Shown here in pieces: positions 1 to 64,000 of a DNA stretch of 64,000 bases (positions are counted from its first letter, which is position 1; every line of letters starts with the position of its first letter). Under the pieces are notes generated by a model. It did not search any database, was not told the origin of the DNA, and was given only the letters and a program-made list of their open reading frames with translations. A program made the position numbers and the translations under genes. This DNA comes from Asanoa ishikariensis (GTDB lineage: Bacteria > Actinomycetota > Actinomycetes > Mycobacteriales > Micromonosporaceae). The DNA lies in the NCBI RefSeq assembly GCF_900107455.1, contig NZ_FNQB01000001.1:2914001-2978000 (forward strand), read 5' to 3'.

Positions 1-1
1 T

Positions 2-316
2 GAGGACGGGCAGGCATGCGTTGCCGCGACGCAGGCGCCGGCGCTGCCGCCGGTGAAGCCGGCCAAACCCGCCCCGAAGCCTGCGCCGACCATCGAGGAC
101 GGAATTTGGACGGTGGGTGAGGACATCCCGGCAGGCACCTACAAGGTGACGGAGCCGATCTCCGGCTCGTGCTATTGGGCGATCTTGAAGTCGGGTACCA
201 ACGGATCGGACATCATCGAGAACGACCTGCCGTCGGGTGGTCTGCCACGGGTGACGATCAACAGAGGGCAGGACTTCAAGACCAACGGCTGCGGCACCTG
301 GAAGAAGGTCGGTTAG
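2..316 (+). CDS. C-terminal part of a probable secreted/lipoprotein-type hypothetical protein
   Basis: The reading frame is open to the left window edge, so the true start lies upstream; the GTG at 53 is probably internal. The visible part has a Pro/Ala/Lys-rich stretch (roughly codons 12-28) followed by a compact domain of about 70 residues beginning DGIWTVGEDIPAGTYKV and ending NGCGTWKKVG. This domain, with two Cys (SGSCYW and NGCGTW) that could form a disulfide, recurs as a C-terminal module of small exported actinobacterial proteins of unknown function. No enzymatic motif is visible. The gene is convergent with the epoxide hydrolase, 17 bp away. Export is inferred from the family type; no signal peptide can be seen because the N-terminus is missing. 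Confidence 0.6.
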   Translation, partial: EDGQACVAATQAPALPPVKPAKPAPKPAPTIEDGIWTVGEDIPAGTYKVTEPISGSCYWAILKSGTNGSDIIENDLPSGGLPRVTINRGQDFKTNGCGTWKKVG

Positions 317-333
317 CCGCTTAGCCCGCCCCG

Positions 334-1413
334 TCAGAGCCAGGCTTTCAGCTCTTCGACGAACAGGGCCGGCTGTTCCCAGGCGCCGAAGTGGCCGCCG
401 CGGGGTGGTTCGCCCCAGTGGACGATGTTCGGGAAGCGGCGTTCGGCCCAGCGGCGGGACGGGCGCGGCACCTCCTTCGGGAAGACGGTGCAGGCGGTCG
501 GGACGCGTACCGTGTCGGTGGTTTCGGTGGTGAACCACCGTGAGACCTCGGCGATGCTCTCCCGGTAGAGGCGGGCCGAGGAGGCGGCGGTGCCGGTCAG
601 CCAGTACAGCGTGATGTTGTCGAGGATCTGGTCGTCGGTGAGCACCGCGGACAGGTCGCCGTCGTGGTCGGACCAGGTCCAGATCTTCTCGACGATCCAG
701 GCACAGAGGCCGGCGGGGGAGTCCACGAGGGAGTAGCCGAGGGTTTGCGGTCGGGTGGCGTGCACCATGGAGTAGCCGTCGCCTTCCCGTTTTCGCAGGT
801 CCTCGAGTGCTTTCGCCTCGGCGGGCGTCAAATCCGTGCGGATCGGAGCCACCAGCGGGGGTACGAGGTGGATGCCGAGCAGGCGGTCCGGCGCTTGCAT
901 CGCCAGGCTGGTCGAGATGCTGGTGCCCCAGTCGCTTCCCGCCGCGATGAACCGGGGGTAGCCGAGCGCGGTCATCAGGTCCGCCCAGGCCCGCGCGATC
1001 CGGTGGATGCCCCAGCCCTGCTCCGTGGGCGTGCCGCTGAAGCCGTATCCGGGCAGCGACGGCACCACCACGTCGAAGCCGGCTGCGGTCAAGGGCTCGA
1101 GCACGGCCTCGTACTCGAAGAATGATCCTGGCCAGCCGTGGGTGAGCAGCAGTGGCAGTCCGCCGCCCTTGTGCACGTGCAGCGCGTGGATGTCGAGGCG
1201 GTCGACGGTGATCTTGACCTGCGGGATCTGGTTGATCCGGTCCTCGGTCGCGCGCCAGTCGTAGCCATCCGCCCAGTAGGCGGTCAGGTCTCGCAGGTGG
1301 GCCAGGGGAACGCCCTGGGCCCAGGCGTCTTCGTCCGGCGGGGCCGGCTCCGGCCATCGGGTGGCGCGGAGCCGGCGGCGCAGGTCGTCGAGAGCTGCCT
1401 GGGATTGGCGCAC
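334..1413 (-). CDS. epoxide hydrolase, alpha/beta-hydrolase fold with N-terminal EHN domain
   Basis: The protein has 359 residues. The N-terminal EHN-type lid (about residues 5-70, AALDDLRRRLRATRWPE) precedes an alpha/beta-hydrolase core with the oxyanion-hole motif HGWPGS (92-97), the nucleophile-elbow Asp in GSDWGTS (Asp161) and the C-terminal catalytic His in GGHFGAW (about His341). An Asp nucleophile rather than Ser is the mark of epoxide hydrolases, which open epoxides to vicinal diols through an alkyl-enzyme ester. The start is a GTG directly abutting the stop of the upstream gene at 1414 (TGA|GTG). An in-frame stop just before it rules out a longer start, so the lid is slightly short at its N-terminus. 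It is probably co-transcribed with the isomerase-like gene. The substrate is unknown. Confidence 0.85.
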   Translation of the reverse strand: MRQSQAALDDLRRRLRATRWPEPAPPDEDAWAQGVPLAHLRDLTAYWADGYDWRATEDRINQIPQVKITVDRLDIHALHVHKGGGLPLLLTHGWPGSFFEYEAVLEPLTAAGFDVVVPSLPGYGFSGTPTEQGWGIHRIARAWADLMTALGYPRFIAAGSDWGTSISTSLAMQAPDRLLGIHLVPPLVAPIRTDLTPAEAKALEDLRKREGDGYSMVHATRPQTLGYSLVDSPAGLCAWIVEKIWTWSDHDGDLSAVLTDDQILDNITLYWLTGTAASSARLYRESIAEVSRWFTTETTDTVRVPTACTVFPKEVPRPSRRWAERRFPNIVHWGEPPRGGHFGAWEQPALFVEELKAWL

Positions 1414-2205
1414 TCAGAAGCCGGGGAACACCCGGCGCAGGTCGTCGAGGCTCAGGGGGCCGTCGAGCTTGACCGACGCCGGCGTGAACTCGGGCTTGAG
1501 TCGGCCGGTGACCAGCCGCAGCCAGGTCTCCGCGGGCAGGCGCAGGGTGCCGTCGGGGTCGGCCGGTGCCGCGGCGAGCGCGATCTCCGGGCCGAGAGTG
1601 AGCCCGAACGTCTCGGGTACGTCGGTGATCTCGACCGCCAGCGTCGCGGTCTTGCCGTCGAGCTGCTCCGGCTTGGCGAGCCAGCCGAACATGTGCGCGG
1701 CCTGGCCGAGCAGCAGCGACGCGGCGGCGGCGTCGACCGTGGCCGCGGTCTCGAAGGCGACCGCGACGTCCCAGGCGTGCAGCGCGAACTCGTTCAACCG
1801 CATGGTCCCCGCCGCGGCGACGTCGACCGGTGCCGGCATCCAGGCGTACGTGATCCGGACCGACTCGCGCTCCTCGGCGTCGAGCGCCTCGAAGCGCCTG
1901 ACCAGCGCCTCGTTGGCGGTGACGACCCAGTCGGCACGCTCCTGCCGGGTCGCGTTGTCCCACTTGGCCCAGACGCCCTTGTTGAAATCGCCGTCCGGCG
2001 GGGTGCTGCCGGCGATGCCGGACTCGAGAATCGCCAGGTTGATCTCCGCACCGCTGCCCAGGTGGCTGAGCACCTGGGAGACGTCCCAGTCGCTGGCGCC
2101 GGAGGGCTTGGCGAGGTCGTCTGCGGTGAAAGCGGCGACCTTGGCGGTGAGGTCGTCGTGGCCGGCACGTAGCACCGCGATGACGCGGTCGGCTTGGGAT
2201 GCCAT
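1414..2205 (-). CDS. maleylpyruvate isomerase family (DinB-like) mycothiol-dependent enzyme
   Basis: The protein has 263 residues. The N-terminal four-helix DinB-like fold begins ADRVIAVLRAGHDDL and carries the metal-binding-type His in LSHLGSGAE (around residue 48). A second conserved His lies in EFALHAWDVA. The C-terminal part (about 190-263, ending LDDLRRVFPGF) matches the sterol-carrier-like C-domain of this family. Members use a divalent metal and often mycothiol, the actinobacterial thiol, for isomerisation or conjugation. The reaction here cannot be assigned. The gene is upstream of the epoxide hydrolase with no gap, so a joint role in detoxifying epoxides or electrophiles is a reasonable inference. 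It is divergent from the VOC gene at 2323. Confidence 0.8.
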   Translation of the reverse strand: MASQADRVIAVLRAGHDDLTAKVAAFTADDLAKPSGASDWDVSQVLSHLGSGAEINLAILESGIAGSTPPDGDFNKGVWAKWDNATRQERADWVVTANEALVRRFEALDAEERESVRITYAWMPAPVDVAAAGTMRLNEFALHAWDVAVAFETAATVDAAAASLLLGQAAHMFGWLAKPEQLDGKTATLAVEITDVPETFGLTLGPEIALAAAPADPDGTLRLPAETWLRLVTGRLKPEFTPASVKLDGPLSLDDLRRVFPGF

Positions 2206-2322
2206 CGAAGGTTTGCTCCAAACGCGAGGGGGTTCGCACCGAGACTATGCCGCTTCGCTTCGGCGGAAACTGTCAGAGGTCGCCGATAGCGTTTGTCGCG
2301 ACACCGATGAGAGGGGCACGGA

Positions 2323-2721
2323 ATGCTTCGGGGATTCGCGACGATCAACTACTGGACCGACGACCTGGCCGCGGCCAGCGCCTGGTACGCGAAGGTGCTC
2401 GGCGTCGAGCCTTACTTCGAGGTGCCGGGCGGCTACATCGAGTTCCGCTTCGGCGACTACCAACAGGAGCTGGGCCTGGTCAACCGCGCATACGCGCCGG
2501 AGGGCACCTCGACCACGTCCGGTGGCGTGGTCACCTACTGGCACACCGACGACATCGAGGCCGAGGTGGCCCGACTGGTCGAGCTCGGAGCGACCCTCCG
2601 TGAGGCACCCCGCGACCGCGGCAAGGGCTTCATCACCGCCACGGTCACGGACCCCTTCGACAACATCCTGGGAATCATGTACAACCCCCACTACCGAGAC
2701 GTCCTAGCCGAGCGCGACTGA
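2323..2721 (+). CDS. VOC-family (glyoxalase/bleomycin-resistance-like) protein
   Basis: This is a single vicinal-oxygen-chelate module pair of 132 residues. The opening GFATINYWTDDLAAASAWYA and the closing FITATVTDPFDNILGIMYNP show the two beta-alpha-beta-beta-beta halves. Candidate metal-site residues include His in VTYWHTDDIE and a Glu near the N-terminal half, but the set is incomplete by eye, so catalysis is not certain. Family members include glyoxalases, dioxygenases and drug-binding resistance proteins. It is divergent from the isomerase gene and convergent with the glycosyltransferase, 13 bp away. Its function is not assignable beyond family. Confidence 0.8.
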   Translation: MLRGFATINYWTDDLAAASAWYAKVLGVEPYFEVPGGYIEFRFGDYQQELGLVNRAYAPEGTSTTSGGVVTYWHTDDIEAEVARLVELGATLREAPRDRGKGFITATVTDPFDNILGIMYNPHYRDVLAERD

Positions 2722-2734
2722 TCAGGGCCGAGGG

Positions 2735-3832
2735 TCAGGCGAACTTGGCGAAGACCGTGGCCGCGATCTCGGTCGGTGCGGGCATTGCCGCGATCTCCGT
2801 GGCCACCTCGGCCGAGGCGGCGCGCAGCGACGGGTCCTCGACCAGGCGGCGCACGGCATCGGCGTCGATCCGCTTCATCGGCACCGCGAGGCCGGCGCCT
2901 CGGGCAGCGACCAGGTGGGCGTTGTGCGCCCGGTCGCCGGGGCCGGGGGTGACGAGCTGGGGCACGCCGGCGGCCAACGCGGCGAAGATGGTGCCGGCGC
3001 CGCCGTGGTGCACGATCGCGCTGGCCGTCTCCAGGGCCTCCGGGAGCGGGGCCCAGCCGATCGCGCGGACGTTGGGCGGCAGGGTCCGGCCGGCCAGCCG
3101 GTCCGCGGCGCGGATCAGCACGAACTCGGCGTCGACGGACGGCGCGAGTCGGACGATCCGGTCCAGCACCGCGGTCGAGCCCGGGCCGACGATGGTGCTG
3201 TGGCTCACCAGGATCCGGGGACGGCTCGCTGGTTCGCGCAGGGACGACGGGAGGGTGGCGCCGCCGCCGTACCCGACCGGTCGCATGGGCTGCCCGCTGG
3301 CGCCGGGCACCAAGCTGTCGGGGCTGATCCGAAGCACCGCGCCGCTGGCCGGCACGTCGATCCGTGGCCGCATCTTCGCGGTGGTCACCGTCAGGAGCAG
3401 CGCGTCGTCGAAGAGCGTGTTGCCGTGCAGCACCGTGGGCACGTCGTGCCGCGCGGCGGCCACCGCGCCGGCGCCGGCCAGGGGTTCGTGGACGACCACG
3501 TCCGGGCGCCAGCGGCCGACCAGTTCGGTGGTCGCGCCGAGGAAGCGGTCGTTGACCGCGCCGAAGATGTGCCCGACGGCGTCCGTGCCGGCCCGGCCCG
3601 CGAGCTCGCGCACCAACAACCTCGGGCGGCTCAGCATGGTGCCGAGGGCGATCCGGCCGAAGTTGAACGGGCCGACCACGTCCTCCACCGGGAAACCGGC
3701 CGGTGGCCGGGCCGCGGCATCGCCACCGGAGGCGACGAGCACGTCGTTCCCCGCGGCACGCAGCGCCTCGGCGAGCGGGATCATCGGATAGAGGTGGCCG
3801 ATCAGCGGGGCTGCGACGAACAGGATCCGCAC
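2735..3832 (-). CDS. GT1-type glycosyltransferase (glycopeptide/macrolide GT-like)
   Basis: This is a 365-residue GT-B-fold protein starting with GTG. The N-terminal acceptor-domain signature is FVAAPLIGHLYPMIPLAEAL. The C-terminal nucleotide-sugar-binding half carries VRAIGWAPLPEAL followed by HHGGAGT (about residues 280-290), the UDP/TDP-sugar phosphate-binding motif of family 1 transferases, and GDRAHNAHLVAARGAG. Such enzymes transfer a sugar from a nucleotide sugar onto a small-molecule acceptor, in antibiotic biosynthesis or in self-resistance by macrolide glycosylation. No biosynthetic cluster surrounds it, so a detoxifying or tailoring role is only a guess. It is somewhat shorter than the usual 390-420 residues. 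Confidence 0.8.
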   Translation of the reverse strand: MRILFVAAPLIGHLYPMIPLAEALRAAGNDVLVASGGDAAARPPAGFPVEDVVGPFNFGRIALGTMLSRPRLLVRELAGRAGTDAVGHIFGAVNDRFLGATTELVGRWRPDVVVHEPLAGAGAVAAARHDVPTVLHGNTLFDDALLLTVTTAKMRPRIDVPASGAVLRISPDSLVPGASGQPMRPVGYGGGATLPSSLREPASRPRILVSHSTIVGPGSTAVLDRIVRLAPSVDAEFVLIRAADRLAGRTLPPNVRAIGWAPLPEALETASAIVHHGGAGTIFAALAAGVPQLVTPGPGDRAHNAHLVAARGAGLAVPMKRIDADAVRRLVEDPSLRAASAEVATEIAAMPAPTEIAATVFAKFA

Positions 3833-4106
3833 GGGTGGTCCTCATCTCTTCGGCCTTGCCGCGTCCAGAACCGACCCTAGCCCGCGATGTCACCGGCCGT
3901 TGGCGTCGGGCGCCGCACAGCGACGTAAGGGGTACGCCACCAGCGCGCCCGACCACCTCGGCGACGGCGACGCCGCACGCCGGCCTTCGACCGTCGCCCT
4001 GCCGGGCGACCGGCCGGTGAAGAGCAGCACCAGCGGCGGCCAATATCACCAGGCCAGCGGCGTACAGAGCCCAGTGACCCACGCCCCCGCTGGTAGGTTC
4101 AGGTTC

Positions 4107-4664
4107 ATGGCCAGGGTGATCTTCGGTATGACCGTGTCGGTCGACGGCTACGTCGAGGACGCCGACGGCAGCGCCGGTGCGCTCTATCCGGACCTGGCGG
4201 AGCTGCGGCCGACCCACTACATGACCGAGATGATCGACGAGACCGGTGCTGTCCTGATGGGGCGGCGGACGTTCGCGATGGGCGACCCCGACGGCTACGC
4301 CGGCACGTACGAGTTCCAGGTCCCGATCTTCGTCCTCACCCACGAGCCGCCAGCCAACCACCCGCGTGAGGGCGGCGGGCTGACCTTCACGTTCGTCACC
4401 GACGGCGTCGAGGCGGCGGTCGCGGCGGCCAAGACGGCGGCCGGTGAGCGCGACGTCACCGTCGTCGGCGGCGTCGACCTGGGCCACCAGCTACTCACCC
4501 GCGGCCTCGTCGACGAGCTTCGGCTCGACGTGATGCCGGTGTTCCTCGGCGGCGGGCGGCGGCTGTTCGAGCCCGACGCCGACCTGGCCGCGCTGGGCCT
4601 GCGTACGACCCGGGTGGTCGAGGTCGGCATGCGTACCTCCCTGCGGTTCTCGGTGTCCCGGTGA
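4107..4664 (+). CDS. dihydrofolate reductase / RibD C-terminal-like protein
   Basis: The ATG at 4107 gives 185 residues beginning MARVIFGMTVSVDGYVED, the standard N-terminus of this family; the frame runs further upstream but the extra residues are not family-like. Features are GAVLMGRRTFAMG (nucleotide-binding helix), VPIFVLTHEPP, VTVVGGVDLGHQLL and the final sheet strand LRLDVMPVFLGGGRRLF. The fold is that of DHFR and the RibD reductase domain, so NADPH-dependent reduction is plausible; most stand-alone actinobacterial members are uncharacterised. It overlaps the next gene by 4 bp (GTGA at 4661), so the genes from 4107 to about 6246 form one transcription unit. Confidence 0.8.
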   Translation: MARVIFGMTVSVDGYVEDADGSAGALYPDLAELRPTHYMTEMIDETGAVLMGRRTFAMGDPDGYAGTYEFQVPIFVLTHEPPANHPREGGGLTFTFVTDGVEAAVAAAKTAAGERDVTVVGGVDLGHQLLTRGLVDELRLDVMPVFLGGGRRLFEPDADLAALGLRTTRVVEVGMRTSLRFSVSR

Positions 4665-5389
4665 GACACGTCGCCTTCGACCGGCTGCACAACTTTCGCG
4701 ACGTCGGCGGGTACTCCACATCGGAGGGCCGCACCGTGCGCTGGGGCCGGCTCTACCGGTCCGACGGGCTGGGCAAGCTCGCCGGCGCCGACTGGGTGAA
4801 ATTCCAGACGCTGGGCGTACGCACCGTGATCGACCTGCGCCACCCGGAGGAGGTCGCCCGCCGTGGCCGGGTGCCCGGGTACGACGGGCTCGCCTACTAC
4901 AACCTCTCCATCGAGCACCGCCCGTGCCGGCAGGCGACCGTCGCGCCCGAGGTCGAGCCCGTCCGGTTCCTCGCCGACCGCAACGCCGAGGTGCTGGCCG
5001 ACGGCGTCGTCGAGATCGGGCAGGCGTTGGACGTGATCGCCGCCGCCGGGAGCGCCCCTGTGGTCATCCACTGCGCGGCCGGCAAGGACCGCACCGGGCT
5101 GCTCGCCGCGCTCGTGCTCAGCCTGGTCGGCGTCGGCGACGACGACATCATCGCCGACTACGCGCTGACCGAGCTCGCGGCCGCGAAGTTCATCAAAGAC
5201 TGGGAGGCCAACCCGGCCAACCCGGCGATCACCTGGCCCGGCTACGGCCTGGCGCCCGCCGACGCGATGCGGCTGACGCTGAAGGAGCTGGCGGCGGCCT
5301 ACGGATCGGTGCACGACTATGCCCGCGAGCACCTCGGCGTCGACGACGCCCTGCTGGCCGGCCTGAGGGCGACACTGCTCGACCCGTAG
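4661..5389 (+). CDS. tyrosine/phosphoinositide-type protein phosphatase (IphP-like)
   Basis: The protein has 242 residues, and its GTG start overlaps the preceding stop. The phosphatase loop is VIHCAAGKDRTGLLAA, a perfect HCxxGKDRTG signature (nucleophile Cys near residue 131, Arg near 137). Upstream are NFRDVGGYST and LYRSDGLGKL, the N-terminal hallmarks of the IphP/PTP family, and VIDLRHPEEVARRG. These enzymes hydrolyse phosphotyrosine or phosphoinositides. The Lys and Asp inside the P-loop resemble lipid-phosphatase members, so the substrate could be a protein or a phosphorylated sugar or inositol. It lies between the DHFR-like gene and the sugar-phosphate-isomerase-like gene. Confidence 0.85.
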   Translation: MRHVAFDRLHNFRDVGGYSTSEGRTVRWGRLYRSDGLGKLAGADWVKFQTLGVRTVIDLRHPEEVARRGRVPGYDGLAYYNLSIEHRPCRQATVAPEVEPVRFLADRNAEVLADGVVEIGQALDVIAAAGSAPVVIHCAAGKDRTGLLAALVLSLVGVGDDDIIADYALTELAAAKFIKDWEANPANPAITWPGYGLAPADAMRLTLKELAAAYGSVHDYAREHLGVDDALLAGLRATLLDP

Positions 5390-5399
5390 GGTGGGCGTC

Positions 5400-5822
5400 A
5401 TGCGGGTGGCGTACGGAGCGGACGACGCGAACGAGACCACACGTGCCGTCCAACAGGCCCTCGCCGACCGGGCCGTCGAGGTCGTCGACGTGACCGGCGA
5501 CCAGCAGTGGCCGGACATCGGCGCCGCGGTCGGCCAAGCGGTCGCCGGCGGAACCGCCGACCTCGGCGTGGTGCTGTGCTGGACTGGCACGGGCACGGCG
5601 ATCGCCGCCAACAAGGTCACCGGCGTACGGGCGGCGTTGGCCTGGGACCCCTGGATCGCCTCCGGCGCTCGCAAGTGGAACGACGCGAACGTGCTGGCGA
5701 TGAGCCTCAAGCGGCTCGCACCGGACGTCGCCGTCGAAGTGCTGGCCGCGTTCCTCGACACGCCCGGCCCCGACCCCGACGAGGCCGCCAACATCGCCCG
5801 GCTAGGTGCCCTGGATGACTGA
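5400..5822 (+). CDS. RpiB/LacAB-family sugar-phosphate isomerase-like protein
   Basis: The protein has 140 residues from the ATG at 5400, which has AGGGTGGG just upstream; a GTG at 5391 would add three residues. The core shows MRVAYGADDANE (phosphate-binding N-terminus), VLCWTGTGTAIAANKV (equivalent of the RpiB CGTGxGxxIAANK loop, with the catalytic-type Cys present) and GARKWNDANVLAMS (equivalent of the HNNANVL stretch). RpiB interconverts ribose and ribulose 5-phosphates; LacA/LacB act on galactose/tagatose 6-phosphates. The Trp in the catalytic loop and the loss of the usual His in KWNDAN suggest another aldose or ketose phosphate. It sits inside the overlapping operon with phosphatase and acetyltransferase genes. 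Confidence 0.75.
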   Translation: MRVAYGADDANETTRAVQQALADRAVEVVDVTGDQQWPDIGAAVGQAVAGGTADLGVVLCWTGTGTAIAANKVTGVRAALAWDPWIASGARKWNDANVLAMSLKRLAPDVAVEVLAAFLDTPGPDPDEAANIARLGALDD

Positions 5823-6246
5823 GCTGCGCCGGGCGACGCCCACAGACCTCGCCGCGATCCTGGCCGACCTGCCCGCGTACTGGGGCGACCGCGACGTCCG
5901 CCACCTCCACCACCCGATGTTCGTCCGCGAGTTCGGCGACACCGCGTTCGTGTCCGGCGACGTCGACGGCTACCTGTTCGGCTTCGTCGCACCGGCACAC
6001 GTCGGCTACATCCACGCGGTCGCGGTGCACGAGCGCAGCCGCGGCAGCGGCCTCGGGCGCCACCTGCACGCCGCGTTCGCCGCCGCCGCCCGAGCCCGAG
6101 GCGCCACCCGCCTCAAAGCGATCACCGGCGCGGCCAACGCCGACTCGATCGGCTTCCACGAACGCATCGGCTTCACCGCCTGCCTCATCCCCGACTACAG
6201 CGGCCCCGGCCAAGACAGGGTTGTCCTCACCCGCGACCTGCTCTAA
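5815..6246 (+). CDS. GNAT-family N-acetyltransferase
   Basis: The ATG at 5815 gives 143 residues and overlaps the previous stop by 8 bp; a GTG at 5806 is the alternative. The acetyl-CoA-binding motif A is clear: VGYIHAVAVHERSRGSGLGRHLHAAF (about residues 64-90), containing the R/Q-x-x-G-x-G/A turn as RGSGLG. This is followed by motif B in ADSIGFHERIGFTAC. GNAT enzymes acetylate amines of proteins, antibiotics or metabolites; the acceptor is not predictable. It is the last gene of the run starting at 4107. Confidence 0.8.
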   Translation: MTELRRATPTDLAAILADLPAYWGDRDVRHLHHPMFVREFGDTAFVSGDVDGYLFGFVAPAHVGYIHAVAVHERSRGSGLGRHLHAAFAAAARARGATRLKAITGAANADSIGFHERIGFTACLIPDYSGPGQDRVVLTRDLL

Positions 6247-6714
6247 ACCGAAACGGGCTCCGAACAGACCGAAGCGGTCCCGGGTCCGTCGGGGGCGCGA
6301 CCGTCGCTCCCGCCGGGGACCGCTCCGCTTCGCTCCGCTGCCAGGCCCGCCGTGGGCGCGGCCAGCGAAAAGACCAAGGACCAGCGGGACGCAGAAGCAC
6401 ACCGGACGTCATCAGGCGGAAGTTCTCCTGCGTCGCGTATGTGCCGGCGAAGCCCTCCCGGCCTCCGCCGCCCCGTCCGGGCCGTCTTCAGGTGCGGCGG
6501 CCCATCGCGCTGGCGATCTCCCGGTCGGCGGGCAGACCGGCTTCAGGTGGGGCGGCCCATCGCGTGGGCGATCTCCCTGTCGGCGCGCCGACCGGCAATC
6601 TGCGGTGGCAACTGCCGCGCAGGCGGGCCGCAGAGGGACGCCATCCGCGTGCCGAGGTCAGCCATGCGATAAACCTGGCGACGTCGCCGATCGTCCCCGG
6701 GATACTGGGCGCTC
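6247..6714 (+). other. 468-bp intergenic region without a supportable gene
   Basis: No reading frame here looks like a protein: the long frames are low-complexity Arg/Pro/Ala translations without starts or recognisable motifs. The notable content is the tandem 55-bp duplication at 6486-6595. The final 30 bases lead into the ATG at 6715 and presumably hold the promoter of the kinase gene, with a GATACT near 6700 as a weak -10 candidate. Confidence 0.5.
6486..6595. repeat. two tandem copies of a 55-bp unit
   Basis: The stretch 6486-6540 and the stretch 6541-6595 both begin CTTCAGGTG and end GACCGG. By eye they differ at about 6 of 55 positions. The copies are directly abutting. The unit length is not a multiple of three, so a coding origin is unlikely. 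The start of a further copy is not evident. Confidence 0.85.
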
Positions 6715-7461
6715 ATGGATGAGGTCGAAGTCGTCGTCGCCCATTACGAGCGTGCGACTCTGCGCGTCGGTGACGTGTTCCTGAAAGTGGACACCGATCA
6801 GGCGCGCATCGACGTCGAGGTCGAGGCGATGTCCCTCGTGCCGGTACCGACTCCAAAGATCCTGTGGCGCAAGCCCCCGGTGCTCGCGATCGCCGCCGTC
6901 CCGGGGACGACGCTCGGCCGCCTCCGCGGGCCGTCGACCGGGTCGCCGGCGGCGTGGGCCGCGGCAGGCGCCGCCATCCGGAAGCTCCACGAGGCGCCCC
7001 TGCCGCCCATGCCGGGCAGGGCCGGCCGGAGCATCGCCGCGCTGGTGGCCGAACTCGACGACGAGTGCGAGTCGCTCGTAAAGAACGGTGTCCTGCCCGC
7101 TGACCTGGTCACCCGCAATCGCCAGGTCGCCGAGGGCGCGCTGCGGCCGTGGACTCCGGCGTTCACGCACGGCGACCTGCAGATCGCGCACGTCTTCCTC
7201 GACGGCGACAAGGTCACCGGCATCATCGACTGGTCCGAGGCGGGCCAGGGTGACGCCCTGTACGACCTCGCCACCTTCACGCTCGGACACGAGGAGCACC
7301 TCGACGACGTACTCGCGGGCTATGGCACCGACGTCGACCTCGACGTCATCCACGCGTGGTCGTCGTTGCGAAGCCTGCTGGCAGTGCGCTCACTGATCGA
7401 CCACGGCTTCGACCCCTTCACGCCGGGCTGCGAGGTCGACGTGCTGAGATCCCGGATGTAG
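6715..7461 (+). CDS. APH-like phosphotransferase (aminoglycoside/choline-kinase fold)
   Basis: The protein has 248 residues. The catalytic loop is FTHGDLQIAHVFLDGDK (HGDxQ in place of HGDxxxxN; the usual Asn after HGD is occupied by His-Val) and the metal-binding segment is GIIDWSEAGQGDALYDLA (DxxxxxxxD type). The N-terminal ATP-binding lobe carries VGDVFLKVDTDQARIDVEVEAMSL with the conserved Lys and Glu. Family members phosphorylate aminoglycosides, macrolides, choline or sugars; without close similarity to a known resistance enzyme, the substrate is open. It is convergent with ptsI, 4 bp apart. Confidence 0.8.
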   Translation: MDEVEVVVAHYERATLRVGDVFLKVDTDQARIDVEVEAMSLVPVPTPKILWRKPPVLAIAAVPGTTLGRLRGPSTGSPAAWAAAGAAIRKLHEAPLPPMPGRAGRSIAALVAELDDECESLVKNGVLPADLVTRNRQVAEGALRPWTPAFTHGDLQIAHVFLDGDKVTGIIDWSEAGQGDALYDLATFTLGHEEHLDDVLAGYGTDVDLDVIHAWSSLRSLLAVRSLIDHGFDPFTPGCEVDVLRSRM

Positions 7462-7465
7462 CAGT

Positions 7466-9097
7466 TCAGATCGCGACCGCGCGGGCGGCGGCCGGATCCT
7501 CGGTGGCGAGGACCGCGGTGGCAAGCCGTTCGCAGTCCGCTTTCGTGTGGGCGGCCAACGCGTCCCGTACCGCCGGGATCGCCCGGGCTGGCACCGACAG
7601 GCTGCTGATGCCCAGACCGGCGAACACCGGCGCCAGTCCCGGATCGGCCGCCGCCTCGCCGCAGATGCCGACGGGCTTGCCGGCGGCACGGCCGGCGCGG
7701 GCGCACGCGGCGATCAGGTCCAGCAGCGCGGGCTGCCACGGGTCCAGCAGCTCGGCGAGGTCGCCGCACATCCGGTCGGCCGCGAACGCGTACTGGCTGA
7801 GGTCGTTGGTCCCGATCGACACGAAGTCGACCTCGCGCAGCAGCGCTCGTATCCGCAGGGCCGCGGCCGGGATCTCGACCATCACACCGGCCGACGCCAG
7901 GCCGGCCGCACGCGCCCGGGTCACGAAATCCCGGGCTTCGGCCGGCGTCGCGATCATCGGTGCCATCACCCAGGCCGTGGCCCCGGTCCGGGCGGCCGCC
8001 GCCGCGATCGCCGCGAGTTGGCCGTCCAACAAGGCCGGATCGCGGCGGGCCAGGCGCACGCCGCGGACACCCAACGCCGGATTCGGTTCGCCGGCCTGGT
8101 CGAGGAACGGCAGCGGCTTGTCGGCACCGGCGTCCAGGGTGCGCACGACCACCTTGCGCCCGCCGAGGGCGTCGAACACGGCCGCGTACGCCTCGACCTG
8201 CTCGTCATGTCCGGGCATCTTCTCGCGGTCGAGGTAGAGCAACTCGGTGCGGAAGAGCCCGACACCCTCGGCACCGGCCACCGGGTCGGCCGCCGAACCC
8301 ACGTTGGCCAGCAGCTCGACCGCCCAGCCGTCGGCCGTCCGGCCGGGACCCGTCGACGCGGCGGCCCGGGCCCGGCGTTCCTGCTCCCGCCGCCGGGTGT
8401 CGGCGACCGTGGCCTCGTCGACGCCGACCCGCACCGCACCGGCGGCGCCGTCGACCGCGACCACCATCCCGTCGCGGAGACCGGCCGCCCCGCCACAGCG
8501 GACCACGGCCGGGATGCCCAGCGAGCGGGCCAGGATCGCGGTGTGGCTGGTCGGTCCGCCGGCCTCGGTGACCAGCGCCAGCACCTGCTCCGGATCGAGG
8601 CCGGCCGTGTCGGCGGGCGCGAGGTCGGTCGCCACGAGGACGAACGGGTACCCGGGCGACGGGATGCCCGGCATCGGCGCGCCGCTCGACACGGCCACCG
8701 CCCGATCGCGGAGGTCGTCGAGGTCGGCCACCCGCTCGGCCAGGTAGCCGCCGGCCTCCAGGAAAGCCTGCCGGTGCACGGCGAACGCGGCGTCGATCGC
8801 GTGCGGCGCGTCGGAGCCGGCCCGGATCGCGTCGGCCACCGCCTCGTCCAGCACCGGGTCCTCGGCCATCATCACCTGGGCGCGGAGGATCTCGGCGGCG
8901 GTGGCGTCGCGCGTGGCGTCGGCCCGCCGGCCTAGCTCGGCCGCGACCGCGGCCAGCGCCGCGGCCGCGCCGGCCAGTTCGGCCTCGACGTCGGAGACGC
9001 TGTGCGGTGCGGGCAGCTTCGGGGCCGTGCCGGCCCGGCAGACGGGACCCGCGGCGAAACCGGGGGAGACACCGATGCCGCGCAGCGGCTCAGCCAT
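7466..9097 (-). CDS. ptsI: PTS enzyme I, phosphoenolpyruvate-protein phosphotransferase
   Basis: This 543-residue cytoplasmic enzyme starts the phosphotransferase relay by autophosphorylating on His from PEP and passing the phosphate to HPr. The active-site motif GGPTSHTAILARSLGIPAVV places the phosphohistidine at about residue 185. The PEP-binding barrel shows GVGLFRTELLYLD, MVEIPAA and DFVSIGTNDLSQYAFAADR. The length is close to the typical 550-575. Its ATG overlaps the end of ptsH by 8 bp, and it is the last gene of the minus-strand PTS operon. Encoding EI, HPr and the sugar-specific parts together makes this a self-contained system. Confidence 0.95.
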   Translation of the reverse strand: MAEPLRGIGVSPGFAAGPVCRAGTAPKLPAPHSVSDVEAELAGAAAALAAVAAELGRRADATRDATAAEILRAQVMMAEDPVLDEAVADAIRAGSDAPHAIDAAFAVHRQAFLEAGGYLAERVADLDDLRDRAVAVSSGAPMPGIPSPGYPFVLVATDLAPADTAGLDPEQVLALVTEAGGPTSHTAILARSLGIPAVVRCGGAAGLRDGMVVAVDGAAGAVRVGVDEATVADTRRREQERRARAAASTGPGRTADGWAVELLANVGSAADPVAGAEGVGLFRTELLYLDREKMPGHDEQVEAYAAVFDALGGRKVVVRTLDAGADKPLPFLDQAGEPNPALGVRGVRLARRDPALLDGQLAAIAAAAARTGATAWVMAPMIATPAEARDFVTRARAAGLASAGVMVEIPAAALRIRALLREVDFVSIGTNDLSQYAFAADRMCGDLAELLDPWQPALLDLIAACARAGRAAGKPVGICGEAAADPGLAPVFAGLGISSLSVPARAIPAVRDALAAHTKADCERLATAVLATEDPAAARAVAI

Positions 9098-9377
9098 GAG
9101 AAGCGCTCTCGTCCGCGTCCAGGTCGCGGGCCAGCAACGCGGCCAGGTCGTCCAGGACGGCGTCGGCGCCGTCGCCCTCGGCCGAGATGGTCACGGCGGT
9201 GCCGCACTTGGCGCCGAGAGACAGGACCGAGAGCATGCTGTTGGCGGGTACGGGTTTGCGGCCCTCGACATTGATCTTCACCGGCAGGGGAGCGGAGCCG
9301 GCGGCGGCGACGAACAGGGCCGCCGGGCGGGCGTGCAGGCCGGTACGCGAGCCGACGGTCACGGTGCGGGACGGCAT
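9090..9377 (-). CDS. ptsH: HPr phosphocarrier protein
   Basis: The protein has 95 residues. The active His lies in TGLHARPAALF (His15 equivalent), and the regulatory-serine region reads NSMLSVLSLGAKCG. It carries phosphate from enzyme I to EIIA. A ribosome site (AGGGGG) precedes the ATG by about nine bases. The C-terminus (DLDADESASHG) is a few residues longer than usual. It lies between the zinc dehydrogenase and ptsI in the operon. Confidence 0.93.
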   Translation of the reverse strand: MPSRTVTVGSRTGLHARPAALFVAAAGSAPLPVKINVEGRKPVPANSMLSVLSLGAKCGTAVTISAEGDGADAVLDDLAALLARDLDADESASHG

Positions 9378-9391
9378 CTTGGGAAACCCCC

Positions 9392-10426
9392 TCAGGGCTC
9401 GATGGTGACCTTGATGGCTGCGCCGCGCGCGACGATGTCGAACGCGTCCAGCGCCGCCGTGACGGGCAGGCGGTGGGTGATCAGATCGGCGACCGGCACC
9501 GCGCCGGACGCGATCAGGTCGAGCGCCTGCCGGTTGTGCGCCGGGCTGGAGCCGTTGGCGCCGACGATGGTCAGCTCCTGGTAGTGCACGAGGTTGCTGT
9601 CCACCCGGATCGCCGGGTCGTCCTTGGGCAGCCCGCCGAAGAAGCTGATCCGCGCCTGCCGTGCGCAGAGCGCGAACGCCTGCTCCTGCGCCGCCTTGGA
9701 CGCGGCGGCGGTGATCACGACGTCGGCGCCGCGGCCGTCGGTCAGCTTGCGCACCTCGTCGACCACGTCGGTGTCGGCGCCACAGATCGCGGCGTCGGGG
9801 CGCACCCGGTCGGCGGACATCTCGAGGCGCTCCCGATTCAGGTCGACCAGGAACACCCGCGCGGCTCCTTTGGCCCGGGCCAGCCGCACGTGCAGGCAGC
9901 CGATCGGGCCGGCGCCCATCACCACGACGTCGTCACCCTCGCCGACCCGGGCCAGCGTCTGTCCGTTGAGGACACACGCCAGGGGTTCGGCGACGGACGC
10001 TTCCGCGTACCCGATGCCGTCGGGGATCCGGTTGAGGCCGTCGACGGCGAGGACCTTGGCGGGTACGAGCATGAACTCCGCGAAACCGCCGTCGTAGTGG
10101 TAGCCCATCGACTCCTGGTTGGGGCAGACCGTCATCCGACCGCGCCGGCACTCGCCGCACTGCCCACAGGGAATCGCCGCGATCACCTGCACTCGGTCGC
10201 CGGGGCGCCAGCCGGTGTCGCCACCGTCGACCACCTCTCCGGCGATCTCGTGCCCCATCACCCGCGGCGGCCGGATGTGGTGGTGCCCGAACTTGAAGAT
10301 CTTGACGTCGGTGCCGCAGGTGGAGCAGTTGTGCACGCGGATCAGCACGTCGCCGCCGGTGCGGGTGGGCTCCGGGGCGTCCTCGATGCGTACGTCGCCG
10401 GGCGCGTGGAAGCGCACGACCTTCAT
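9392..10426 (-). CDS. zinc-dependent medium-chain dehydrogenase (sorbitol/galactitol-phosphate DH-like)
   Basis: The ATG at 10426 overlaps the EIIA stop (ATGA) and gives 344 residues starting MKVVRFHAPGDVRIEDAP. Catalytic-zinc ligands are the Cys in CSTCGTD and the His-Glu of MGHEIAGEV. The structural-zinc lobe has four Cys in PCGQCGECRRGRMTVCPN. The Rossmann motif VMGAGPIGCLH is followed by LVDLNRERL, whose Asp at the end of the second strand suggests NAD+ rather than NADP+. Its position between EIIA and HPr implies that it oxidises the phosphorylated polyol imported by this PTS, for example hexitol phosphate to ketose phosphate. GatD-type galactitol-1-phosphate dehydrogenases are of this fold, unlike the MtlD family. 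The exact substrate is inferred, not shown. Confidence 0.85.
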   Translation of the reverse strand: MKVVRFHAPGDVRIEDAPEPTRTGGDVLIRVHNCSTCGTDVKIFKFGHHHIRPPRVMGHEIAGEVVDGGDTGWRPGDRVQVIAAIPCGQCGECRRGRMTVCPNQESMGYHYDGGFAEFMLVPAKVLAVDGLNRIPDGIGYAEASVAEPLACVLNGQTLARVGEGDDVVVMGAGPIGCLHVRLARAKGAARVFLVDLNRERLEMSADRVRPDAAICGADTDVVDEVRKLTDGRGADVVITAAASKAAQEQAFALCARQARISFFGGLPKDDPAIRVDSNLVHYQELTIVGANGSSPAHNRQALDLIASGAVPVADLITHRLPVTAALDAFDIVARGAAIKVTIEP

Positions 10427-10875
10427 GCGGTCTCCTCGATCGGGGTCAACAGGTCGTAGACCGTGGCCTGGTCGGTGGCCGCACGCAGCGCCGCGGCCCG
10501 GTCGGGGTCGAGCAGGATCTGGGCGAGCTCGCCGAGCACCTCGACGTGCCCGTCGCCGCGGGCCGCGATCGCGACGCACACGGTGACCGGCTGGCCGCCC
10601 CAGTCGACGCCGTCCGGAAAGCGCAGCACGGCCAGCGCGTCGCGCAGCACGGTCTCCTTGCCGGCGAGGGTGCCGTGCGGGATCGCCACACCTTCACCGA
10701 CGTACGTGGAGACCGACTGTTCGCGGTCCAGCATGGCGGCCACGTACGCGGGAGCCACCGCGCCGACCTCGACCAGCACCTCGCCGCAGCGGCGGATGGC
10801 CGCGTCCCGGTCGGTGGCCGTCTCGGCGAGCCGGATGGCGGCCGGTTCGAGCAGCGCGCCGAGGCCCTCAGCCAT
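10423..10875 (-). CDS. PTS EIIA component, mannitol/fructose type
   Basis: The protein has 150 residues. The phospho-accepting His is in GEGVAIPHGTLAGKE (about His67), as in MtlF/FruA-type EIIA domains. Other family marks are YVAAMLDREQSVSTYVG and the closing DQATVYDLLTP. It takes phosphate from HPr and passes it to the EIIB encoded just upstream. Overlaps of 8 bp with EIIB and 4 bp with the dehydrogenase indicate translational coupling. Confidence 0.92.
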   Translation of the reverse strand: MAEGLGALLEPAAIRLAETATDRDAAIRRCGEVLVEVGAVAPAYVAAMLDREQSVSTYVGEGVAIPHGTLAGKETVLRDALAVLRFPDGVDWGGQPVTVCVAIAARGDGHVEVLGELAQILLDPDRAAALRAATDQATVYDLLTPIEETA

Positions 10876-11176
10876 CGAGCTCGCCGCCGGTCTCGACGGC
10901 CTTCACCAGCCGGGCAACCGCCGGGTCGCCGATGAACACCTGCACCGGCACGATCACCTTGTCGGGTGCGCTGCCCCGGGCCCGGGCGACCAGGCCGGCG
11001 TGGCAGACCACGACGTCGGCGTCGGCCGGGATCGAGTTGACCGGGGTGTGCTCGACGGTGACCCGGTGCTTCTTGAGCTGGCGCCGGAGCTGGCTGGCGA
11101 GCATGACGCTGCTGCCCATGCCGGCGTCGCAGGCCACGACGACCTTCTGGATGTCGCTGCCCTTGATGTTGGCCAT
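10868..11176 (-). CDS. PTS EIIB component, mannitol/lactose type
   Basis: The ATG at 11176 (preceded by GAGAGG) gives 102 residues. An upstream in-frame start at 11230 would add 18 residues across the hairpin region and is less likely. The P-loop KVVVACDAGMGSSVMLASQL holds the phospho-accepting Cys (residue 15), typical of mannitol-class EIIB. It receives phosphate from EIIA and donates it to the sugar bound to the separate EIIC. It is a stand-alone subunit here, whereas in many mannitol permeases it is fused to EIIC. Confidence 0.9.
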   Translation of the reverse strand: MANIKGSDIQKVVVACDAGMGSSVMLASQLRRQLKKHRVTVEHTPVNSIPADADVVVCHAGLVARARGSAPDKVIVPVQVFIGDPAVARLVKAVETGGELDG

Positions 11177-11199
11177 GACGTACGCCTCTCGGGGGATGA

Positions 11200-11247
11200 A
11201 GGAAGGGACCCTTGTTATCGCTTTTCGCATAGGAAGGGTCCCTTCCT
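11200..11247 (-). terminator. strong intercistronic hairpin between EIIC and EIIB genes
   Basis: The arms 11200-11213 (AGGAAGGGACCCTT) and 11234-11247 (AAGGGTCCCTTCCT) are perfectly complementary over 14 bases and enclose a 20-base loop. Each arm also contains its own odd-centred palindrome (AAGGG-A-CCCTT). It lies 5 bp after the EIIC stop and upstream of the EIIB start inside one operon, so it is more likely an attenuator, processing site or partial terminator than an operon end. No strong U-run follows on the minus strand. Confidence 0.6.
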
Positions 11248-11252
11248 AACGG

Positions 11253-12479
11253 TCAGGGGGTGCGTTGCTCGGGGACGGTGCCGGCGACCGCGGGCTCGCG
11301 GGTCGGTTCCGGCTGGGTGCCGGGCTGCGGGTCGGCATCCGGGGGTACGGCCGCGGCGTCGCCGTCGGCGACCGTCGGGTCCTCTTTGGGCTCGAGGCGG
11401 CCGAAGCCGAGCAGTGCCGCGGCGACCGCGAACGTCACGCTGGCGGCGATCACGACACCGAGCAGCATGGGTACGTAACCGCCGCGCGGCGTCACCGCGA
11501 AGTAGGCGAAGATGCTGCCCGGCGACGGCGTCGCGGTGAGCCCGGCACCAGTGATCATGAAGGTGCCGACGCCGGCCGCGCCACCAGCGATCATGGCGAT
11601 GATCAGGCGGGGCTTCATCAGCACGTACGGGAAGTAGATCTCGTGAATGCCGCCGAGGAACTGGATGATCATGGCGGCCGGCGTCGTGGCACGCAGGTTG
11701 CGCGGGCCGAAGAAGAAGAACGCGAGCAGCAGGCCGAGGCCGGGCCCCGGGTTCGACTCGATCATGAACAGCACGGACTTGCCGGTCTCGGCGGCCTCGG
11801 CCACCCCGAGCGGACCGAACACGCCATGGTTGATGGCGTTGTTGAGGAACAGCACCTTGGCCGGCTCGACGAGCACGGAAGCCAGCGGCAGCAGGTTGCG
11901 GTCGACCAGCCAGTTGACGGCGTCGCCGGCCCCGTTGGTGACGGCCCGCATGACCGGGCCGATCGCCCAGGCGCCGAGCAGCGCCATCCCGCCGCCGATG
12001 ATGCCGGCGGAGAAGTTGTTGACCAGCATCTCGAAGCCCGGCCGGATCCGGTCCTCGACCAACGCGTCGAACTGCTTGAGCAGCCAGGCGGTGGCCGGAC
12101 CGATGATCATCGCGCCGAGGAACATCGGCGAGGCGTTCTCGAGCTCGGTGCCCATCACGGCGCCGGCACCGACCGCGACGCCGACGGTGGCGACGGCACC
12201 GACCACGGCACCGCGCTGCCCGTGCACCAGCCGGCCACCGGTGTAGCCGATCAGGATGGGCAACAGGAAGAAGATCATGGGGTTGACCAGCTGACCGAAG
12301 TCGTCGTTCGGTATCCAGCCGGTGGGGATGAACAGCGCGGTGATCAGGCCCCAGGCGATGAACGCGCCGATGTTCGGCATGATCATCGCGGCCAGATTGC
12401 CGCCGAACCGCTGCACGGTGGCACGGAATCCGGTGCCCTGCACCGCCGGCGTGTAGCCGGTTTCCTCGGTCGTTGTCAC
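11253..12479 (-). CDS. PTS EIIC membrane permease, mannitol type
   Basis: The protein has 408 residues, with a GTG start preceded by AAGGGAG. The N-terminus QRFGGNLAAMIMPNIGAFIAWGLITALF is the classic MtlA EIIC opening. Multiple hydrophobic segments follow, together with the conserved GGIHEIYFPYVLMKPRLI and NNAINHGVFGPLG motifs of the substrate and phosphate site. The C-terminal 45 residues are an acidic Pro-rich tail replacing the fused EIIB/EIIA domains of enterobacterial MtlA. It moves a hexitol (mannitol by similarity) across the membrane with phosphorylation. Downstream genes supply the missing EIIB and EIIA. Confidence 0.9.
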   Translation of the reverse strand: MTTTEETGYTPAVQGTGFRATVQRFGGNLAAMIMPNIGAFIAWGLITALFIPTGWIPNDDFGQLVNPMIFFLLPILIGYTGGRLVHGQRGAVVGAVATVGVAVGAGAVMGTELENASPMFLGAMIIGPATAWLLKQFDALVEDRIRPGFEMLVNNFSAGIIGGGMALLGAWAIGPVMRAVTNGAGDAVNWLVDRNLLPLASVLVEPAKVLFLNNAINHGVFGPLGVAEAAETGKSVLFMIESNPGPGLGLLLAFFFFGPRNLRATTPAAMIIQFLGGIHEIYFPYVLMKPRLIIAMIAGGAAGVGTFMITGAGLTATPSPGSIFAYFAVTPRGGYVPMLLGVVIAASVTFAVAAALLGFGRLEPKEDPTVADGDAAAVPPDADPQPGTQPEPTREPAVAGTVPEQRTP

Positions 12480-12513
12480 CGAACGCTCCCTTCGGGGGTG
12501 GGGGAGGGGTCCG

Positions 12514-13755
12514 TCAGCCTCGCGAAGCCAGGCTCCGGACGAGATCGGAATCGGGATGGATCACAACGGCGTCCCGCCGCAGATCAGCGGGACGTGGCAT
12601 GCGACTGCCGGGCAGACTGACCGCCGCCGCACCCCAGGCCAGCCCTTCAGCCAAGGCGGCCACAAGATCAGGCCGCCGCGCGCCGCCTCGGTCGTCGCCG
12701 CCCGCGACCTGGTCGGCGGGAAGAGAGCCGAGGCGCTCGAAGCCGCCACCGGCGGTGGATCCGGCGCCAGCGCCGTCCGCTGTTGCGGCAACGCTGGCTT
12801 CCGCGGTGGTTGGGCCTGCACCGGCGTTGCCGGTTGTTGCGGCAACGCCAGCCCTTGCGGTGGTCGGGTCCGGACTGGCGTTGTCGGTTGTTGCGGCAAC
12901 GCCGTGACCGGTGCGTGAGCCCGCACCGGTGTTGGCGGTCGTTGCGGCAACGGCGGCGTCCGAGGCGCTGAGGGCGGCCAGGAAGCCCGCCAGCAGCGCG
13001 TCGCCGGCGCCGACCGTGCTGCGGGGTGCCGGCACCACCGACGCTCCGCTGACGACGGTGTCGGCGGTGACGAGGATGGCGCCCTCGGCGCCGAGGCTGG
13101 CTAGGACCGCGCCCGCGCCCCAGGCGCGTACCCGATCGGCTGCCTCGACCACGTCGGACCGGCCCGCGAGCGGGTGGCCGACCACTTCGGACAGTTCTTC
13201 GCGGTTGGGCTTGACCAGATGGGCGCCGGCCTCGGCCGCGGACCGCAACGCCGGCCCACTCGTGTCGACCGCGAGCCGTACCCCGGCCGCGACGATCCGC
13301 CGGCACAGCCGGCCGAACGCCTCCGGGGTGACGCCCGGCGGCAGGCTGCCGCAGACCACCACCCAGCCGGCGCTCCCGGCCGCGGCCAGCGCCTGGCCCG
13401 TGACGGCGTCGAACTCGACCGCCGACAGCGTCGGGCCGGGCTCGTTGACCTTGGTCACCGTGCCGTCGGGTTCGGCGAGGGTGATGTTGGAGCGGGTGTG
13501 GCCGCCGATCGGGACGGCGACCAGGTCGACGCCCTCTTCGGCGAGCAGGCGGACCAACTGCGCGCCCTCGTCGCCGCCGCACGGCAGGACCGCGCGTGAC
13601 GCGACTCCGTTGGCTAGCAGTGCGCGGGAGACGTTGACACCCTTGCCGCCCGGGTCGAGGCGGCCTGAGCGGGCCCGGATGACATCGCCCCGGGCCAGGG
13701 AGTCGATCTCGATCGCCCGGTCCAGGCTCGGGTTGAGGGTGACGGTGACGATCAT
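12514..13755 (-). CDS. 1-phosphofructokinase/PfkB-family kinase with repeat insertion
   Basis: The protein has 413 residues against about 310 for the family. The N-terminus IVTVTLNPSLDRAIEIDSL and DPGGKGVNVSRAL are the FruK/LacC signatures; the C-terminal motif STVGAGDALLAGFLAAL carries the catalytic base Asp252. Between this motif and the next conserved helix (DLVAALAEGLAWGAAAVSLPGS, from about residue 363) lies an insertion of roughly 100 residues made largely of four VAATT-type repeats. These enzymes convert fructose 1-phosphate or tagatose 6-phosphate to the bisphosphate. With the dehydrogenase and hexitol PTS, a tagatose-6-phosphate or fructose-phosphate kinase role fits. Its ATG overlaps the regulator stop by 4 bp. 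Confidence 0.85.
   Translation of the reverse strand: MIVTVTLNPSLDRAIEIDSLARGDVIRARSGRLDPGGKGVNVSRALLANGVASRAVLPCGGDEGAQLVRLLAEEGVDLVAVPIGGHTRSNITLAEPDGTVTKVNEPGPTLSAVEFDAVTGQALAAAGSAGWVVVCGSLPPGVTPEAFGRLCRRIVAAGVRLAVDTSGPALRSAAEAGAHLVKPNREELSEVVGHPLAGRSDVVEAADRVRAWGAGAVLASLGAEGAILVTADTVVSGASVVPAPRSTVGAGDALLAGFLAALSASDAAVAATTANTGAGSRTGHGVAATTDNASPDPTTARAGVAATTGNAGAGPTTAEASVAATADGAGAGSTAGGGFERLGSLPADQVAGGDDRGGARRPDLVAALAEGLAWGAAAVSLPGSRMPRPADLRRDAVVIHPDSDLVRSLASRG
12742..12951 (-). repeat. four tandem ~54-bp units inside the pfkB-type gene, each with a GTTGCGGCAAC palindrome
   Basis: On the plus strand the perfect 11-base palindrome GTTGCGGCAAC occurs at 12782, 12836, 12890 and 12941, spaced 54, 54 and 51 bp. 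Translated on the minus strand, the units read VAATTANTGAG..., VAATTDNASPD..., VAATTGNAGAG... and VAATADGAGAG... (residues 269-338), 17-18 residues each. The reading frame stays open throughout, so this is an in-frame expansion rather than a disruption. Confidence 0.9.
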
Positions 13756-14513
13756 GCGCGGACCACGCGGACGCCGGTCGCCTCGACGTCGCCCGCCAGT
13801 TCGTTGTCGAGGCCGCTGTCGGTGATCAGCACGTCGAGGTCCGTGAGCGCGCCGAACCGGGCCAGGTAGTCGTTGCCGACCTTGGTGTGGTCGGCGAGCA
13901 GCACCACCCGGCGGGCCGCGGCGATCATCGCCCGCTTGACCGTCGCCTCGGCCGGGTCGGGGGTGGTCAGGCCGCGTTCGACCGAGCAGCCGTTGGTGCC
14001 CATGAACGCGACGTCGACGTACATGTCGGCGAGCGGGCGCAGGGCCCAGTCGTCGACGGTGGCCAGGGTCTTGCCGCGGACCCGGCCACCCAGCAACAAC
14101 ACGGTGAGGTTGGCCCGGGTGCCGAGCACGGTGGCCAGCACGGGCGAGTTGACCACGACGGAGAGCTCGCGGTCGGTGGGCAACGCGTGGGCCAGCCTGG
14201 CGGTCGTGCTGCCGGCGTCGAGGATGACGGAGCCCTCGTCCGGAAGCTCGGCCAGGGCCGCCTTCGCGATGCGTTCCTTCTCGGTGATCAGCACGGAGTC
14301 GCGGGCGGCGAGGGCCGGCTCGAAGCCGATCCGCTCGACGGGGATCGCACCGCCGTGCACCCGGCGGAGCACGCCGGCCCGCTCCAGGACGGTCAGGTCG
14401 CGGCGGACGGTCTCCGCGGTGACCTGAAGACCCTCGGCCAGCGCGGTCACGTCGACCCGCCCCTGAGCACGGGCGAGCCGCAGGATCTCCTCTTGCCGCT
14501 CCTCCGCGTACAT
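13752..14513 (-). CDS. DeoR/GlpR-family transcriptional regulator
   Basis: The ATG at 14513 has a GGAGG 9 bases upstream and gives 253 residues starting MYAEERQEEILRLARAQGRV; the frame extends further upstream but without family similarity. The N-terminal winged helix is VDVTALAEGLQVTAETVRRDLTVLERAGVLRRVHGGA, the canonical DeoR motif. The C-terminal sugar-phosphate-sensing domain shows ILDAGSTTARLA, VVNSPVLATVL and LLLGGRVRGKTLATVD. Such proteins repress sugar-use operons until a phosphorylated sugar binds. It is the first gene of the PTS operon and overlaps the kinase by 4 bp, so it probably autoregulates the whole operon. Confidence 0.92.
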   Translation of the reverse strand: MYAEERQEEILRLARAQGRVDVTALAEGLQVTAETVRRDLTVLERAGVLRRVHGGAIPVERIGFEPALAARDSVLITEKERIAKAALAELPDEGSVILDAGSTTARLAHALPTDRELSVVVNSPVLATVLGTRANLTVLLLGGRVRGKTLATVDDWALRPLADMYVDVAFMGTNGCSVERGLTTPDPAEATVKRAMIAAARRVVLLADHTKVGNDYLARFGALTDLDVLITDSGLDNELAGDVEATGVRVVRA

Positions 14514-14522
14514 GTTGCTTTG

Positions 14523-14576
14523 CCTCCGTATCACTTTGTTTTGTTTCTGTTTACGCTTGAGTCTGTGGGAAGTCAA
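14523..14576 (-). promoter_or_regulatory. probable promoter and operator of the PTS operon
   Basis: Read on the minus strand, TTGACT (14576-14571) is followed after 17 bases by TAAACA (14553-14548), a reasonable -35/-10 pair. The start region and leader then hold an unusually A-rich run of AAAC(A) repeats (about 14553-14533), standing out in this G+C-rich DNA and lying where a DeoR-type repressor would block transcription. The ribosome site GGAGG occupies 14527-14523 before the ATG at 14513. Confidence 0.5.
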
Positions 14577-14626
14577 GACATGGAAATGCCCCGAACCGTG
14601 GGGTACGGCCGGGGCAGGGGAGCGGA

Positions 14627-15445
14627 CTAGGAGGCGGCGAGCGACCCGAGCAACGACAGGGAGCGGGCCGACTCGGTGCCCGGTTCGGCGTGGTAGATGC
14701 CGAGCATCAGGCCGTCGGTGCCGGCGATCGTCAGCTTCTCCGCGAACAGGTCGAGGTCACCGACCTCGGGATGGTGCATCAGGCTGAGCCGGGCCTCGGG
14801 CCGGCGCACGTCGTGCCGGGCCCACAGCTCGCGGAACTCCTGACTCTTCAGGGACAGCTCGCCGACCAATGCGGCCAGTCGCGGATCGTCGCCGTGCCCG
14901 GTCGCGTCGGCGCGCAGCCCGGCGACCACGTGGGCGACCGCCTCGGGCCAGTCCCGGTGGAAGGTGCGCGCGGCCGGGTCGAGGAACACCTGGCGCAGCC
15001 GGTTGACGCCGGGAACGAGGTTCGGCGACAGCGCGACCGCCATCCGGTTGGCGGCCAGCACGTCGAGCCAGCGGGTCTGCACGAACGCGGGAACGGTCTG
15101 CGCGTCGAGGAAGTACCGGATGCTCTCGGGGATGGCGGTCGCCGCGGGGCGGCCGGGGGCGCGCGAGGCCGGTTGGCTGAGACTGATCATGTATGCGGTG
15201 GCGTCCGCGTCGAGCCCGAGCACCCGGGCGAGGGCGTCGAGCACCTGCACGGACGGGTGCCGGTCACGGCCCTGCTCCAGGCGCAGGTAGTAGTCGGAGC
15301 TGATCCCGGCCAGCATCGCCACCTCTTCGCGGCGCAGCCCGGGCACCCGACGGACGCCGACGCCAGGGCGCAGACCGACCTCGGCGGGCGTGATCCGCTC
15401 CCGGTGCGCCCGCAGGAAGTCGCCGAGGGCGTTGCTGGTCTCCAC
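14627..15445 (-). CDS. XRE-type helix-turn-helix regulator with MmyB-like ligand domain
   Basis: The GTG at 15445 gives 272 residues starting METSNALGDFLRAHRERITP; upstream residues are not family-like. The N-terminal HTH (about residues 5-75) has VRRVPGLRREEVAMLAGISSDYYLRLEQGRDRHPSVQVLDALARVLGL. The C-terminal part (about 95-265) has the MmyB-type features VQTRWLDVLAANRMAVALSP and LSLMHHPEVGDLDLFAEKL. This is a very common actinobacterial regulator type whose ligand domain binds fatty-acid-like molecules in characterised members. Its targets are unknown; no adjacent divergent enzyme gene suggests one. Confidence 0.88.
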   Translation of the reverse strand: METSNALGDFLRAHRERITPAEVGLRPGVGVRRVPGLRREEVAMLAGISSDYYLRLEQGRDRHPSVQVLDALARVLGLDADATAYMISLSQPASRAPGRPAATAIPESIRYFLDAQTVPAFVQTRWLDVLAANRMAVALSPNLVPGVNRLRQVFLDPAARTFHRDWPEAVAHVVAGLRADATGHGDDPRLAALVGELSLKSQEFRELWARHDVRRPEARLSLMHHPEVGDLDLFAEKLTIAGTDGLMLGIYHAEPGTESARSLSLLGSLAAS

Positions 15446-15509
15446 GCCATCGACGATAGGCGCGCGCGGGACGCCGTGCGTGGTCCCCGTACTACCAGGG
15501 AACCGCAGG

Positions 15510-16784
15510 TCAGTTGGGCGAGACGAGCGGGGTGCCCGGCCAGCGCAGTGCGCGCGAGGCCGGCGCCGGACGACCGAGATGGAAGCCTTGCGCGTACGGC
15601 ATCCCGAGCGCGGCGAGCGTGCGTACCTCCAGAGCGCTCTCCACCCCCTCGGCGATGATGTCGGTGACTCCCGCACCGGCGGCGAGCAGGCGCACCGCCC
15701 GTACCACCGTCGGGTCGGGAAGTCCCGGCTCCTCGTCGTGGAGCAGCTCCCGGGAGATCTTGATGCCGTCGATCGGCAGGCGGCGGACGCTGGCCAGCGA
15801 GGAGAAGCCGGTGCCGAAGTCGTCGACCAGGATCCGGATGCCGGCCCTGCGCAGCTCGATGAGCTGGGCGCGGGAGCGGGCCGACGCCAGCAGCGCCGAC
15901 TCGGTGACCTCGATGCGCAGCTCGTCGGCGGGGATGCCCTCCTCGTCGAGTGCGCGCAGCACCTGACCGGCGAAGGCCTCGTCCTCGAGCTGCACCACGC
16001 TCACGTTGACCGAGAGCCAGGTGTTGCGGTAGCTGCCGTAGCGGCGCTTGTCGCGCAGTGCCCGGCGGAGCACCCGCAGCCCGATGTCGCTGATCAGGCC
16101 GTTGCGCTCGGCGGCGGCGATGAAAGCGTCGGGGGACACCCAGCCGCGCTCCTGGTCGGGCCACCGGGCCAGCGCCTCGTGCCCGACGATCCGGCCACCG
16201 TCGAGCGCGACCACGGGCTGGTAGTGCACGGTGAGGCGGTCGGCCTCGACGGCACGCCGGAGGTCTATGTCGAGGGACACGCGCTGGAGAGCGTCGGCGT
16301 CCATCGGGCTGCCGCAGACGGTGACGGCGCCCGGCGCGCGCCGGCCGGCGTCCTCCAGGGCCAGGCTGGCCCGGGAGAGCACGGTCTCGCCGTCGTCGCC
16401 CGGGCGGGCCACGGCAGCACCGGCGCTGAGCTGCCCGTACACCGTCGGGGTCCAGCCGCTGCCCTGCGCGACCAGCTCGTGCATGCGCTTTTCCAGCCCG
16501 TCGGGGTTGTCCAGCGCGAGCAGCATGTTGCCGTCCGGCAGCACCGACAACAGGTCGCCCGGCTCCAGGCGGGACCTGATCCGGGAGCCGATCCGTTCGA
16601 GCAGCTCGGTGGCCGCGGAGGAGCCCAGGGTGGTGCGGATCTCGCGGTAGTCGTAGATCGCGAACCGGGCGACCGCGTACCCGGTGCCGCGCTCGCGGGC
16701 AAGCGTGGCAAGGTGATTACACAGAGTAGTCGATTCGACCGTTGTCGGCGGAATAGGCACGCGCGTCGTCAGGTCCGCTGTCAC
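15510..16784 (-). CDS. EAL-domain c-di-GMP phosphodiesterase with degenerate GGDEF domain
   Basis: The GTG at 16784 follows an AGGGGG by a few bases and gives 424 residues (MTADLTTRVPIPP...). The N-terminal half (about 20-165) resembles a GGDEF fold, but the signature is lost (LPDGNMLLAL), so no cyclase activity is expected. The C-terminal EAL domain (about 170-415) keeps the key residues: GHEALARWP, LSVNVSVVQLED, LRIEVTESALL, ILVDDFGTGFSS, IDGIKISREL, IIAEGVES and AQGFHLGRP. It should therefore hydrolyse c-di-GMP. There are no membrane segments, so it is cytoplasmic. It is divergent from uvrA. Confidence 0.9.
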   Translation of the reverse strand: MTADLTTRVPIPPTTVESTTLCNHLATLARERGTGYAVARFAIYDYREIRTTLGSSAATELLERIGSRIRSRLEPGDLLSVLPDGNMLLALDNPDGLEKRMHELVAQGSGWTPTVYGQLSAGAAVARPGDDGETVLSRASLALEDAGRRAPGAVTVCGSPMDADALQRVSLDIDLRRAVEADRLTVHYQPVVALDGGRIVGHEALARWPDQERGWVSPDAFIAAAERNGLISDIGLRVLRRALRDKRRYGSYRNTWLSVNVSVVQLEDEAFAGQVLRALDEEGIPADELRIEVTESALLASARSRAQLIELRRAGIRILVDDFGTGFSSLASVRRLPIDGIKISRELLHDEEPGLPDPTVVRAVRLLAAGAGVTDIIAEGVESALEVRTLAALGMPYAQGFHLGRPAPASRALRWPGTPLVSPN

Positions 16785-17026
16785 ATTTCCCCCTGAGCAC
16801 GTGGGGTCGCCCCAGCCGACGGCCCTGCGCACTGTGATTACCGGACGCCCTACGGTACGTGATGGGTCGGGCAAATCGGGTACCCAAAATGACCGAAATC
16901 ACCGGCCCCTGACATCTCCCCTGATTGGGGGAATGCCTGGGTCAGGAAAAGTGTCATACCCCGCGGCTAAAGTTGCCACGGCAGAGATTCTGCAGGTCTT
17001 CCATCATGTCAGGAGTGGGCTGGGCT

Positions 17027-20308
<3,282 letters not shown>

Positions 20309-20853
20309 AGGTCCGCCGCCGGTCTGCGGCCCGCGCCGTGTGTCCGCGGCCCGCGTTGTGTGTCCGCGGCCCGCGTTGTGTGTCTGCGGCCCGCGTTGTG
20401 TGTCTGCGGCCCGCGTTGTGTGTCTGCGGCCCGCGTTGTGTGTCTGCGGCCCGCGCCGCGTGGCTCTGTGCCGCGCGGCGCGTGTCTGCGGCCCGCGCCG
20501 TGTGTCCCCGGCCTACGTCGGGTGTCCGGGATCTGTGTTCGCGCGTCCGTCGCGCGCGCTGCGGGTCCGGGGTCTGTGTTCGCGCGCCCGCTGCCCGAGC
20601 CGCGCGTCAGGCCGTGTCCTGCGAATCATCACGTCTGCGCGGTCGCGCTTGCTGGCGTGTTGCCGTCCGGGTGTGTCATCCGTCCGGCGGTGGCGTCTCC
20701 CGGAAGCCCACATGCTTTTCCACGTACGTACATGAAAGAACATGTCGGCTCTTCGAACACACCTGTATCCCCGCTCGAACACGACATGGCACATCGCCGC
20801 CGCGACCTCGGACGACGTCGGTGGCGGGTCGCTGACGCCTCGCGTCCGCGTGG
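20309..20853 (+). other. 545-bp intergenic region: tandem repeats and A+T-richer palindromic patch
   Basis: This region lies between the uvrA stop and the convergent APH-like gene. The first 200 bp is the 20-bp tandem array and its decaying copies. Frames here are open only because of the repeat and give period-20 Cys/Pro/Arg-rich peptides without motifs. From about 20708 to 20785 the composition falls in G+C. That patch contains an inverted repeat ACATG-AAAGAA-CATGT (20730-20745) and a direct repeat TCGAACA at 20753 and 20775, two helical turns apart. No gene is supported. Confidence 0.6.
20321..20460. repeat. seven tandem copies of a 20-bp unit downstream of uvrA
   Basis: The unit is TGTCYGCGGCCCGCGTTGTG. 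The copies at 20341, 20361, 20381, 20401 and 20421 are almost identical, with first and last copies (20321, 20441) slightly diverged. Further degenerate copies continue to about 20520. Each unit carries GCGGCCCGC, which can fold locally. There is no spacer between units. Confidence 0.92.
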
Positions 20854-21774
20854 TTACAGGTTTGCGAGGATCCGGGCCTCTCGCATGATGGCCGCGCCGC
20901 CCTCGATGTTGCCGTGGTGTGCTGCCCAGAGGGCTGTTTCCACGCGACGGGCCACCGACCATCGCACGATGCGGTCCGCCTCCAGGGCGAGCTCGTCCGC
21001 CAACACGCCGCAGCGGGCCCACAGCGTCCGCGTTGGGTCAGCCGTGGCGAACGGGTCGGAGATCTGTTCCAGCATCGGCCACGGGTCGTACGCCGGATCG
21101 CCAACCATCGGCTTCGGGTCGATCGCGACCCAGGTGCCGCCGCGCGCGGCGAGCACGTTGCCCGGGTTGAAGTCGCCGTGCAGCAGTACCCGGCGGTCCG
21201 CCGACGCCGGCAGTTCGCGGAGCAGGCGCGCGCCCTCGGCTACCAGGCCTGGGTCGTAGCCGGGCCGGAGCCGGTCCATTCGCTCCTCGACCAGGTCCGC
21301 CCACTCGGCGGTCACCGTGGCCAGTTCCTCGATCTCCTCGATCGGCGGCGACAACGGTGCCGACCACAGCGACCGCAACACCCCGCACCCGGCAGACAGC
21401 CGCTCTTCGGCCGGGCCACCGGCGGAAGCCAGTTGGTCGCCTGGCAGGCACCGCTCCAACACGAGGGCGTGCCGCTGTGGGTCCGACGCGATCAGGCGGA
21501 CGGCGCCACGGCCGTTCCAGCGTCGCAGGGCGGCGGGCTCGCCGAGCATCTCCCGGTGCGGCCAGCCGATCTTGACGATCACCGGGGTGCCGTCGGGCAG
21601 CGAGGCCGGCGCCACCCAACTGCACGAGCCGCCGTGCAACGGCGGCGACAACCGCAGGTCGAACTCGGTGCGGACCTCCTCGACCAGCGCCGGCAGCGAC
21701 GCCAACCACGGCTGGGCCGAGGCCAGCCCGCCCAGTTGACGGACCACGGGCAACGTCGGCCGCACAAGCGACAT
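20854..21774 (-). CDS. APH(6)/streptomycin-kinase-like phosphotransferase
   Basis: The ATG at 21774 gives 306 residues (a TTG four codons upstream is possible). The N-terminal lobe has SCSWVAPASLPDGTPVIVKIGWPHREMLGE. The catalytic loop is VLLHGDFNPGNVLAARGG, with the full HGDxxxxN motif, and the metal segment is TWVAIDPKPMVGDPAYD, the IDPKP form seen in streptomycin 6-kinase and related hydroxyurea/viomycin-type kinases. It therefore probably phosphorylates an aminoglycoside or similar hydroxyl-bearing compound with ATP. It is a stand-alone gene, convergent with uvrA. Its role as a resistance gene is inferred from family only. Confidence 0.85.
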   Translation of the reverse strand: MSLVRPTLPVVRQLGGLASAQPWLASLPALVEEVRTEFDLRLSPPLHGGSCSWVAPASLPDGTPVIVKIGWPHREMLGEPAALRRWNGRGAVRLIASDPQRHALVLERCLPGDQLASAGGPAEERLSAGCGVLRSLWSAPLSPPIEEIEELATVTAEWADLVEERMDRLRPGYDPGLVAEGARLLRELPASADRRVLLHGDFNPGNVLAARGGTWVAIDPKPMVGDPAYDPWPMLEQISDPFATADPTRTLWARCGVLADELALEADRIVRWSVARRVETALWAAHHGNIEGGAAIMREARILANL

Positions 21775-21976
21775 CACGCCAGCCAACCAGACGACCGACG
21801 CGACGTGTATCTCTATCTCGGCGGCCTCTCAGCAGCTCACAAGCTTGAATCAGTATCGTGCGCCGAACGAATTGTCCTGACCCGCGCGTGATGAACCGGG
21901 GACCGCCGACCTGCGTATGGGTTGGCGGGGAAGTCAAACATTCAACTGACCGTGCGGCCGAGGAGAGGCATAGCGG

Positions 21977-22447
21977 ATGAGTAGGGAAGAGGCGGTGACG
22001 AGCCGGCGCACGCTGCTGGCCGGCGTCGGAGCGGTGGGGGCCGTGTCCGTGCTGGCGGCATGTGGCAGCGACGACCCGGCCGGGACCGGGGCGGCCAACA
22101 ACGGTGCCGACCCGGAGCCCACGGACCAGGCCGAGGAGCCGGGCGGCGACACCGGCGGCGGCGAGGTCGTGGGCAAGGTGAGTGACGTGCCGGTCGGTGG
22201 CGGCGCGATCTTCGCAGCGACGGAGATGGTGGTGACCCAGCCGACCGCGGGGCAGTTCCGCGGTTTCCGCGCGGTCTGCACCCACCAGGGTTGCCCGATC
22301 GCCAGCGTCGACAGTGGCACGATCAACTGCAGTTGCCACGGCAGCAAGTTCGCGTTGGACAGCGGCGAGCCGCGTAACGGGCCGGCCACCCGGCCGCTGA
22401 CCGCCCGCGAGGTCACGGTCAAGGGCGACGACATCGTCCTGGCCTAG
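21977..22447 (+). CDS. Rieske 2Fe-2S lipoprotein exported by Tat
   Basis: The protein has 156 residues. The N-terminus has twin arginines (SRRTLLAG, residues 9-16), a hydrophobic stretch and a lipobox SVLAAC (Cys29), so it is predicted to be a Tat-exported lipoprotein. After an acidic linker comes a minimal Rieske domain with CTHQGC (Cys101, His103, Cys106) and CSCHGSKF (Cys118, Cys120, His121). Cys101, His103, Cys118 and His121 would bind the cluster, and Cys106-Cys120 would form the stabilising disulfide. It acts as an electron carrier at the membrane surface; the partner is unknown. The ATG has GAGGAGAGG upstream. Confidence 0.9.
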   Translation: MSREEAVTSRRTLLAGVGAVGAVSVLAACGSDDPAGTGAANNGADPEPTDQAEEPGGDTGGGEVVGKVSDVPVGGGAIFAATEMVVTQPTAGQFRGFRAVCTHQGCPIASVDSGTINCSCHGSKFALDSGEPRNGPATRPLTAREVTVKGDDIVLA

Positions 22448-22527
22448 CCCACGGCCGCAGCAAGGGTCGGCGGGTCGGTCACCAAGATCAAACGATCTTG
22501 TCGTAGGCGAGCGTTACGCTTGCCGCC

Positions 22528-24552
22528 GTGGCTGACCCGTCGACCTACCGGCCCCCATCGGGCTCGATTCCGGACCTTCCGGGCGTCTACCGGTTCCGGG
22601 ACGCGACCAACCGGGTCATCTACGTCGGCAAGGCCAAGAGCCTGCGCAGCCGACTCAACTCCTACTTCGCCGATCCGTTCGGGTTGCACCAGCGCACCCG
22701 CCAGATGGTCACCACGGCGACCTCGGTCGACTGGATCACCGTCGGCACCGAGGTCGAGGCGCTCCAGCAGGAATACACCTGGATCAAGGAATACGACCCG
22801 CGGTTCAACGTCCGTTACCGCGACGACAAGTCGTACCCCTATCTGGCCGTCACGCTCGACGAGGAATATCCCCGGCTGCAGGTGATGCGCGGCGCCAAGC
22901 GCAAGGGTGTCCGCTACTTCGGTCCCTATTCGCACGCCTGGGCCATCCGCGAGACGCTCGACCTGCTGCTCCGGGTCTTCCCGGCCCGCACCTGCTCCAA
23001 GGGCGTCTTCAAGCGGGCCGGCCAGATCGGCCGTCCCTGCCTGCTGGGCTACATCGGCAAGTGCTCGGCGCCGTGCGTCGGCTCCGTGTCCGCCGCCGAG
23101 CACCGGCAGATCGTCGACGACTTCGTCGACTTCATGGCGGGCAAGACCGACACGTTGGTACGCCGGCTGGAGCGCGACATGCTCGAGGCCAGCGAGCAGC
23201 TCGAGTTCGAGCGGGCCGCCCGCCTCCGCGACGACGTCGCCGCCTTGCGCCGGGCGATGGAGAAGCAGACCGTCGTGCTCGGTGACGGCACCGACGCCGA
23301 CGTGGTCGCCTTCGCCGAAGACCCGCTGGAGGCGGCCGTCCAGGTCTTCCACGTCCGCGGCGGGCGGGTCCGCGGCCAGCGTGGCTGGGTCGTGGAAAAG
23401 ACGGAGGACCTGAGCACCGGCGACCTGGTGCACCACTTCTGCTCGCAGGTCTACGGCGGCGAGCAGGGCGAGTCCGACCTGCCACGCGAGCTGCTGGTGC
23501 CGGCGGTCCCGGCCGACGCCGACGCGCTCTCCGACTGGCTCAGCCAGCACCGGGGCAGCCGGGTGACGATGCGTGTCCCCCAGCGGGGCGACAAGAAGGC
23601 CCTGCTCGAGACCGTCGCCCGCAACGCGCAGGAGGCGCTGACCCGCCACAAGCTCAAGCGCAGCGCCGACCTGACCACCCGCAGCCAGGCGCTGGAGGAG
23701 ATCGCCGAGGCGCTCGGCATGGAGACCGCGCCGCTGCGCATCGAGTGTTACGACATCTCCCAGATCCAGGGCACCGACGTGGTGGCCAGCATGGTCGTCT
23801 TCGAGGACGGGTTAGCTCGCAAGAGTGAATATCGGCACTTCGTGATCAGGGGAGCGACCGACGACCTGTCCGCGATCTCCGAGGTGCTGCGCCGCCGGTT
23901 CGCCCGTTACCTCGACGCCCGGGCCGAGACCGGCGAGCTCGGCGACGAGATGGAGATCGATCCCGACCGGCCGGGCATCGACCCGCGCACGGGCAAGCCG
24001 CGCCGGTTCGCGTACCCGCCGCAGCTTGTGGTGGTCGATGGCGGCGAGCCGCAGGTGCAGGCGTCCGCCGCGGTCCTGCGCGACCTGGGCATCGACGACA
24101 TCGCGCTGTGCGGGCTGGCCAAGCGGCTCGAAGAGGTGTGGGTGCCCGACGACCAGTTCCCGGTCATCATGCCGCGCACGTCCGAGGGCCTCTACCTGCT
24201 GCAACGCGTCCGCGACGAGGCGCACCGGTTCGCCATCACGTTCCACCGGCAGCGCCGCTCCAAGCGGATGACCGCGTCGCAGCTCGACAGCATCCCGGGG
24301 CTCGGCGAGATCCGGCGCAAGACGCTGCTGCGGCACTTCGGCTCGGTCAAGCGGCTGACCGCCGCCTCGGTCGACGAGATCTCGTCGGTGCCGGGCATCG
24401 GCCGGGTCACCGCCGAGGCGATCAAGGCCGCGCTCGGCGGCGAGCCACCCACACCGGCCGAACACCCCGAAAACCCACCAGACACAGGGGCGCCGCAGGC
24501 GGCGCCCGGGACGGAAGAGGGCGATGAGTCCGATGTTTACCGCGATGCCTAG
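22528..24552 (+). CDS. uvrC: UvrC, excision nuclease endonuclease subunit
   Basis: This 674-residue protein makes both incisions in nucleotide excision repair. Domains in order are: GIY-YIG nuclease (about 15-95, [21 protein letters not shown]); a Cys-rich loop ([15 protein letters not shown]); a UVR UvrB-binding helix pair (about 210-245, [22 protein letters not shown]); the RNase H-like 3'-incision domain with [21 protein letters not shown] and [14 protein letters not shown]; and tandem helix-hairpin-helix motifs ([34 protein letters not shown]). It starts with GTG. It is followed 11 bp later by rapZ, the standard actinobacterial order. Confidence 0.97.
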
Positions 24553-24563
24553 GATTTCGCGTC

Positions 24564-25457
24564 GTGGGTGAGCGGGAGAACGACGAGCTGGACCGGTCCG
24601 ACACCACGCTCGTGATCGTTACCGGCGTCTCGGGCGGCGGCCGGAGCACGGTCGCGCGCGCGTTGGAGAACGTCGGCTTCTACGTCGTCGACAACCTGCC
24701 CCAGGCGCTCATGCTGGAGATGGCCGAGCTGGCCTACGCGGCCGGCAGCCCGGCCCGGCTCACCGCCATGGTGCTCGACGTGCGCAGCCGCGCGTTCTCC
24801 GCGGACCTGACCGGCGCGGTGCACGCGCTGAAGGAACGTGGCTTCAACCCGCACGTGGTGTTCCTGGACGCCGCCGACGACGTGCTGATCCGGCGCTTCG
24901 AGAGCGTCCGGCGCTCGCACCCGCTCCAGGGCGACGGCCGGCTGGCCGACGGCATCGCGGCCGAGCGCAAGCTGCTCGAAGAGGCCCGCGAGCAGGCCGA
25001 CGTGATCATCGACACCAGCCACCTCAACGTCAACCAGCTTCGTCGCCGGGTCGAGGAGATGTTCGGCGGCGAGGACGCGCGCCGGCTCCGGGTGACCGTG
25101 CTCAGCTTCGGCTTCAAATACGGCCTGCCGCCCGACGCCGACTTCGTGCTCGACGCCCGCTTCCTGCCCAACCCGTTCTGGGTGCCGGAGCTGCGTGACC
25201 TGACCGGCCGCGACGAGGCGGTCAGCGGCTACGTGCTCGGCCAGCACGGTGCGGTGCCGTTCGTCGACACGTACTCCCGGCTGATCGTCGGCACCGCGCC
25301 CGGCTTCGAGCGCGAGGGCAAGCGCTACCTGACCGTCGCCGTCGGCTGCACGGGTGGCAAGCACCGCAGTGTCGCGATCGCCGAGGAGCTGGCCACCCGG
25401 CTGCGCGAGTCCCGGGTGTCGGCCTCCGCGCAGCACCGTGACCTGGGGCGCGAGTGA
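24564..25457 (+). CDS. rapZ: RapZ/YvcJ-family nucleotide-binding adaptor
   Basis: This is a 297-residue P-loop protein with GTG start. Walker A is GVSGGGRSTVARAL, preceded by the typical strand LVIVTG and followed by NVGFYVVDNLPQALM. The C-terminal half has GLPPDADFVLDARFLPNPFW and the ligand loop VAVGCTGGKHRSVAIAEEL. In Escherichia coli RapZ controls glucosamine-6-phosphate synthase through small RNA decay; in Gram-positives it hydrolyses nucleotides and its role is less clear. It is always grouped with yvcK and whiA. It overlaps yvcK by one base. Confidence 0.93.
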   Translation: MGERENDELDRSDTTLVIVTGVSGGGRSTVARALENVGFYVVDNLPQALMLEMAELAYAAGSPARLTAMVLDVRSRAFSADLTGAVHALKERGFNPHVVFLDAADDVLIRRFESVRRSHPLQGDGRLADGIAAERKLLEEAREQADVIIDTSHLNVNQLRRRVEEMFGGEDARRLRVTVLSFGFKYGLPPDADFVLDARFLPNPFWVPELRDLTGRDEAVSGYVLGQHGAVPFVDTYSRLIVGTAPGFEREGKRYLTVAVGCTGGKHRSVAIAEELATRLRESRVSASAQHRDLGRE

Positions 25458-26410
25458 TGCGCGTCGTCGCGTTCGGAGGCGGCCACGGCCTGTCCGCCTC
25501 GCTGCGCGCGCTGCGCGGCCAGGGCCGCGACCTCGACATCACGGCGGTCGTGACGGTCGCCGACGACGGCGGGTCCAGCGGCCGGCTGCGCGCCGAGCGG
25601 TCCGCCCTGCCGCCCGGCGACCTGCGCCAGGCGCTGGCCGCGTTGGCCGCCGAACGGCCCGACACGCAGCAGACCGCCGAGCTCTTCCAGCACCGGTTCG
25701 CGCCCGACGGGCGCGACCACAGCTCGCTCGACGGCCACACTGTCGGAAATCTGGTACTCGTCGGGCTGATGGAACAGCTCGGCGACCCGGTGTCCGCTTT
25801 GGATCACGCGGCCCGGATGGTCGACGCCTCCGGCCGGGTGCTGCCGATGGCGGTCAAGGCGGTGGGCATCGAGGCCGACATCCGGGGTGCCGATCCCCGT
25901 CGGCCGGGGATGCTGCTCACCGTCGTGGGGCAGCACGCGGTGGCGGTCGCGCCCGGTCACGTCGAGGCGGTCCGGCTCACACCGGCCGACCCTCCGGCGT
26001 GTCCCGAGGCGGTGGCGGCGGTCGAGGCCGCAGACTGGCTGATCTTCGGGCCGGGCAGTTGGTACACCAGCGTGATCCCGCACCTGCTGGTGCCCGAGCT
26101 GGCCGCCGCGATCGTGGCCAGCCCGGCGCGCCGATTGGTGACACTCAACCTGGCCGCCGAACCCGAAACCTGGGGGCTGTCGGCTGCTGATCACCTGGCG
26201 GCGTTGCGCTGGTACCTGCCCGCGCTGAAAGTCGACACGGTTCTCGCCGACGGGACCGCTGTCGGTGACCCCGAACCCGTCCGTCGTGCGGCAGAATCGC
26301 TGGGTGCGCGGCTGGTGCTCGCCCCGGTGGCGGTCGCCGACGGGAGTCCCAGACACGATCCCGCGGCCCTGGGGAAGGCCCTGGTGCCTGTCCTGGGCGC
26401 CAGTCGTTAA
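25457..26410 (+). CDS. yvcK: YvcK/CofD-like gluconeogenesis factor
   Basis: The ATG at 25457 (or the GTG three bases earlier) gives 317 residues starting MRVVAFGGGHGLSASLRAL. The family marks are ITAVVTVADDGGSSGRLRAE, LPPGDLRQALAALA, DHSSLDGHTVGNLVLVGL and ADWLIFGPGSWYTSVIPHLL. YvcK/CuvA binds UDP-sugars and is needed for growth on gluconeogenic substrates and for cell-wall synthesis control. It sits between rapZ and whiA, as in most Gram-positive bacteria. Confidence 0.93.
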   Translation: MRVVAFGGGHGLSASLRALRGQGRDLDITAVVTVADDGGSSGRLRAERSALPPGDLRQALAALAAERPDTQQTAELFQHRFAPDGRDHSSLDGHTVGNLVLVGLMEQLGDPVSALDHAARMVDASGRVLPMAVKAVGIEADIRGADPRRPGMLLTVVGQHAVAVAPGHVEAVRLTPADPPACPEAVAAVEAADWLIFGPGSWYTSVIPHLLVPELAAAIVASPARRLVTLNLAAEPETWGLSAADHLAALRWYLPALKVDTVLADGTAVGDPEPVRRAAESLGARLVLAPVAVADGSPRHDPAALGKALVPVLGASR

Positions 26411-26469
26411 GCACGTGAGAACCCACCGGCTTCGGGCCGGAGAACCGGCACGCGAGGTGACGATTAGTT

Positions 26470-27450
26470 ATGGCGATGACCGCCGCGGTCAAGGACGAGC
26501 TGAGCAGGGTCGACGTGCCCAAACCGTGTTGTCGGCGGGCCGAGATGGCCGCGCTGCTGCGGTTCGCCGGCGGTCTGCATATCGTCTCGGGCCGGGTGGT
26601 GGTCGAGGCCGAGCTCGACACCGGGGCGGTCGCCCGCCGGCTGCGCCGGGAGATCGCCGAGGTCTACGGCTACCCGAGTGAGATCCACGTGCTGGCCTCC
26701 GGCGGCCTGCGCAAGGCCAGCCACTACATCGTGCGGGTGGTGAAGGACGGCGAGATCCTGGCCCGCCAGACCGGCCTGCTCGACGTCCGCGGCCGTCCGG
26801 TCCGTGGCCTGCCGCAGCACGTCGTCTCCGGCAACGTCTGCTGCTCGGTGGCGGCGTGGCGGGGCGCGTTCATGGCGCACGGCTCGCTGACCGAGCCCGG
26901 CCGCTCCAGCGCGCTGGAGATCACCTGCCCGGGCCCGGAGTCGGCGCTGGCGCTGGTCGGTGCCGCCCGGCGGATGGGCATCACCGCCAAGGCCCGCGAG
27001 GTCCGCGGCGTCGACCGGGTCGTGGTCAAGGACGGCGACGCGATCTCCGCGCTGCTCACCCGGATCGGCGCGCACAGCAGCGTGCTGGCCTGGGAGGAGC
27101 GCCGGGTCCGGCGCGAGGTGCGGGCGACCGCCAACCGGCTGGCCAACTTCGACGACGCCAACCTGCGCCGCTCGGCGCGGGCGGCGGTGGCGGCGGCGGC
27201 CCGGGTCACCCGGGCGCTGGAGATCCTCGCCGACGACGCGCCCAACCACCTGACCTCGGCCGGCAAGCTGCGCCTCGACCACCGCCAGGCCTCCCTGGAG
27301 GAGCTGGGCGCGCTGGCCGATCCGCCGTTGACCAAGGACGCGATCGCCGGCCGGATCCGGCGCCTGCTGGCGCTCGCCGACAAGCGGGCCCGCGATCTGG
27401 GCATTCCGGACACCGAGGCCGCTGTGACGCCCGACATGCTGGTGGTCTGA
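26470..27450 (+). CDS. whiA: WhiA sporulation/cell-division transcription factor
   Basis: The protein has 326 residues. The N-terminal LAGLIDADG-like fold includes [29 protein letters not shown], and the central part has [22 protein letters not shown]. The C-terminal helix-turn-helix reads [47 protein letters not shown]. In Streptomyces WhiA acts with WhiB to switch on sporulation septation genes. Its presence with yvcK and rapZ supports a sporulating actinomycete host. Confidence 0.95.
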
Positions 27451-27529
27451 GCGCGACCTGCCGTAACACCCAACAGGTAGCTCAGATAGGGTCGTCAGGT
27501 ACGGCGACGGGGCCGGCAACCGGTTCTAA

Positions 27530-28597
<1,068 letters not shown>

Positions 28598-28602
28598 GCA
28601 TC

Positions 28603-29799
28603 ATGAAGACGCTTGACGATCTCCTCGCGGAGGGAGTCGCGGGTCGGCGCGTCCTGGTACGCGCCGACCTGAACGTCCCCTTCCAGAAGAACGACCCCGG
28701 TGTGATCGCCGATGACGGCCGCATCCGGGCAGTCCTGCCGACCGTCAAGGCGCTCCGCGACGCGGGCGCCTCGGTGATCGTGATGTCCCATCTGGGCCGC
28801 CCGAAGGGCGCGCCCGACCCGAAGTACACGCTGGCGCCGGTCGCGCAGCGGTTCGGTGAACTGCTCGAGGGCGAGATCCACTTCGCCACCGACACCGTCG
28901 GCCCGGACGCGACGGAGAAGGTGGCGGCTCTCGGTGGCGGCCAGGTGCTGCTGCTCGAGAACCTGCGCTTCAACGCCGGCGAGACCAGCAAGGACGACGC
29001 CGAGCGGGGCGCGTTCGCCGACCAGCTCGCCGCGTTCGCCGAGGCGTACGTCGACGACGCGTTCGGTGCCGTGCACCGCAAGCACGCCAGCGTCTTCGAC
29101 GTGCCGGCCCGGCTCCCGCACTTCGCGGGTGGCCTGGTGCTGCGCGAGGTCGAGGTGCTGGCCCGGCTGACGGAGAGCCCCGAGCGGCCGTACGCGGTGG
29201 TGCTCGGTGGCGCGAAGGTCTCCGACAAGCTCGCCGTCATCGAGGCGCTGCTCCCCAAGGTCGACAGGCTCCTGGTCGGCGGCGGCATGTGCTTCACGTT
29301 CCTCAAGGCGCAGGGCCACGAGATCGGCAAGTCGCTGCTCGAGGAAGACATGCTCGACACCTGCCGCGACCTGCTGGCCCGCGGCGGCGACAAGATAGTG
29401 CTGCCGACCGACGTGGTGGCCGCGACCGGCTTCTCGGCCGACGCCGACCACGACGTGGTGCCCGCTGACGCGATCCCGGCCGACCGGCTCGGGCTCGACA
29501 TCGGCCCCGACAGCGTCGCCGCGTTCGCCGGTGCGCTCGCGGACGCCCACACCGTGTTCTGGAACGGCCCGATGGGCGTGTTCGAGCTGGCGCCGTTCGC
29601 GGCGGGCACCCGGGGCGTGGCCGAGGCGATCATGAAGGTCGACGGCCTGACCGTCGTCGGCGGTGGCGACTCCGCGGCCGCGGTGCGCGCGCTCGGCCTC
29701 GACGAGGACGCGTTCGGCCACATCTCGACCGGCGGGGGAGCCTCGCTGGAATACCTGGAGGGCAAGCGCCTTCCCGGCATCGCCGCTCTGGAGTCCTGA
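28603..29799 (+). CDS. pgk: phosphoglycerate kinase
   Basis: The ATG at 28603 gives 398 residues ([27 protein letters not shown]). Substrate-binding motifs are [17 protein letters not shown] and LLLENLRF; the nucleotide-binding half has [28 protein letters not shown] and [14 protein letters not shown]. It transfers phosphate from 1,3-bisphosphoglycerate to ADP. It overlaps tpiA by one base (TGATG). Confidence 0.97.
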
Positions 29800-30590
29800 T
29801 GGCGCCGCAGTCGCGCCGGCCGTTGATGGCCGGCAACTGGAAGATGAACCTCAACCACCTCGAGGCCATCGGGCTCGTGCAGAAGCTGGCCTTCAGCCTC
29901 AACGAGCAGCAGCTCACCGACGTCGAGACAGTGGTGATCCCGCCGTTCACCGACCTGCGCAGCGTGCAGACCCTGGTCGACGGCGACAAGCTGCTGATCG
30001 GGTACGGCGCGCAGGACCTCTCGCCGCACAAGGGTGGCGCCTACACGGGCGACATCTCGGGTCCGCTGCTGGCCAAGCTCGGCTGCTCGTACGTCGTGGT
30101 CGGGCACTCCGAGCGCCGGCAGTACCACCACGAGGACGACCAGGTGGTCAACTCGAAGGTGCAGGCGGCGCTGGCCAACGAGCTCACGCCGATCTTCTGC
30201 ATCGGTGAGGGCCTTGAGGTCCGCGAGGCCGGCGAGCAGGTGGCGCACTGCGTCGCCCAGCTCGACGCCGGGCTCGACGGGCTCAAGGCCGAGCAGGTGC
30301 GCAAGGTCGTGATCGCGTACGAGCCGGTCTGGGCGATCGGCACCGGCAAGACCGCGACCCCGGAGGACGCCCAGGAGGTCTGCGGGGCGCTCCGGACGCG
30401 GCTCGCCGAGCGGTTCGACTCCGAGACGGCAGACGTGACCCGCATCCTGTACGGCGGCTCGGTCAAGGCCAACAACGTGGCCGCGATCATGGCCCAGCCG
30501 GACGTGGACGGCGCTCTGGTCGGCGGTGCGAGCATCGACGCCGAGGAGTTCGTGCAGATCGTCCGGTTCCCGGAGCACATCAAGAAGTAG
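29799..30590 (+). CDS. tpiA: triosephosphate isomerase
   Basis: The protein has 263 residues. The motifs are [15 protein letters not shown] (Asn, Lys), [15 protein letters not shown] (electrophilic His) and [22 protein letters not shown] (catalytic Glu), with phosphate-binding [11 protein letters not shown] and [14 protein letters not shown]. It interconverts dihydroxyacetone phosphate and glyceraldehyde 3-phosphate. It is translationally coupled to pgk. Confidence 0.97.
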
Positions 30591-30673
30591 AGGCATGGTG
30601 GCCGGGTCCGCACTCCGCGAACCCGGCCGCTATCCTTGCGGAGTCGCGCCCACCGAAGGGAAAGACCACCACC

Positions 30674-30928
30674 ATGCCGATCGCATTCGCCTACACGTTG
30701 ATCGTGTTGCTGATCATCACGAGCGTGCTGCTGACGATGCTGGTCCTGTTGCACCGCGGCAAGGGTGGCGGCCTGTCCAGCATGTTCGGCGGCGGCGTCA
30801 GCACCAACCTCGCCGGCTCGTCCATCGCCGAGAAAAACCTGGACCGATACACCATCCTGGTGGGGATCGTCTGGTTCGCGTGCATCGTGGGTCTGGGCCT
30901 CTGGCTCAAACTCGCCGTCGCGGGATAG
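30674..30928 (+). CDS. secG: SecG preprotein translocase subunit
   Basis: This is an 84-residue membrane protein with two hydrophobic segments (about 5-26 and 60-81) separated by the loop HRGKGGGLSSMFGGGVSTNLAGSS, typical of SecG. It is a small stimulating subunit of the SecYEG channel. It is placed after tpiA, as in many actinobacteria, and is followed by a strong terminator hairpin. Confidence 0.92.
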   Translation: MPIAFAYTLIVLLIITSVLLTMLVLLHRGKGGGLSSMFGGGVSTNLAGSSIAEKNLDRYTILVGIVWFACIVGLGLWLKLAVAG

Positions 30929-30956
30929 CACCGATCCCGACCAAATAGTCGTAAAC

Positions 30957-30999
30957 TCGTGCGCGGTTCGGACCTGTTCCGAACCGCGCACGAATGTTT
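30957..30999 (+). terminator. intrinsic terminator after secG
   Basis: The arms 30957-30971 (TCGTGCGCGGTTCGG) and 30979-30993 (CCGAACCGCGCACGA) pair perfectly over 15 bases with a 7-base loop. They are followed by ATGTTTT. This separates the gap-pgk-tpiA-secG operon from rbpA. Confidence 0.85.
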
Positions 31000-31087
31000 T
31001 CACAGCTCACGTTTGTTCCGCTTCACCGCGTCCGCGACGCCGCATTCCCCGCGGCCGACCCCCGCACGACGACAGGAGCGACATACC

Positions 31088-31432
31088 GTGCCCAGCGGCA
31101 GCGCAATCCGTGGCACCCGGGTCGGTTCCGGCCCGATCCGCCCAAGCGAGCGGTGCGAGCCAGCACCGCGGCGCCCGGTGACCTACTGGTGCGCCAACGA
31201 CCACACCGTGGAGATCTCCCTGGCGGCCGAGGTCGCGCCGCCGGCGACGTGGGACTGCCCCCGCTGCGGGCAGCCCGCCGGCCTGGACGCCGCGAACCCG
31301 CCCGGCCGACAGCGCCCAGAGCCCTACAAGACCCACCTGGCGTACGTGAAGGAACGGCGCAGCGACGCGGACGGCGCGGCCATCCTCGCCGAGGCGCTGG
31401 CCAACCTACGCCAGCGCCGCGGCGGCCTCTGA
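31088..31432 (+). CDS. rbpA: RbpA, RNA polymerase-binding protein
   Basis: The GTG at 31088 has AGGAG 9 bases upstream and gives 114 residues. The N-terminal SAIRGTRVGSGPIRPSE is the RbpA core-binding tail. The middle holds a zinc-ribbon-like element VTYWCANDHTVEISL...WDCPRCGQPAG, with three of the four usual zinc ligands as Cys and a His nearby. The C-terminal sigma-interacting part is PYKTHLAYVKERRSDADGAAILAEALANLRQRR. RbpA stabilises sigma-A-type holoenzyme and open complexes in actinobacteria. It is monocistronic and convergent with pgl, 4 bp apart. Confidence 0.92.
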   Translation: MPSGSAIRGTRVGSGPIRPSERCEPAPRRPVTYWCANDHTVEISLAAEVAPPATWDCPRCGQPAGLDAANPPGRQRPEPYKTHLAYVKERRSDADGAAILAEALANLRQRRGGL

Positions 31433-31436
31433 AGAC

Positions 31437-32210
31437 CTAGCTCCTAACGCTGCGGAAGGTCCGGCGGACCTGGGTCGCGGCGGCGCTGTCGAGTTGCCAG
31501 ATCGTGCGGTTGACGCCGTGCACTCCGGCTGCCGGTAGCTGCACCGGGCCTGCCCCGGTCAGCGCCATGCCGACCGCGCCGGCCTTGTCGGGGCCGGCGG
31601 CTACCAGCCACACCTGGTCGGCGGTGTTGAGCGTGGGCAGGGTCAGGGTGGTGCGCACCGGCGGTGGCTTCGGGCTGCCCCGCACCGCGCTCACCGGGCG
31701 CGTCTCGTAGGCCACCGGGTGCTCCGGGAACACCGACGCGACGTGGCCGTCCTCGCCGACGCCGAGCATCAGCACGTCGAAGTGGGGGAGCGGAGCGGTG
31801 CCGGGGCGGGCCGCCCGGGCCAACTCCTGGGCATAGCGCGCCGCGGCCGCCTCCGGGTCGTTGCCGTCCGGGCCGTCCGAGGGCGGCATCGCGTGCACCC
31901 GGGCCGCCGGCACCCGCAGCGCGTCGAGGAGCTGCTCGCGCGCCTGGGTCTCGTTGCGGTCCGGGTGACCGGCCGGCAGGAACCGCTCGTCGCCCCACCA
32001 GAAGTCGACGCGGGTCCAGTCGACCGCGTCGCTGGCCGGGAAGTCGCGGACCGCGCGGTGCACCGCGCCGGCGATCCGGCCGCCGGTCAGCACCCAGGAC
32101 GCCGCGCCGCGCTCGGCCTGGGCGTCGATCAGGGTGACCACCAGCCGCGCTGCCACGGAGTGGGCCAGCACGTCGGGGTCGGAGTGGACGATGACGCTGG
32201 TCTCGCTCAT
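31437..32210 (-). CDS. pgl: 6-phosphogluconolactonase
   Basis: The ATG at 32210 overlaps the opcA stop (ATGA) and gives 257 residues beginning [20 protein letters not shown]. The family motifs are WVLTGGRIAGAVHRA (usually TGGxT/S), WTRVDFWWGDERFLPAGHPDRNE and FDVLMLGVGEDGHVASVFP. It hydrolyses 6-phosphogluconolactone, step two of the oxidative pentose phosphate pathway, directly after the G6PDH genes. It is the last gene of the tkt-to-pgl cluster. Confidence 0.93.
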   Translation of the reverse strand: MSETSVIVHSDPDVLAHSVAARLVVTLIDAQAERGAASWVLTGGRIAGAVHRAVRDFPASDAVDWTRVDFWWGDERFLPAGHPDRNETQAREQLLDALRVPAARVHAMPPSDGPDGNDPEAAAARYAQELARAARPGTAPLPHFDVLMLGVGEDGHVASVFPEHPVAYETRPVSAVRGSPKPPPVRTTLTLPTLNTADQVWLVAAGPDKAGAVGMALTGAGPVQLPAAGVHGVNRTIWQLDSAAATQVRRTFRSVRS

Positions 32211-33346
32211 CCGTCGGTGCCCTGCTCGGCGGGGGCCGACGGCGTGGTGGGCGCCGAGCCCTGTGCGGTGCCGGCGCCGGCCGAGGCCGGGCGGACCCGG
32301 TCGCCGGTGCGCGGCGGCATGTCCTCCACCTGGGTGGGCGGGCCGCCGCCGACGATGCCAGGGCCGAGGCCGGGAGCGTGGCCGGCGGTCATCGGGTCCT
32401 TCCAGACGTGCACGCGGTGGGCCGGGCGGGTGTCGAGGCCGGTCTCGCCGGTCATCGCGCTCAGCGCCGCGGCGTAGACCTGGTCGGGGTCGAGCCGGCG
32501 CAGCTCCTCGGCCAGTTCCTCGCCGAGCGGCCGCCGGACCAGCGGCAGCAGCCGGTCCGCCTGGTCGGTCCGCATGAAGGTGGCGACGTCCTGCTCGCGG
32601 GAGAGGGAGAGCTCGTTGTTGTTGGCGGCGACCAGGCAGACCGAGTGCATGATCCGGTAGCTCTCGGTGTCTTCCCAGCGCGGCTTGATGTCGAGTCGGG
32701 CGGACAGCCAGCCGGACATCAACGCAGCGGTCGGGTCCTTCTTCGGCGCCTCGATCCGGGCGCCGACGACCCGCTGTTCGGTGGTGTCGAAGGCCGACGC
32801 GACCAGCGTGCGCCACGGCGTGATCCGGGTCCAGGCGAGGTCGGTGTCGCCGGGCGCGTAGTCGCGGGCCCGCTGGCGCAGGGCGGCGACCGGGTCCGGC
32901 GTCTGCGCGACGTCGGTGATCCGGCGGTCGGCGACCACGCCGAGGAAGTCGTTGGCGATCTTCTCCGGCGGCTCGCCGTGCCACCAGGTGACCACCGGCA
33001 CGTCCGGCACGAGCAGCGGCATGACCACCGACTCGGCGTGCAGCGCGAGCCGGCCGTACATCCGCATCACCACGGCCTCGCACGGGCCGAGCCGGCCGCC
33101 GACGACCACCTCGGCGTCGAGCCGGTTGCTGGGTCGCTCGACGTCGGCGCGGACCACGATCAGCAGGCGGCACGGGTGCATCGAGGCGGCGATGGTGGCA
33201 GCCGCCTCGGCCTCGCGTACCCGCTTCTCGTCGACGACGACGATCAGGGTCAGCGCCATGCCGCTGGCCACCCCGCCGGCCGAGCGCCGCTCGGTGGCGA
33301 GCGCCTTGACGACCTCGTTGCCGGTGGTGTCCCAGAGTCCGATCAT
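32207..33346 (-). CDS. opcA: OpcA, glucose-6-phosphate dehydrogenase assembly/activator protein
   Basis: The ATG at 33346 overlaps the zwf stop by 4 bp and gives 379 residues ([20 protein letters not shown]). The conserved blocks are [53 protein letters not shown] and [20 protein letters not shown]. In cyanobacteria and actinobacteria OpcA activates or assembles Zwf; it has no catalytic motif. About 70 C-terminal residues form a Pro/Gly-rich tail (after [13 protein letters not shown]) that seems specific to this lineage. Confidence 0.92.
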
Positions 33347-34857
33347 GCCCGCCTCCAGTGCCGGCCGTCGCGGCGCAGCAGTTCGTCGGCCGCGTGCGGG
33401 CCCCATTCGCCGGCCCGGTAGGGCTCGGGCGTCGTGCCGGCCCAGGCGTCCTCCAGCGGGTCGATCACCCGCCAGCTCTGCTCGACCTCGGCCGCGTCGG
33501 GGAACAGCGTCCGGTCACCGACGAGGACGTCGAGCACCAGTCGCTCGTACGCCTCCGGGCTGGACTCCGTGAACGCGGCGCCGTACTCGAAGTCCATCGC
33601 GATGTCGCGTACCTCCATGGTGGTGCCTGGCACCTTGGAGCCGAACTTCAGCACCACGCCCTCGTCCGGCTGCACCCGGACGACAAGCTGGTTGGCGCCG
33701 AGCATCTCGATGTCGTGCGGGTTGAACGGCAGGTGTGGCGCCTTCTTGAAGATGATCGCCAGCTCGGTGACCCGCCGGGGGAGCCGCTTGCCGCAGCGCA
33801 GGTAGAACGGCACCCCGGCCCAGCGGCGGTTCTGCACGCCGAGCTTCACCGCCACGTACGTCTCGGTGGCGGAGTCGGACGGCACGTCCTTCTCCTCGAG
33901 GTAGCCGACCGCCCGCTCGCCGCCGACCCAGCCCGGCAGGTATTGCCCGCGGACCGTCTCGTCGCGTACGTCGCCCGGCACCTTGATCGCCCGGAGCACC
34001 TTGAGCTTCTCGGTGCTGATCTCCGCCGCGTCGAAGCTGGTCGGCTCTTCCATCGCGACCAGCGTCATCAACTGGAGCAGGTGGTTCTGGAGCACGTCGC
34101 GGGCAGCGCCGGCGGCGTCGTAGAAGCCCGCCCGCGTGCCGATGCCGACGTCCTCGGCCATTGTTATCTGCACGGAGTCGACGTACTTGCTGTTCCACAG
34201 CGGCTCGAACAGGTTGTTGGCGAACCGCAGGGCCAGGATGTTCTGGACCGTCTCCTTGCCCAGGTAGTGGTCGATCCGGAAGACGTCGCCGCGGGTGAAC
34301 ACGTCGTCGACCAGGCCGTTGAGCGCCTTGGCCGAGGCCAGGTCGTTGCCGAACGGCTTCTCCACCACGACCCGGCGCCACCCGCCGGACTTGCCGTTGT
34401 CGGCCATCCCCGTGCGGGCGAGCTGCTTGAGCACTATCGGGAAGGCCGGTGGCGGGATCGCGAAGTAGAACGCCGCGTTGCCGGCGATGCCGTGCGAGTC
34501 GCGCAGCTCGTCGAGGGTCTCCGCGAGCTGGTCGAACGCCTCGTCGTCGTCGAACGCGCCGGGCACGAACTTGATGCTGCCGGCGAGCCGGGCCCACACC
34601 TCCTCACGCCAGGGGGTGCGGGCCCCTTTCTTGACCGCGTTCATCGCCACGGTCTCGAAGTCGCCATCGCCCCAGTCGCGCCGGGCGAACCCGAGCACCA
34701 CGAAGCCCGGTGGCAGCAGCCCCCGGTTGGCCAGGTCGTAGATGGCCGGCAACAGCTTCTTGCGAGACAGGTCGCCGGTCACGCCGAAGATCACCAGAGC
34801 ACAGGGCTCCGGGATTCTCGGCAGTCGGCGATCCTGTGGATCACGCAGCGGGTTCAC
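33343..34857 (-). CDS. zwf: glucose-6-phosphate 1-dehydrogenase
   Basis: This 504-residue protein has a GTG start. The nucleotide-binding N-terminus is [24 protein letters not shown], and the substrate and catalytic motif is [22 protein letters not shown], with the conserved His in DHYLGK. It catalyses the NADP-linked first step of the pentose phosphate pathway. It is coupled by a 4-bp overlap to opcA and lies 60 bp downstream of pgi. Confidence 0.96.
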
Positions 34858-34917
34858 TCACAACACCTCGGGTTTTCCGGCCGACCGGAGGTCCAGGCTT
34901 CGGCCATGGCGCAGCTC

Positions 34918-36618
34918 CTAGTGTGAATCCTTGCTGGCGGGGAGCCCCGCCAACGCGCGCAGCAGCTCGTCGAGGCCGGCCGCGCGGTCGGTCAGGTGCA
35001 GCCGCACGAGGGGCCGGCCGCGGTCGGTCATCGCCTTGCGGTCACCGGCCGCCTGCGCGGCCTGCAGGTCGCCGAACGTGTACGGCTTCCCGGAGATCGC
35101 CAGGTCGTCGGCGACCGCGCCGGTGATCTGGAGGAACGAGCCGACCTGCGGACCGCCCTTGTGGTACTGGCCGGTCGAGTGCAGGTAGCGGGGCCCCCAA
35201 CCGAAGGTCACCGGTTGGCCGGCGGCGGTGGCCAACAGCGCCCGGGCCTGCTCGGCCCGGGCGTCGCCGAACCGGTCCAGGAACGCCAGCACGGCCAGGT
35301 AGCCGTGCGGGTCGATGCCCTCGACCAGCGCGCCGAGCACGGCCGCGAGGCTGTCGCCGCTGCCGCCGTGCACCTCGATCGCGCCCTCGGTGAACGACGG
35401 CGACTCGTCCGGCAGGCCCTCGGCGAGGATCCGGGTCGTGTTGCTCTTCGACTCGGTCACGTTGGGCTGGTTGAACGGGTCGATGCCGATCAGCCGGCCG
35501 GCGATCGCCGTGGCGAACTCCCAGGCCAGGAACTGGGCGCCGAGCGGGCCGTTGACGGCCAGGTCGGGCCGGACGCCGCCGCCGGGCACGCCGAACGGCG
35601 ACTGCGCGCCGCCCACCGTGACCGTGACCACGTCGGTGCCGTGCGCGCCGGGGCTGTCCGGCGTCTCGATCACCACCGGCAGGATGCCCTTGCCGTCCTT
35701 GCCGGTCGACTCGGCGATGAGCTGCTCGGCCCAGTCGCCGAGACCGACGATGCCGGTGCCGTCGGAGACCAGCGCAACCTTGTCGTGACCCGCGACGGCT
35801 GCGGCACCGAGCGCGGCGCCCAGCGCGAGGCCGGGGTTGCCGCTCTCCTCGGGCAGCGCCGCGAGCAGGTCCTCGGCCTGGTCGAACAGCTCGGCGACGT
35901 CGACACCGGCCAGCGCCGAGGGCACGACGCCGAACGCGGTCAGCGCCGAGTAGCGGCCGCCGACCTCGGAGTCGGCCAGGAACACCTGCGCGCCCATCTC
36001 CCGGCCGGTGGTCTCCAGCGGCGAGCCCGGGTCCGTGACCACCACGAAGTGCCGGCCGGCCTCGGCCTCGGACATGCCGAAGTCGAGGAACGCCTGCCAG
36101 TACGCCCGCCGGTGGCTGTCGGTCTCGACCGTGCCGCCGGACTTGCTCGACACCACCACGAGCGTGCGCTCCAGCCGGTCGGCCAAAGCCGCCCGGATCT
36201 GCGCGGGGTCGGTGGTGTCCAGGACGGTCAGCGCGACGCCGAGGGTGCGCGTGATCACCTCCGGCGCGAGCGACGAGCCACCCATGCCGGCCAGCACCAC
36301 GTGGTCGAGGTCGGCCAGTTCGGTGCGGAGCTCGGCCAGCCGCGGCAGCAGCTCCCGGCTGCGGCGGAAGGTGTCGACCCAGCCCAGCCGGATCTTCGCC
36401 TCGGCCTCCGCGTCGGGACCCCAGAGCGCGGCGTCCTTGGCGACCAGCTTGGCCGGCACGTCGGCGCCGACGAGCGAGGCGCGGGCGGCCGCCGCATCCG
36501 CGCTGCCGGCGCCGTAGACGGCGATGCCGGCGGCGGCGACGACACCGTCGGCGAATGCCGGACCGATGTCGTCGCCCTTCTCCGGAACCCCGTCGGACCC
36601 GAATCCGAAGGTGCTCAC
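34918..36618 (-). CDS. pgi: glucose-6-phosphate isomerase
   Basis: The protein has 566 residues. The SIS-type sugar-phosphate folds show VVLAGMGGSSLAPEVI, LVVVSSKSGGTVETDSHRRAYW and HFVVVTDPGSPLE; further on are GKGILPVVIETP and a C-terminal PRYLHSTGQYHKGGP carrying the catalytic-type His and Lys. This architecture matches the actinobacterial branch encoded in pentose phosphate operons. It interconverts glucose 6-phosphate and fructose 6-phosphate, linking zwf to glycolysis. Placement between tal and zwf is typical. Confidence 0.93.
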   Translation of the reverse strand: MSTFGFGSDGVPEKGDDIGPAFADGVVAAAGIAVYGAGSADAAAARASLVGADVPAKLVAKDAALWGPDAEAEAKIRLGWVDTFRRSRELLPRLAELRTELADLDHVVLAGMGGSSLAPEVITRTLGVALTVLDTTDPAQIRAALADRLERTLVVVSSKSGGTVETDSHRRAYWQAFLDFGMSEAEAGRHFVVVTDPGSPLETTGREMGAQVFLADSEVGGRYSALTAFGVVPSALAGVDVAELFDQAEDLLAALPEESGNPGLALGAALGAAAVAGHDKVALVSDGTGIVGLGDWAEQLIAESTGKDGKGILPVVIETPDSPGAHGTDVVTVTVGGAQSPFGVPGGGVRPDLAVNGPLGAQFLAWEFATAIAGRLIGIDPFNQPNVTESKSNTTRILAEGLPDESPSFTEGAIEVHGGSGDSLAAVLGALVEGIDPHGYLAVLAFLDRFGDARAEQARALLATAAGQPVTFGWGPRYLHSTGQYHKGGPQVGSFLQITGAVADDLAISGKPYTFGDLQAAQAAGDRKAMTDRGRPLVRLHLTDRAAGLDELLRALAGLPASKDSH

Positions 36619-36697
36619 ACCCGAGCCCCGCTCCGTGAGGCTCGGCCGCGACCCGGGGCGCTGAGCCGAATGGTTCGCTCGCTCCGCTCGTTCACGT

Positions 36698-37840
36698 CTA
36701 GCCCTTCGCCGCGTCGGTCGGCTTCGCCGACCCGGACGATGCCGCCTTCAACGACGCGTCGACGCCGTCGATGAGCTCCTGCCAGCTCGCCGAGAACTTC
36801 TCGACGCCCTCGCGCTCCAACGTGAGGAACACGTCGTCGAGGTCGATGCCCACCCGGGCCAGGTCGGCCATGACCTGCTTGGCGTCGCCGTAGTTGTTGG
36901 TGATGGTGTCGGCCTGGGTCTCGCCGTGGTCGGCCCAGGCGTGGATCAGCGGCTCCGGCATGGTGTTGACGATGCCCGGTGCGATCAGGTCGACGACGTA
37001 GAGCACGTCCAGGTAGTCCGGGTTCTTCGTGGACGTCGAGGCCCACAGCGGCCGCTGCGGCTTGGCGCCCGCGTCGGCCAGCTTCTGCCACCGCGCACCG
37101 CCGAACACCTCGGAGTAGCGCTCGTAGGCCAGCCGCGCGTTGGCGACCGCACCCTTGCCGCGCAGCGCCTTGGCCTCGTCGGAGCCGATCTTCTCCAGCC
37201 GCTTGTCGATCTCGGTGTCGAAGCGGGAGACGAAGAACGACGCCACGGACGCCAGGTTGGTCAGGTCATGGCCGTTGGCCTTGGCCTGCTCCATGCCGTC
37301 CAGGTACGCGTCCATCACCTGGCTGTAGCGGTCGAGCGAGAAGATCAGCGTGACGTTGACGCTGATGCCGGCGGCCAGCGCCGCGGTGATCGCCGGCAGG
37401 CCCTCCTCGGTCGCCGGGATCTTGATGAAGGCGTTGGGGCGGTCGATCAACCACCAGAGGCCCTTGGCCTCGGCGATCGTCTTGGCAGTCTCGCGGGCGA
37501 GCCGCGGGTCGACCTCGAGCGAGACGCGGCCGTCGACGCCACCGGAGGCGTCGTACGCGGGCCGCAGCACGTCGCAGGCCCAGCGCACGTCGTACGCGGT
37601 GAGCATGCGGACGGCCTCTTCCGTGGAGACGCCCCGGGTGGCCAGGTCGCGAACCTGTCCGTCGTAGGCGTCGGCGTCGGAGAGCGCCTTCGCGAAGATC
37701 GTCGGGTTGGTCGTCACGCCCACGACGTGCTGTTCGCGGCGCAACTGGTCAAGGGTGCCGGTGCTCAGCCGGACGCGGGACAGGTCGTCGAGCCAGATGG
37801 CGACGCCCGCGGCGGCAAGTTCGGCCAGGCGGTCGGTCAT
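36698..37840 (-). CDS. tal: transaldolase
   Basis: The ATG at 37840 gives 380 residues ([21 protein letters not shown]). Family motifs are [39 protein letters not shown] and, with the Schiff-base lysine, [15 protein letters not shown]. It transfers dihydroxyacetone units in the non-oxidative pentose phosphate pathway. It lies 14 bp downstream of tkt. Confidence 0.95.
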
Positions 37841-37854
37841 GATGCTTCGCTCCC

Positions 37855-39981
37855 TCAGTTGCCCGTGGTGGTGCCGGTGATGGCGCCGACCCTCGCGAGC
37901 GAGGCGTGTGCCTTCGCGACGACGTTGTCGGCGGTGAACCCGAACTGCTCGAAGAGCACGGTGTGCGGCGCGCTGGCGCCGTAGTGCTCGATGCTGACGC
38001 TCTCGCCGGAGTCGCCGACGAGGTCGCGCCAGGACATGGCGATGCCGGCCTCGACGCTGACCCGGGCCTTGACCGCGTTCGGCAGGACGGTCTGCCGGTA
38101 GGCCTCGTCCTGCGCCCGGAACCACTCCTGGCAGGGCATCGAGACGACCCGCGTCGGGGTGCCGGCGGCCTCCAACCGCTCCTGGGCGGTCAGGCAGAGC
38201 TGCACCTCGGAGCCGGTGCCCATGAGGATCACCTCGGGCTGGCCGTTGGACGCCTCGGACAGGATGTAGCCGCCCCGGGCGACGCCGTCGGCCGGCGCGT
38301 ACCGGTCGCGGTCGATGGTCGGCAGCGCCTGACGGGTCAGCGCGAGCGCGGTCGGCCGGTCGATGTGCTCCATCGCCATCCGCCAGGCCCACGCGGTCTC
38401 GTTGGCGTCCGCCGGACGGACCACGTCGAGGCCCGGGATGGCCCGCAGCGCGGTCAGGTGCTCGATCGGCTGGTGCGTCGGGCCGTCCTCGCCGAGACCG
38501 ATCGAGTCGTGCGTCCAGACGTAGGTGACCGGCAGCTTCATCAGCGCCGCGAGCCGCACCGACGGTCGCATGTAGTCGCTGAACACCAGGAACGTGCCAC
38601 CGTACGGGCGGGTCGCGCCGTGCAGCACGATGCCGTTGAGGATCGCGCCCATGCCGTGCTCGCGGATGCCGAAGTGCAGGGTCCGGCCGTACTCGTCGCC
38701 CGGGAACTCCTTGGTGGCGTGCTCCGCGGGGACGAACGACGGCTCGCCCTTCATGGTGGTGTTGTTGCTCTCGGCCAGGTCGGCCGAGCCACCCCAGAGC
38801 TCCGGCAGCACCGGCGCCAGCGCCTCCAGGATCTTGCCCGAGGCCGCCCGCGTCGCGATGCCCTTAGCGTCGGCCGGCCACACCGGCAGCGCGTCGGTCC
38901 AGCCCGCCGGCAGAGCGCGGGAGGTCAACCGGTCGAACAGCGCGCGGCTGTCGGCGTTGTCGGCCGACCAGACGGCGAAGGCCTTGTCCCATTCCGCATG
39001 CGCGGCCTGGCCGCGGGCGACCGCCTCGCGGGTGTGCTCGAGCACCTCGGCGGAGACCTCGAAGCTCTGGGCCGGGTCGAAGCCGAGGACCTTCTTGGTC
39101 GCGGCGACCTCGTCGGCGCCCAGCGCCGAGCCATGGATCTTGCCGGTGTTCTGCTTGTTCGGCGCGGGCCAACCGATGATCGTGCGGAGCGCGATGAACG
39201 ACGGACGGTCGGTGACGGCCTTCGCGGCCTCGATCGCCCGCCAGAGCGCCTCCGGGTCCTCGCGGTAGTCACCCTCGTCGGCGTGCCCGCTGCGGAAGTC
39301 GACGGTCTGGACGTGCCAGCCGTACGCGGCGTAGCGCGCGGCGACGTCTTCGCTCTTGGCGATCCGGGTGTCGTCCTCGATGGAGATCTCGTTGTCGTCC
39401 CAGATCGCGACCAGGTTGCCCAGCCGCTGGTGCCCGGCGAGCGAGCTCACCTCGTGGCTGATGCCCTCTTCGATGTCACCGTCGGAGACGATCGTGTAGA
39501 CGAAGTGGTCGAACAGCGGGCTCTCGGAGTCGAAGAGGCCCTTCTCCCGGCGGGCGGCCATGGCCATGCCCACCGCGTTGCCGATGCCCTGGCCCAGGGG
39601 GCCGGTGGTCGTCTCGACACCCTTGGTGTGCCCGTGCTCCGGGTGGCCCGGGGTCAGCGAGCCCCACTGGCGCAGCGCCATCAGGTCTTCCAGCCCCAGG
39701 CCGTAGCCGGTGAGGTAGAGCTGGATGTAGAGCGTCAGGCTGCTGTGGCCGGCGGACAGCACGAAGCGGTCACGGCCGGGCCAGTGTGGGTCGGTCGGGT
39801 CGTGCCGCATGACCTTGTTGAACAGCAGGTATGCGGCCGGGGCAAGGCTCATGGCGGTGCCCGGGTGACCGTTGCCGGCCTTCTCGACCGCGTCCATCGC
39901 GAGGACGCGGACCGTGTCGACCGCCTTGCGGTCCAGCTCGGACCAGGCGATTGAGGTTTGCTCTGACTTGCTGGCAGGCAC
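37855..39981 (-). CDS. tkt: transketolase
   Basis: The GTG at 39981, 9 bases after a GAGGAG, gives 708 residues ([21 protein letters not shown]); a more upstream start lacks a ribosome site. Thiamine-diphosphate motifs are [13 protein letters not shown] and [19 protein letters not shown] through DDNEIS. The pyrimidine domain has [20 protein letters not shown]. It transfers two-carbon units between sugar phosphates. It is the first gene of the pentose phosphate cluster; a 12-bp inverted repeat lies upstream. Confidence 0.96.
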
Positions 39982-40044
39982 GATGTATGCGCTCCTCGGC
40001 GAGTGTTTCCGATCCCTCACCTCTGACCCTAGCGACCCGTGCTA

Positions 40045-40081
40045 AACACGTGCCGCCGGATCTCGCCCTGCGGCACGTGTT
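40045..40081. promoter_or_regulatory. 12-bp perfect inverted repeat between tkt and ctaB
   Basis: The arms are AACACGTGCCGC (40045-40056) and GCGGCACGTGTT (40070-40081), separated by 13 bases. Each arm contains CACGTG. It lies 64 bp upstream of the tkt start codon, near the -35 region of a possible tkt promoter with a TAGGGT -10 on the minus strand, and 158 bp upstream of ctaB. It could be an operator for a dimeric regulator or a hairpin. There is no T-run, and no gene ends here, so a terminator is less likely. Confidence 0.5.
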
Positions 40082-40238
40082 GTGGGCGGACAGACACTCC
40101 CCGGGTGGTTCTCGCCGCACCGCGTCGGGTCGCCGATCAGGCCAGATACGCGCCGCGTACGCTGTCGATCGGCCTGTTGACCGTCGCCGGTCGCGGCTTG
40201 ACGACGAAGCGCCGAGGAAGGTGGACACGGCCTTGAGC

Positions 40239-41171
40239 ATGGTCACGGAGCGCCCGTCGCCGACCCTGGTGCCGGGCCCGGTCCCAGTGCCCGCCCGGCG
40301 CGACCCGCGTGCCGTCCTCCGTGCCTACGTGGCGTTGACCAAGCCCCGGATCATCGAGCTGCTGCTGGTCACCACTGTGCCCGCGATGATGCTCGCGGCG
40401 GGTGGCATCCCGCCGGTCGGGACGATGGTCGTGGTGCTGGTCGGCGGCACGCTCGCCGCGGGGGCGGCCAACGCCCTCAACTGCTACATCGACCGCGACA
40501 TCGACCAGCTGATGCGCCGCACGAAGCGGCGCCCGCTGCCCACGCACACCCTGGACCCGCGCAGCGTGCTGGTGTTCGGGCTGGTGCTGGCGGTGGTCTC
40601 GGTGGGTCTGATGGCCGGGTTCACCAACTGGCTCGCGGCCGCGCTGACCGCCGCGGCGATCGCCTATTACGACCTCGTCTACACGCTCTGGCTCAAGCGG
40701 ACGACGCCGCAGAACACGTTCTGGGGTGGCGCCTGCGGTGCCGCTCCGGTGCTGATCGGCTGGGCGGCCGTGACCGGCGGGCTGTCGCCGCTGGCCTGGG
40801 CGCTGTTCGCGGTCGTGTTCTTCTGGCAGATGCCCCACTTCTACGCGTTGGCCATCAAGTACAAGGACGACTACGCGCGGGCCGGCATCCCGATGCTGCC
40901 GGTGGTCCGCTCGGCCGCCCGGGTCAACCGCGAGATCGTGCTGTTCACCTGGCTCACCGTGGCCGCCTCGGTGGCCGCCTGGCCGCTCGGCCTGGGCCCG
41001 CTGTACGGAGTCACGGCCATCGTCAGCGGAGTGTTCTTCCTCCTCGAGTCGTACCGGCTGGTGGGTCGGTCCAAGCGGGGCGAGCCGCTCAAGCCGATGC
41101 GGCTGTTCCACTGGTCGATCACGTATCTGACGATCGTGTCGGTCGCCGTCGCAGTCGACGCACTGCTCTGA
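40239..41171 (+). CDS. ctaB: protoheme IX farnesyltransferase (heme O synthase)
   Basis: The ATG at 40239 gives 310 residues ([14 protein letters not shown]...); a GTG at 40221 or TTG at 40233 nearer the GAGGAAGG are alternatives. This is an integral membrane protein with several hydrophobic segments. The prenyl-diphosphate sites are [24 protein letters not shown] (NxxxDxxxD) and [22 protein letters not shown]. It adds a farnesyl chain to heme b, making heme O for cytochrome oxidase. CtaA, encoded at 42528-43565, completes heme A. Confidence 0.95.
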
Positions 41172-41408
41172 CAGCCGCCTGCCCGATATGGGTGGTTGTG
41201 GGCGTGAATCGCGGAAAAAGGCCTGTATGCGCGGCGCCCACGGACGAGGGACGGCAGTTGTCCGAGATGTCATCCGAATTTAACCGGATATGTCTCGCTT
41301 TGGTCGTTCAAATTTCCTGTGGCCCCTCTTAAATCAACCGATGACAGGGGTCACAAAACACGATCGGATGGCACGCGGATTCCGGTAGGCGTGCTTACGC
41401 TCTCGGGC

Positions 41409-41741
41409 ATGGCAGATGGTTCCGATACGACGCTGACGACCGAACAGCCCGACGCACCGACCCCTGAGGGTCTGGTGCACGGGATCCGGTCGTTCGCCGC
41501 CGGACACGGCGGCGCCAGGGCGGTCATCGAATACGTCGGCAAGCGTGGCGCCCGGATTGTCCTCGTCGGCGAGGACGGCACCTGGGCGGACCAGTTCGCG
41601 GATGGCACTGACGTGGCCCGTGCGGCGTGTGAGAGCGCGGGGGTCGCGATCGAGAACGAGTGGGAGCGGGAGCTCATGGACCAGATGCGGCCGAGCAACG
41701 ACCTGTGGCGGTCGATGGCCCGGCGCACGCTCTCGCGCTGA
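41409..41741 (+). CDS. small conserved-looking hypothetical protein
   Basis: The ATG at 41409 gives 110 residues; the frame extends upstream to 41319 but those residues look non-coding. There are no motifs I recognise. The centre (RAVIEYVGKRGARIVLVGEDGTWADQF) looks like a small alpha/beta domain, and the C-terminus is charged (WERELMDQMRPSNDLWRSMARRTLSR). It lies between ctaB and an ATP-grasp gene, both on the same strand. A noticeably A+T-richer stretch at about 41275-41345 upstream may hold its promoter. Confidence 0.55.
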   Translation: MADGSDTTLTTEQPDAPTPEGLVHGIRSFAAGHGGARAVIEYVGKRGARIVLVGEDGTWADQFADGTDVARAACESAGVAIENEWERELMDQMRPSNDLWRSMARRTLSR

Positions 41742-41783
41742 CCAAGCGCGATCCCGCACCACCACCACAAAGAAAGCGGCGAC

Positions 41784-42710
41784 TTGCCCACCACATCAAC
41801 GCACGAGCAGGCGGCGGCCCGGGAGACATCCCGGGTCGCTCTTGTTACCTGCGACCGAATTCCTGACCTCGAGGACGACGATCGCCTGGCGCTCGCACCG
41901 CTGTCCGAGCGGGCGGTCACCGCCGAGCCGGTCGTCTGGGACGACCCGGCGGTCGACTGGGCGGCCTACGACCTGGTCGTGCTCCGCTCCACCTGGGACT
42001 ACGCGTCCCGCCGTGACGAGTTCGTCGCCTGGGCGGGCCGGGTCGCCGGCCTCGCCAACCCGGCGGACGTCGTCGTCTGGAACACCGACAAGCGCTATCT
42101 CCGCGAGCTCGCGGCGGCCGGGGTGCCGATCATCCCGACCGACTGGGTTGAGCCCGGAGCGGCCGGCTGGTCGGGCGCGTGGGTCGACGTGATCCTCAAG
42201 CCAGCCATCGGCGCCGGCAGCGTCGACGCCGGCCGCTACCGGCTCGACGACCCGGTGGAACGGCAGGCGTTCGACGCCCATCTGGCGCGGCTCACCGGCG
42301 CCGGGCGCACCGCGCTGGTCCAGCCCTACCTCGGCGCGGTCGAGACGGCGGGGGAGACCGCCCTGGTCTTCCTGCAAAGCCCGGACGGGCTGCGGTTCAG
42401 CCACGCCGCGACCAAGGGCGCGCTGCTCGCCGGTCCGGACGAGGGCGTAGACGGGCTCTACCGGGAAGAGACGATCACGCCGCGGACGGCCACCGCCGCC
42501 GAGCTGGCCGTCGCGGAGCGCGCGTTGTCAGCGATCCCCGGCGGCGTTGACCGGCTGCTCTACGCGCGGGTCGACCTGATCCCCGCCGACGACGGCACCC
42601 CGGTCCTGATCGAGCTGGAGCTCACCGAGCCCTCGCTGTTCCTCGGCACCGCCGGCGGCGCCAAGGAGCGCTTCGCCGACGCCGTCGCCGCCGCTGTTCG
42701 CGCGGGTTGA
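41784..42710 (+). CDS. ATP-grasp domain protein
   Basis: A TTG at 41784 gives 308 residues; no better start is visible, so the first 15 residues are uncertain. The pre-ATP-grasp part has RVALVTCDRIPDLEDDDRLAL and YDLVVLRSTWDYASRRDEF, and the ATP-binding core has DVILKPAIGAGSVDAGRY, ALVQPYLGAVETAGETALVF, RFSHAATKGALL and LYARVDLIPADDGTPVLIELELTEPSLFL (metal-binding Glu pair). Family members ligate a carboxylate to an amine with ATP, as in peptide or D-cycloserine-type synthesis; the substrate is unknown. Its last about 180 bp are antisense to the end of ctaA. Confidence 0.8.
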   Translation: MPTTSTHEQAAARETSRVALVTCDRIPDLEDDDRLALAPLSERAVTAEPVVWDDPAVDWAAYDLVVLRSTWDYASRRDEFVAWAGRVAGLANPADVVVWNTDKRYLRELAAAGVPIIPTDWVEPGAAGWSGAWVDVILKPAIGAGSVDAGRYRLDDPVERQAFDAHLARLTGAGRTALVQPYLGAVETAGETALVFLQSPDGLRFSHAATKGALLAGPDEGVDGLYREETITPRTATAAELAVAERALSAIPGGVDRLLYARVDLIPADDGTPVLIELELTEPSLFLGTAGGAKERFADAVAAAVRAG

Positions 42711-43565
42711 CCACAGCACGCTCAGCGTCGCCAGCCAGACCAGGCAGGCGCCGAACATGTGCAGGCCGACCAGGATCTCCGGCAGCCCGTTGAAGTACTG
42801 CACGAAGCCGATCACGCCCTGGCTCAGCTCGATCGCGAGCAGGACCAGGGCGGCCCGGGCGGTGCGCCGGGCGCCGGTCGCGCGGGCGGCGAACCACACC
42901 GCCAGGGTGAGGCCGAGCAGCAGGAAGACGACGTCCGCGTGCACCTGGGAGATGGTCTCCGGGTCGACGCCGGTGCGGTGCGCGTCGGCGTCGCCGGCGT
43001 GCGGTCCGGAGCCGGTCACGATCACGCCCAGCGCGACCACGGCGAACGAGACGACGGTCAGCACCCAGGTGAGCTGCCGGAGCGGGCCGGGCACCACCGT
43101 GCGGCGCGGGCCGGGACCGTCGACGGTGCGGCGCCAGAGCGCGTACGCCGCCACCAGCACGCCGATCGAGGCCAGGAAGTGCAGCCCGACCACCCACGGG
43201 TTGAGGTTGGTGAGCACGGTGATCCCGCCCACCACACCCTGCGCGGGGATGCCCAGGAACACACCCAGCGCCAGCCGGTTCAGGCCGCGGCTGCCGGGCG
43301 TGCGCTCGCGCCGGTGGTGCACGAACGCGGCGATCAGGGTGGCCAGGGCGACCGCGCCGACCACCCAGCCGAGCATCCGGTTGCTGAACTCGATCACCCC
43401 GTGGATGCCCATCTCGCCGTTGGGCACGTACGAGGCGTCGGTGCACCGCGGCCAGGTCGGGCAGCCGAGCCCGGAACCGGTCAGCCGGACGGCCCCGCCG
43501 GTGACGACGATGGCGACGTTCGCGATGATGTTGGCCAGCGCCAGACGGCGAAGCAGGGGGATCAC
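42528..43565 (-). CDS. ctaA: heme A synthase with read-through C-terminal extension
   Basis: The GTG at 43565 starts a 345-residue membrane protein. The conserved parts are AIVVTGGAVRLTGSGLGCPTWPRC, a heme-ligand His in IHGVIEFSNRMLGW, HFLASIGVL, ISQVHADVVFLLL and VGLHMFGACLVWLATL. It hydroxylates heme O to heme A. The recognisable protein ends near LSVLWSTR (about residue 288). The remaining residues (NSGGDGVGEALLGAAG...) are read from the strand opposite the ATP-grasp gene, are low in hydrophobicity and look accidental. A stop codon near 42700 appears to have been lost. Confidence 0.9.
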   Translation of the reverse strand: MIPLLRRLALANIIANVAIVVTGGAVRLTGSGLGCPTWPRCTDASYVPNGEMGIHGVIEFSNRMLGWVVGAVALATLIAAFVHHRRERTPGSRGLNRLALGVFLGIPAQGVVGGITVLTNLNPWVVGLHFLASIGVLVAAYALWRRTVDGPGPRRTVVPGPLRQLTWVLTVVSFAVVALGVIVTGSGPHAGDADAHRTGVDPETISQVHADVVFLLLGLTLAVWFAARATGARRTARAALVLLAIELSQGVIGFVQYFNGLPEILVGLHMFGACLVWLATLSVLWSTRANSGGDGVGEALLGAAGGAEEQRGLGELQLDQDRGAVVGGDQVDPRVEQPVNAAGDR

Positions 43566-43574
43566 CCGCGAGAT

Positions 43575-43589
43575 CCTACGTACCGTAGG
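43575..43589. promoter_or_regulatory. palindrome CCTACG-TAC-CGTAGG in the ctaA 5' region
   Basis: This is a perfect 6-3-6 inverted repeat 9 bp upstream of the ctaA start codon. On the minus strand it contains the probable ctaA ribosome site (GTAGGA). It could be an operator shared by divergent ctaA and sufR, or an mRNA hairpin masking the ribosome site. Confidence 0.4.
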
Positions 43590-43656
43590 AGAGAGATCGG
43601 CCGTCGCCCCCGCGCCGCCATCCCGAGACGGTGATGTCGATCACTGGCGTGCCGGT

Positions 43657-43703
43657 TTGCTCCCGGCGGTGGAAATACGTAACGTTGTGGTAGTGAAATA
43701 CGT
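43657..43703 (+). promoter_or_regulatory. probable leaderless promoter of the suf operon with direct repeats
   Basis: TTGCTC (43657-43662), a 17-base spacer and TAACGT (43680-43685) form a plausible promoter, placing the transcript start at about 43692 on the GTG of sufR. The nonamer GAAATACGT occurs at 43672-43680 and 43695-43703, one on each side of the -10, a good place for autoregulation. Confidence 0.4.
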
Positions 43704-44424
43704 CGCGATGCTGCCTCCGCAGGCGGAGACGACCGGTTCCCGGTCCGTCCCCGCTGATCGGCGCACCCGCGACCGCGTGCTGGCGCTGCTGCTGGAGCGG
43801 GGCACCGCCACCGCCGCCGAGCTCGGCGACGCACTCCAGCTCAGCCCCGCCGCCATCCGCAAGCACCTCGACGCGCTGTTGACCGACGGCGACGTGGTCA
43901 GCCGGCAGCGCCCGGTGCGGGCCGGCCGGGGCCGGGGGCGGCCGGCCAAGGTCTTCACCCTCACCGACGCGGCCCGGCTGCGCTGCGGCCGGCACACCTA
44001 CGACAACATGGCCACCGCCGCGATGCGGTGGATCGCCGTGCACGGTGGTGAGGGCGCGGTCGACGCGTTCGCCGCCGACCAGGTGTCCGCGCTGGAGAGT
44101 CGTTGCCGCGAGGCCATGGAAGGCGCCGGCGACAACCCCATCGCGCGCGCGGAGGCACTCGCCGAGGCGCTGACCGCCGAGGGCTACGCTGCCAACGCTT
44201 CTACGATCGCCACGGGTGGGCAGCTGTGCCAGCACCACTGCCCCGTGGCGCACGTGGCTGCCGAGTTTCCCGAGCTGTGCGAGGCCGAGACGGCGGTCAT
44301 TTCCCGCCTGGTCGGCACCCACGTCCAGCGACTAGCCACCATCGCACACGGTGACGGGGTATGCACAACGCATATCCCGGCCCAGCAAGCTGGCCAACAC
44401 AGCCAGAGCCGACAGGAACTGTGA
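43693..44424 (+). CDS. sufR: SufR-type iron-sulfur-sensing transcriptional regulator
   Basis: The GTG at 43693 (leaderless if the promoter above is right) gives 243 residues; ATG 43708 is an alternative. The N-terminal winged helix is RVLALLLERGTATAAELGDALQLSPAAIRKHLDALLTDGDVVSRQ. The C-terminal half has a Cys cluster in GGQLCQHHCPVAHVAAEFPELCEAET plus GDGVCTTH, the positions that hold the 4Fe-4S cluster in SufR. The protein represses suf genes while cluster-loaded. It is the first gene of the suf operon and lies 10 bp before sufB. Confidence 0.92.
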   Translation: MKYVAMLPPQAETTGSRSVPADRRTRDRVLALLLERGTATAAELGDALQLSPAAIRKHLDALLTDGDVVSRQRPVRAGRGRGRPAKVFTLTDAARLRCGRHTYDNMATAAMRWIAVHGGEGAVDAFAADQVSALESRCREAMEGAGDNPIARAEALAEALTAEGYAANASTIATGGQLCQHHCPVAHVAAEFPELCEAETAVISRLVGTHVQRLATIAHGDGVCTTHIPAQQAGQHSQSRQEL

Positions 44425-44434
44425 GGACAGATAA

Positions 44435-45868
44435 ATGACCGAGCAGATCGTCCAGCCCGTAGTTACCCAGGAGGAGCACCTCGCCGCCCTGGCCAACTAC
44501 CAGTACGGGTGGGCCGACTCCGACACCGCCGGCGCCACGGCGCAGCGCGGGCTCAACGAGGCGGTGGTGCGTGACATCTCCGCCAAGAAGAACGAGCCCG
44601 AGTGGATGCTCGACCTGCGCCTCAAGGGTCTGCGGCTGTTCGGCCGCAAGCCGATGCCCGACTGGGGTGCCGATCTCGGCGGGATCGACTTCGACAACAT
44701 CAAGTACTTCGTCCGATCGACGGAGAAGCAGGCGGCGAGCTGGGACGACCTGCCCGCCGACATCAAGAACACCTACGACCGGCTGGGCATCCCGGAGGCC
44801 GAGAAGCAGCGGCTCGTCTCCGGTGTCGCGGCGCAGTACGAGTCCGAGGTGGTCTATCACAAGATCCGTGAGGACCTCGAGGAGCAGGGCGTCATCTTCC
44901 TCGACACCGACACGGGCCTGCGCGAGCACCCGGAGCTCTTCAAGGAGTACTTCGGCTCCGTGATCCCGGTCGGCGACAACAAGTTCGCCGCGCTCAACAC
45001 CTCGGTGTGGTCGGGTGGCTCGTTCATCTACGTGCCGCCGGGCGTGCAGGTGGATATCCCGTTGCAGGCCTACTTCCGGATCAACACGGAGAACATGGGC
45101 CAGTTCGAGCGGACGCTGATCATCGTCGACGAGGGTGCCTACGTGCACTACGTCGAGGGCTGCACCGCGCCGATCTACTCGTCCGACTCGCTGCACAGCG
45201 CGGTCGTCGAGATCATCGTGAAGAAGGGCGCGCGCTGCCGTTACACGACCATCCAGAACTGGTCGAACAACGTCTACAACCTGGTCACCAAGCGCGCCGT
45301 GGCGCACGAGGGTGCGACCATGGAGTGGATCGACGGCAACATCGGGTCCAAGGTCACCATGAAATACCCGGCCGTCTGGATGGTCGGCGAGCACGCCAAG
45401 GGCGAGGTGCTCTCGGTCGCGATGGCCGGCGAGGGCCAGCACCAGGACGCCGGCGCCAAGATGGTGCACGCCGCGCCGCACACCAGCAGCACGATCATCT
45501 CCAAGTCGATCGCGCGGGGCGGTGGCCGCACCTCCTACCGCGGCCTGGTGCAGGTGCTGGAGGGCTCTTCGCACTCCAGGAGCACCGTCAAGTGCGACGC
45601 GCTCCTGGTCGACACGATCTCCCGTTCCGACACGTACCCCTACGTGGACATCCGCGAGGACGACGTGTCGATGGGTCACGAGGCGACCGTGTCCAAGGTC
45701 AGCGAGGACCAGCTCTTCTACCTGATGAGCCGGGGCATGACCGAGGACGAGGCGATGGCGATGATCGTCCGCGGCTTCATCGAGCCGATCGCCAAGGAAC
45801 TCCCGATGGAATACGCCCTGGAGCTCAACCGGCTCATCGAACTTCAGATGGAAGGGGCCGTCGGCTAA
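44435..45868 (+). CDS. sufB: SufB Fe-S cluster scaffold protein
   Basis: The protein has 477 residues. The beta-helix core shows [59 protein letters not shown], and the C-terminal [38 protein letters not shown]. It builds the nascent cluster with SufC and SufD. The length is that of an intact protein; no intein, which mycobacterial SufB often carries, is present. sufD follows with no spacing. Confidence 0.96.
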
Positions 45869-47035
45869 ATGCCTACGGAAACCGAGGTGGCGGTAACGCC
45901 GCCCAAGACGTCGAGCGTGCCCAAGACCAAGGCGCAGAGCCTGCGGTCGGGCGATGTCGCCGACTTCCCGGCCCTCACGGGGCTCGAGGAGGAGTGGCGG
46001 TTCACGCCGCTGAAGCGGATGCGCGGTCTCGCGACCGGCACCCCGGCGGCGGAGACCACCCTGCGCTACGAGCACGACGGCCTGCCGGCCGGCGTGACCG
46101 TGTCGGAACTGGCCAAGGGCGACGAGCGGATCGGCCGCGTGCTGGTCCCGTTCGACCGGGTCAGCGCGCTGGGCTACGGCGGCGCCGCCGGCGCGACGCT
46201 GATCGCGGTCGCGCCCGAGGCCGAGCCGGCCGAGCCGGCGACGGTCCGGGTGATCGGCGGCGGCGCGGGTGTCGCGTACGCGCACACCGTGGTCGAGGTG
46301 GGCCGCTTCGCCAAGGCGACGCTGGTCGTCGAGCAGGTCGGTTCGACCACGCTCGCCGACAACGTCGAGGTCGACGTCGCCGACGGGGCCCAGCTCACGC
46401 TGATCACCGTGGCCGACTGGGCGTCCGACGCGGTGCAGGCCCAGCACATCAAGTTCCGGCTCGGGCGGGACGCCCGGGTCACCCATGTGCAGGTCAGCCT
46501 CGGCGGCGACCTGATCCGCCAGTTCACCAGCGTGGAATACGCGGGTCGCGGCGGCGACGCGGAGCTCTACGGGCTCTACTTCGCCGACGGTGACCAGCAC
46601 CTGGAGCACCGCCAGTTGGTCGACCACAGCATCCCGGACTGCCGCAGCTACGTCGGCTACCGCGGCGCGCTCCAGGGCGACGGCGCGCACACCGTGTGGG
46701 TCGGCGACGTGCTGATCCAGACGGCGGCGACCGGCACCGACACGTACGAGATCAACCGCAACCTGGTGCTCAGCGACGGCGCCCGGGCCGACTCCGTCCC
46801 GAACCTGGAGATCGAGACCGGCGAGATCGTCGGTGCCGGACACGCCAGCGCGACCGGTCGGTTCGACGACGAGCAGCTCTTCTACCTGATGGCCCGGGGC
46901 ATCCCCGAGCACGAGGCGCGCAGGCTGGTCGTCCGCGGCTTCTTCGCCGAGCTGCTCCAGAAGATCCCGGTCGAGTCGCTCCGCGACCGCCTCGGCGACG
47001 CCATCGAGGCCCGCTTGGCGAAGGGCGACCAGTGA
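45869..47035 (+). CDS. sufD: SufD Fe-S assembly protein
   Basis: The protein has 388 residues. Its beta-helix C-terminal half parallels SufB: HRQLVDHSIPDCRSYVGYRGALQGDGAHTVWVGDVLIQ, TYEINRNLVLSDGARADSVPNLEIETGEIVGAGHASATGRFDDEQLFYLMARGI, including the functional His in GHASATG. It forms the SufBC2D complex. The ATG directly abuts the sufB stop, and it overlaps the next gene by 4 bp. Confidence 0.95.
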   Translation: MPTETEVAVTPPKTSSVPKTKAQSLRSGDVADFPALTGLEEEWRFTPLKRMRGLATGTPAAETTLRYEHDGLPAGVTVSELAKGDERIGRVLVPFDRVSALGYGGAAGATLIAVAPEAEPAEPATVRVIGGGAGVAYAHTVVEVGRFAKATLVVEQVGSTTLADNVEVDVADGAQLTLITVADWASDAVQAQHIKFRLGRDARVTHVQVSLGGDLIRQFTSVEYAGRGGDAELYGLYFADGDQHLEHRQLVDHSIPDCRSYVGYRGALQGDGAHTVWVGDVLIQTAATGTDTYEINRNLVLSDGARADSVPNLEIETGEIVGAGHASATGRFDDEQLFYLMARGIPEHEARRLVVRGFFAELLQKIPVESLRDRLGDAIEARLAKGDQ

Positions 47036-47367
47036 GCTTCATCCGCCTGTGCTCCGTCGAAGACGTGCCGAAGGGCACGGCGATCAAGGCCGTCACCGAC
47101 GACCTCGAGCTCGCCGTCGTCCACGGTGAGGACGACAACTTCTACGCCGTCTACGACGAGTGCTCGCACGCCGCCGTCGCCCTCTCCGAGGGCGAGGTCG
47201 ACGGGCGCACGCTGGAGTGCTGGCTGCACGGGTCGCGTTTCGACCTGCGCACCGGCGAGCCGACCGGGCTGCCGGCGACCGAACCTGTTCCCGTCTATCC
47301 AGTCGAAGTCCGTGACGGCGAGGTCTACGTCTCCCTCACGCCGAGCAATGGAGTTATGCCCGCATGA
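47032..47367 (+). CDS. Rieske-type ferredoxin (non-heme oxygenase ferredoxin-like) in the suf operon
   Basis: The GTG at 47032 overlaps the sufD stop and gives 111 residues. The Rieske motifs are ECSHAAVALSEG (Cys-x-His) and ECWLHGSRFD (Cys-x2-His), giving two Cys and two His ligands, without the disulfide Cys pair of bc1-type proteins. It is a small soluble electron carrier similar to dioxygenase ferredoxins. Its fixed place between sufD and sufC in actinobacteria suggests that it supplies electrons for cluster assembly, but this is inference. Confidence 0.9.
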   Translation: MSFIRLCSVEDVPKGTAIKAVTDDLELAVVHGEDDNFYAVYDECSHAAVALSEGEVDGRTLECWLHGSRFDLRTGEPTGLPATEPVPVYPVEVRDGEVYVSLTPSNGVMPA

Positions 47368-48137
47368 GCAACCTGGAGATCCGCGGCCTGAAGGTCTCGG
47401 TCAAGCTGCCCGACGGCCAGCTCAAGCCGATCCTGGCGGGCGTCGACCTCACGGTTCGCGCCGGGGAGACCCACGCGATCATGGGCCCCAACGGCTCGGG
47501 CAAGTCGACGCTGGCCTACTCGATCGCCGGCCACCCGAAGTACCAGATCACCGGCGGCTCGGTGACGCTGGACGGCGCCGACGTGCTGTCGATGACCGTC
47601 GACGAGCGTGCCCGCGCCGGCCTGTTCCTCGCGATGCAGTACCCGGTCGAGGTCCCCGGCGTCTCGGTGGCCAACTTCCTGCGCACCGCGAAGACCGCCA
47701 TCGACGGCGAGGCGCCCAAGCTGCGCACCTGGGCCGGCGAGCTGCGCGGCGCGATGGAGCGGCTGCAGATGGACCCGGCGTTCGCCCAGCGCAACGTCAA
47801 CGAGGGCTTCTCCGGCGGTGAGAAGAAGCGGCACGAGATCGTCCAGCTCGAACTGCTCAAGCCGAAGATCGCGATCCTCGACGAGACCGACTCCGGCCTC
47901 GACATCGACGCGCTGCGCGTGGTCAGCGAGGGCGTCAACCGGATCGGCGCGACCGGCGAGACCGGCCTGCTGCTGATCACCCACTACACCCGCATCCTGC
48001 GCTACATCACCCCCGACTACGTGCACGTCTTCGCCCGGGGCCGGATCGTCGAAGAGGGCGGCCCGGAGCTGGCGGAGAAGCTCGAAGCCGAGGGTTACGA
48101 GCGCTACCTGGCGGAAACCGGTCCGGCCACGGCCTGA
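47364..48137 (+). CDS. sufC: SufC ATPase
   Basis: The protein has 257 residues. The ABC ATPase motifs are complete: Walker A GPNGSGKSTLAYSI, signature NEGFSGGEKKRHEIVQL, Walker B IAILDETDSGLDIDAL and the switch ITHYTRIL. It is a soluble ABC protein that drives conformational change in SufBCD. It overlaps the Rieske gene by 4 bp. Confidence 0.96.
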   Translation: MSNLEIRGLKVSVKLPDGQLKPILAGVDLTVRAGETHAIMGPNGSGKSTLAYSIAGHPKYQITGGSVTLDGADVLSMTVDERARAGLFLAMQYPVEVPGVSVANFLRTAKTAIDGEAPKLRTWAGELRGAMERLQMDPAFAQRNVNEGFSGGEKKRHEIVQLELLKPKIAILDETDSGLDIDALRVVSEGVNRIGATGETGLLLITHYTRILRYITPDYVHVFARGRIVEEGGPELAEKLEAEGYERYLAETGPATA

Positions 48138-48162
48138 TCGACGCACGAAGGGCTGCCCAGTC

Positions 48163-49440
48163 ATGACGTCTCTCGCGATCCCGTCGACGTTCGACGTCGC
48201 CGCGCTGCGCGCCGACTTCCCGATCCTCGGTCGGGAGGTCAACGGCCACCCGCTGGTCTATCTGGACAGCGCCAACACGTCCCAGAAACCTCGCCAGGTG
48301 CTCGATGTCATGCGGACGCACCACGAGCGGCACAACGGCAACGTGTCCCGCTCGGTGCACACGCTGGGCACCGAGGCGACGCTCGCCTACGAGGGCGCGC
48401 GCGAGAAGGTGGCCGCGTTCATCAACGCGCCGGCCGCGTCCGAGGTGGTGTTCGGCAAGAACTCCACCGAGGCGATCAACCTGCTCGCGTACGCCTTCTC
48501 GAACGCCTCGGCGACCGCGGACAGTGATCCCCGGTTCCGCCTCGGCCCCGGCGACGAAGTGGTGATCTCCGAGATGGAGCATCACTCCAACATCGTCCCG
48601 TGGCAGCTTCTGTGCGAGCGCACCGGCGCGACTCTGCGCTGGTTCCGGGTCACCGACGACGGCCGGCTCGACGAGTCGGAGCTCGACGACCTGGTCAACG
48701 AGCGCACCAAGCTGGTCTCGATCGTGCACATGTCCAACATCCTGGGCACGATCAACGACCCGGCCAGGATCGTCGCGCGGGCGCACGAGGTCGGCGCGCT
48801 GGTGCTGCTCGACGGCTCGCAGTCGGTGCCGCACTTCCCGGTCGACGTGCAGGCGCTCGGCGTCGACTTCATCGCGTTCACCGGGCACAAAATGCTCGGG
48901 CCGACCGGCATCGGCGTGCTCTGGGGCCGGGCCGGCCTGCTCGACGCGATGCCGCCGGTGCTCGGTGGCGGGTCGATGATCGAGACCGTGACGATGGAGA
49001 AGTCGACGTTCGCGCCGGCTCCGGCCAGGTTCGAGGCCGGCACGCCGCCGATCGTCGAGGCGGTCGGGCTGGGCGCGGCGATCGACTATCTCAACGACAT
49101 CGGCATGGCCGCGGTGCAGGCCCACGAGCACGAGATCACCGCGTACGCCCTGGAGGCGCTCGCCACGGTGCCGACACTGCGGATCTTCGGGCCCACCACC
49201 CCCGAGGGGCGTGGCGGCACGATCTCGTTCGCGCTGGAGGGCATCCACCCGCACGACGTCGGCCAGGTGCTCGACGACGAGGGTGTGGAGGTGCGGGTCG
49301 GCCACCACTGCGCGCGGCCGGTCTGCGTGCGCTACGGAGTGCCCGCGACCACCCGCGCGTCGTTCTACGTCTACACGACGACCGAGGAGGTCGACGCGCT
49401 CGTGCGGGGCCTCGATCGGGTGCGAAAGGTGTTCGGCTGA
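48163..49440 (+). CDS. sufS: SufS cysteine desulfurase
   Basis: This is a 425-residue PLP enzyme. PLP-binding elements include the Lys in IAFTGHKMLGPTGIGVLWG and the His stretch EMEHHSNIVPWQ. The catalytic Cys is in VRVGHHCARPVCVRYGV. It releases sulfur from cysteine as persulfide, passed on to SufU. It overlaps sufU by one base (TGATG). Confidence 0.95.
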   Translation: MTSLAIPSTFDVAALRADFPILGREVNGHPLVYLDSANTSQKPRQVLDVMRTHHERHNGNVSRSVHTLGTEATLAYEGAREKVAAFINAPAASEVVFGKNSTEAINLLAYAFSNASATADSDPRFRLGPGDEVVISEMEHHSNIVPWQLLCERTGATLRWFRVTDDGRLDESELDDLVNERTKLVSIVHMSNILGTINDPARIVARAHEVGALVLLDGSQSVPHFPVDVQALGVDFIAFTGHKMLGPTGIGVLWGRAGLLDAMPPVLGGGSMIETVTMEKSTFAPAPARFEAGTPPIVEAVGLGAAIDYLNDIGMAAVQAHEHEITAYALEALATVPTLRIFGPTTPEGRGGTISFALEGIHPHDVGQVLDDEGVEVRVGHHCARPVCVRYGVPATTRASFYVYTTTEEVDALVRGLDRVRKVFG

Positions 49441-49898
49441 TGCAGTTCGACCAGCTATACCAGGAGATCATCCTGGAGCACTACAAGCGGCCGCACGGTC
49501 GCGGGCTCCGGGAGCCGTTCGGCGGCGAGGCGCACCACGTCAACCCGACCTGCGGTGACGAGGTGACGATCCGGGTCGCCGTGGCCGGCGACAAGCTGAC
49601 GGACGTCTCGTACGAGGGGATGGGCTGCTCGATCAGCCAGGCCTCGGCGAGTGTCCTGCACGACCTGCTGGCCACGCTGCCGGTCGACGAGGCACTCAAG
49701 GTGCACGACGCGTTCGTCGAGCTGATGCAGGGCCGCGGCCAGGTCGAGCCGGACGAGGAATTGTTGGGTGACGGCGTGGCGTTCTCCGGAGTGGCACGTT
49801 ATCCGGCGCGCGTGAAGTGCGCGCTGCTGCCCTGGATGGCGTTCAAGGACGCGGCGGTTCGCGCCGGCGTCACAGTGGGACCCGAGGTGAAGGCATGA
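49440..49898 (+). CDS. sufU: SufU zinc-dependent sulfurtransferase
   Basis: The protein has 152 residues (MQFDQLYQEIILEHYKRPHG). The three conserved Cys and the Asp ligand are in NPTCGDEV, GMGCSISQAS and ARVKCALLPW. It is longer than IscU between the second and third Cys, the SufU hallmark. It accepts persulfide from SufS by zinc-ligand swapping. It overlaps sufT by 4 bp. Confidence 0.94.
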   Translation: MQFDQLYQEIILEHYKRPHGRGLREPFGGEAHHVNPTCGDEVTIRVAVAGDKLTDVSYEGMGCSISQASASVLHDLLATLPVDEALKVHDAFVELMQGRGQVEPDEELLGDGVAFSGVARYPARVKCALLPWMAFKDAAVRAGVTVGPEVKA

Positions 49899-50245
49899 GT
49901 GAAGAGACTGTGACCCCTGCTAAGGCGTCGGTCGACGTGGTCGAAGAGGCGATGAAGGACGTCGTCGACCCGGAGCTCGGGATCAACGTCGTCGACCTCG
50001 GCCTGGTGTACGGCGTACACATCGACGACGAGAACGTCGCCACCCTGGACATGACGCTGACGTCGGCGGCCTGCCCGCTGACCGACGTGATCGAGGACCA
50101 GACCCGGGCGGCCCTGACCACCGGCCCCGGCGGCGGCGTGGTCAGCGACTTCCGGATCAACTGGGTCTGGCTGCCGCCGTGGGGCCCAGACAAGATCACC
50201 GACGAGGGCCGCGACCAGCTCCGGTCGCTCGGCTTCAACGTCTGA
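49895..50245 (+). CDS. sufT: SufT-like DUF59 metal-sulfur cluster assembly factor
   Basis: The ATG at 49895 gives 116 residues. The DUF59 signature reads VEEAMKDVVDPELGINVVDLGLVYGV, with the conserved Cys in LTSAACPLTDVIEDQ. The C-terminus has INWVWLPPWGPDKITDEGRDQLRSLGF. It helps mature Fe-S proteins and closes the suf operon. It is convergent with the membrane protein gene at 50247, with one base between. Confidence 0.93.
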   Translation: MSEETVTPAKASVDVVEEAMKDVVDPELGINVVDLGLVYGVHIDDENVATLDMTLTSAACPLTDVIEDQTRAALTTGPGGGVVSDFRINWVWLPPWGPDKITDEGRDQLRSLGFNV

Positions 50246-50246
50246 G

Positions 50247-50969
50247 TCAACCGCTCACCGCACCCTCCCGCGCCGCTGGCACGGGAGGGTTCGCGTAGGT
50301 GGCGTCGAACGTCCCGTCGACGATCTGCGCGGCGTTCGGCACACGGGCCAACCGCCCGAAGCCGAGCACGTACGCCCGCATGCGCGACTGGAGCTTGGCC
50401 AGGTCGGCACGGCAGGCGGCGGCCTCCGGCCAGCCGGTGTCGCCGTCATGGGTCGCTTCCCAGGCCGCGAGCAGCGGGTGCCACCGCGTCAGGAACGGGC
50501 GTAGCTCGCTGTTGAGCATCGCGATGGCCAGGTGCTCGACGGTCGGGTCGCTGCCGGTGCGCCGCGAGGGCTGGGTCTCCTTCAGGATCTCCCGGGTCAG
50601 CTCGAACACCCCGTGGATCGAGCTGAGGGCCTCGCGCAGGTGACCGACGCCGGGATCGAGCCGCTGCGTGGCGACCCGCGTGACGGTCTCGACGAAGAGC
50701 TTCCACGCCACCTGCTCGCTCTCGCGGGTGACGGTGAAGTTCAGCTCGCTGAACTGCGGCACGGTGATCTTGACGTCGGTGAGCCGGACCGTCTGGTTGA
50801 GACTGTGCACGACCAGCGCGGCCACGAGCCCGGCGAACCCTCCGGCGACGACGAACAACCCGGCGCCCGTCAATTGGCTGCCCAGGTAGACGCCGAGGCC
50901 GCCCAACGCACCACCGAGGGCGCCCAGCAGCACCCGGGCCCAGCGCGTTTGCAGCCAACCAGCGATCAC
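50247..50969 (-). CDS. membrane-anchored hypothetical protein, last gene of the MoxR operon
   Basis: The protein has 240 residues. Two hydrophobic segments lie near the N-terminus (about 12-33 and 37-55: VLLGALGGALGGLGVYLG and GLFVVAGGFAGLVAALVV). A soluble mostly helical domain of about 180 residues follows (NFTVTRESEQVAWKLFVETVTRVATQRLDPGVGHL, SIHGVFELTREILKETQPSRR). I recognise no enzymatic motif. The 4-bp overlap with the TgpA-like gene shows that it belongs to the moxR-DUF58-tgpA operon and may be a membrane partner of that complex. Confidence 0.7.
   Translation of the reverse strand: MIAGWLQTRWARVLLGALGGALGGLGVYLGSQLTGAGLFVVAGGFAGLVAALVVHSLNQTVRLTDVKITVPQFSELNFTVTRESEQVAWKLFVETVTRVATQRLDPGVGHLREALSSIHGVFELTREILKETQPSRRTGSDPTVEHLAIAMLNSELRPFLTRWHPLLAAWEATHDGDTGWPEAAACRADLAKLQSRMRAYVLGFGRLARVPNAAQIVDGTFDATYANPPVPAAREGAVSG
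50263..50289. terminator. possible bidirectional hairpin at the convergent sufT / membrane-protein gene ends
   Basis: CCCTCCCG (50263-50270) pairs with CGGGAGGG (50282-50289) across an 11-base loop, 18 bases after the sufT stop. It lies inside the final codons of the minus-strand gene. No T-run follows, so efficiency is uncertain. Confidence 0.4.
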
Positions 50970-53041
50970 GTGGCCTCCCTCAGGTCCGCTCTATTCCATC
51001 GTGGACGCCGACCCGACGCAACGGCCCGTACGGTCCACAGCCGCGCTGGTGCGAGCCGTCGGACCGACCGGCGCACCGGATGGTCGAGCCTTTCGACCCG
51101 GGGTCTGATCCGGTCGGCGAGGACCCAGGCCGCCTCGGCGATGTCGGCGCCGACCGGCTCGCCCGCGAATCCGGCGTGGTCGGCGAGCACGGCGAGCGCC
51201 GCCACGTCCGCCGCCGCTCCCGGGCAGACCTTGGCGGCGTGGTCGGCCAACTGGCCGTTGGTCCGCACCGCGATCCCCGGCGTGCGGCCGCGCAGCGCTT
51301 CCAGCACGTCCCACCAGGCGTTCACGGCCCGGGTCCGCGGGTCCGCCGCCCGTCGTCGGCTGCGGCGGCGCAGCGGTGGCGCCGCCAGCACGGTGACCAG
51401 GTAGGCGGCCACCGCCAGCAGGACGACCGCCAACAGGTACGAGGCGGGCAGGCCGGCTCCGGTCGCCCCGCCGGTCTCGCCGCCACCGGTGTCGTCGGGC
51501 GAGGACGCGGCGCTGGCCGACGGCCGCGCGTCCGGTGCGGCGGTGGCGCTCGGTGTCGGCGCGGGGCTCGGCCGGACGGACTTCGTCACCGCCGGGGCCG
51601 GTGCCGCAGCCGCGCCAGGCTGGGGCGCCGGCTCGTAGCCCCGCCAGCCCTCGGGCAGGAGCACCTCCGGCCAGACCCGGACGTCGCGCCCGCGGACCAC
51701 CAGCGCCGGGCCTTCGCGAGTGCCGGGCGCGAAGCCCACGACGATCCGGCTCGGCCGGCCCAGCCGGCGGGCGACCAGCGCGAAGGCGACGGCATACTGC
51801 TCGGCCCCACCCACCGCCGTGCCCGACAGCAGCCGGTCGACGTGGCCGTACGAGTGCCCGCCCGGCGCGGCGGGGTCGGTGCGGCCGTGGCGGCGCAGCC
51901 GCGTCTCGAGCGCGTCGAGCGGCGCGGACTCACCGGTCACCTCGCCCGCCAGCGCCACGACGGACGCCGGTACCGGCGCCGGCAGCGCCGTCTCCCCAGG
52001 GCTGACCCGATCCGACGCCCGACCGGAGGACACCGCGTAGTGCCGTCCTGGTCGGAGCCGTTCGGTGGAGAGCAACGTCCCGGTTTCCTCGTCGACCGCG
52101 TCGACGCCGTCGTGCAGCCGGACGGGCACGTCCGCGGCCGGCAGGAAGTAGCCGTCCAACTCGTCGATCACGAAGTTCTGGCGCACCGGCACGCCGGTCA
52201 CGGTCCCGGCACCGGTGCCCAGTCCCGCCGGGACGAACCGCGGTCGTGACATCGTCCAGTCCTGGCCGTCGAACCGGTCAAGGACCGCCAGCCGCCATGG
52301 CCGAGGACTGCTCGTCTCCACCGTGAAGAGGCGCGCGTCGGGTCTGGCACGGTAGCCCGGCACCCGGTCGAGCGGGTTCAGGTCGGCCCGGACGCTGATC
52401 GGCACCGCGAGCCGGTCGCGCGGGTCGTACGGGTCGCCGCCGAGCCGTTGGCCGGCCGTGATCCCGGCACCGGCGACGACCGCGACCACGGCGGCGACCG
52501 CCGGCACGACACGCGGCGTGCGCCGCCGGCGGACGACAGCCAGCGTCGCGATCGCGGCGACGAGCCCGAGCACCGGCGCGACCGCCGTCCGGGTGACGAC
52601 GGGCGCGACGAAAGCGGACGCGGCGACCAGGGTCAGCACGGCCGGCACGCCGGGTGCCAGGGCGGAGCGGGTGCGCAGCGCGAGGTGGGTGCCGGCGGCC
52701 GCTGTCAGCCACGTCGCGGCCGCCACGACGAGCACGAGATCGGGCCGGGGCTGTGCGGGCAGGGTGATGTTCAACAGTCGGCGCGGCCCGTCGACCAACG
52801 CGTCGGCCAGGGCGGCCGGCGCCTGACCGTGGACGAGCGCCAGCAGCAGCGGCGCCACGACGTGGGCCACCGCCAGCAGGCGGGGTCCGAATCGGGCCGC
52901 CACGGTCAGCAGGACGACCGGCACGACGCTGGCCAGGACGACCGGGGCGACCAGGACCGGCCAGTCGAAGCCTGCCGCGAACGCCCAGCCCGCGGACGCC
53001 GAGGCGACGGCGACAGCCACGGCGCTGACGGACCGGTTCAC
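50966..53041 (-). CDS. TgpA-like membrane protein with degenerate transglutaminase domain
   Basis: The GTG at 53041 overlaps the DUF58 stop by 4 bp and gives 691 residues. The first about 200 residues contain several membrane segments (DUF3488/TgpA N-domain). An extracytoplasmic transglutaminase-like domain and a Pro/Ala-rich stretch follow, then a membrane segment (YLLAVVLLAVAAYLVTVLAAP) and a cytoplasmic C-tail (DUF4129-like). The catalytic triad is not conserved: the nucleophile site reads VGGAEQYAVAFALVARRLG (Ala for Cys, codon about 51803-51805), the His site reads RVWPEVLLPEGW (Arg for His), and the Asp site reads YEPAP. It is therefore probably a non-catalytic member. Confidence 0.82.
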   Translation of the reverse strand: MNRSVSAVAVAVASASAGWAFAAGFDWPVLVAPVVLASVVPVVLLTVAARFGPRLLAVAHVVAPLLLALVHGQAPAALADALVDGPRRLLNITLPAQPRPDLVLVVAAATWLTAAAGTHLALRTRSALAPGVPAVLTLVAASAFVAPVVTRTAVAPVLGLVAAIATLAVVRRRRTPRVVPAVAAVVAVVAGAGITAGQRLGGDPYDPRDRLAVPISVRADLNPLDRVPGYRARPDARLFTVETSSPRPWRLAVLDRFDGQDWTMSRPRFVPAGLGTGAGTVTGVPVRQNFVIDELDGYFLPAADVPVRLHDGVDAVDEETGTLLSTERLRPGRHYAVSSGRASDRVSPGETALPAPVPASVVALAGEVTGESAPLDALETRLRRHGRTDPAAPGGHSYGHVDRLLSGTAVGGAEQYAVAFALVARRLGRPSRIVVGFAPGTREGPALVVRGRDVRVWPEVLLPEGWRGYEPAPQPGAAAAPAPAVTKSVRPSPAPTPSATAAPDARPSASAASSPDDTGGGETGGATGAGLPASYLLAVVLLAVAAYLVTVLAAPPLRRRSRRRAADPRTRAVNAWWDVLEALRGRTPGIAVRTNGQLADHAAKVCPGAAADVAALAVLADHAGFAGEPVGADIAEAAWVLADRIRPRVERLDHPVRRSVRRLAPARLWTVRAVASGRRPRWNRADLREAT

Positions 53042-54087
53042 CGGATGCTTCCGGCCGCGACCGGCCATCCGGCCGCGGCCTCCTCCAGCGACGCGGGGGC
53101 CAACTCCGCTCCGAACCGCACGACGAGCGGCCGGCGTCCGGTCAGCCCGGCGGCGACCAGCGCGTCGCCGACCGGCCCGTGGCCGGTGATCAACGTGACC
53201 GGCCCGGCCGAGGCGCGACCACGGGCCGGGGTCCGCTCCGGAGCGCCCGGCGCGACGTCGGTGAGGGTGTCGAGCAGGCGCAGGCGGTCAGCACCGGTGG
53301 CCGCACCGGTCAGCCGCAGGCCCGACGTGGTGGACAGGTTGGTCGGCAGGCCGGCGTCCACGGCTGCCAGGAGGATCGACGTGGCCAGGTCGACCGCGTC
53401 CTCGAAGGCGGCGCCGGTGCGAAAGGCGTCGGGGCGGGTGTCGAGCACGACCGTCACCGTCGCGACCTCGACTTCGGCGTGCTCGCGCACCAGCAGCACG
53501 GCGAGGTCGGAGCGCGCGCTGGCGAGCCAGTGGATGCGGCGCGGGTCGTCGCCGATGACGTACTCGCGGAGGCCGACCATCAGCGAGCCGTCGTGGGACC
53601 GTCGCCGGCCGGACCGCGATCCGGTCGCCGACCCGCGGCACCAGGAGACGTCGACCGGGACGATCCGCGGGCGGACCCGGACGGTGGTCCCGGTGCCGAC
53701 GGCACGCCGCCGCTCGTACAGGCCGAAGGGGTCGCCGTCGACCGTTTCGAGCGGGCCGATGGCGACCGTCCCGCGCTGGTGCACGGGCACGACCAGGTCA
53801 CCGGTGAACGGATGACGGGCGTCGCCGACCGGCAGCAGCGCGTCCTGAAGCGGCTTGCGGGTCGGCTCGACAACGATGTGGACGGTGCCGCCACGGTGGA
53901 GCTCGGCGGGCTCAACCCGGACCCACGCGGCCACCTGTGCCCGGCCGAGCAGCGTGAGTGCACCGGCGGCCAGCGCGAACAGGCCGGCCGCCGCGATCGC
54001 CAGCGATCCGGGGTAGCGCAGCGGCACGGCCAACCCGGCCAGCGCCAGCGTGCCGACCGCGACCTGCCGGCCGACCGGGGTCAGCAC
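53038..54087 (-). CDS. DUF58 domain protein
   Basis: The protein has 349 residues with GTG start. Two hydrophobic segments at the N-terminus (about 8-50) are followed by the DUF58 motif REYVIGDDPRRIHWLASARSDLAVLLVREH (about residues 175-205), preceding a von Willebrand A-like half (VTVVLDTRPDAFRTGAAFEDAVDLATSIL). DUF58 proteins are nearly always encoded with MoxR ATPases and are thought to be their substrates or partners. It overlaps moxR by 7 bp and the TgpA-like gene by 4 bp. Confidence 0.88.
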   Translation of the reverse strand: MLTPVGRQVAVGTLALAGLAVPLRYPGSLAIAAAGLFALAAGALTLLGRAQVAAWVRVEPAELHRGGTVHIVVEPTRKPLQDALLPVGDARHPFTGDLVVPVHQRGTVAIGPLETVDGDPFGLYERRRAVGTGTTVRVRPRIVPVDVSWCRGSATGSRSGRRRSHDGSLMVGLREYVIGDDPRRIHWLASARSDLAVLLVREHAEVEVATVTVVLDTRPDAFRTGAAFEDAVDLATSILLAAVDAGLPTNLSTTSGLRLTGAATGADRLRLLDTLTDVAPGAPERTPARGRASAGPVTLITGHGPVGDALVAAGLTGRRPLVVRFGAELAPASLEEAAAGWPVAAGSIR

Positions 54088-55028
54088 GGGATGCCGGCGC
54101 GGGCCGTTATCCGGGGAACCGTGATGGTGCCCAGCACGCGGCGCACGAGGTCCTCGACGTCGACCCCGGCCACCTCCGCGCGGGGGGTGCGCACCAGCCG
54201 GTGGGCCAGCACGGGCACGGCCAGGTCGTACACGTCGTCGGCCACGACGTAGCCCCGCCCGAATACCGCCGCGCGCACCCGGGCCAACCGCACCAGCGCC
54301 TTGCTGGCTCGCGGGCTGGCGCCGAGCTCCAACTCCGGGAGCCGGCGCGTGGCCGCGACAATCTCCACGACGTACGCGAGCAGGGCGTCGTCGACGTAGA
54401 CATCGCGCGCGAAGGCCGCGACGGCCTCGATCGTGGCGGGATCAGCGGCGGGCCGGGCCGGCGCGGCCGCGGTGTCGCTCCGCAACATCGTGAGCTCGTC
54501 CTGCGGCGCCGGGTAGCCCAGGCTCAGCCGGACCGCGAAACGGTCGAGCTGGGCCTCCGGAAGCGGGAACGTGCCGGCCATCTCGACCGGGTTCTGCGTG
54601 GCGATGACCATGAAGGGCCGCGGCACGTCCCGGTCCCGGCCGTCGACCGTCACCTGGCGTTCCTCCATGACCTGGAGCAGCGCCGACTGGGTCTTCGGCG
54701 AAGCACGGTTCACCTCGTCGCACAGGACGACGTTGGCGAAGATGGGACCCGGGCGGAACTCCTCGCCGGCGTCGCGGCGGTAGACCATCGTGCCGAGGAT
54801 GTCGGTGGGCAGCAGGTCGGGGGTGAACTGGATCCGGTTCATCGTGGCGCCGAACGCCTCCGCCAGCGCCCGGGCGAGCGACGTCTTGCCCACGCCTGGC
54901 ACGTCCTCGATGAGCAGGTGTCCCTGCGCGAGCAGGCAGAGGACGGCGGCCTGGACGGCGGAGGTCTTGCCGACGATGGTGCACTCGACGCGGGCGACGA
55001 GGGCGGCGAACAGCTCAGGCAGGGACAT
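54081..55028 (-). CDS. MoxR-family AAA+ ATPase
   Basis: The ATG at 55028 gives 315 residues (MSLPELFAALVARVECTIVG). Walker A is IEDVPGVGKTSLARALAEAFG, Walker B VVLCDEVNRASPKTQSALLQVMEE, sensor 1 VIATQNPVEMAGTFPLPEAQLDRF, with an arginine-finger region after it. MoxR ATPases act as chaperones that activate VWA-containing or membrane complexes. It is the first gene of the operon running to 50247 and is divergent from the secreted beta-helix gene. Confidence 0.93.
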   Translation of the reverse strand: MSLPELFAALVARVECTIVGKTSAVQAAVLCLLAQGHLLIEDVPGVGKTSLARALAEAFGATMNRIQFTPDLLPTDILGTMVYRRDAGEEFRPGPIFANVVLCDEVNRASPKTQSALLQVMEERQVTVDGRDRDVPRPFMVIATQNPVEMAGTFPLPEAQLDRFAVRLSLGYPAPQDELTMLRSDTAAAPARPAADPATIEAVAAFARDVYVDDALLAYVVEIVAATRRLPELELGASPRASKALVRLARVRAAVFGRGYVVADDVYDLAVPVLAHRLVRTPRAEVAGVDVEDLVRRVLGTITVPRITARAGIPC

Positions 55029-55214
55029 GGGGCTCTCTGGCGGAGTGCGGGCGGTGGCCCGGCAAGGATGGCGCGCGTTGGCCTCGCGCGGGGGTGGGAC
55101 GGCAGGAACCAACCGTTCGACCTAACCCGGGCGGTCGCATAGGGCACCTGAACGGCGTACCCGCTGGTCCCGTCGGTTCCGTGTCGTCAGACCGCCGGTC
55201 TACGGTCACCCGTC

Positions 55215-57275
55215 GTGCGCAAGCTTCGGGCCCGGGTGTGCGCGGCCGCCGTGATGGTCGCCGTCGTCGCCGTGCCACTCGCGGGACGGGCGGACCCGTC
55301 GACCGAGCTTCCGCACGTCTCGGCCTCGGCCTGGCTGCCCAGCATCGGCACCGGAACGCTGGTGCGGACGAACGCCACGCGCGGCGAACCGGACGCCGAG
55401 CTGAAGCTGCCCGCCGACGCGCTCGTCGTGCAGGGCGCGGGACACGTCGTCCTCTTCGACCGCGCCGCGGGCACGGCGACCCCGGTCGACACCGCTCTCC
55501 TGCGGTACGGCGCGGCCGTCCCGTTCGGCGAGCCGCTCGGCGAGGCGGTGGTCGACGGGCGGGGGACGATCTGGTTCGCCGTCCTGGGTCGGGGCGCCGT
55601 CGTGCCGATGCGCGCCGGCGTGGCGGGGCCGGCGGTCACCGTCACCCGCGGCGGCGACACCCTCCCGCTGGTCGTCGTCGCCGGCCGGGCGATGGCCGTG
55701 GACGCGACCACGCAAAGCCTCGTCGGTCTGGACGGCGCGGCCGCCGCACCGCTTCCGGCCGAACTGGCCGGCAGACCGTTCCACGCCGGGGGATCCACCG
55801 ACCAGCGGGTGGCTGCCTTCGTGACCGGGTCGCGCCTGGTGGTGTCCTGGTTGGACACCCGGACGACCGAGGTGGTCGACCTGCCGGCGCGCCGACCTGG
55901 CAGGCCGGTGGTCGCCGGTCACCGGGTGATCGTTCCCGACGGCGGCCGCCTCCTGGTGCACGACCTCGACACCGGGGCGACGGAGGCGGTCACCGTGGCC
56001 GACCGACCGGCCACCCTCGACGTCTTCGCGCAGGACGGCCTGGTGTGGGCGAACGCGCCGGACGGCCCCGAGGCGATGGTGTGGGTCGACGACGCCTGGC
56101 GGCGGATCCGCAAGTACGGCACACGATCCGCCTCGACGAAGGCACCGCGCCCCCGGCCGACGCCGTCGACCACTGTGCGACCCGAGCCGTCACCGTCGGA
56201 ACGCGAGACGCCGGGTCCGTCGGTCGGCGGCCCGCAGGCCGGCCCGAGCCCGGGCGGGGGAGGGCCGCGTCCGTCCCCGGCGGCCGGCGGCCTCCGCTGC
56301 GGCGGCGTGTTGACCGCGGACGGTGCGCTCGACCGCGACCTGCGGTGCTCGGGCACCGCCGGGATCACGATCGCGGCCGACGGCGTCACCCTGGACCTAC
56401 GGGGGCACACGCTCAGCTTCGCCGGGCCGCCGCCGGCCGGTGCCGAACCGATCGGCGTGGCCGCCCGTGCGGTGCGGGACGTCCAGATCCGCAACGGCGT
56501 CGTGACGGGGTTCCTCCGGCAGGTGGAGCTGCGCGACTCACGCGACGTGACACTGACCGACGTGCGCCTGAAGGGCAACCGGGGCCTGCGTGCGGTCGCC
56601 GTCTCCGGGCTCCGGCTCAGCGGGGTCAGCATCGGGCCGGAGGGCAGGAACAGCCATGCGTTGACCGTCACGGAGTCGACGGTCGACGTCCAGGAGTCCT
56701 CGATCGTCGGCGACAACAGCGGCTGCTTCCTGAGCACCTGCCGTTTCGTGGGCGGCAACCTCAGCGTGGACCTGTTCGAGGCGACCGGGCCGTTGACCAT
56801 GCGCGGCACCACGGTCTGGTGCAAGGTCTGTCACGTCCACGACGGCGGCACCGCGGTCATCCGCGACGGCGAGATCCGCCGGCTGAACATGCCCGGCGGG
56901 CTGCCCCGGATCGTCGGCAACCGGATCACCGGGCCGCTTCGCCTGGGTCTGAACCCGGACTCGCCGTACCCGAACGGTGGTCCGGCGGTCGAGCGCAACG
57001 ACATCGTCGGCTCCGCGCTCGTGGTCGACGCGCAGTCAGCAGGCCGGATGAGGGGCATGCGGATCGTCGGCAACACCGTCTCGGGGGCGCCCGGCCAGAA
57101 CTTCTACTCGTCGGGGGAGGGGATCCGGATCGACGTGCCCGAGGGCAGCGACATCCTGGTCGCGGGCAATACGGTCCGGAACAGCCGGGGGTACGGCATC
57201 TCGGCGCCGCAGGGCGTCCTGGACGGTGGCGGCAACACCTCGGACACCGGCTGCGTGGGCGTGCGATGCGGCTGA
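55215..57275 (+). CDS. secreted protein: propeller-like N-domain, Pro-rich linker, beta-helix C-domain
   Basis: The protein has 686 residues with GTG start and no clear ribosome site. A signal peptide is seen at about 1-26 (VMVAVVAVPLAGRA, cleavage before DPS). Residues about 30-300 have short repeating beta-strand blocks (GTIWFAVLGRGAVVPM, AMAVDATTQSLVGLDG, LLVHDLDTGATEAVTV, DGLVWANAPDGPEAMVWV) typical of a beta-propeller. Residues 303-358 are a Pro/Ser/Thr linker. Residues 362-686 look like a right-handed parallel beta-helix (ITIAADGVTLDLRGHTLSFAG, VQIRNGVVTGF, RIVGNRITGPLRLG, ILVAGNTVRNSRGYGIS) with several Cys. No polysaccharide-lyase catalytic set is evident. As I recall, the N-domain resembles that of Ig/FN3-type proteins beside actinobacterial MoxR-DUF58-TgpA operons. 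It overlaps the next gene by 10 bp. Confidence 0.75.
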   Translation: MRKLRARVCAAAVMVAVVAVPLAGRADPSTELPHVSASAWLPSIGTGTLVRTNATRGEPDAELKLPADALVVQGAGHVVLFDRAAGTATPVDTALLRYGAAVPFGEPLGEAVVDGRGTIWFAVLGRGAVVPMRAGVAGPAVTVTRGGDTLPLVVVAGRAMAVDATTQSLVGLDGAAAAPLPAELAGRPFHAGGSTDQRVAAFVTGSRLVVSWLDTRTTEVVDLPARRPGRPVVAGHRVIVPDGGRLLVHDLDTGATEAVTVADRPATLDVFAQDGLVWANAPDGPEAMVWVDDAWRRIRKYGTRSASTKAPRPRPTPSTTVRPEPSPSERETPGPSVGGPQAGPSPGGGGPRPSPAAGGLRCGGVLTADGALDRDLRCSGTAGITIAADGVTLDLRGHTLSFAGPPPAGAEPIGVAARAVRDVQIRNGVVTGFLRQVELRDSRDVTLTDVRLKGNRGLRAVAVSGLRLSGVSIGPEGRNSHALTVTESTVDVQESSIVGDNSGCFLSTCRFVGGNLSVDLFEATGPLTMRGTTVWCKVCHVHDGGTAVIRDGEIRRLNMPGGLPRIVGNRITGPLRLGLNPDSPYPNGGPAVERNDIVGSALVVDAQSAGRMRGMRIVGNTVSGAPGQNFYSSGEGIRIDVPEGSDILVAGNTVRNSRGYGISAPQGVLDGGGNTSDTGCVGVRCG

Positions 57276-60016
57276 GCGGCACTCCGCGCGACGACGCGTT
57301 CCTCTCCTACAGCCACCGCGAGGACAAGCAGGTCGTCACGCTCCTCCAGTCGGCGCTGCACCGGTTCGCCCAACCCTGGTGGCGCCGGCGGGTCCGGCGC
57401 ATCTTCCGGGACGTCACCGACCTCGGTGCACACCCGGAGCTCCTGCCGGCCCTCCACAAGCGACTCGCCAACGCGGATTGGCTGATCGTCTGCGCGTCAC
57501 CCGCCGCCGCTGCCTCGTACTGGGTGGGTGAGGAGATCACGTGGTGGCGGACGCACCGCTCGACCGGGCGCATCCTGCTGGTCCGGTGTTCCGGGGAGCT
57601 CGCCTGGGACCGCCGGGCGCGGGACTTCGACTGGGAGCGCAGCGACGCCGTTCCCCGGGCTTTGGCCGGAGCCTTCCAGCACGAGCCGCGGTGGGTCGAC
57701 CTCTCCGACCTCGTCGGGCGCCGGATCGGGGCGCGGGACCCGCGGCTGCGGGACGCGGCGGCCGATCTGCTGTCCACCATCCACGACCGGCCGAAGTCGG
57801 ACCTCGTCGGAGAGGACAGGCGCCGTCATCGGCAGGCGATGCGCGCGGTGGCGGCCGCGGCCACGGTGTTCGTGCTGCTGCTCGGCGTGCTGACCCTGGC
57901 CGAGCTTCGCTCCGCGCGGCGGGCGGAGGACACCCGCGCCGGCAAGCTGGCCGAGGCGGCGCTGGCCCTGGTCGACCAGGACGTCACGCTGGCCAACCTC
58001 CTGGCCGTCGAGGCCTACCGCCTGCGTCCCGAGCCGGCTCAGCGCGCCGCCCTGCTCCAGGTCAACGCGGCCAGCCCCCAACTCGTGGCGACCCACCACA
58101 CCGCCAGCGAGATCACCGCCGTGACCTCGTCCGCGACGGCGATGGCCGCCGGCACGGACTCGGGCGTCGTGCACGTCTGGCCGATCGGGGCCGGCACACC
58201 CGCTCGCGTCGCGACCGGACTCGGCCGGTTGGACCAGGTGGCGCTCAGCCGTGATGCCTCGACCGTCGCGGCGGCTGCCGGGACCGAGGTGGTGGTCTGG
58301 CGTGCGGACTGGGCCGCACCGCGCCGGCTCCCGCTCGACGGCGCCGACCATCTCGCGTCGGTGGCGGTGTCGCCGTCCGGCGATCGCACGGTGGTGAGCT
58401 GGGCCCGGCCGCAAACGCCCCAACACGCTCCCGGGATCGGCGTGGTGGACGTGGTCGACACGGCGACCGGCCGAGTGCTCCTTCGGCGGGAGCATCCGGA
58501 GTGGCTCCTCGACGTGACGATGCCCGACGACCGCACGGTCCGCGGCGTCCGCTGGGAGGCTTCGGATCGCGTCGCCCTCGACCTGGACCTGCGCACGCTC
58601 GACCCGAACGGGCACCGCGGGGTTCAACCGATGAGGGCCAGGACGTTGTTCCGTCCCTCGGCCGACGGCTCCATGTGGGTCGCCAACGGCTTCGGCCACT
58701 TCACCGTGCTGCCGGCGTTCGGCGGCGGCGAGGATCGTGGAACGCGTGCGAAACCGCCCAGCCGCCAGGCGGGCACGTTCACCGTCACGAACGACGGCCA
58801 TCGCATCGCCACCATCCACTCAGGACATGTCTACGTGTTGGCTGCGCGCGACAGTCCGGGAGAATACCCCGACACGACGGAGCTGTCGGGCTTCCGGAAC
58901 ACCAGCCTCGTGCGCTTCTTCGACGCGCACCGGTTGGTCTCCGCGGGCGGCCGCACGGTGGCGTTCTGGGATCTCCGGCAGGTCTCGCGCCTCGCGGCCG
59001 TCACCGGAACCTCGCTGCGCGACCTGGCACGGTTCAAACAGAGCCCCGTGGTGCTGCCCACCGGGGACGGCCGTTTCGCGGTGGTCGCCGACGAGCTCGG
59101 CCGCAGCGCGTACGTCGTCGACCTGTCCGACGGCCACCAACGGGACGCGGCTCCGAAGGACGTCGGCCGGCCACTCTGGACGGACCCGGCCGCCGAACGG
59201 GTGCTCACCGCCACGGACAAGGCAGTTCTGGAGTGGCTGCCACGACATGGACGGCTCCGCACCCTCGACTGGCTCCCACCGGGGCAGGCGGAGCCGCCGC
59301 AGGCAATCGCGGCGCGTCCGTCGGACTCGAGCTTCGTCGCCGTCTACCGGGACGGTGCCGTGTGGGCGCACGAGGGTGGCGACGGCCGGCCGCTGCGGTC
59401 GATCAGGCCGGCCGCCACCGGTTCACCGCCGAGTGCGGCGGTCAGCGCAGACGGGTCCCGCGTCGGTCTTGTCGGGGTCGGGTCGCCCGCCGTGACCGTC
59501 GACACGGACAGCGGTGAGGTGCGGGAGCTGGACCTCCACGAGGCGGTCGGGGTGGCGCCGGCCGGGCCGGACGGTCTGATCTTCACCGGCGTGGACGGCA
59601 GCGTCGAGAGTGTCGGCAGCGACGGCCGGGCGACGGTGGCCGGTCCCGCCGAGCCGGGTGGCACCTGGGAGCTCAGCGAGGACGGAACGGTCGCCGCGCG
59701 GCTCCGCGCCGACGGCCGGATCCTGGTGCGCGACCTGCCGTCCGGTGAGCGCCTCGGCGACCTGGCGATGCCCATGCCCGCCTCGGGAATCGCGATGGAC
59801 CTGAGCCCGTACAACTCGGTCCGGATGCGTTTTCGGCCCGGCCACCGCGACCTCCTGACGGTCGCCTCCGGTGCGTCGTTGACCAGGTGGGACCTGGACG
59901 TCGCGAGCTGGCGACGCATCGCCTGCGAGCTCGCCGGACGGGACCTCGGCGCGGACGAGTGGCGTCGCGCGGCCGGACCGGACGGCGTGCCGGAGGACCT
60001 GCGTTGCGCGCGTTAG
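57266..60016 (+). CDS. TIR domain - transmembrane - beta-propeller protein
   Basis: The ATG at 57266, inside the end of the preceding gene, gives 916 residues. The TIR domain (about 8-150) starts DDAFLSYSHREDKQVVTLLQ and continues RRIFRDVTDL, ADWLIVCASPAAAASYWVGEEITWW; WVGEEI matches the SARM1-type WVHKEI site, so the catalytic Glu (Glu90) is kept. Residues 191-213 form one membrane helix (AVAAAATVFVLLLGVLTLAEL). After a helical stretch (LAEAALALVDQDVTLANLLAVEAYRLRPEP, about 228-258) the last 640 residues are short WD40/propeller-like blades. TIR enzymes of this kind cleave NAD+ or make signalling nucleotides. A defence or signalling role is inferred. The gene is tail-to-tail with tetR, stops overlapping. 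Confidence 0.85.
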   Translation: MRLSGTPRDDAFLSYSHREDKQVVTLLQSALHRFAQPWWRRRVRRIFRDVTDLGAHPELLPALHKRLANADWLIVCASPAAAASYWVGEEITWWRTHRSTGRILLVRCSGELAWDRRARDFDWERSDAVPRALAGAFQHEPRWVDLSDLVGRRIGARDPRLRDAAADLLSTIHDRPKSDLVGEDRRRHRQAMRAVAAAATVFVLLLGVLTLAELRSARRAEDTRAGKLAEAALALVDQDVTLANLLAVEAYRLRPEPAQRAALLQVNAASPQLVATHHTASEITAVTSSATAMAAGTDSGVVHVWPIGAGTPARVATGLGRLDQVALSRDASTVAAAAGTEVVVWRADWAAPRRLPLDGADHLASVAVSPSGDRTVVSWARPQTPQHAPGIGVVDVVDTATGRVLLRREHPEWLLDVTMPDDRTVRGVRWEASDRVALDLDLRTLDPNGHRGVQPMRARTLFRPSADGSMWVANGFGHFTVLPAFGGGEDRGTRAKPPSRQAGTFTVTNDGHRIATIHSGHVYVLAARDSPGEYPDTTELSGFRNTSLVRFFDAHRLVSAGGRTVAFWDLRQVSRLAAVTGTSLRDLARFKQSPVVLPTGDGRFAVVADELGRSAYVVDLSDGHQRDAAPKDVGRPLWTDPAAERVLTATDKAVLEWLPRHGRLRTLDWLPPGQAEPPQAIAARPSDSSFVAVYRDGAVWAHEGGDGRPLRSIRPAATGSPPSAAVSADGSRVGLVGVGSPAVTVDTDSGEVRELDLHEAVGVAPAGPDGLIFTGVDGSVESVGSDGRATVAGPAEPGGTWELSEDGTVAARLRADGRILVRDLPSGERLGDLAMPMPASGIAMDLSPYNSVRMRFRPGHRDLLTVASGASLTRWDLDVASWRRIACELAGRDLGADEWRRAAGPDGVPEDLRCAR

Positions 60017-60738
60017 ACGTACGTCTCCAGACTGCGGATGAGCATGTCCAGGCCGAAAGCGAAGCGTTCGTCACTGTCGGCCTGCATCAGCGCGTCGACG
60101 TGGGTCGTCAACGACGGGAACTGGTCCCGCGGCAGCGTCTTGTAGTACTCGTGGATCTCCGACAGGCGCGCGTAGAACCGCTCGCTCGCCTCGGGTGAGT
60201 CGAGCTTGTAGCGCGAGACGATCAGCGCGCCCTCGTACGAGTCGGCCGCGATGTAGAGGGACAGCCGGTCGGTGGCCAGCGCGGCCACCTTCGGCGGCAC
60301 CCCGCCGGCAAGCATGATCGCGAGCATGCACTCACCGACCCGCAGGGCGTGGTAGCCCACCGGGATGTTGCCGAGGCTCAGCCGCGCGATGTCGCGGTGC
60401 TGGGCGTGTGCCCGCTGGATCTCGAACGCCAGCTCCCGGATCTGGTCCTGCCAGCGCGCCGGGTCCGGCTCCGGCAGCCGTACCTCGCTGAGCACCCGCT
60501 CTCGGATCAGGTCGAGCAGCTCCTCCTTGTTGGCGACGTGCGCGTAGAGCGACGCCGCGCCCGTGTCGAGCTCGTCGGCGACCCGCCGCATGCTCACGGC
60601 GTCGAGCCCGTCGGCGTCGAGCACCTTCAGCGCCGCGTCGACGATCTTGTCGGCGGTCAGCGGCTCGCGGCTCGGCGTCGTGGCTCGGCGGGGCTTCTTC
60701 CAGGGAGGCGGTGGGAGGAGCTCGGTCACGTCGAACAT
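60013..60738 (-). CDS. TetR-family repressor with C-terminal TetR-class-C-like domain
   Basis: The ATG at 60738 gives 241 residues; the frame runs to 60795, but that would put the operators inside the coding region. The N-terminal HTH is PLTADKIVDAALKVLDADGLDAVSMRRVADELDTGAASLYAHVANKEELLDL. The C-terminal ligand-binding helices follow (WQDQIRELAFEIQRAHAQHRDIARLSLGNIP). It is divergent from an MFS exporter and separated by an array of palindromes, so it almost certainly represses that exporter and itself until a drug or metabolite binds. Confidence 0.93.
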   Translation of the reverse strand: MFDVTELLPPPPWKKPRRATTPSREPLTADKIVDAALKVLDADGLDAVSMRRVADELDTGAASLYAHVANKEELLDLIRERVLSEVRLPEPDPARWQDQIRELAFEIQRAHAQHRDIARLSLGNIPVGYHALRVGECMLAIMLAGGVPPKVAALATDRLSLYIAADSYEGALIVSRYKLDSPEASERFYARLSEIHEYYKTLPRDQFPSLTTHVDALMQADSDERFAFGLDMLIRSLETYV

Positions 60739-60743
60739 CGTAC

Positions 60744-60800
60744 TTGACGCGAACAGTGTTCGAGCGTAGAACAGTGTTCGTCCGTGTTCGAACACCGTTC
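60744..60800. promoter_or_regulatory. tetR/MFS operator array and MFS promoter
   Basis: Three GAAC-N3-GTTC palindromes occur: GAACAGTGTTC at 60751-60761 and 60769-60779, and GAACACCGTTC at 60790-60800; the last overlaps GTGTTCGAACAC (60784-60795). A promoter TTGACG (60744-60749), a 17-base spacer and TAGAAC (60767-60772) runs toward the MFS gene and is covered by the first two sites. Binding would therefore block it. Confidence 0.75.
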
Positions 60801-60816
60801 GTCAGGAGTCGCGCCG

Positions 60817-62262
60817 ATGTCTGTCGCCGCCACCACCGCCGTTGCCGAGACCGCCACCGACCCACCCGCGTACCGATGGCGCTGGGTCGCCCTGTTCGCG
60901 ATCCTGACCGCCGAGGTCATGGACCTGCTCGACGCCCTGGTCACGACCATCGCGGGCCCGACGATCCGGGCCGACCTCGGCGCGCCCGAGAGCACCATCC
61001 AGTGGCTCGCCGCCGGCTACACGCTGGCCATGGCGGTCGGCCTGGTCACCGGCGGCCGCCTCGGCGACCTCTACGGCCGACGGCGGATGTTCCTGGTCGG
61101 CACCGGCGGCTTCGTCGCCGCCTCGCTGCTCTGCGCCGTCGCGCAGGGCGAGGGGACGCTGGTCACCGCCCGCGTGCTCCAGGGCCTGTTCGGCGCCGTC
61201 CTGCTGCCGCAGGGCCTCGGCCTGATCAAGGAGATGTTCCCGCCGAGCCAGGTCGGTGCCGCCTTCGGCCTGTTCGGGCCGGTGATGGGCCTGTCCGCGG
61301 TCGGCGGCCCGATCCTCGCGGGCTGGCTGGTCGACGCCGACCTGTTCGGCCTCGGCTGGCGCATGATCTTCCTGGTCAACCTGCCGATCGGCCTGCTCGG
61401 CCTGCTGCTCGCCATGCGCTTCCTGCCGAAGTCCCGGGACGCCGCCGCACCCCGCCTCGACCTGGGCGGCGTCGGCCTCGTCTCGGCCGCGATGTTCCTG
61501 CTGGTCTTCCCGATCGTCCAGGGCCGCGAGCTGGGCTGGCCGGCCTGGACCTTCGCCTCGATGGCTCTCGCGCTAGGTGTCTTCGGCCTGTTCGGCTGGT
61601 ACGAGCTCCGCCGCCAGCGCCGCGGCCTGGACCCGCTGGTGATCCCGACCCTGTTCCGCAAGCGGGCGTTCACCGGCGGCCTGATCGCCGGCACCGCCTA
61701 CTTCGCCGGCATGCTGGGCTTCTCGCTGACGCTGAGCCTCTACCTGCAGCTCGGCCTCGGCTTCACCCCGCTGCGCACGGGCCTGACCACCGTGCCGCAG
61801 GCGATCGGCGTGGTCGCCGGCTTCGGCCTGTCAGCCGTCGGGGGTTTCGCCCGCAAGCACGGCCGGGTCGCGTTGCAGGGCGGCGTCGCGGTGATGGCGC
61901 TGGCGGTGCTCGCCTTCCTCGCCACGGTGCACTTCTCGACGGAGGTGTCGTCCTGGCGGCTGGCGCCGGCCCTCGCCTTGTTCGGGATCGGCATGGGCCT
62001 GGCGATGGCGCCGTTCTTCGACATCATCCTGGCCGGTGTCTCACCCCGGGAGAGCGGCTCGGCCTCGGGCGCCCTCAACGCGGCCCAACAGTTCGCGGGC
62101 GCGCTCGGCGTGGCCACCCTCGGCACGCTGTTCTTCAACCGCGCCGCCGGCCCGTCCGGCGTGCCCGGGGCCATCGAGGCGGTGCTGTGGGCGGTGGTCG
62201 GGCTGTTGGCGCTGACCTTCGCCCTGAGCTTCCTCCTGCCCCGGGTCGCGCGGCCGGAATAG
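60817..62262 (+). CDS. MFS drug exporter, DHA2 (EmrB/QacA) type
   Basis: The ATG at 60817 has AGGAG 8 bases upstream and gives 481 residues with about 14 hydrophobic segments. The N-terminus has EVMDLLDALVTTIAGPTIRADLGA (motif D1 region) and motif A GGRLGDLYGRRRMFLVG; motif C-like GPVMGLSAVGGPILAGW is characteristic of drug:H+ antiporters. It pumps a hydrophobic compound out of the cell. It is controlled by the adjacent TetR gene. Confidence 0.93.
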   Translation: MSVAATTAVAETATDPPAYRWRWVALFAILTAEVMDLLDALVTTIAGPTIRADLGAPESTIQWLAAGYTLAMAVGLVTGGRLGDLYGRRRMFLVGTGGFVAASLLCAVAQGEGTLVTARVLQGLFGAVLLPQGLGLIKEMFPPSQVGAAFGLFGPVMGLSAVGGPILAGWLVDADLFGLGWRMIFLVNLPIGLLGLLLAMRFLPKSRDAAAPRLDLGGVGLVSAAMFLLVFPIVQGRELGWPAWTFASMALALGVFGLFGWYELRRQRRGLDPLVIPTLFRKRAFTGGLIAGTAYFAGMLGFSLTLSLYLQLGLGFTPLRTGLTTVPQAIGVVAGFGLSAVGGFARKHGRVALQGGVAVMALAVLAFLATVHFSTEVSSWRLAPALALFGIGMGLAMAPFFDIILAGVSPRESGSASGALNAAQQFAGALGVATLGTLFFNRAAGPSGVPGAIEAVLWAVVGLLALTFALSFLLPRVARPE

Positions 62263-62276
62263 CGGTGGCGTCTCGC

Positions 62277-63167
62277 TCAGCCTTTGACGTAGGCAAGCTT
62301 CTCGGCGACGAGCCCGCCCGAGACGCGGAACAGGTCCACGCCGCGAACGTGGCCGGCGGGCCAGTCGTAACGCCAGCGCACGATGACCCGGTCGCCGGCC
62401 GCGATGCGCTCCTCGGTGGTGAAGCGGTGCTCGCCGGCCTCGGCGAAGAACCGCTGCCACGCCGCCCGGACCGCGTCGGCGCCGGTGTGCCGCTCGCCGA
62501 CGGGAGGGGCGGTGGACTCGAACACGCAGTCGCCGGTCATGGTGGCCATGACGGCGTCGACGTCCTGGGTGTCGAAGGCCGCGCCGAACCGTTCGGTGGC
62601 GGCGAGCGCCTCGCTGCGGCCGAACATGGCGAGCAGACGGTCCTGGGGCTCGGCGTCGGCGGCCAGCGGTGGGCGCGGGCCGATCATTCCGTGGGCTCGG
62701 TACGCCTCCTCCACAGGCGCGAACCAGTCGGTGACGGCGGCGACGAGATCGCTGTCGAGGCGCAGGTTCGTGCCCGCGGCGGTGGCCACGTCCCACGCGT
62801 GCACGAGGTGGTCGGCGGCGAGCTGGCGCAGGTATTCGTCGACCGGGGTCGGGCCGGCCGACAGTGCCACGGGCGTGTCGTCGGCGGCTTCGACGAGGGC
62901 CTTGCCGGCGGCGTCCGCGGCGGCGGACCACGCGGCGAGCGGTGCGTCACCGAGCAGATCTCCGTCGAGTGCGGTGCCGACGTCGGCGATGGTCCGGCCG
63001 GCGAGCAGCTCGGCCGCCCACAGATCCTCGCCGGCCACGTGGTTGACCAGTGCCCGCAGGTCCCAGCCGGCGCACACAGTGGCGGCCGCGTGTCGGTCGG
63101 CCGGTACCGCTCGCAGGGCGGCGTCGAAGATGGACACTGCCTGCGCGTACAGCTCGCGGGCGTTCAT
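62277..63167 (-). CDS. fusion of mycothiol-dependent isomerase-like (TIGR03086-type) and SnoaL-like domains
   Basis: The protein has 296 residues. The N-terminal domain (about 1-170) is DinB/MDMPI-like, with VCAGWDLRALVNHVAGEDLW (His43) and LAADHLVHAWDVATAAG (His120, His123) as a likely metal site. The C-terminal domain (about 186-296, LAATERFGAAFDTQDVDAVMATMTGDCVFES to the end) is a SnoaL/NTF2-like fold used as a cyclase, isomerase or ligand-binding cup. The join is in frame, without a stop. It is coupled to the cupin gene by a 4-bp overlap. Confidence 0.82.
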   Translation of the reverse strand: MNARELYAQAVSIFDAALRAVPADRHAAATVCAGWDLRALVNHVAGEDLWAAELLAGRTIADVGTALDGDLLGDAPLAAWSAAADAAGKALVEAADDTPVALSAGPTPVDEYLRQLAADHLVHAWDVATAAGTNLRLDSDLVAAVTDWFAPVEEAYRAHGMIGPRPPLAADAEPQDRLLAMFGRSEALAATERFGAAFDTQDVDAVMATMTGDCVFESTAPPVGERHTGADAVRAAWQRFFAEAGEHRFTTEERIAAGDRVIVRWRYDWPAGHVRGVDLFRVSGGLVAEKLAYVKG

Positions 63168-63523
63168 TTCGCGTATCCGCTCGCGCCGAACCAGTCCACC
63201 ACCACGACCGCCTCGTCACCGACCACCCAGGCGTCGTGCCCGGCCGGCAGCGAGGTCACGTCGCCCGGTTGTGCGTCGAAGGTGGTGCCGTCCGCCATCG
63301 CCACCCGCAGTACCCCCGCGACGTGGTACTGGAAGTGGGGCGCCTGACACAGCGTCGTGCCCGCGATCGGCTTGACGTCGTTGGACCAGCGCCAGCCGGG
63401 ATCGAGCACGAGACGGCCGATGTCGGCCCCGCCGACGCTCAGCAGCTCGAGTCGTCCGTTGGTGAACGATCGGGTCTCGTCGGGTTTGGCGAACGTACGA
63501 TGCTCGGTGGTCTGCTCGGCCAT
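63164..63523 (-). CDS. small cupin-fold protein
   Basis: The ATG at 63523, after AGGAGG, gives 119 residues. Cupin features are LVLDPGWRWSNDVKPIAG, CQAPHFQYHVAGVLRVAMADGTTFDAQPGDVTSLPAGHDAWVVGDEAVVVVDWFG. The first motif has His-x-Gln-x-His (HFQYH) but the full metal set is unclear. The function is not assignable; it may bind a small ligand or metal and work with the fusion protein encoded downstream. It is divergent from the SARP-type gene. Confidence 0.8.
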   Translation of the reverse strand: MAEQTTEHRTFAKPDETRSFTNGRLELLSVGGADIGRLVLDPGWRWSNDVKPIAGTTLCQAPHFQYHVAGVLRVAMADGTTFDAQPGDVTSLPAGHDAWVVGDEAVVVVDWFGASGYAK

Positions 63524-63580
63524 CGGGGCCCTCCTGAGGTGCGGTGATGATTGCGTGGACCTGACGTTAGGAGGGCGCGC

Positions 63581-64000
63581 TTGCAGCATCCTGGCGGTTA
63601 TCTAGCGGGCGATCAGGCGCCCGTGGAGCTGCGGCTGATGGGGCGGTTCTCGGTCGTTCGCGACGGCCGGGAGGTCAGCGACGCGGTGTTCCAGGGCCGG
63701 AAGGTCCGCACCCTGCTGCGTGTCCTGGCCACTCGGCAGGGCCGGTTCGTGCCCAACGACGTGCTCGCCGAGGCGGTGTGGACGCAACGGCCGCCGGCCA
63801 GCCCGGCCGCCAACTTGCAGGTGCTGGTGAACCGGGCCCGGCGTGCGATCGGCCGGGCCGAGCTGATCCGCACCGGGCCGGGCGGTTACACCCTGGCCGG
63901 ACCGCCGGAGTGCACAGTCGACACTGAGGTGCTCCTCGCCGCGGTCGTGGCCGCCGGGCGTCTGGCGGGGTCCGCGGCGCTGACGGCCTACCAGGCGGCG
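63581..64000 (+). CDS. SARP/AfsR-type regulator, N-terminal part
   Basis: The frame runs off the right edge (140 codons seen). The TTG at 63581 lies 6 bases after AGGAGG (63569-63574) and is the best start; GTG 63623 and ATG 63638 are further inside. The OmpR-like winged-helix DNA-binding domain reads VELRLMGRFSVVRDGREV, RKVRTLLRVLATRQGRFVPNDVLAEAVW, ANLQVLVNRARRAIG and IRTGPGGYTLAG. This is the opening of BTAD-containing SARP regulators. It may continue as AfsR-like (NB-ARC/TPR) or as a plain SARP; this cannot be seen. It possibly regulates the divergent cupin/fusion genes. Confidence 0.85.
   Translation, partial: MQHPGGYLAGDQAPVELRLMGRFSVVRDGREVSDAVFQGRKVRTLLRVLATRQGRFVPNDVLAEAVWTQRPPASPAANLQVLVNRARRAIGRAELIRTGPGGYTLAGPPECTVDTEVLLAAVVAAGRLAGSAALTAYQAA

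Follow-up and report, generated by a model that had tools for sequence, protein, structure and literature searches.

Sequence comparisons lend good support to a partnership between the TIR protein encoded in the window (the whole 64,000-nucleotide stretch of Asanoa ishikariensis DNA analysed herein) and nb240, a protein family that appears to be the recurrent partner of this TIR. TIR enzymes are widespread immune domains, and the receiver of their output defines each system; in Thoeris, a TIR-made messenger activates a partner, which in the ThsA type has SLOG, Macro or Sir2 architectures. Members of the nb240 family recur in actinobacteria, a cyanobacterium, rhizobia, vibrios and a viral contig, and are without a model in the four family libraries searched, so that the family may give access to TIR immunity that has so far gone unrecognised. 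The window copy of nb240 is the fourth gene of an operon that faces the TIR gene, and it was absent from the original prediction. The locus as a whole seems to be assembled from two conserved halves, a PFNA-type exported unit and a TIR/nb240 unit. It comprises the following features.

50247..50969, minus strand: nb240, 240 aa, last gene of the MoxR operon, GTG start
50966..53068, minus strand: TgpA-type membrane transglutaminase-like protein (Pfam TgpA_N 1.7e-14, Transglut_core 3.6e-12)
53038..54087, minus strand: DUF58 protein (Pfam DUF58 9e-6, above cut-off)
54081..55028, minus strand: MoxR-type AAA+ ATPase (Pfam AAA_3 1e-58; ORF open to 55112, likely ATG at 55028)
55029..55214, no strand: divergent intergenic region, 186 bp, between the MoxR ATG and the exported-protein gene
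55215..57275, plus strand: exported protein, 686 aa (predicted signal peptide, propeller-type part at about 30-300, Pro-rich linker, putative beta-helix at about 358-686)
55302..56114, plus strand: segment of the exported protein with homology to MoxR-linked FN3 proteins, in their N-terminal part (5e-11, best of 7; 1.1e-22)
56286..57272, plus strand: predicted right-handed beta-helix, which replaces FN3 repeats (Pfam Beta_helix below cut-off, residues 413-519)
57266..60016, plus strand: TIR-TM-WD40-type propeller protein (P0002), 916 aa (Pfam, hydropathy, AlphaFold model)
57290..57715, plus strand: TIR domain of P0002, residues 9-150 (Pfam, model; Glu90 at 57533-57535)
57845..57904, plus strand: single transmembrane stretch of P0002, residues 194-213 (191-213 by hydropathy; model)
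58082..59893, plus strand: beta-propeller region of P0002, residues 273-876 (model, PDB comparison)
59924..60007, plus strand: C-terminal segment of P0002, Cys887 to Cys914 (both Cys in 38/38 aligned sequences; putative disulfide)

As had been predicted, the two large plus-strand ORFs (55215-57275 and 57266-60016) overlap by 10 bp, and the 186-bp gap to the divergent operon holds with the likely MoxR ATG at 55028. The facing genes were also correctly named as MoxR, DUF58 and TgpA, their Pfam matches (AAA_3, DUF58, and TgpA_N with Transglut_core) all being above cut-off. The third-position GC signal is strong in both plus-strand ORFs (0.92 and 0.89, respectively), and ATG 57266 is consistent with two homologues, where the TIR motif also begins about 10 residues in or later. 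The GTG start of nb240 overlaps the TgpA stop (GTGA), with a GGGAGG stretch ahead of it. No sigma-70 consensus promoter or terminator-like site was found in 50200-60100, nor any tRNA in 35000-64000. A SUF iron-sulfur-like operon was recognised by eye at 44435-50245; because its genes end 1 bp from nb240, the 9.8-kb locus is flanked by this operon and by a TetR/MFS pair.

P0002 matched TIR_2 of Pfam with 29.9 bits (cut-off 28) and ThsB_TIR also above cut-off; its match to ThsB of PADLOC reached an E value of 0.0056 only. The TIR domain with a glutamate in the motif WVGEEI, as originally described, is well founded, and this residue, Glu90, is present in 38/38 aligned sequences, that is, P0002 and 37 full-length homologues hand-picked from the best 80 of 94 TIR loci (see below). 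The single membrane helix followed by a propeller was likewise recovered. Simple hydropathy gave one hydrophobic stretch only, and an AlphaFold model (38 sequences, mean pLDDT 83.7) contains a TIR-like part, a long helix that includes the membrane stretch, and beta-strands at 273-876; PDB comparisons of this model were filled by propellers, and no WD40 match of P0002 was above the Pfam cut-off. A C-terminal pair, Cys887 and Cys914, is also found in 38/38 aligned sequences. Such a conserved pair closing a propeller with few Cys suggests a disulfide, which in turn suggests that the propeller faces outside and the TIR domain inside. Charges flanking the membrane helix are weakly positive-inside. 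The nearest full-length relatives of P0002 are 31-32% identical to it. TIR-TM-WD40 proteins, mostly from actinobacteria and called 'TIR domain-containing protein' in annotated records, have the same domain order as P0002; the window copy differs in having the gene for an exported beta-helix protein ahead of it and a MoxR operon opposite. The window genome itself has a paralogous TIR-TM-WD40 gene (G000:C8; L010 8910-11687), which shares 33% identity in the matched region and has no nb240 in its vicinity.

Genome contigs were scanned with an alignment of three TIR-TM-WD40 proteins, and the best 80 of 94 matched loci were compared. An nb240 relative stands directly beside the TIR gene, before or after it, in 6 of these best 80 of 94 loci (L048, L051, L071, L075, L097 and L100), and is absent from 74 of them. 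MoxR-type matches occurred in 4 of the best 80 of 94, and only one of these (L052) is a MoxR-DUF58 set close by. In L052 (9992-17040, a Microbacteriaceae MAG), genes for a TIR-TM-WD40 protein, an RyR protein, MoxR and DUF58 are consecutive on one strand, an independent TIR/MoxR-DUF58 neighbourhood.

Because this survey was TIR-seeded, it was repeated from nb240. The plasmid search gave 12 places in 11 records; with three Streptomyces longwoodensis records (one opened) counted as one place, 10 plasmid places remained. A TIR gene lies within 2.5 kb of nb240 at 9 of these 10, or at 6 of 10 by record annotation alone, the gap being explained by an unannotated Rhizobium record and two Calothrix TIRs not annotated as TIR. 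The two genes overlap by 4 bp on the S. cynarae plasmid; at the two Calothrix places the TIR is 1.5 kb away and 15 bp away, respectively; and on the Photobacterium plasmid nb240 is 13 bp upstream of a TIR-NLR gene (PADLOC PDLC03015, E 9e-277). Sinorhizobium, Rhizobium, Mesorhizobium and Vibrio plasmids also have a TIR gene within 2.5 kb, an IS5 transposase gene separates nb240 from the TIR gene in S. longwoodensis, and the Ruegeria place has no TIR. Overlaps or short gaps between nb240 and TIR genes occur in either gene order. The sole nb240 relative among viral contigs lies 11 bp behind a ThsB-type TIR gene, and since this contig has endolysin and head-protein genes, the pair may travel as phage cargo. 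On the viral contig (L142 5357-7753), the ThsB-type TIR and the nb240 core gene are followed by an SNase-membrane gene, and the three may together be a defence cargo.

The nb240 family is also present in one genome of the same order (G019) out of 25 relatives searched, in the form of a TIR-NTPase-nb240 fusion (L127 8079-10590) with two divergent stand-alone nb240 copies beside it. By eye, the fusion is next to a transposase-like gene. Of 89 class genomes searched, including that of the window, the 88 others have no true member of the family; a second match among the 89 was rejected. Taken from nb240, a TIR is thus present at 11/12 places outside the window (9/10 plasmid, 1/1 viral and 1/1 genome), the whole-genome searches being small (26, 21 and 89 genomes).

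As a control, plasmids from S. cynarae, Photobacterium and Sinorhizobium were inspected over three stretches of 50 kb. These stretches hold 140 annotated features and 3 TIR genes, all three in one cluster on the Sinorhizobium plasmid, and 8/140 features lie within 2.5 kb of a TIR gene. With one 14-query TIR set and own-locus queries excluded, a TIR-like ORF was detected in 8/11 nb240 loci versus 0/3 control stretches; the search is not fully sensitive, as it missed the 3 annotated Sinorhizobium TIR genes, and the TIRs of L127 and L133 were detected only with queries from their own locus. These adjacency figures should be read with the relatedness of several sites (three are rhizobial), the small number of controls, and the TIR-richness of Sinorhizobium plasmids in mind. 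In a reciprocal plasmid search with P0002, two of 4 distinct sites adjoin nb240, one (Rhizobium) has an nb240-patatin gene at a distance of about 11 kb, and the Methylorubrum site has no nb240.

A low-confidence model (7 sequences, pLDDT 69.8) gives the nb240 protein two N-terminal membrane helices together with a beta-hairpin and a four-helix bundle. Conservation in the family centres on this bundle, its core, which carries an LRPF.(K/R)WH-type motif. No PDB fold matched the model at E 0.001, and the members scanned had no match at 0.001 in Pfam, PADLOC and PHROGs or at 0.01 in NCBIfam, the patatin part of fusions excepted. At least one strong hydrophobic N-terminal stretch is present in 9/9 nb240 copies from the window and named actinobacteria, and the adjoining TIR proteins carry a membrane stretch (by eye for several). 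Such a stretch is absent from the three G019 copies, one of which is fused to its TIR, and from 5 free-standing proteobacterial or cyanobacterial copies. Stand-alone cores of 157-172 aa, without a membrane or catalytic part, exist next to TIR genes. On Rhizobium, Sinorhizobium and Mesorhizobium plasmids, the core forms one fusion protein with a polytopic patatin-type part (in Sinorhizobium, patatin by eye), and all three plasmids also carry separate TIR genes. The Rhizobium fusion is directly 3' of a TIR-TM-WD40 gene, the TIR of which matches P0002 with E 3e-7. The window's nb240 is thus a small membrane protein undescribed in Pfam, NCBIfam, PADLOC and PHROGs; its relatives are neighbours of this type of enzyme in widely differing bacteria, and this suggests that it is an unrecognised part of bacterial immune signalling.

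The other half of the locus has different relatives. The gene overlapping that of P0002 had been predicted to encode a secreted protein with a signal peptide, a propeller, a Pro-rich linker and a beta-helix. A signal-peptide-like hydrophobic stretch was seen at residues about 6-26 (simple hydropathy, no dedicated predictor), and the propeller-type part was placed at residues about 30-300; the right-handed Beta_helix match of the C-terminal part is weak (E 6.6e-4) and below the Pfam cut-off. Twelve stretches around DUF58 homologues were compared, 10 from relatives and 2 from the window genome. In four (L031, L032, L036 and L037), an 876-918-aa protein is encoded directly upstream of the called MoxR on the same strand, and in two others, L034 (window genome) and L041, a similar protein lies ahead of DUF58, with a gap without a called gene between them. 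The alignment of residues 14-300 of the exported protein reaches 5e-11 in its best stretch with the L031 protein, and 9e-6 with that of L032; the other five of seven MoxR-linked proteins were below threshold as whole sequences, one having a stretch at 3e-6. FN3 domains are present in 5/5 scanned MoxR-linked proteins, at the place of the beta-helix in the window protein, in which Pfam found no FN3 domain. Searched against plasmid records, the exported protein matched three by its N-terminal part only, and all 3/3 have at least one of MoxR, DUF58 and TgpA downstream of the match.

The window DUF58 is the third copy in its genome, and none of the proteins that it matches in 20 relatives is more than 40% identical to it. 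Each of 5 other same-genus genomes carries two DUF58 genes, which are 34-37% identical to the window copy. Judging by these comparisons, the MoxR-DUF58-TgpA set is an extra copy. A PFNA cluster (pkb2, fn3, aaa-atp, duf58, tgm) is described in bifidobacteria (PMC8430577). By sequence, the exported protein belongs with MoxR-DUF58-TgpA, making up a divergent, rearranged PFNA cluster: MoxR, DUF58, TgpA and an exported protein with an N-terminal part matching FN3 proteins are shared, whereas the window unit differs in having no FN3 domain, a divergent orientation and an extra nb240 gene. No pkb2 kinase-like gene was seen by eye among the gene calls at 50-60 kb, only part of the ORFs being scanned. 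The exported protein had no match at E 1e-3 in the gene calls of the best 80 of 94 TIR loci (some short), none in 5 other same-genus genomes, and none in a peptide-pattern scan of genome contigs of limited sensitivity. The beta-helix/TIR/MoxR arrangement is known from one genome, and within these searches the pairing of beta-helix and TIR proteins is not supported as a conserved one, an outcome that the original prediction had named as refuting. The broader suggestion of an immune or signalling role is supported by kinship.

We give a little better than an even chance to the reading that the locus is a composite Thoeris-like immune signalling module, in which an outward propeller triggers the TIR domain and nb240 is the membrane partner of the TIR. 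The gene organisation, the homologies, the recurrent TIR/nb240 adjacency, a single TIR-NTPase-nb240 fusion and the conserved Glu and Cys residues are observed; the topology, NAD+ cleavage, the direction of signalling, the effector role of nb240 and a defence function are what we infer here. The propeller of P0002 would face outward and respond to something happening at the envelope, for instance phage attack or wall damage, and sensing would cluster the cytoplasmic TIR domains, which would then cleave NAD+, as their family and the conserved Glu90 suggest. Anchored by two membrane helices and extending a four-helix bundle into the cytoplasm, nb240 would be the dedicated partner of the TIR; most likely it would receive or relay the TIR output and perturb the membrane, and in relatives it may switch on the fused patatin lipase. 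The exported protein and MoxR-DUF58-TgpA would be a surface unit of a divergent PFNA type that became linked to the TIR unit, one divergent control region being common to both. The simplest common scheme might run from an outside signal to TIR activation, to an NAD-derived product or NAD loss, and to a membrane partner, here nb240; the window thereby suggests a way for a TIR to be driven from outside the cell. Several points weigh against this reading. The window copy of nb240 is encoded on the other strand, 6.3 kb away from where the TIR gene begins, and might be part of the MoxR operon alone; its low-confidence model has no PDB match at E 0.001, and the charge balance of the TIR helix is weakly positive-inside. 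Moreover, nb240 is lacking at 74 of the best 80 of 94 TIR loci and beside the TIR-WD40 paralogue, the Ruegeria place has no TIR, and a transposase gene intervenes in S. longwoodensis.

A regulator or adaptor would also be easier to reconcile with the small stand-alone cores (157-172 aa) than an effector would. In the main rival explanation, which is possible but which we would not favour, nb240 restrains the TIR as an antitoxin-like clamp or adaptor, holding it inactive in place. Overlaps and short gaps in either gene order, as well as the TIR-NTPase fusion in G019, would fit such a contact-acting adaptor. Nonetheless, the fusion of the core to patatin-type proteins on three rhizobial plasmids with separate TIR genes fits a signal-receiving effector better, and the presence of SLATT or RyR genes beside other members of the TIR-TM-WD40 family points to membrane effectors.

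The halves of the locus could also be chance neighbours, an accessory PFNA-like cluster whose last gene happens to be nb240, and a TIR-WD40 gene that was captured beside its exported protein. The beta-helix/TIR pair was in no other genome searched and a MoxR-DUF58 set was near a TIR at L052 only among the best 80 of 94 loci, both of which speak for chance; but nb240 is rare (no true member in the 88 other class genomes) and mostly beside TIR genes, the gene for the beta-helix protein shares 10 bp with the TIR gene, and, given that the 9.1-Mb genome has two P0002-like TIR genes, a distance below 10 kb would arise by chance in roughly 0.4% of cases by our own arithmetic. We consider this explanation unlikely. 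Far less probable still is a MoxR-vWA-beta-propeller ternary conflict system sensu Kaur et al. 2020. MoxR does match bpMoxR above cut-off (5e-9), with a propeller protein and an effector-type domain nearby, but AAA_3 is a far better match (1e-58), no vWA-propeller fusion was found in the six locus proteins scanned, the DUF58 protein has no vWA match, and the propellers are in exported and membrane proteins. The main holders of the propeller subsystem are given in PMC7159879 as bacteroidetes, planctomycetes, verrucomicrobia and proteobacteria.

Compared with known systems, the preferred Thoeris-like module shares with Thoeris (ThsB TIR plus ThsA) a TIR and a partner gene, and several nb240 places, one of them viral, have ThsB-type TIRs; however, nb240 has no SLOG, Macro or Sir2 match in Pfam or PADLOC. 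SLATT/DUF4231 2TM predicted effectors resemble nb240 in having two membrane helices and cytosolic helices and in being neighbours of TIR-TM-WD40 genes, but nb240 matches no SLATT model. A TIR-NLR (PDLC03015) adjoins the Photobacterium nb240, but is of the TIR-NTPase-TPR type, not TIR-TM-WD40, and nb240 has no PADLOC match. A bolder idea, which we rather doubt, is that nb240 is a hitherto undescribed domain that serves as receptor for an NAD-derived messenger made by the TIR. Its outputs would be interchangeable (a 2TM membrane part in actinobacteria, a patatin-type lipase in rhizobia and a TIR-NTPase fusion in the same-order genome), and the window would hold a surface-sensing version connected to an exported adhesin-like protein and a MoxR chaperone; if true, this would be a new class of Thoeris-like immunity.

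Other genes recur beside TIR-TM-WD40 genes. RyR-domain genes lie within 2.5 kb in 9/79 loci (3/9 Pfam-confirmed), including L122 7971-9770, and SLATT_3+SLATT_1 2TM genes in 6/79 (3/6 Pfam-confirmed), including L109 8978-9871 and L043 8860-9846. Since the former are mostly from Promicromonospora and the latter mostly from Lentzea, the loci within each set are not independent. SLATT is predicted to be a nucleotide-responsive pore in PMC7159879, and RyR-domain proteins of phages act on ADPR-type immune signals according to PMC13232231; an RyR gene beside a TIR-TM-WD40 gene is possibly a TIR signal-to-channel pairing. A secreted, partly lipoprotein-like family with the motif VPGEFCG stands beside TIR-TM-WD40 genes in 8/79 loci (for example, L071 12711-13613 and L010 7770-8744); the one member scanned had no Pfam match, and the family may be an outside partner of the TIR propeller. 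Downstream of the locus, at 60750-60803, three tandem palindrome-like copies (GAACAGTGTTCG type) lie between the TetR-like gene and the divergent MFS-like gene, and are likely a TetR operator.
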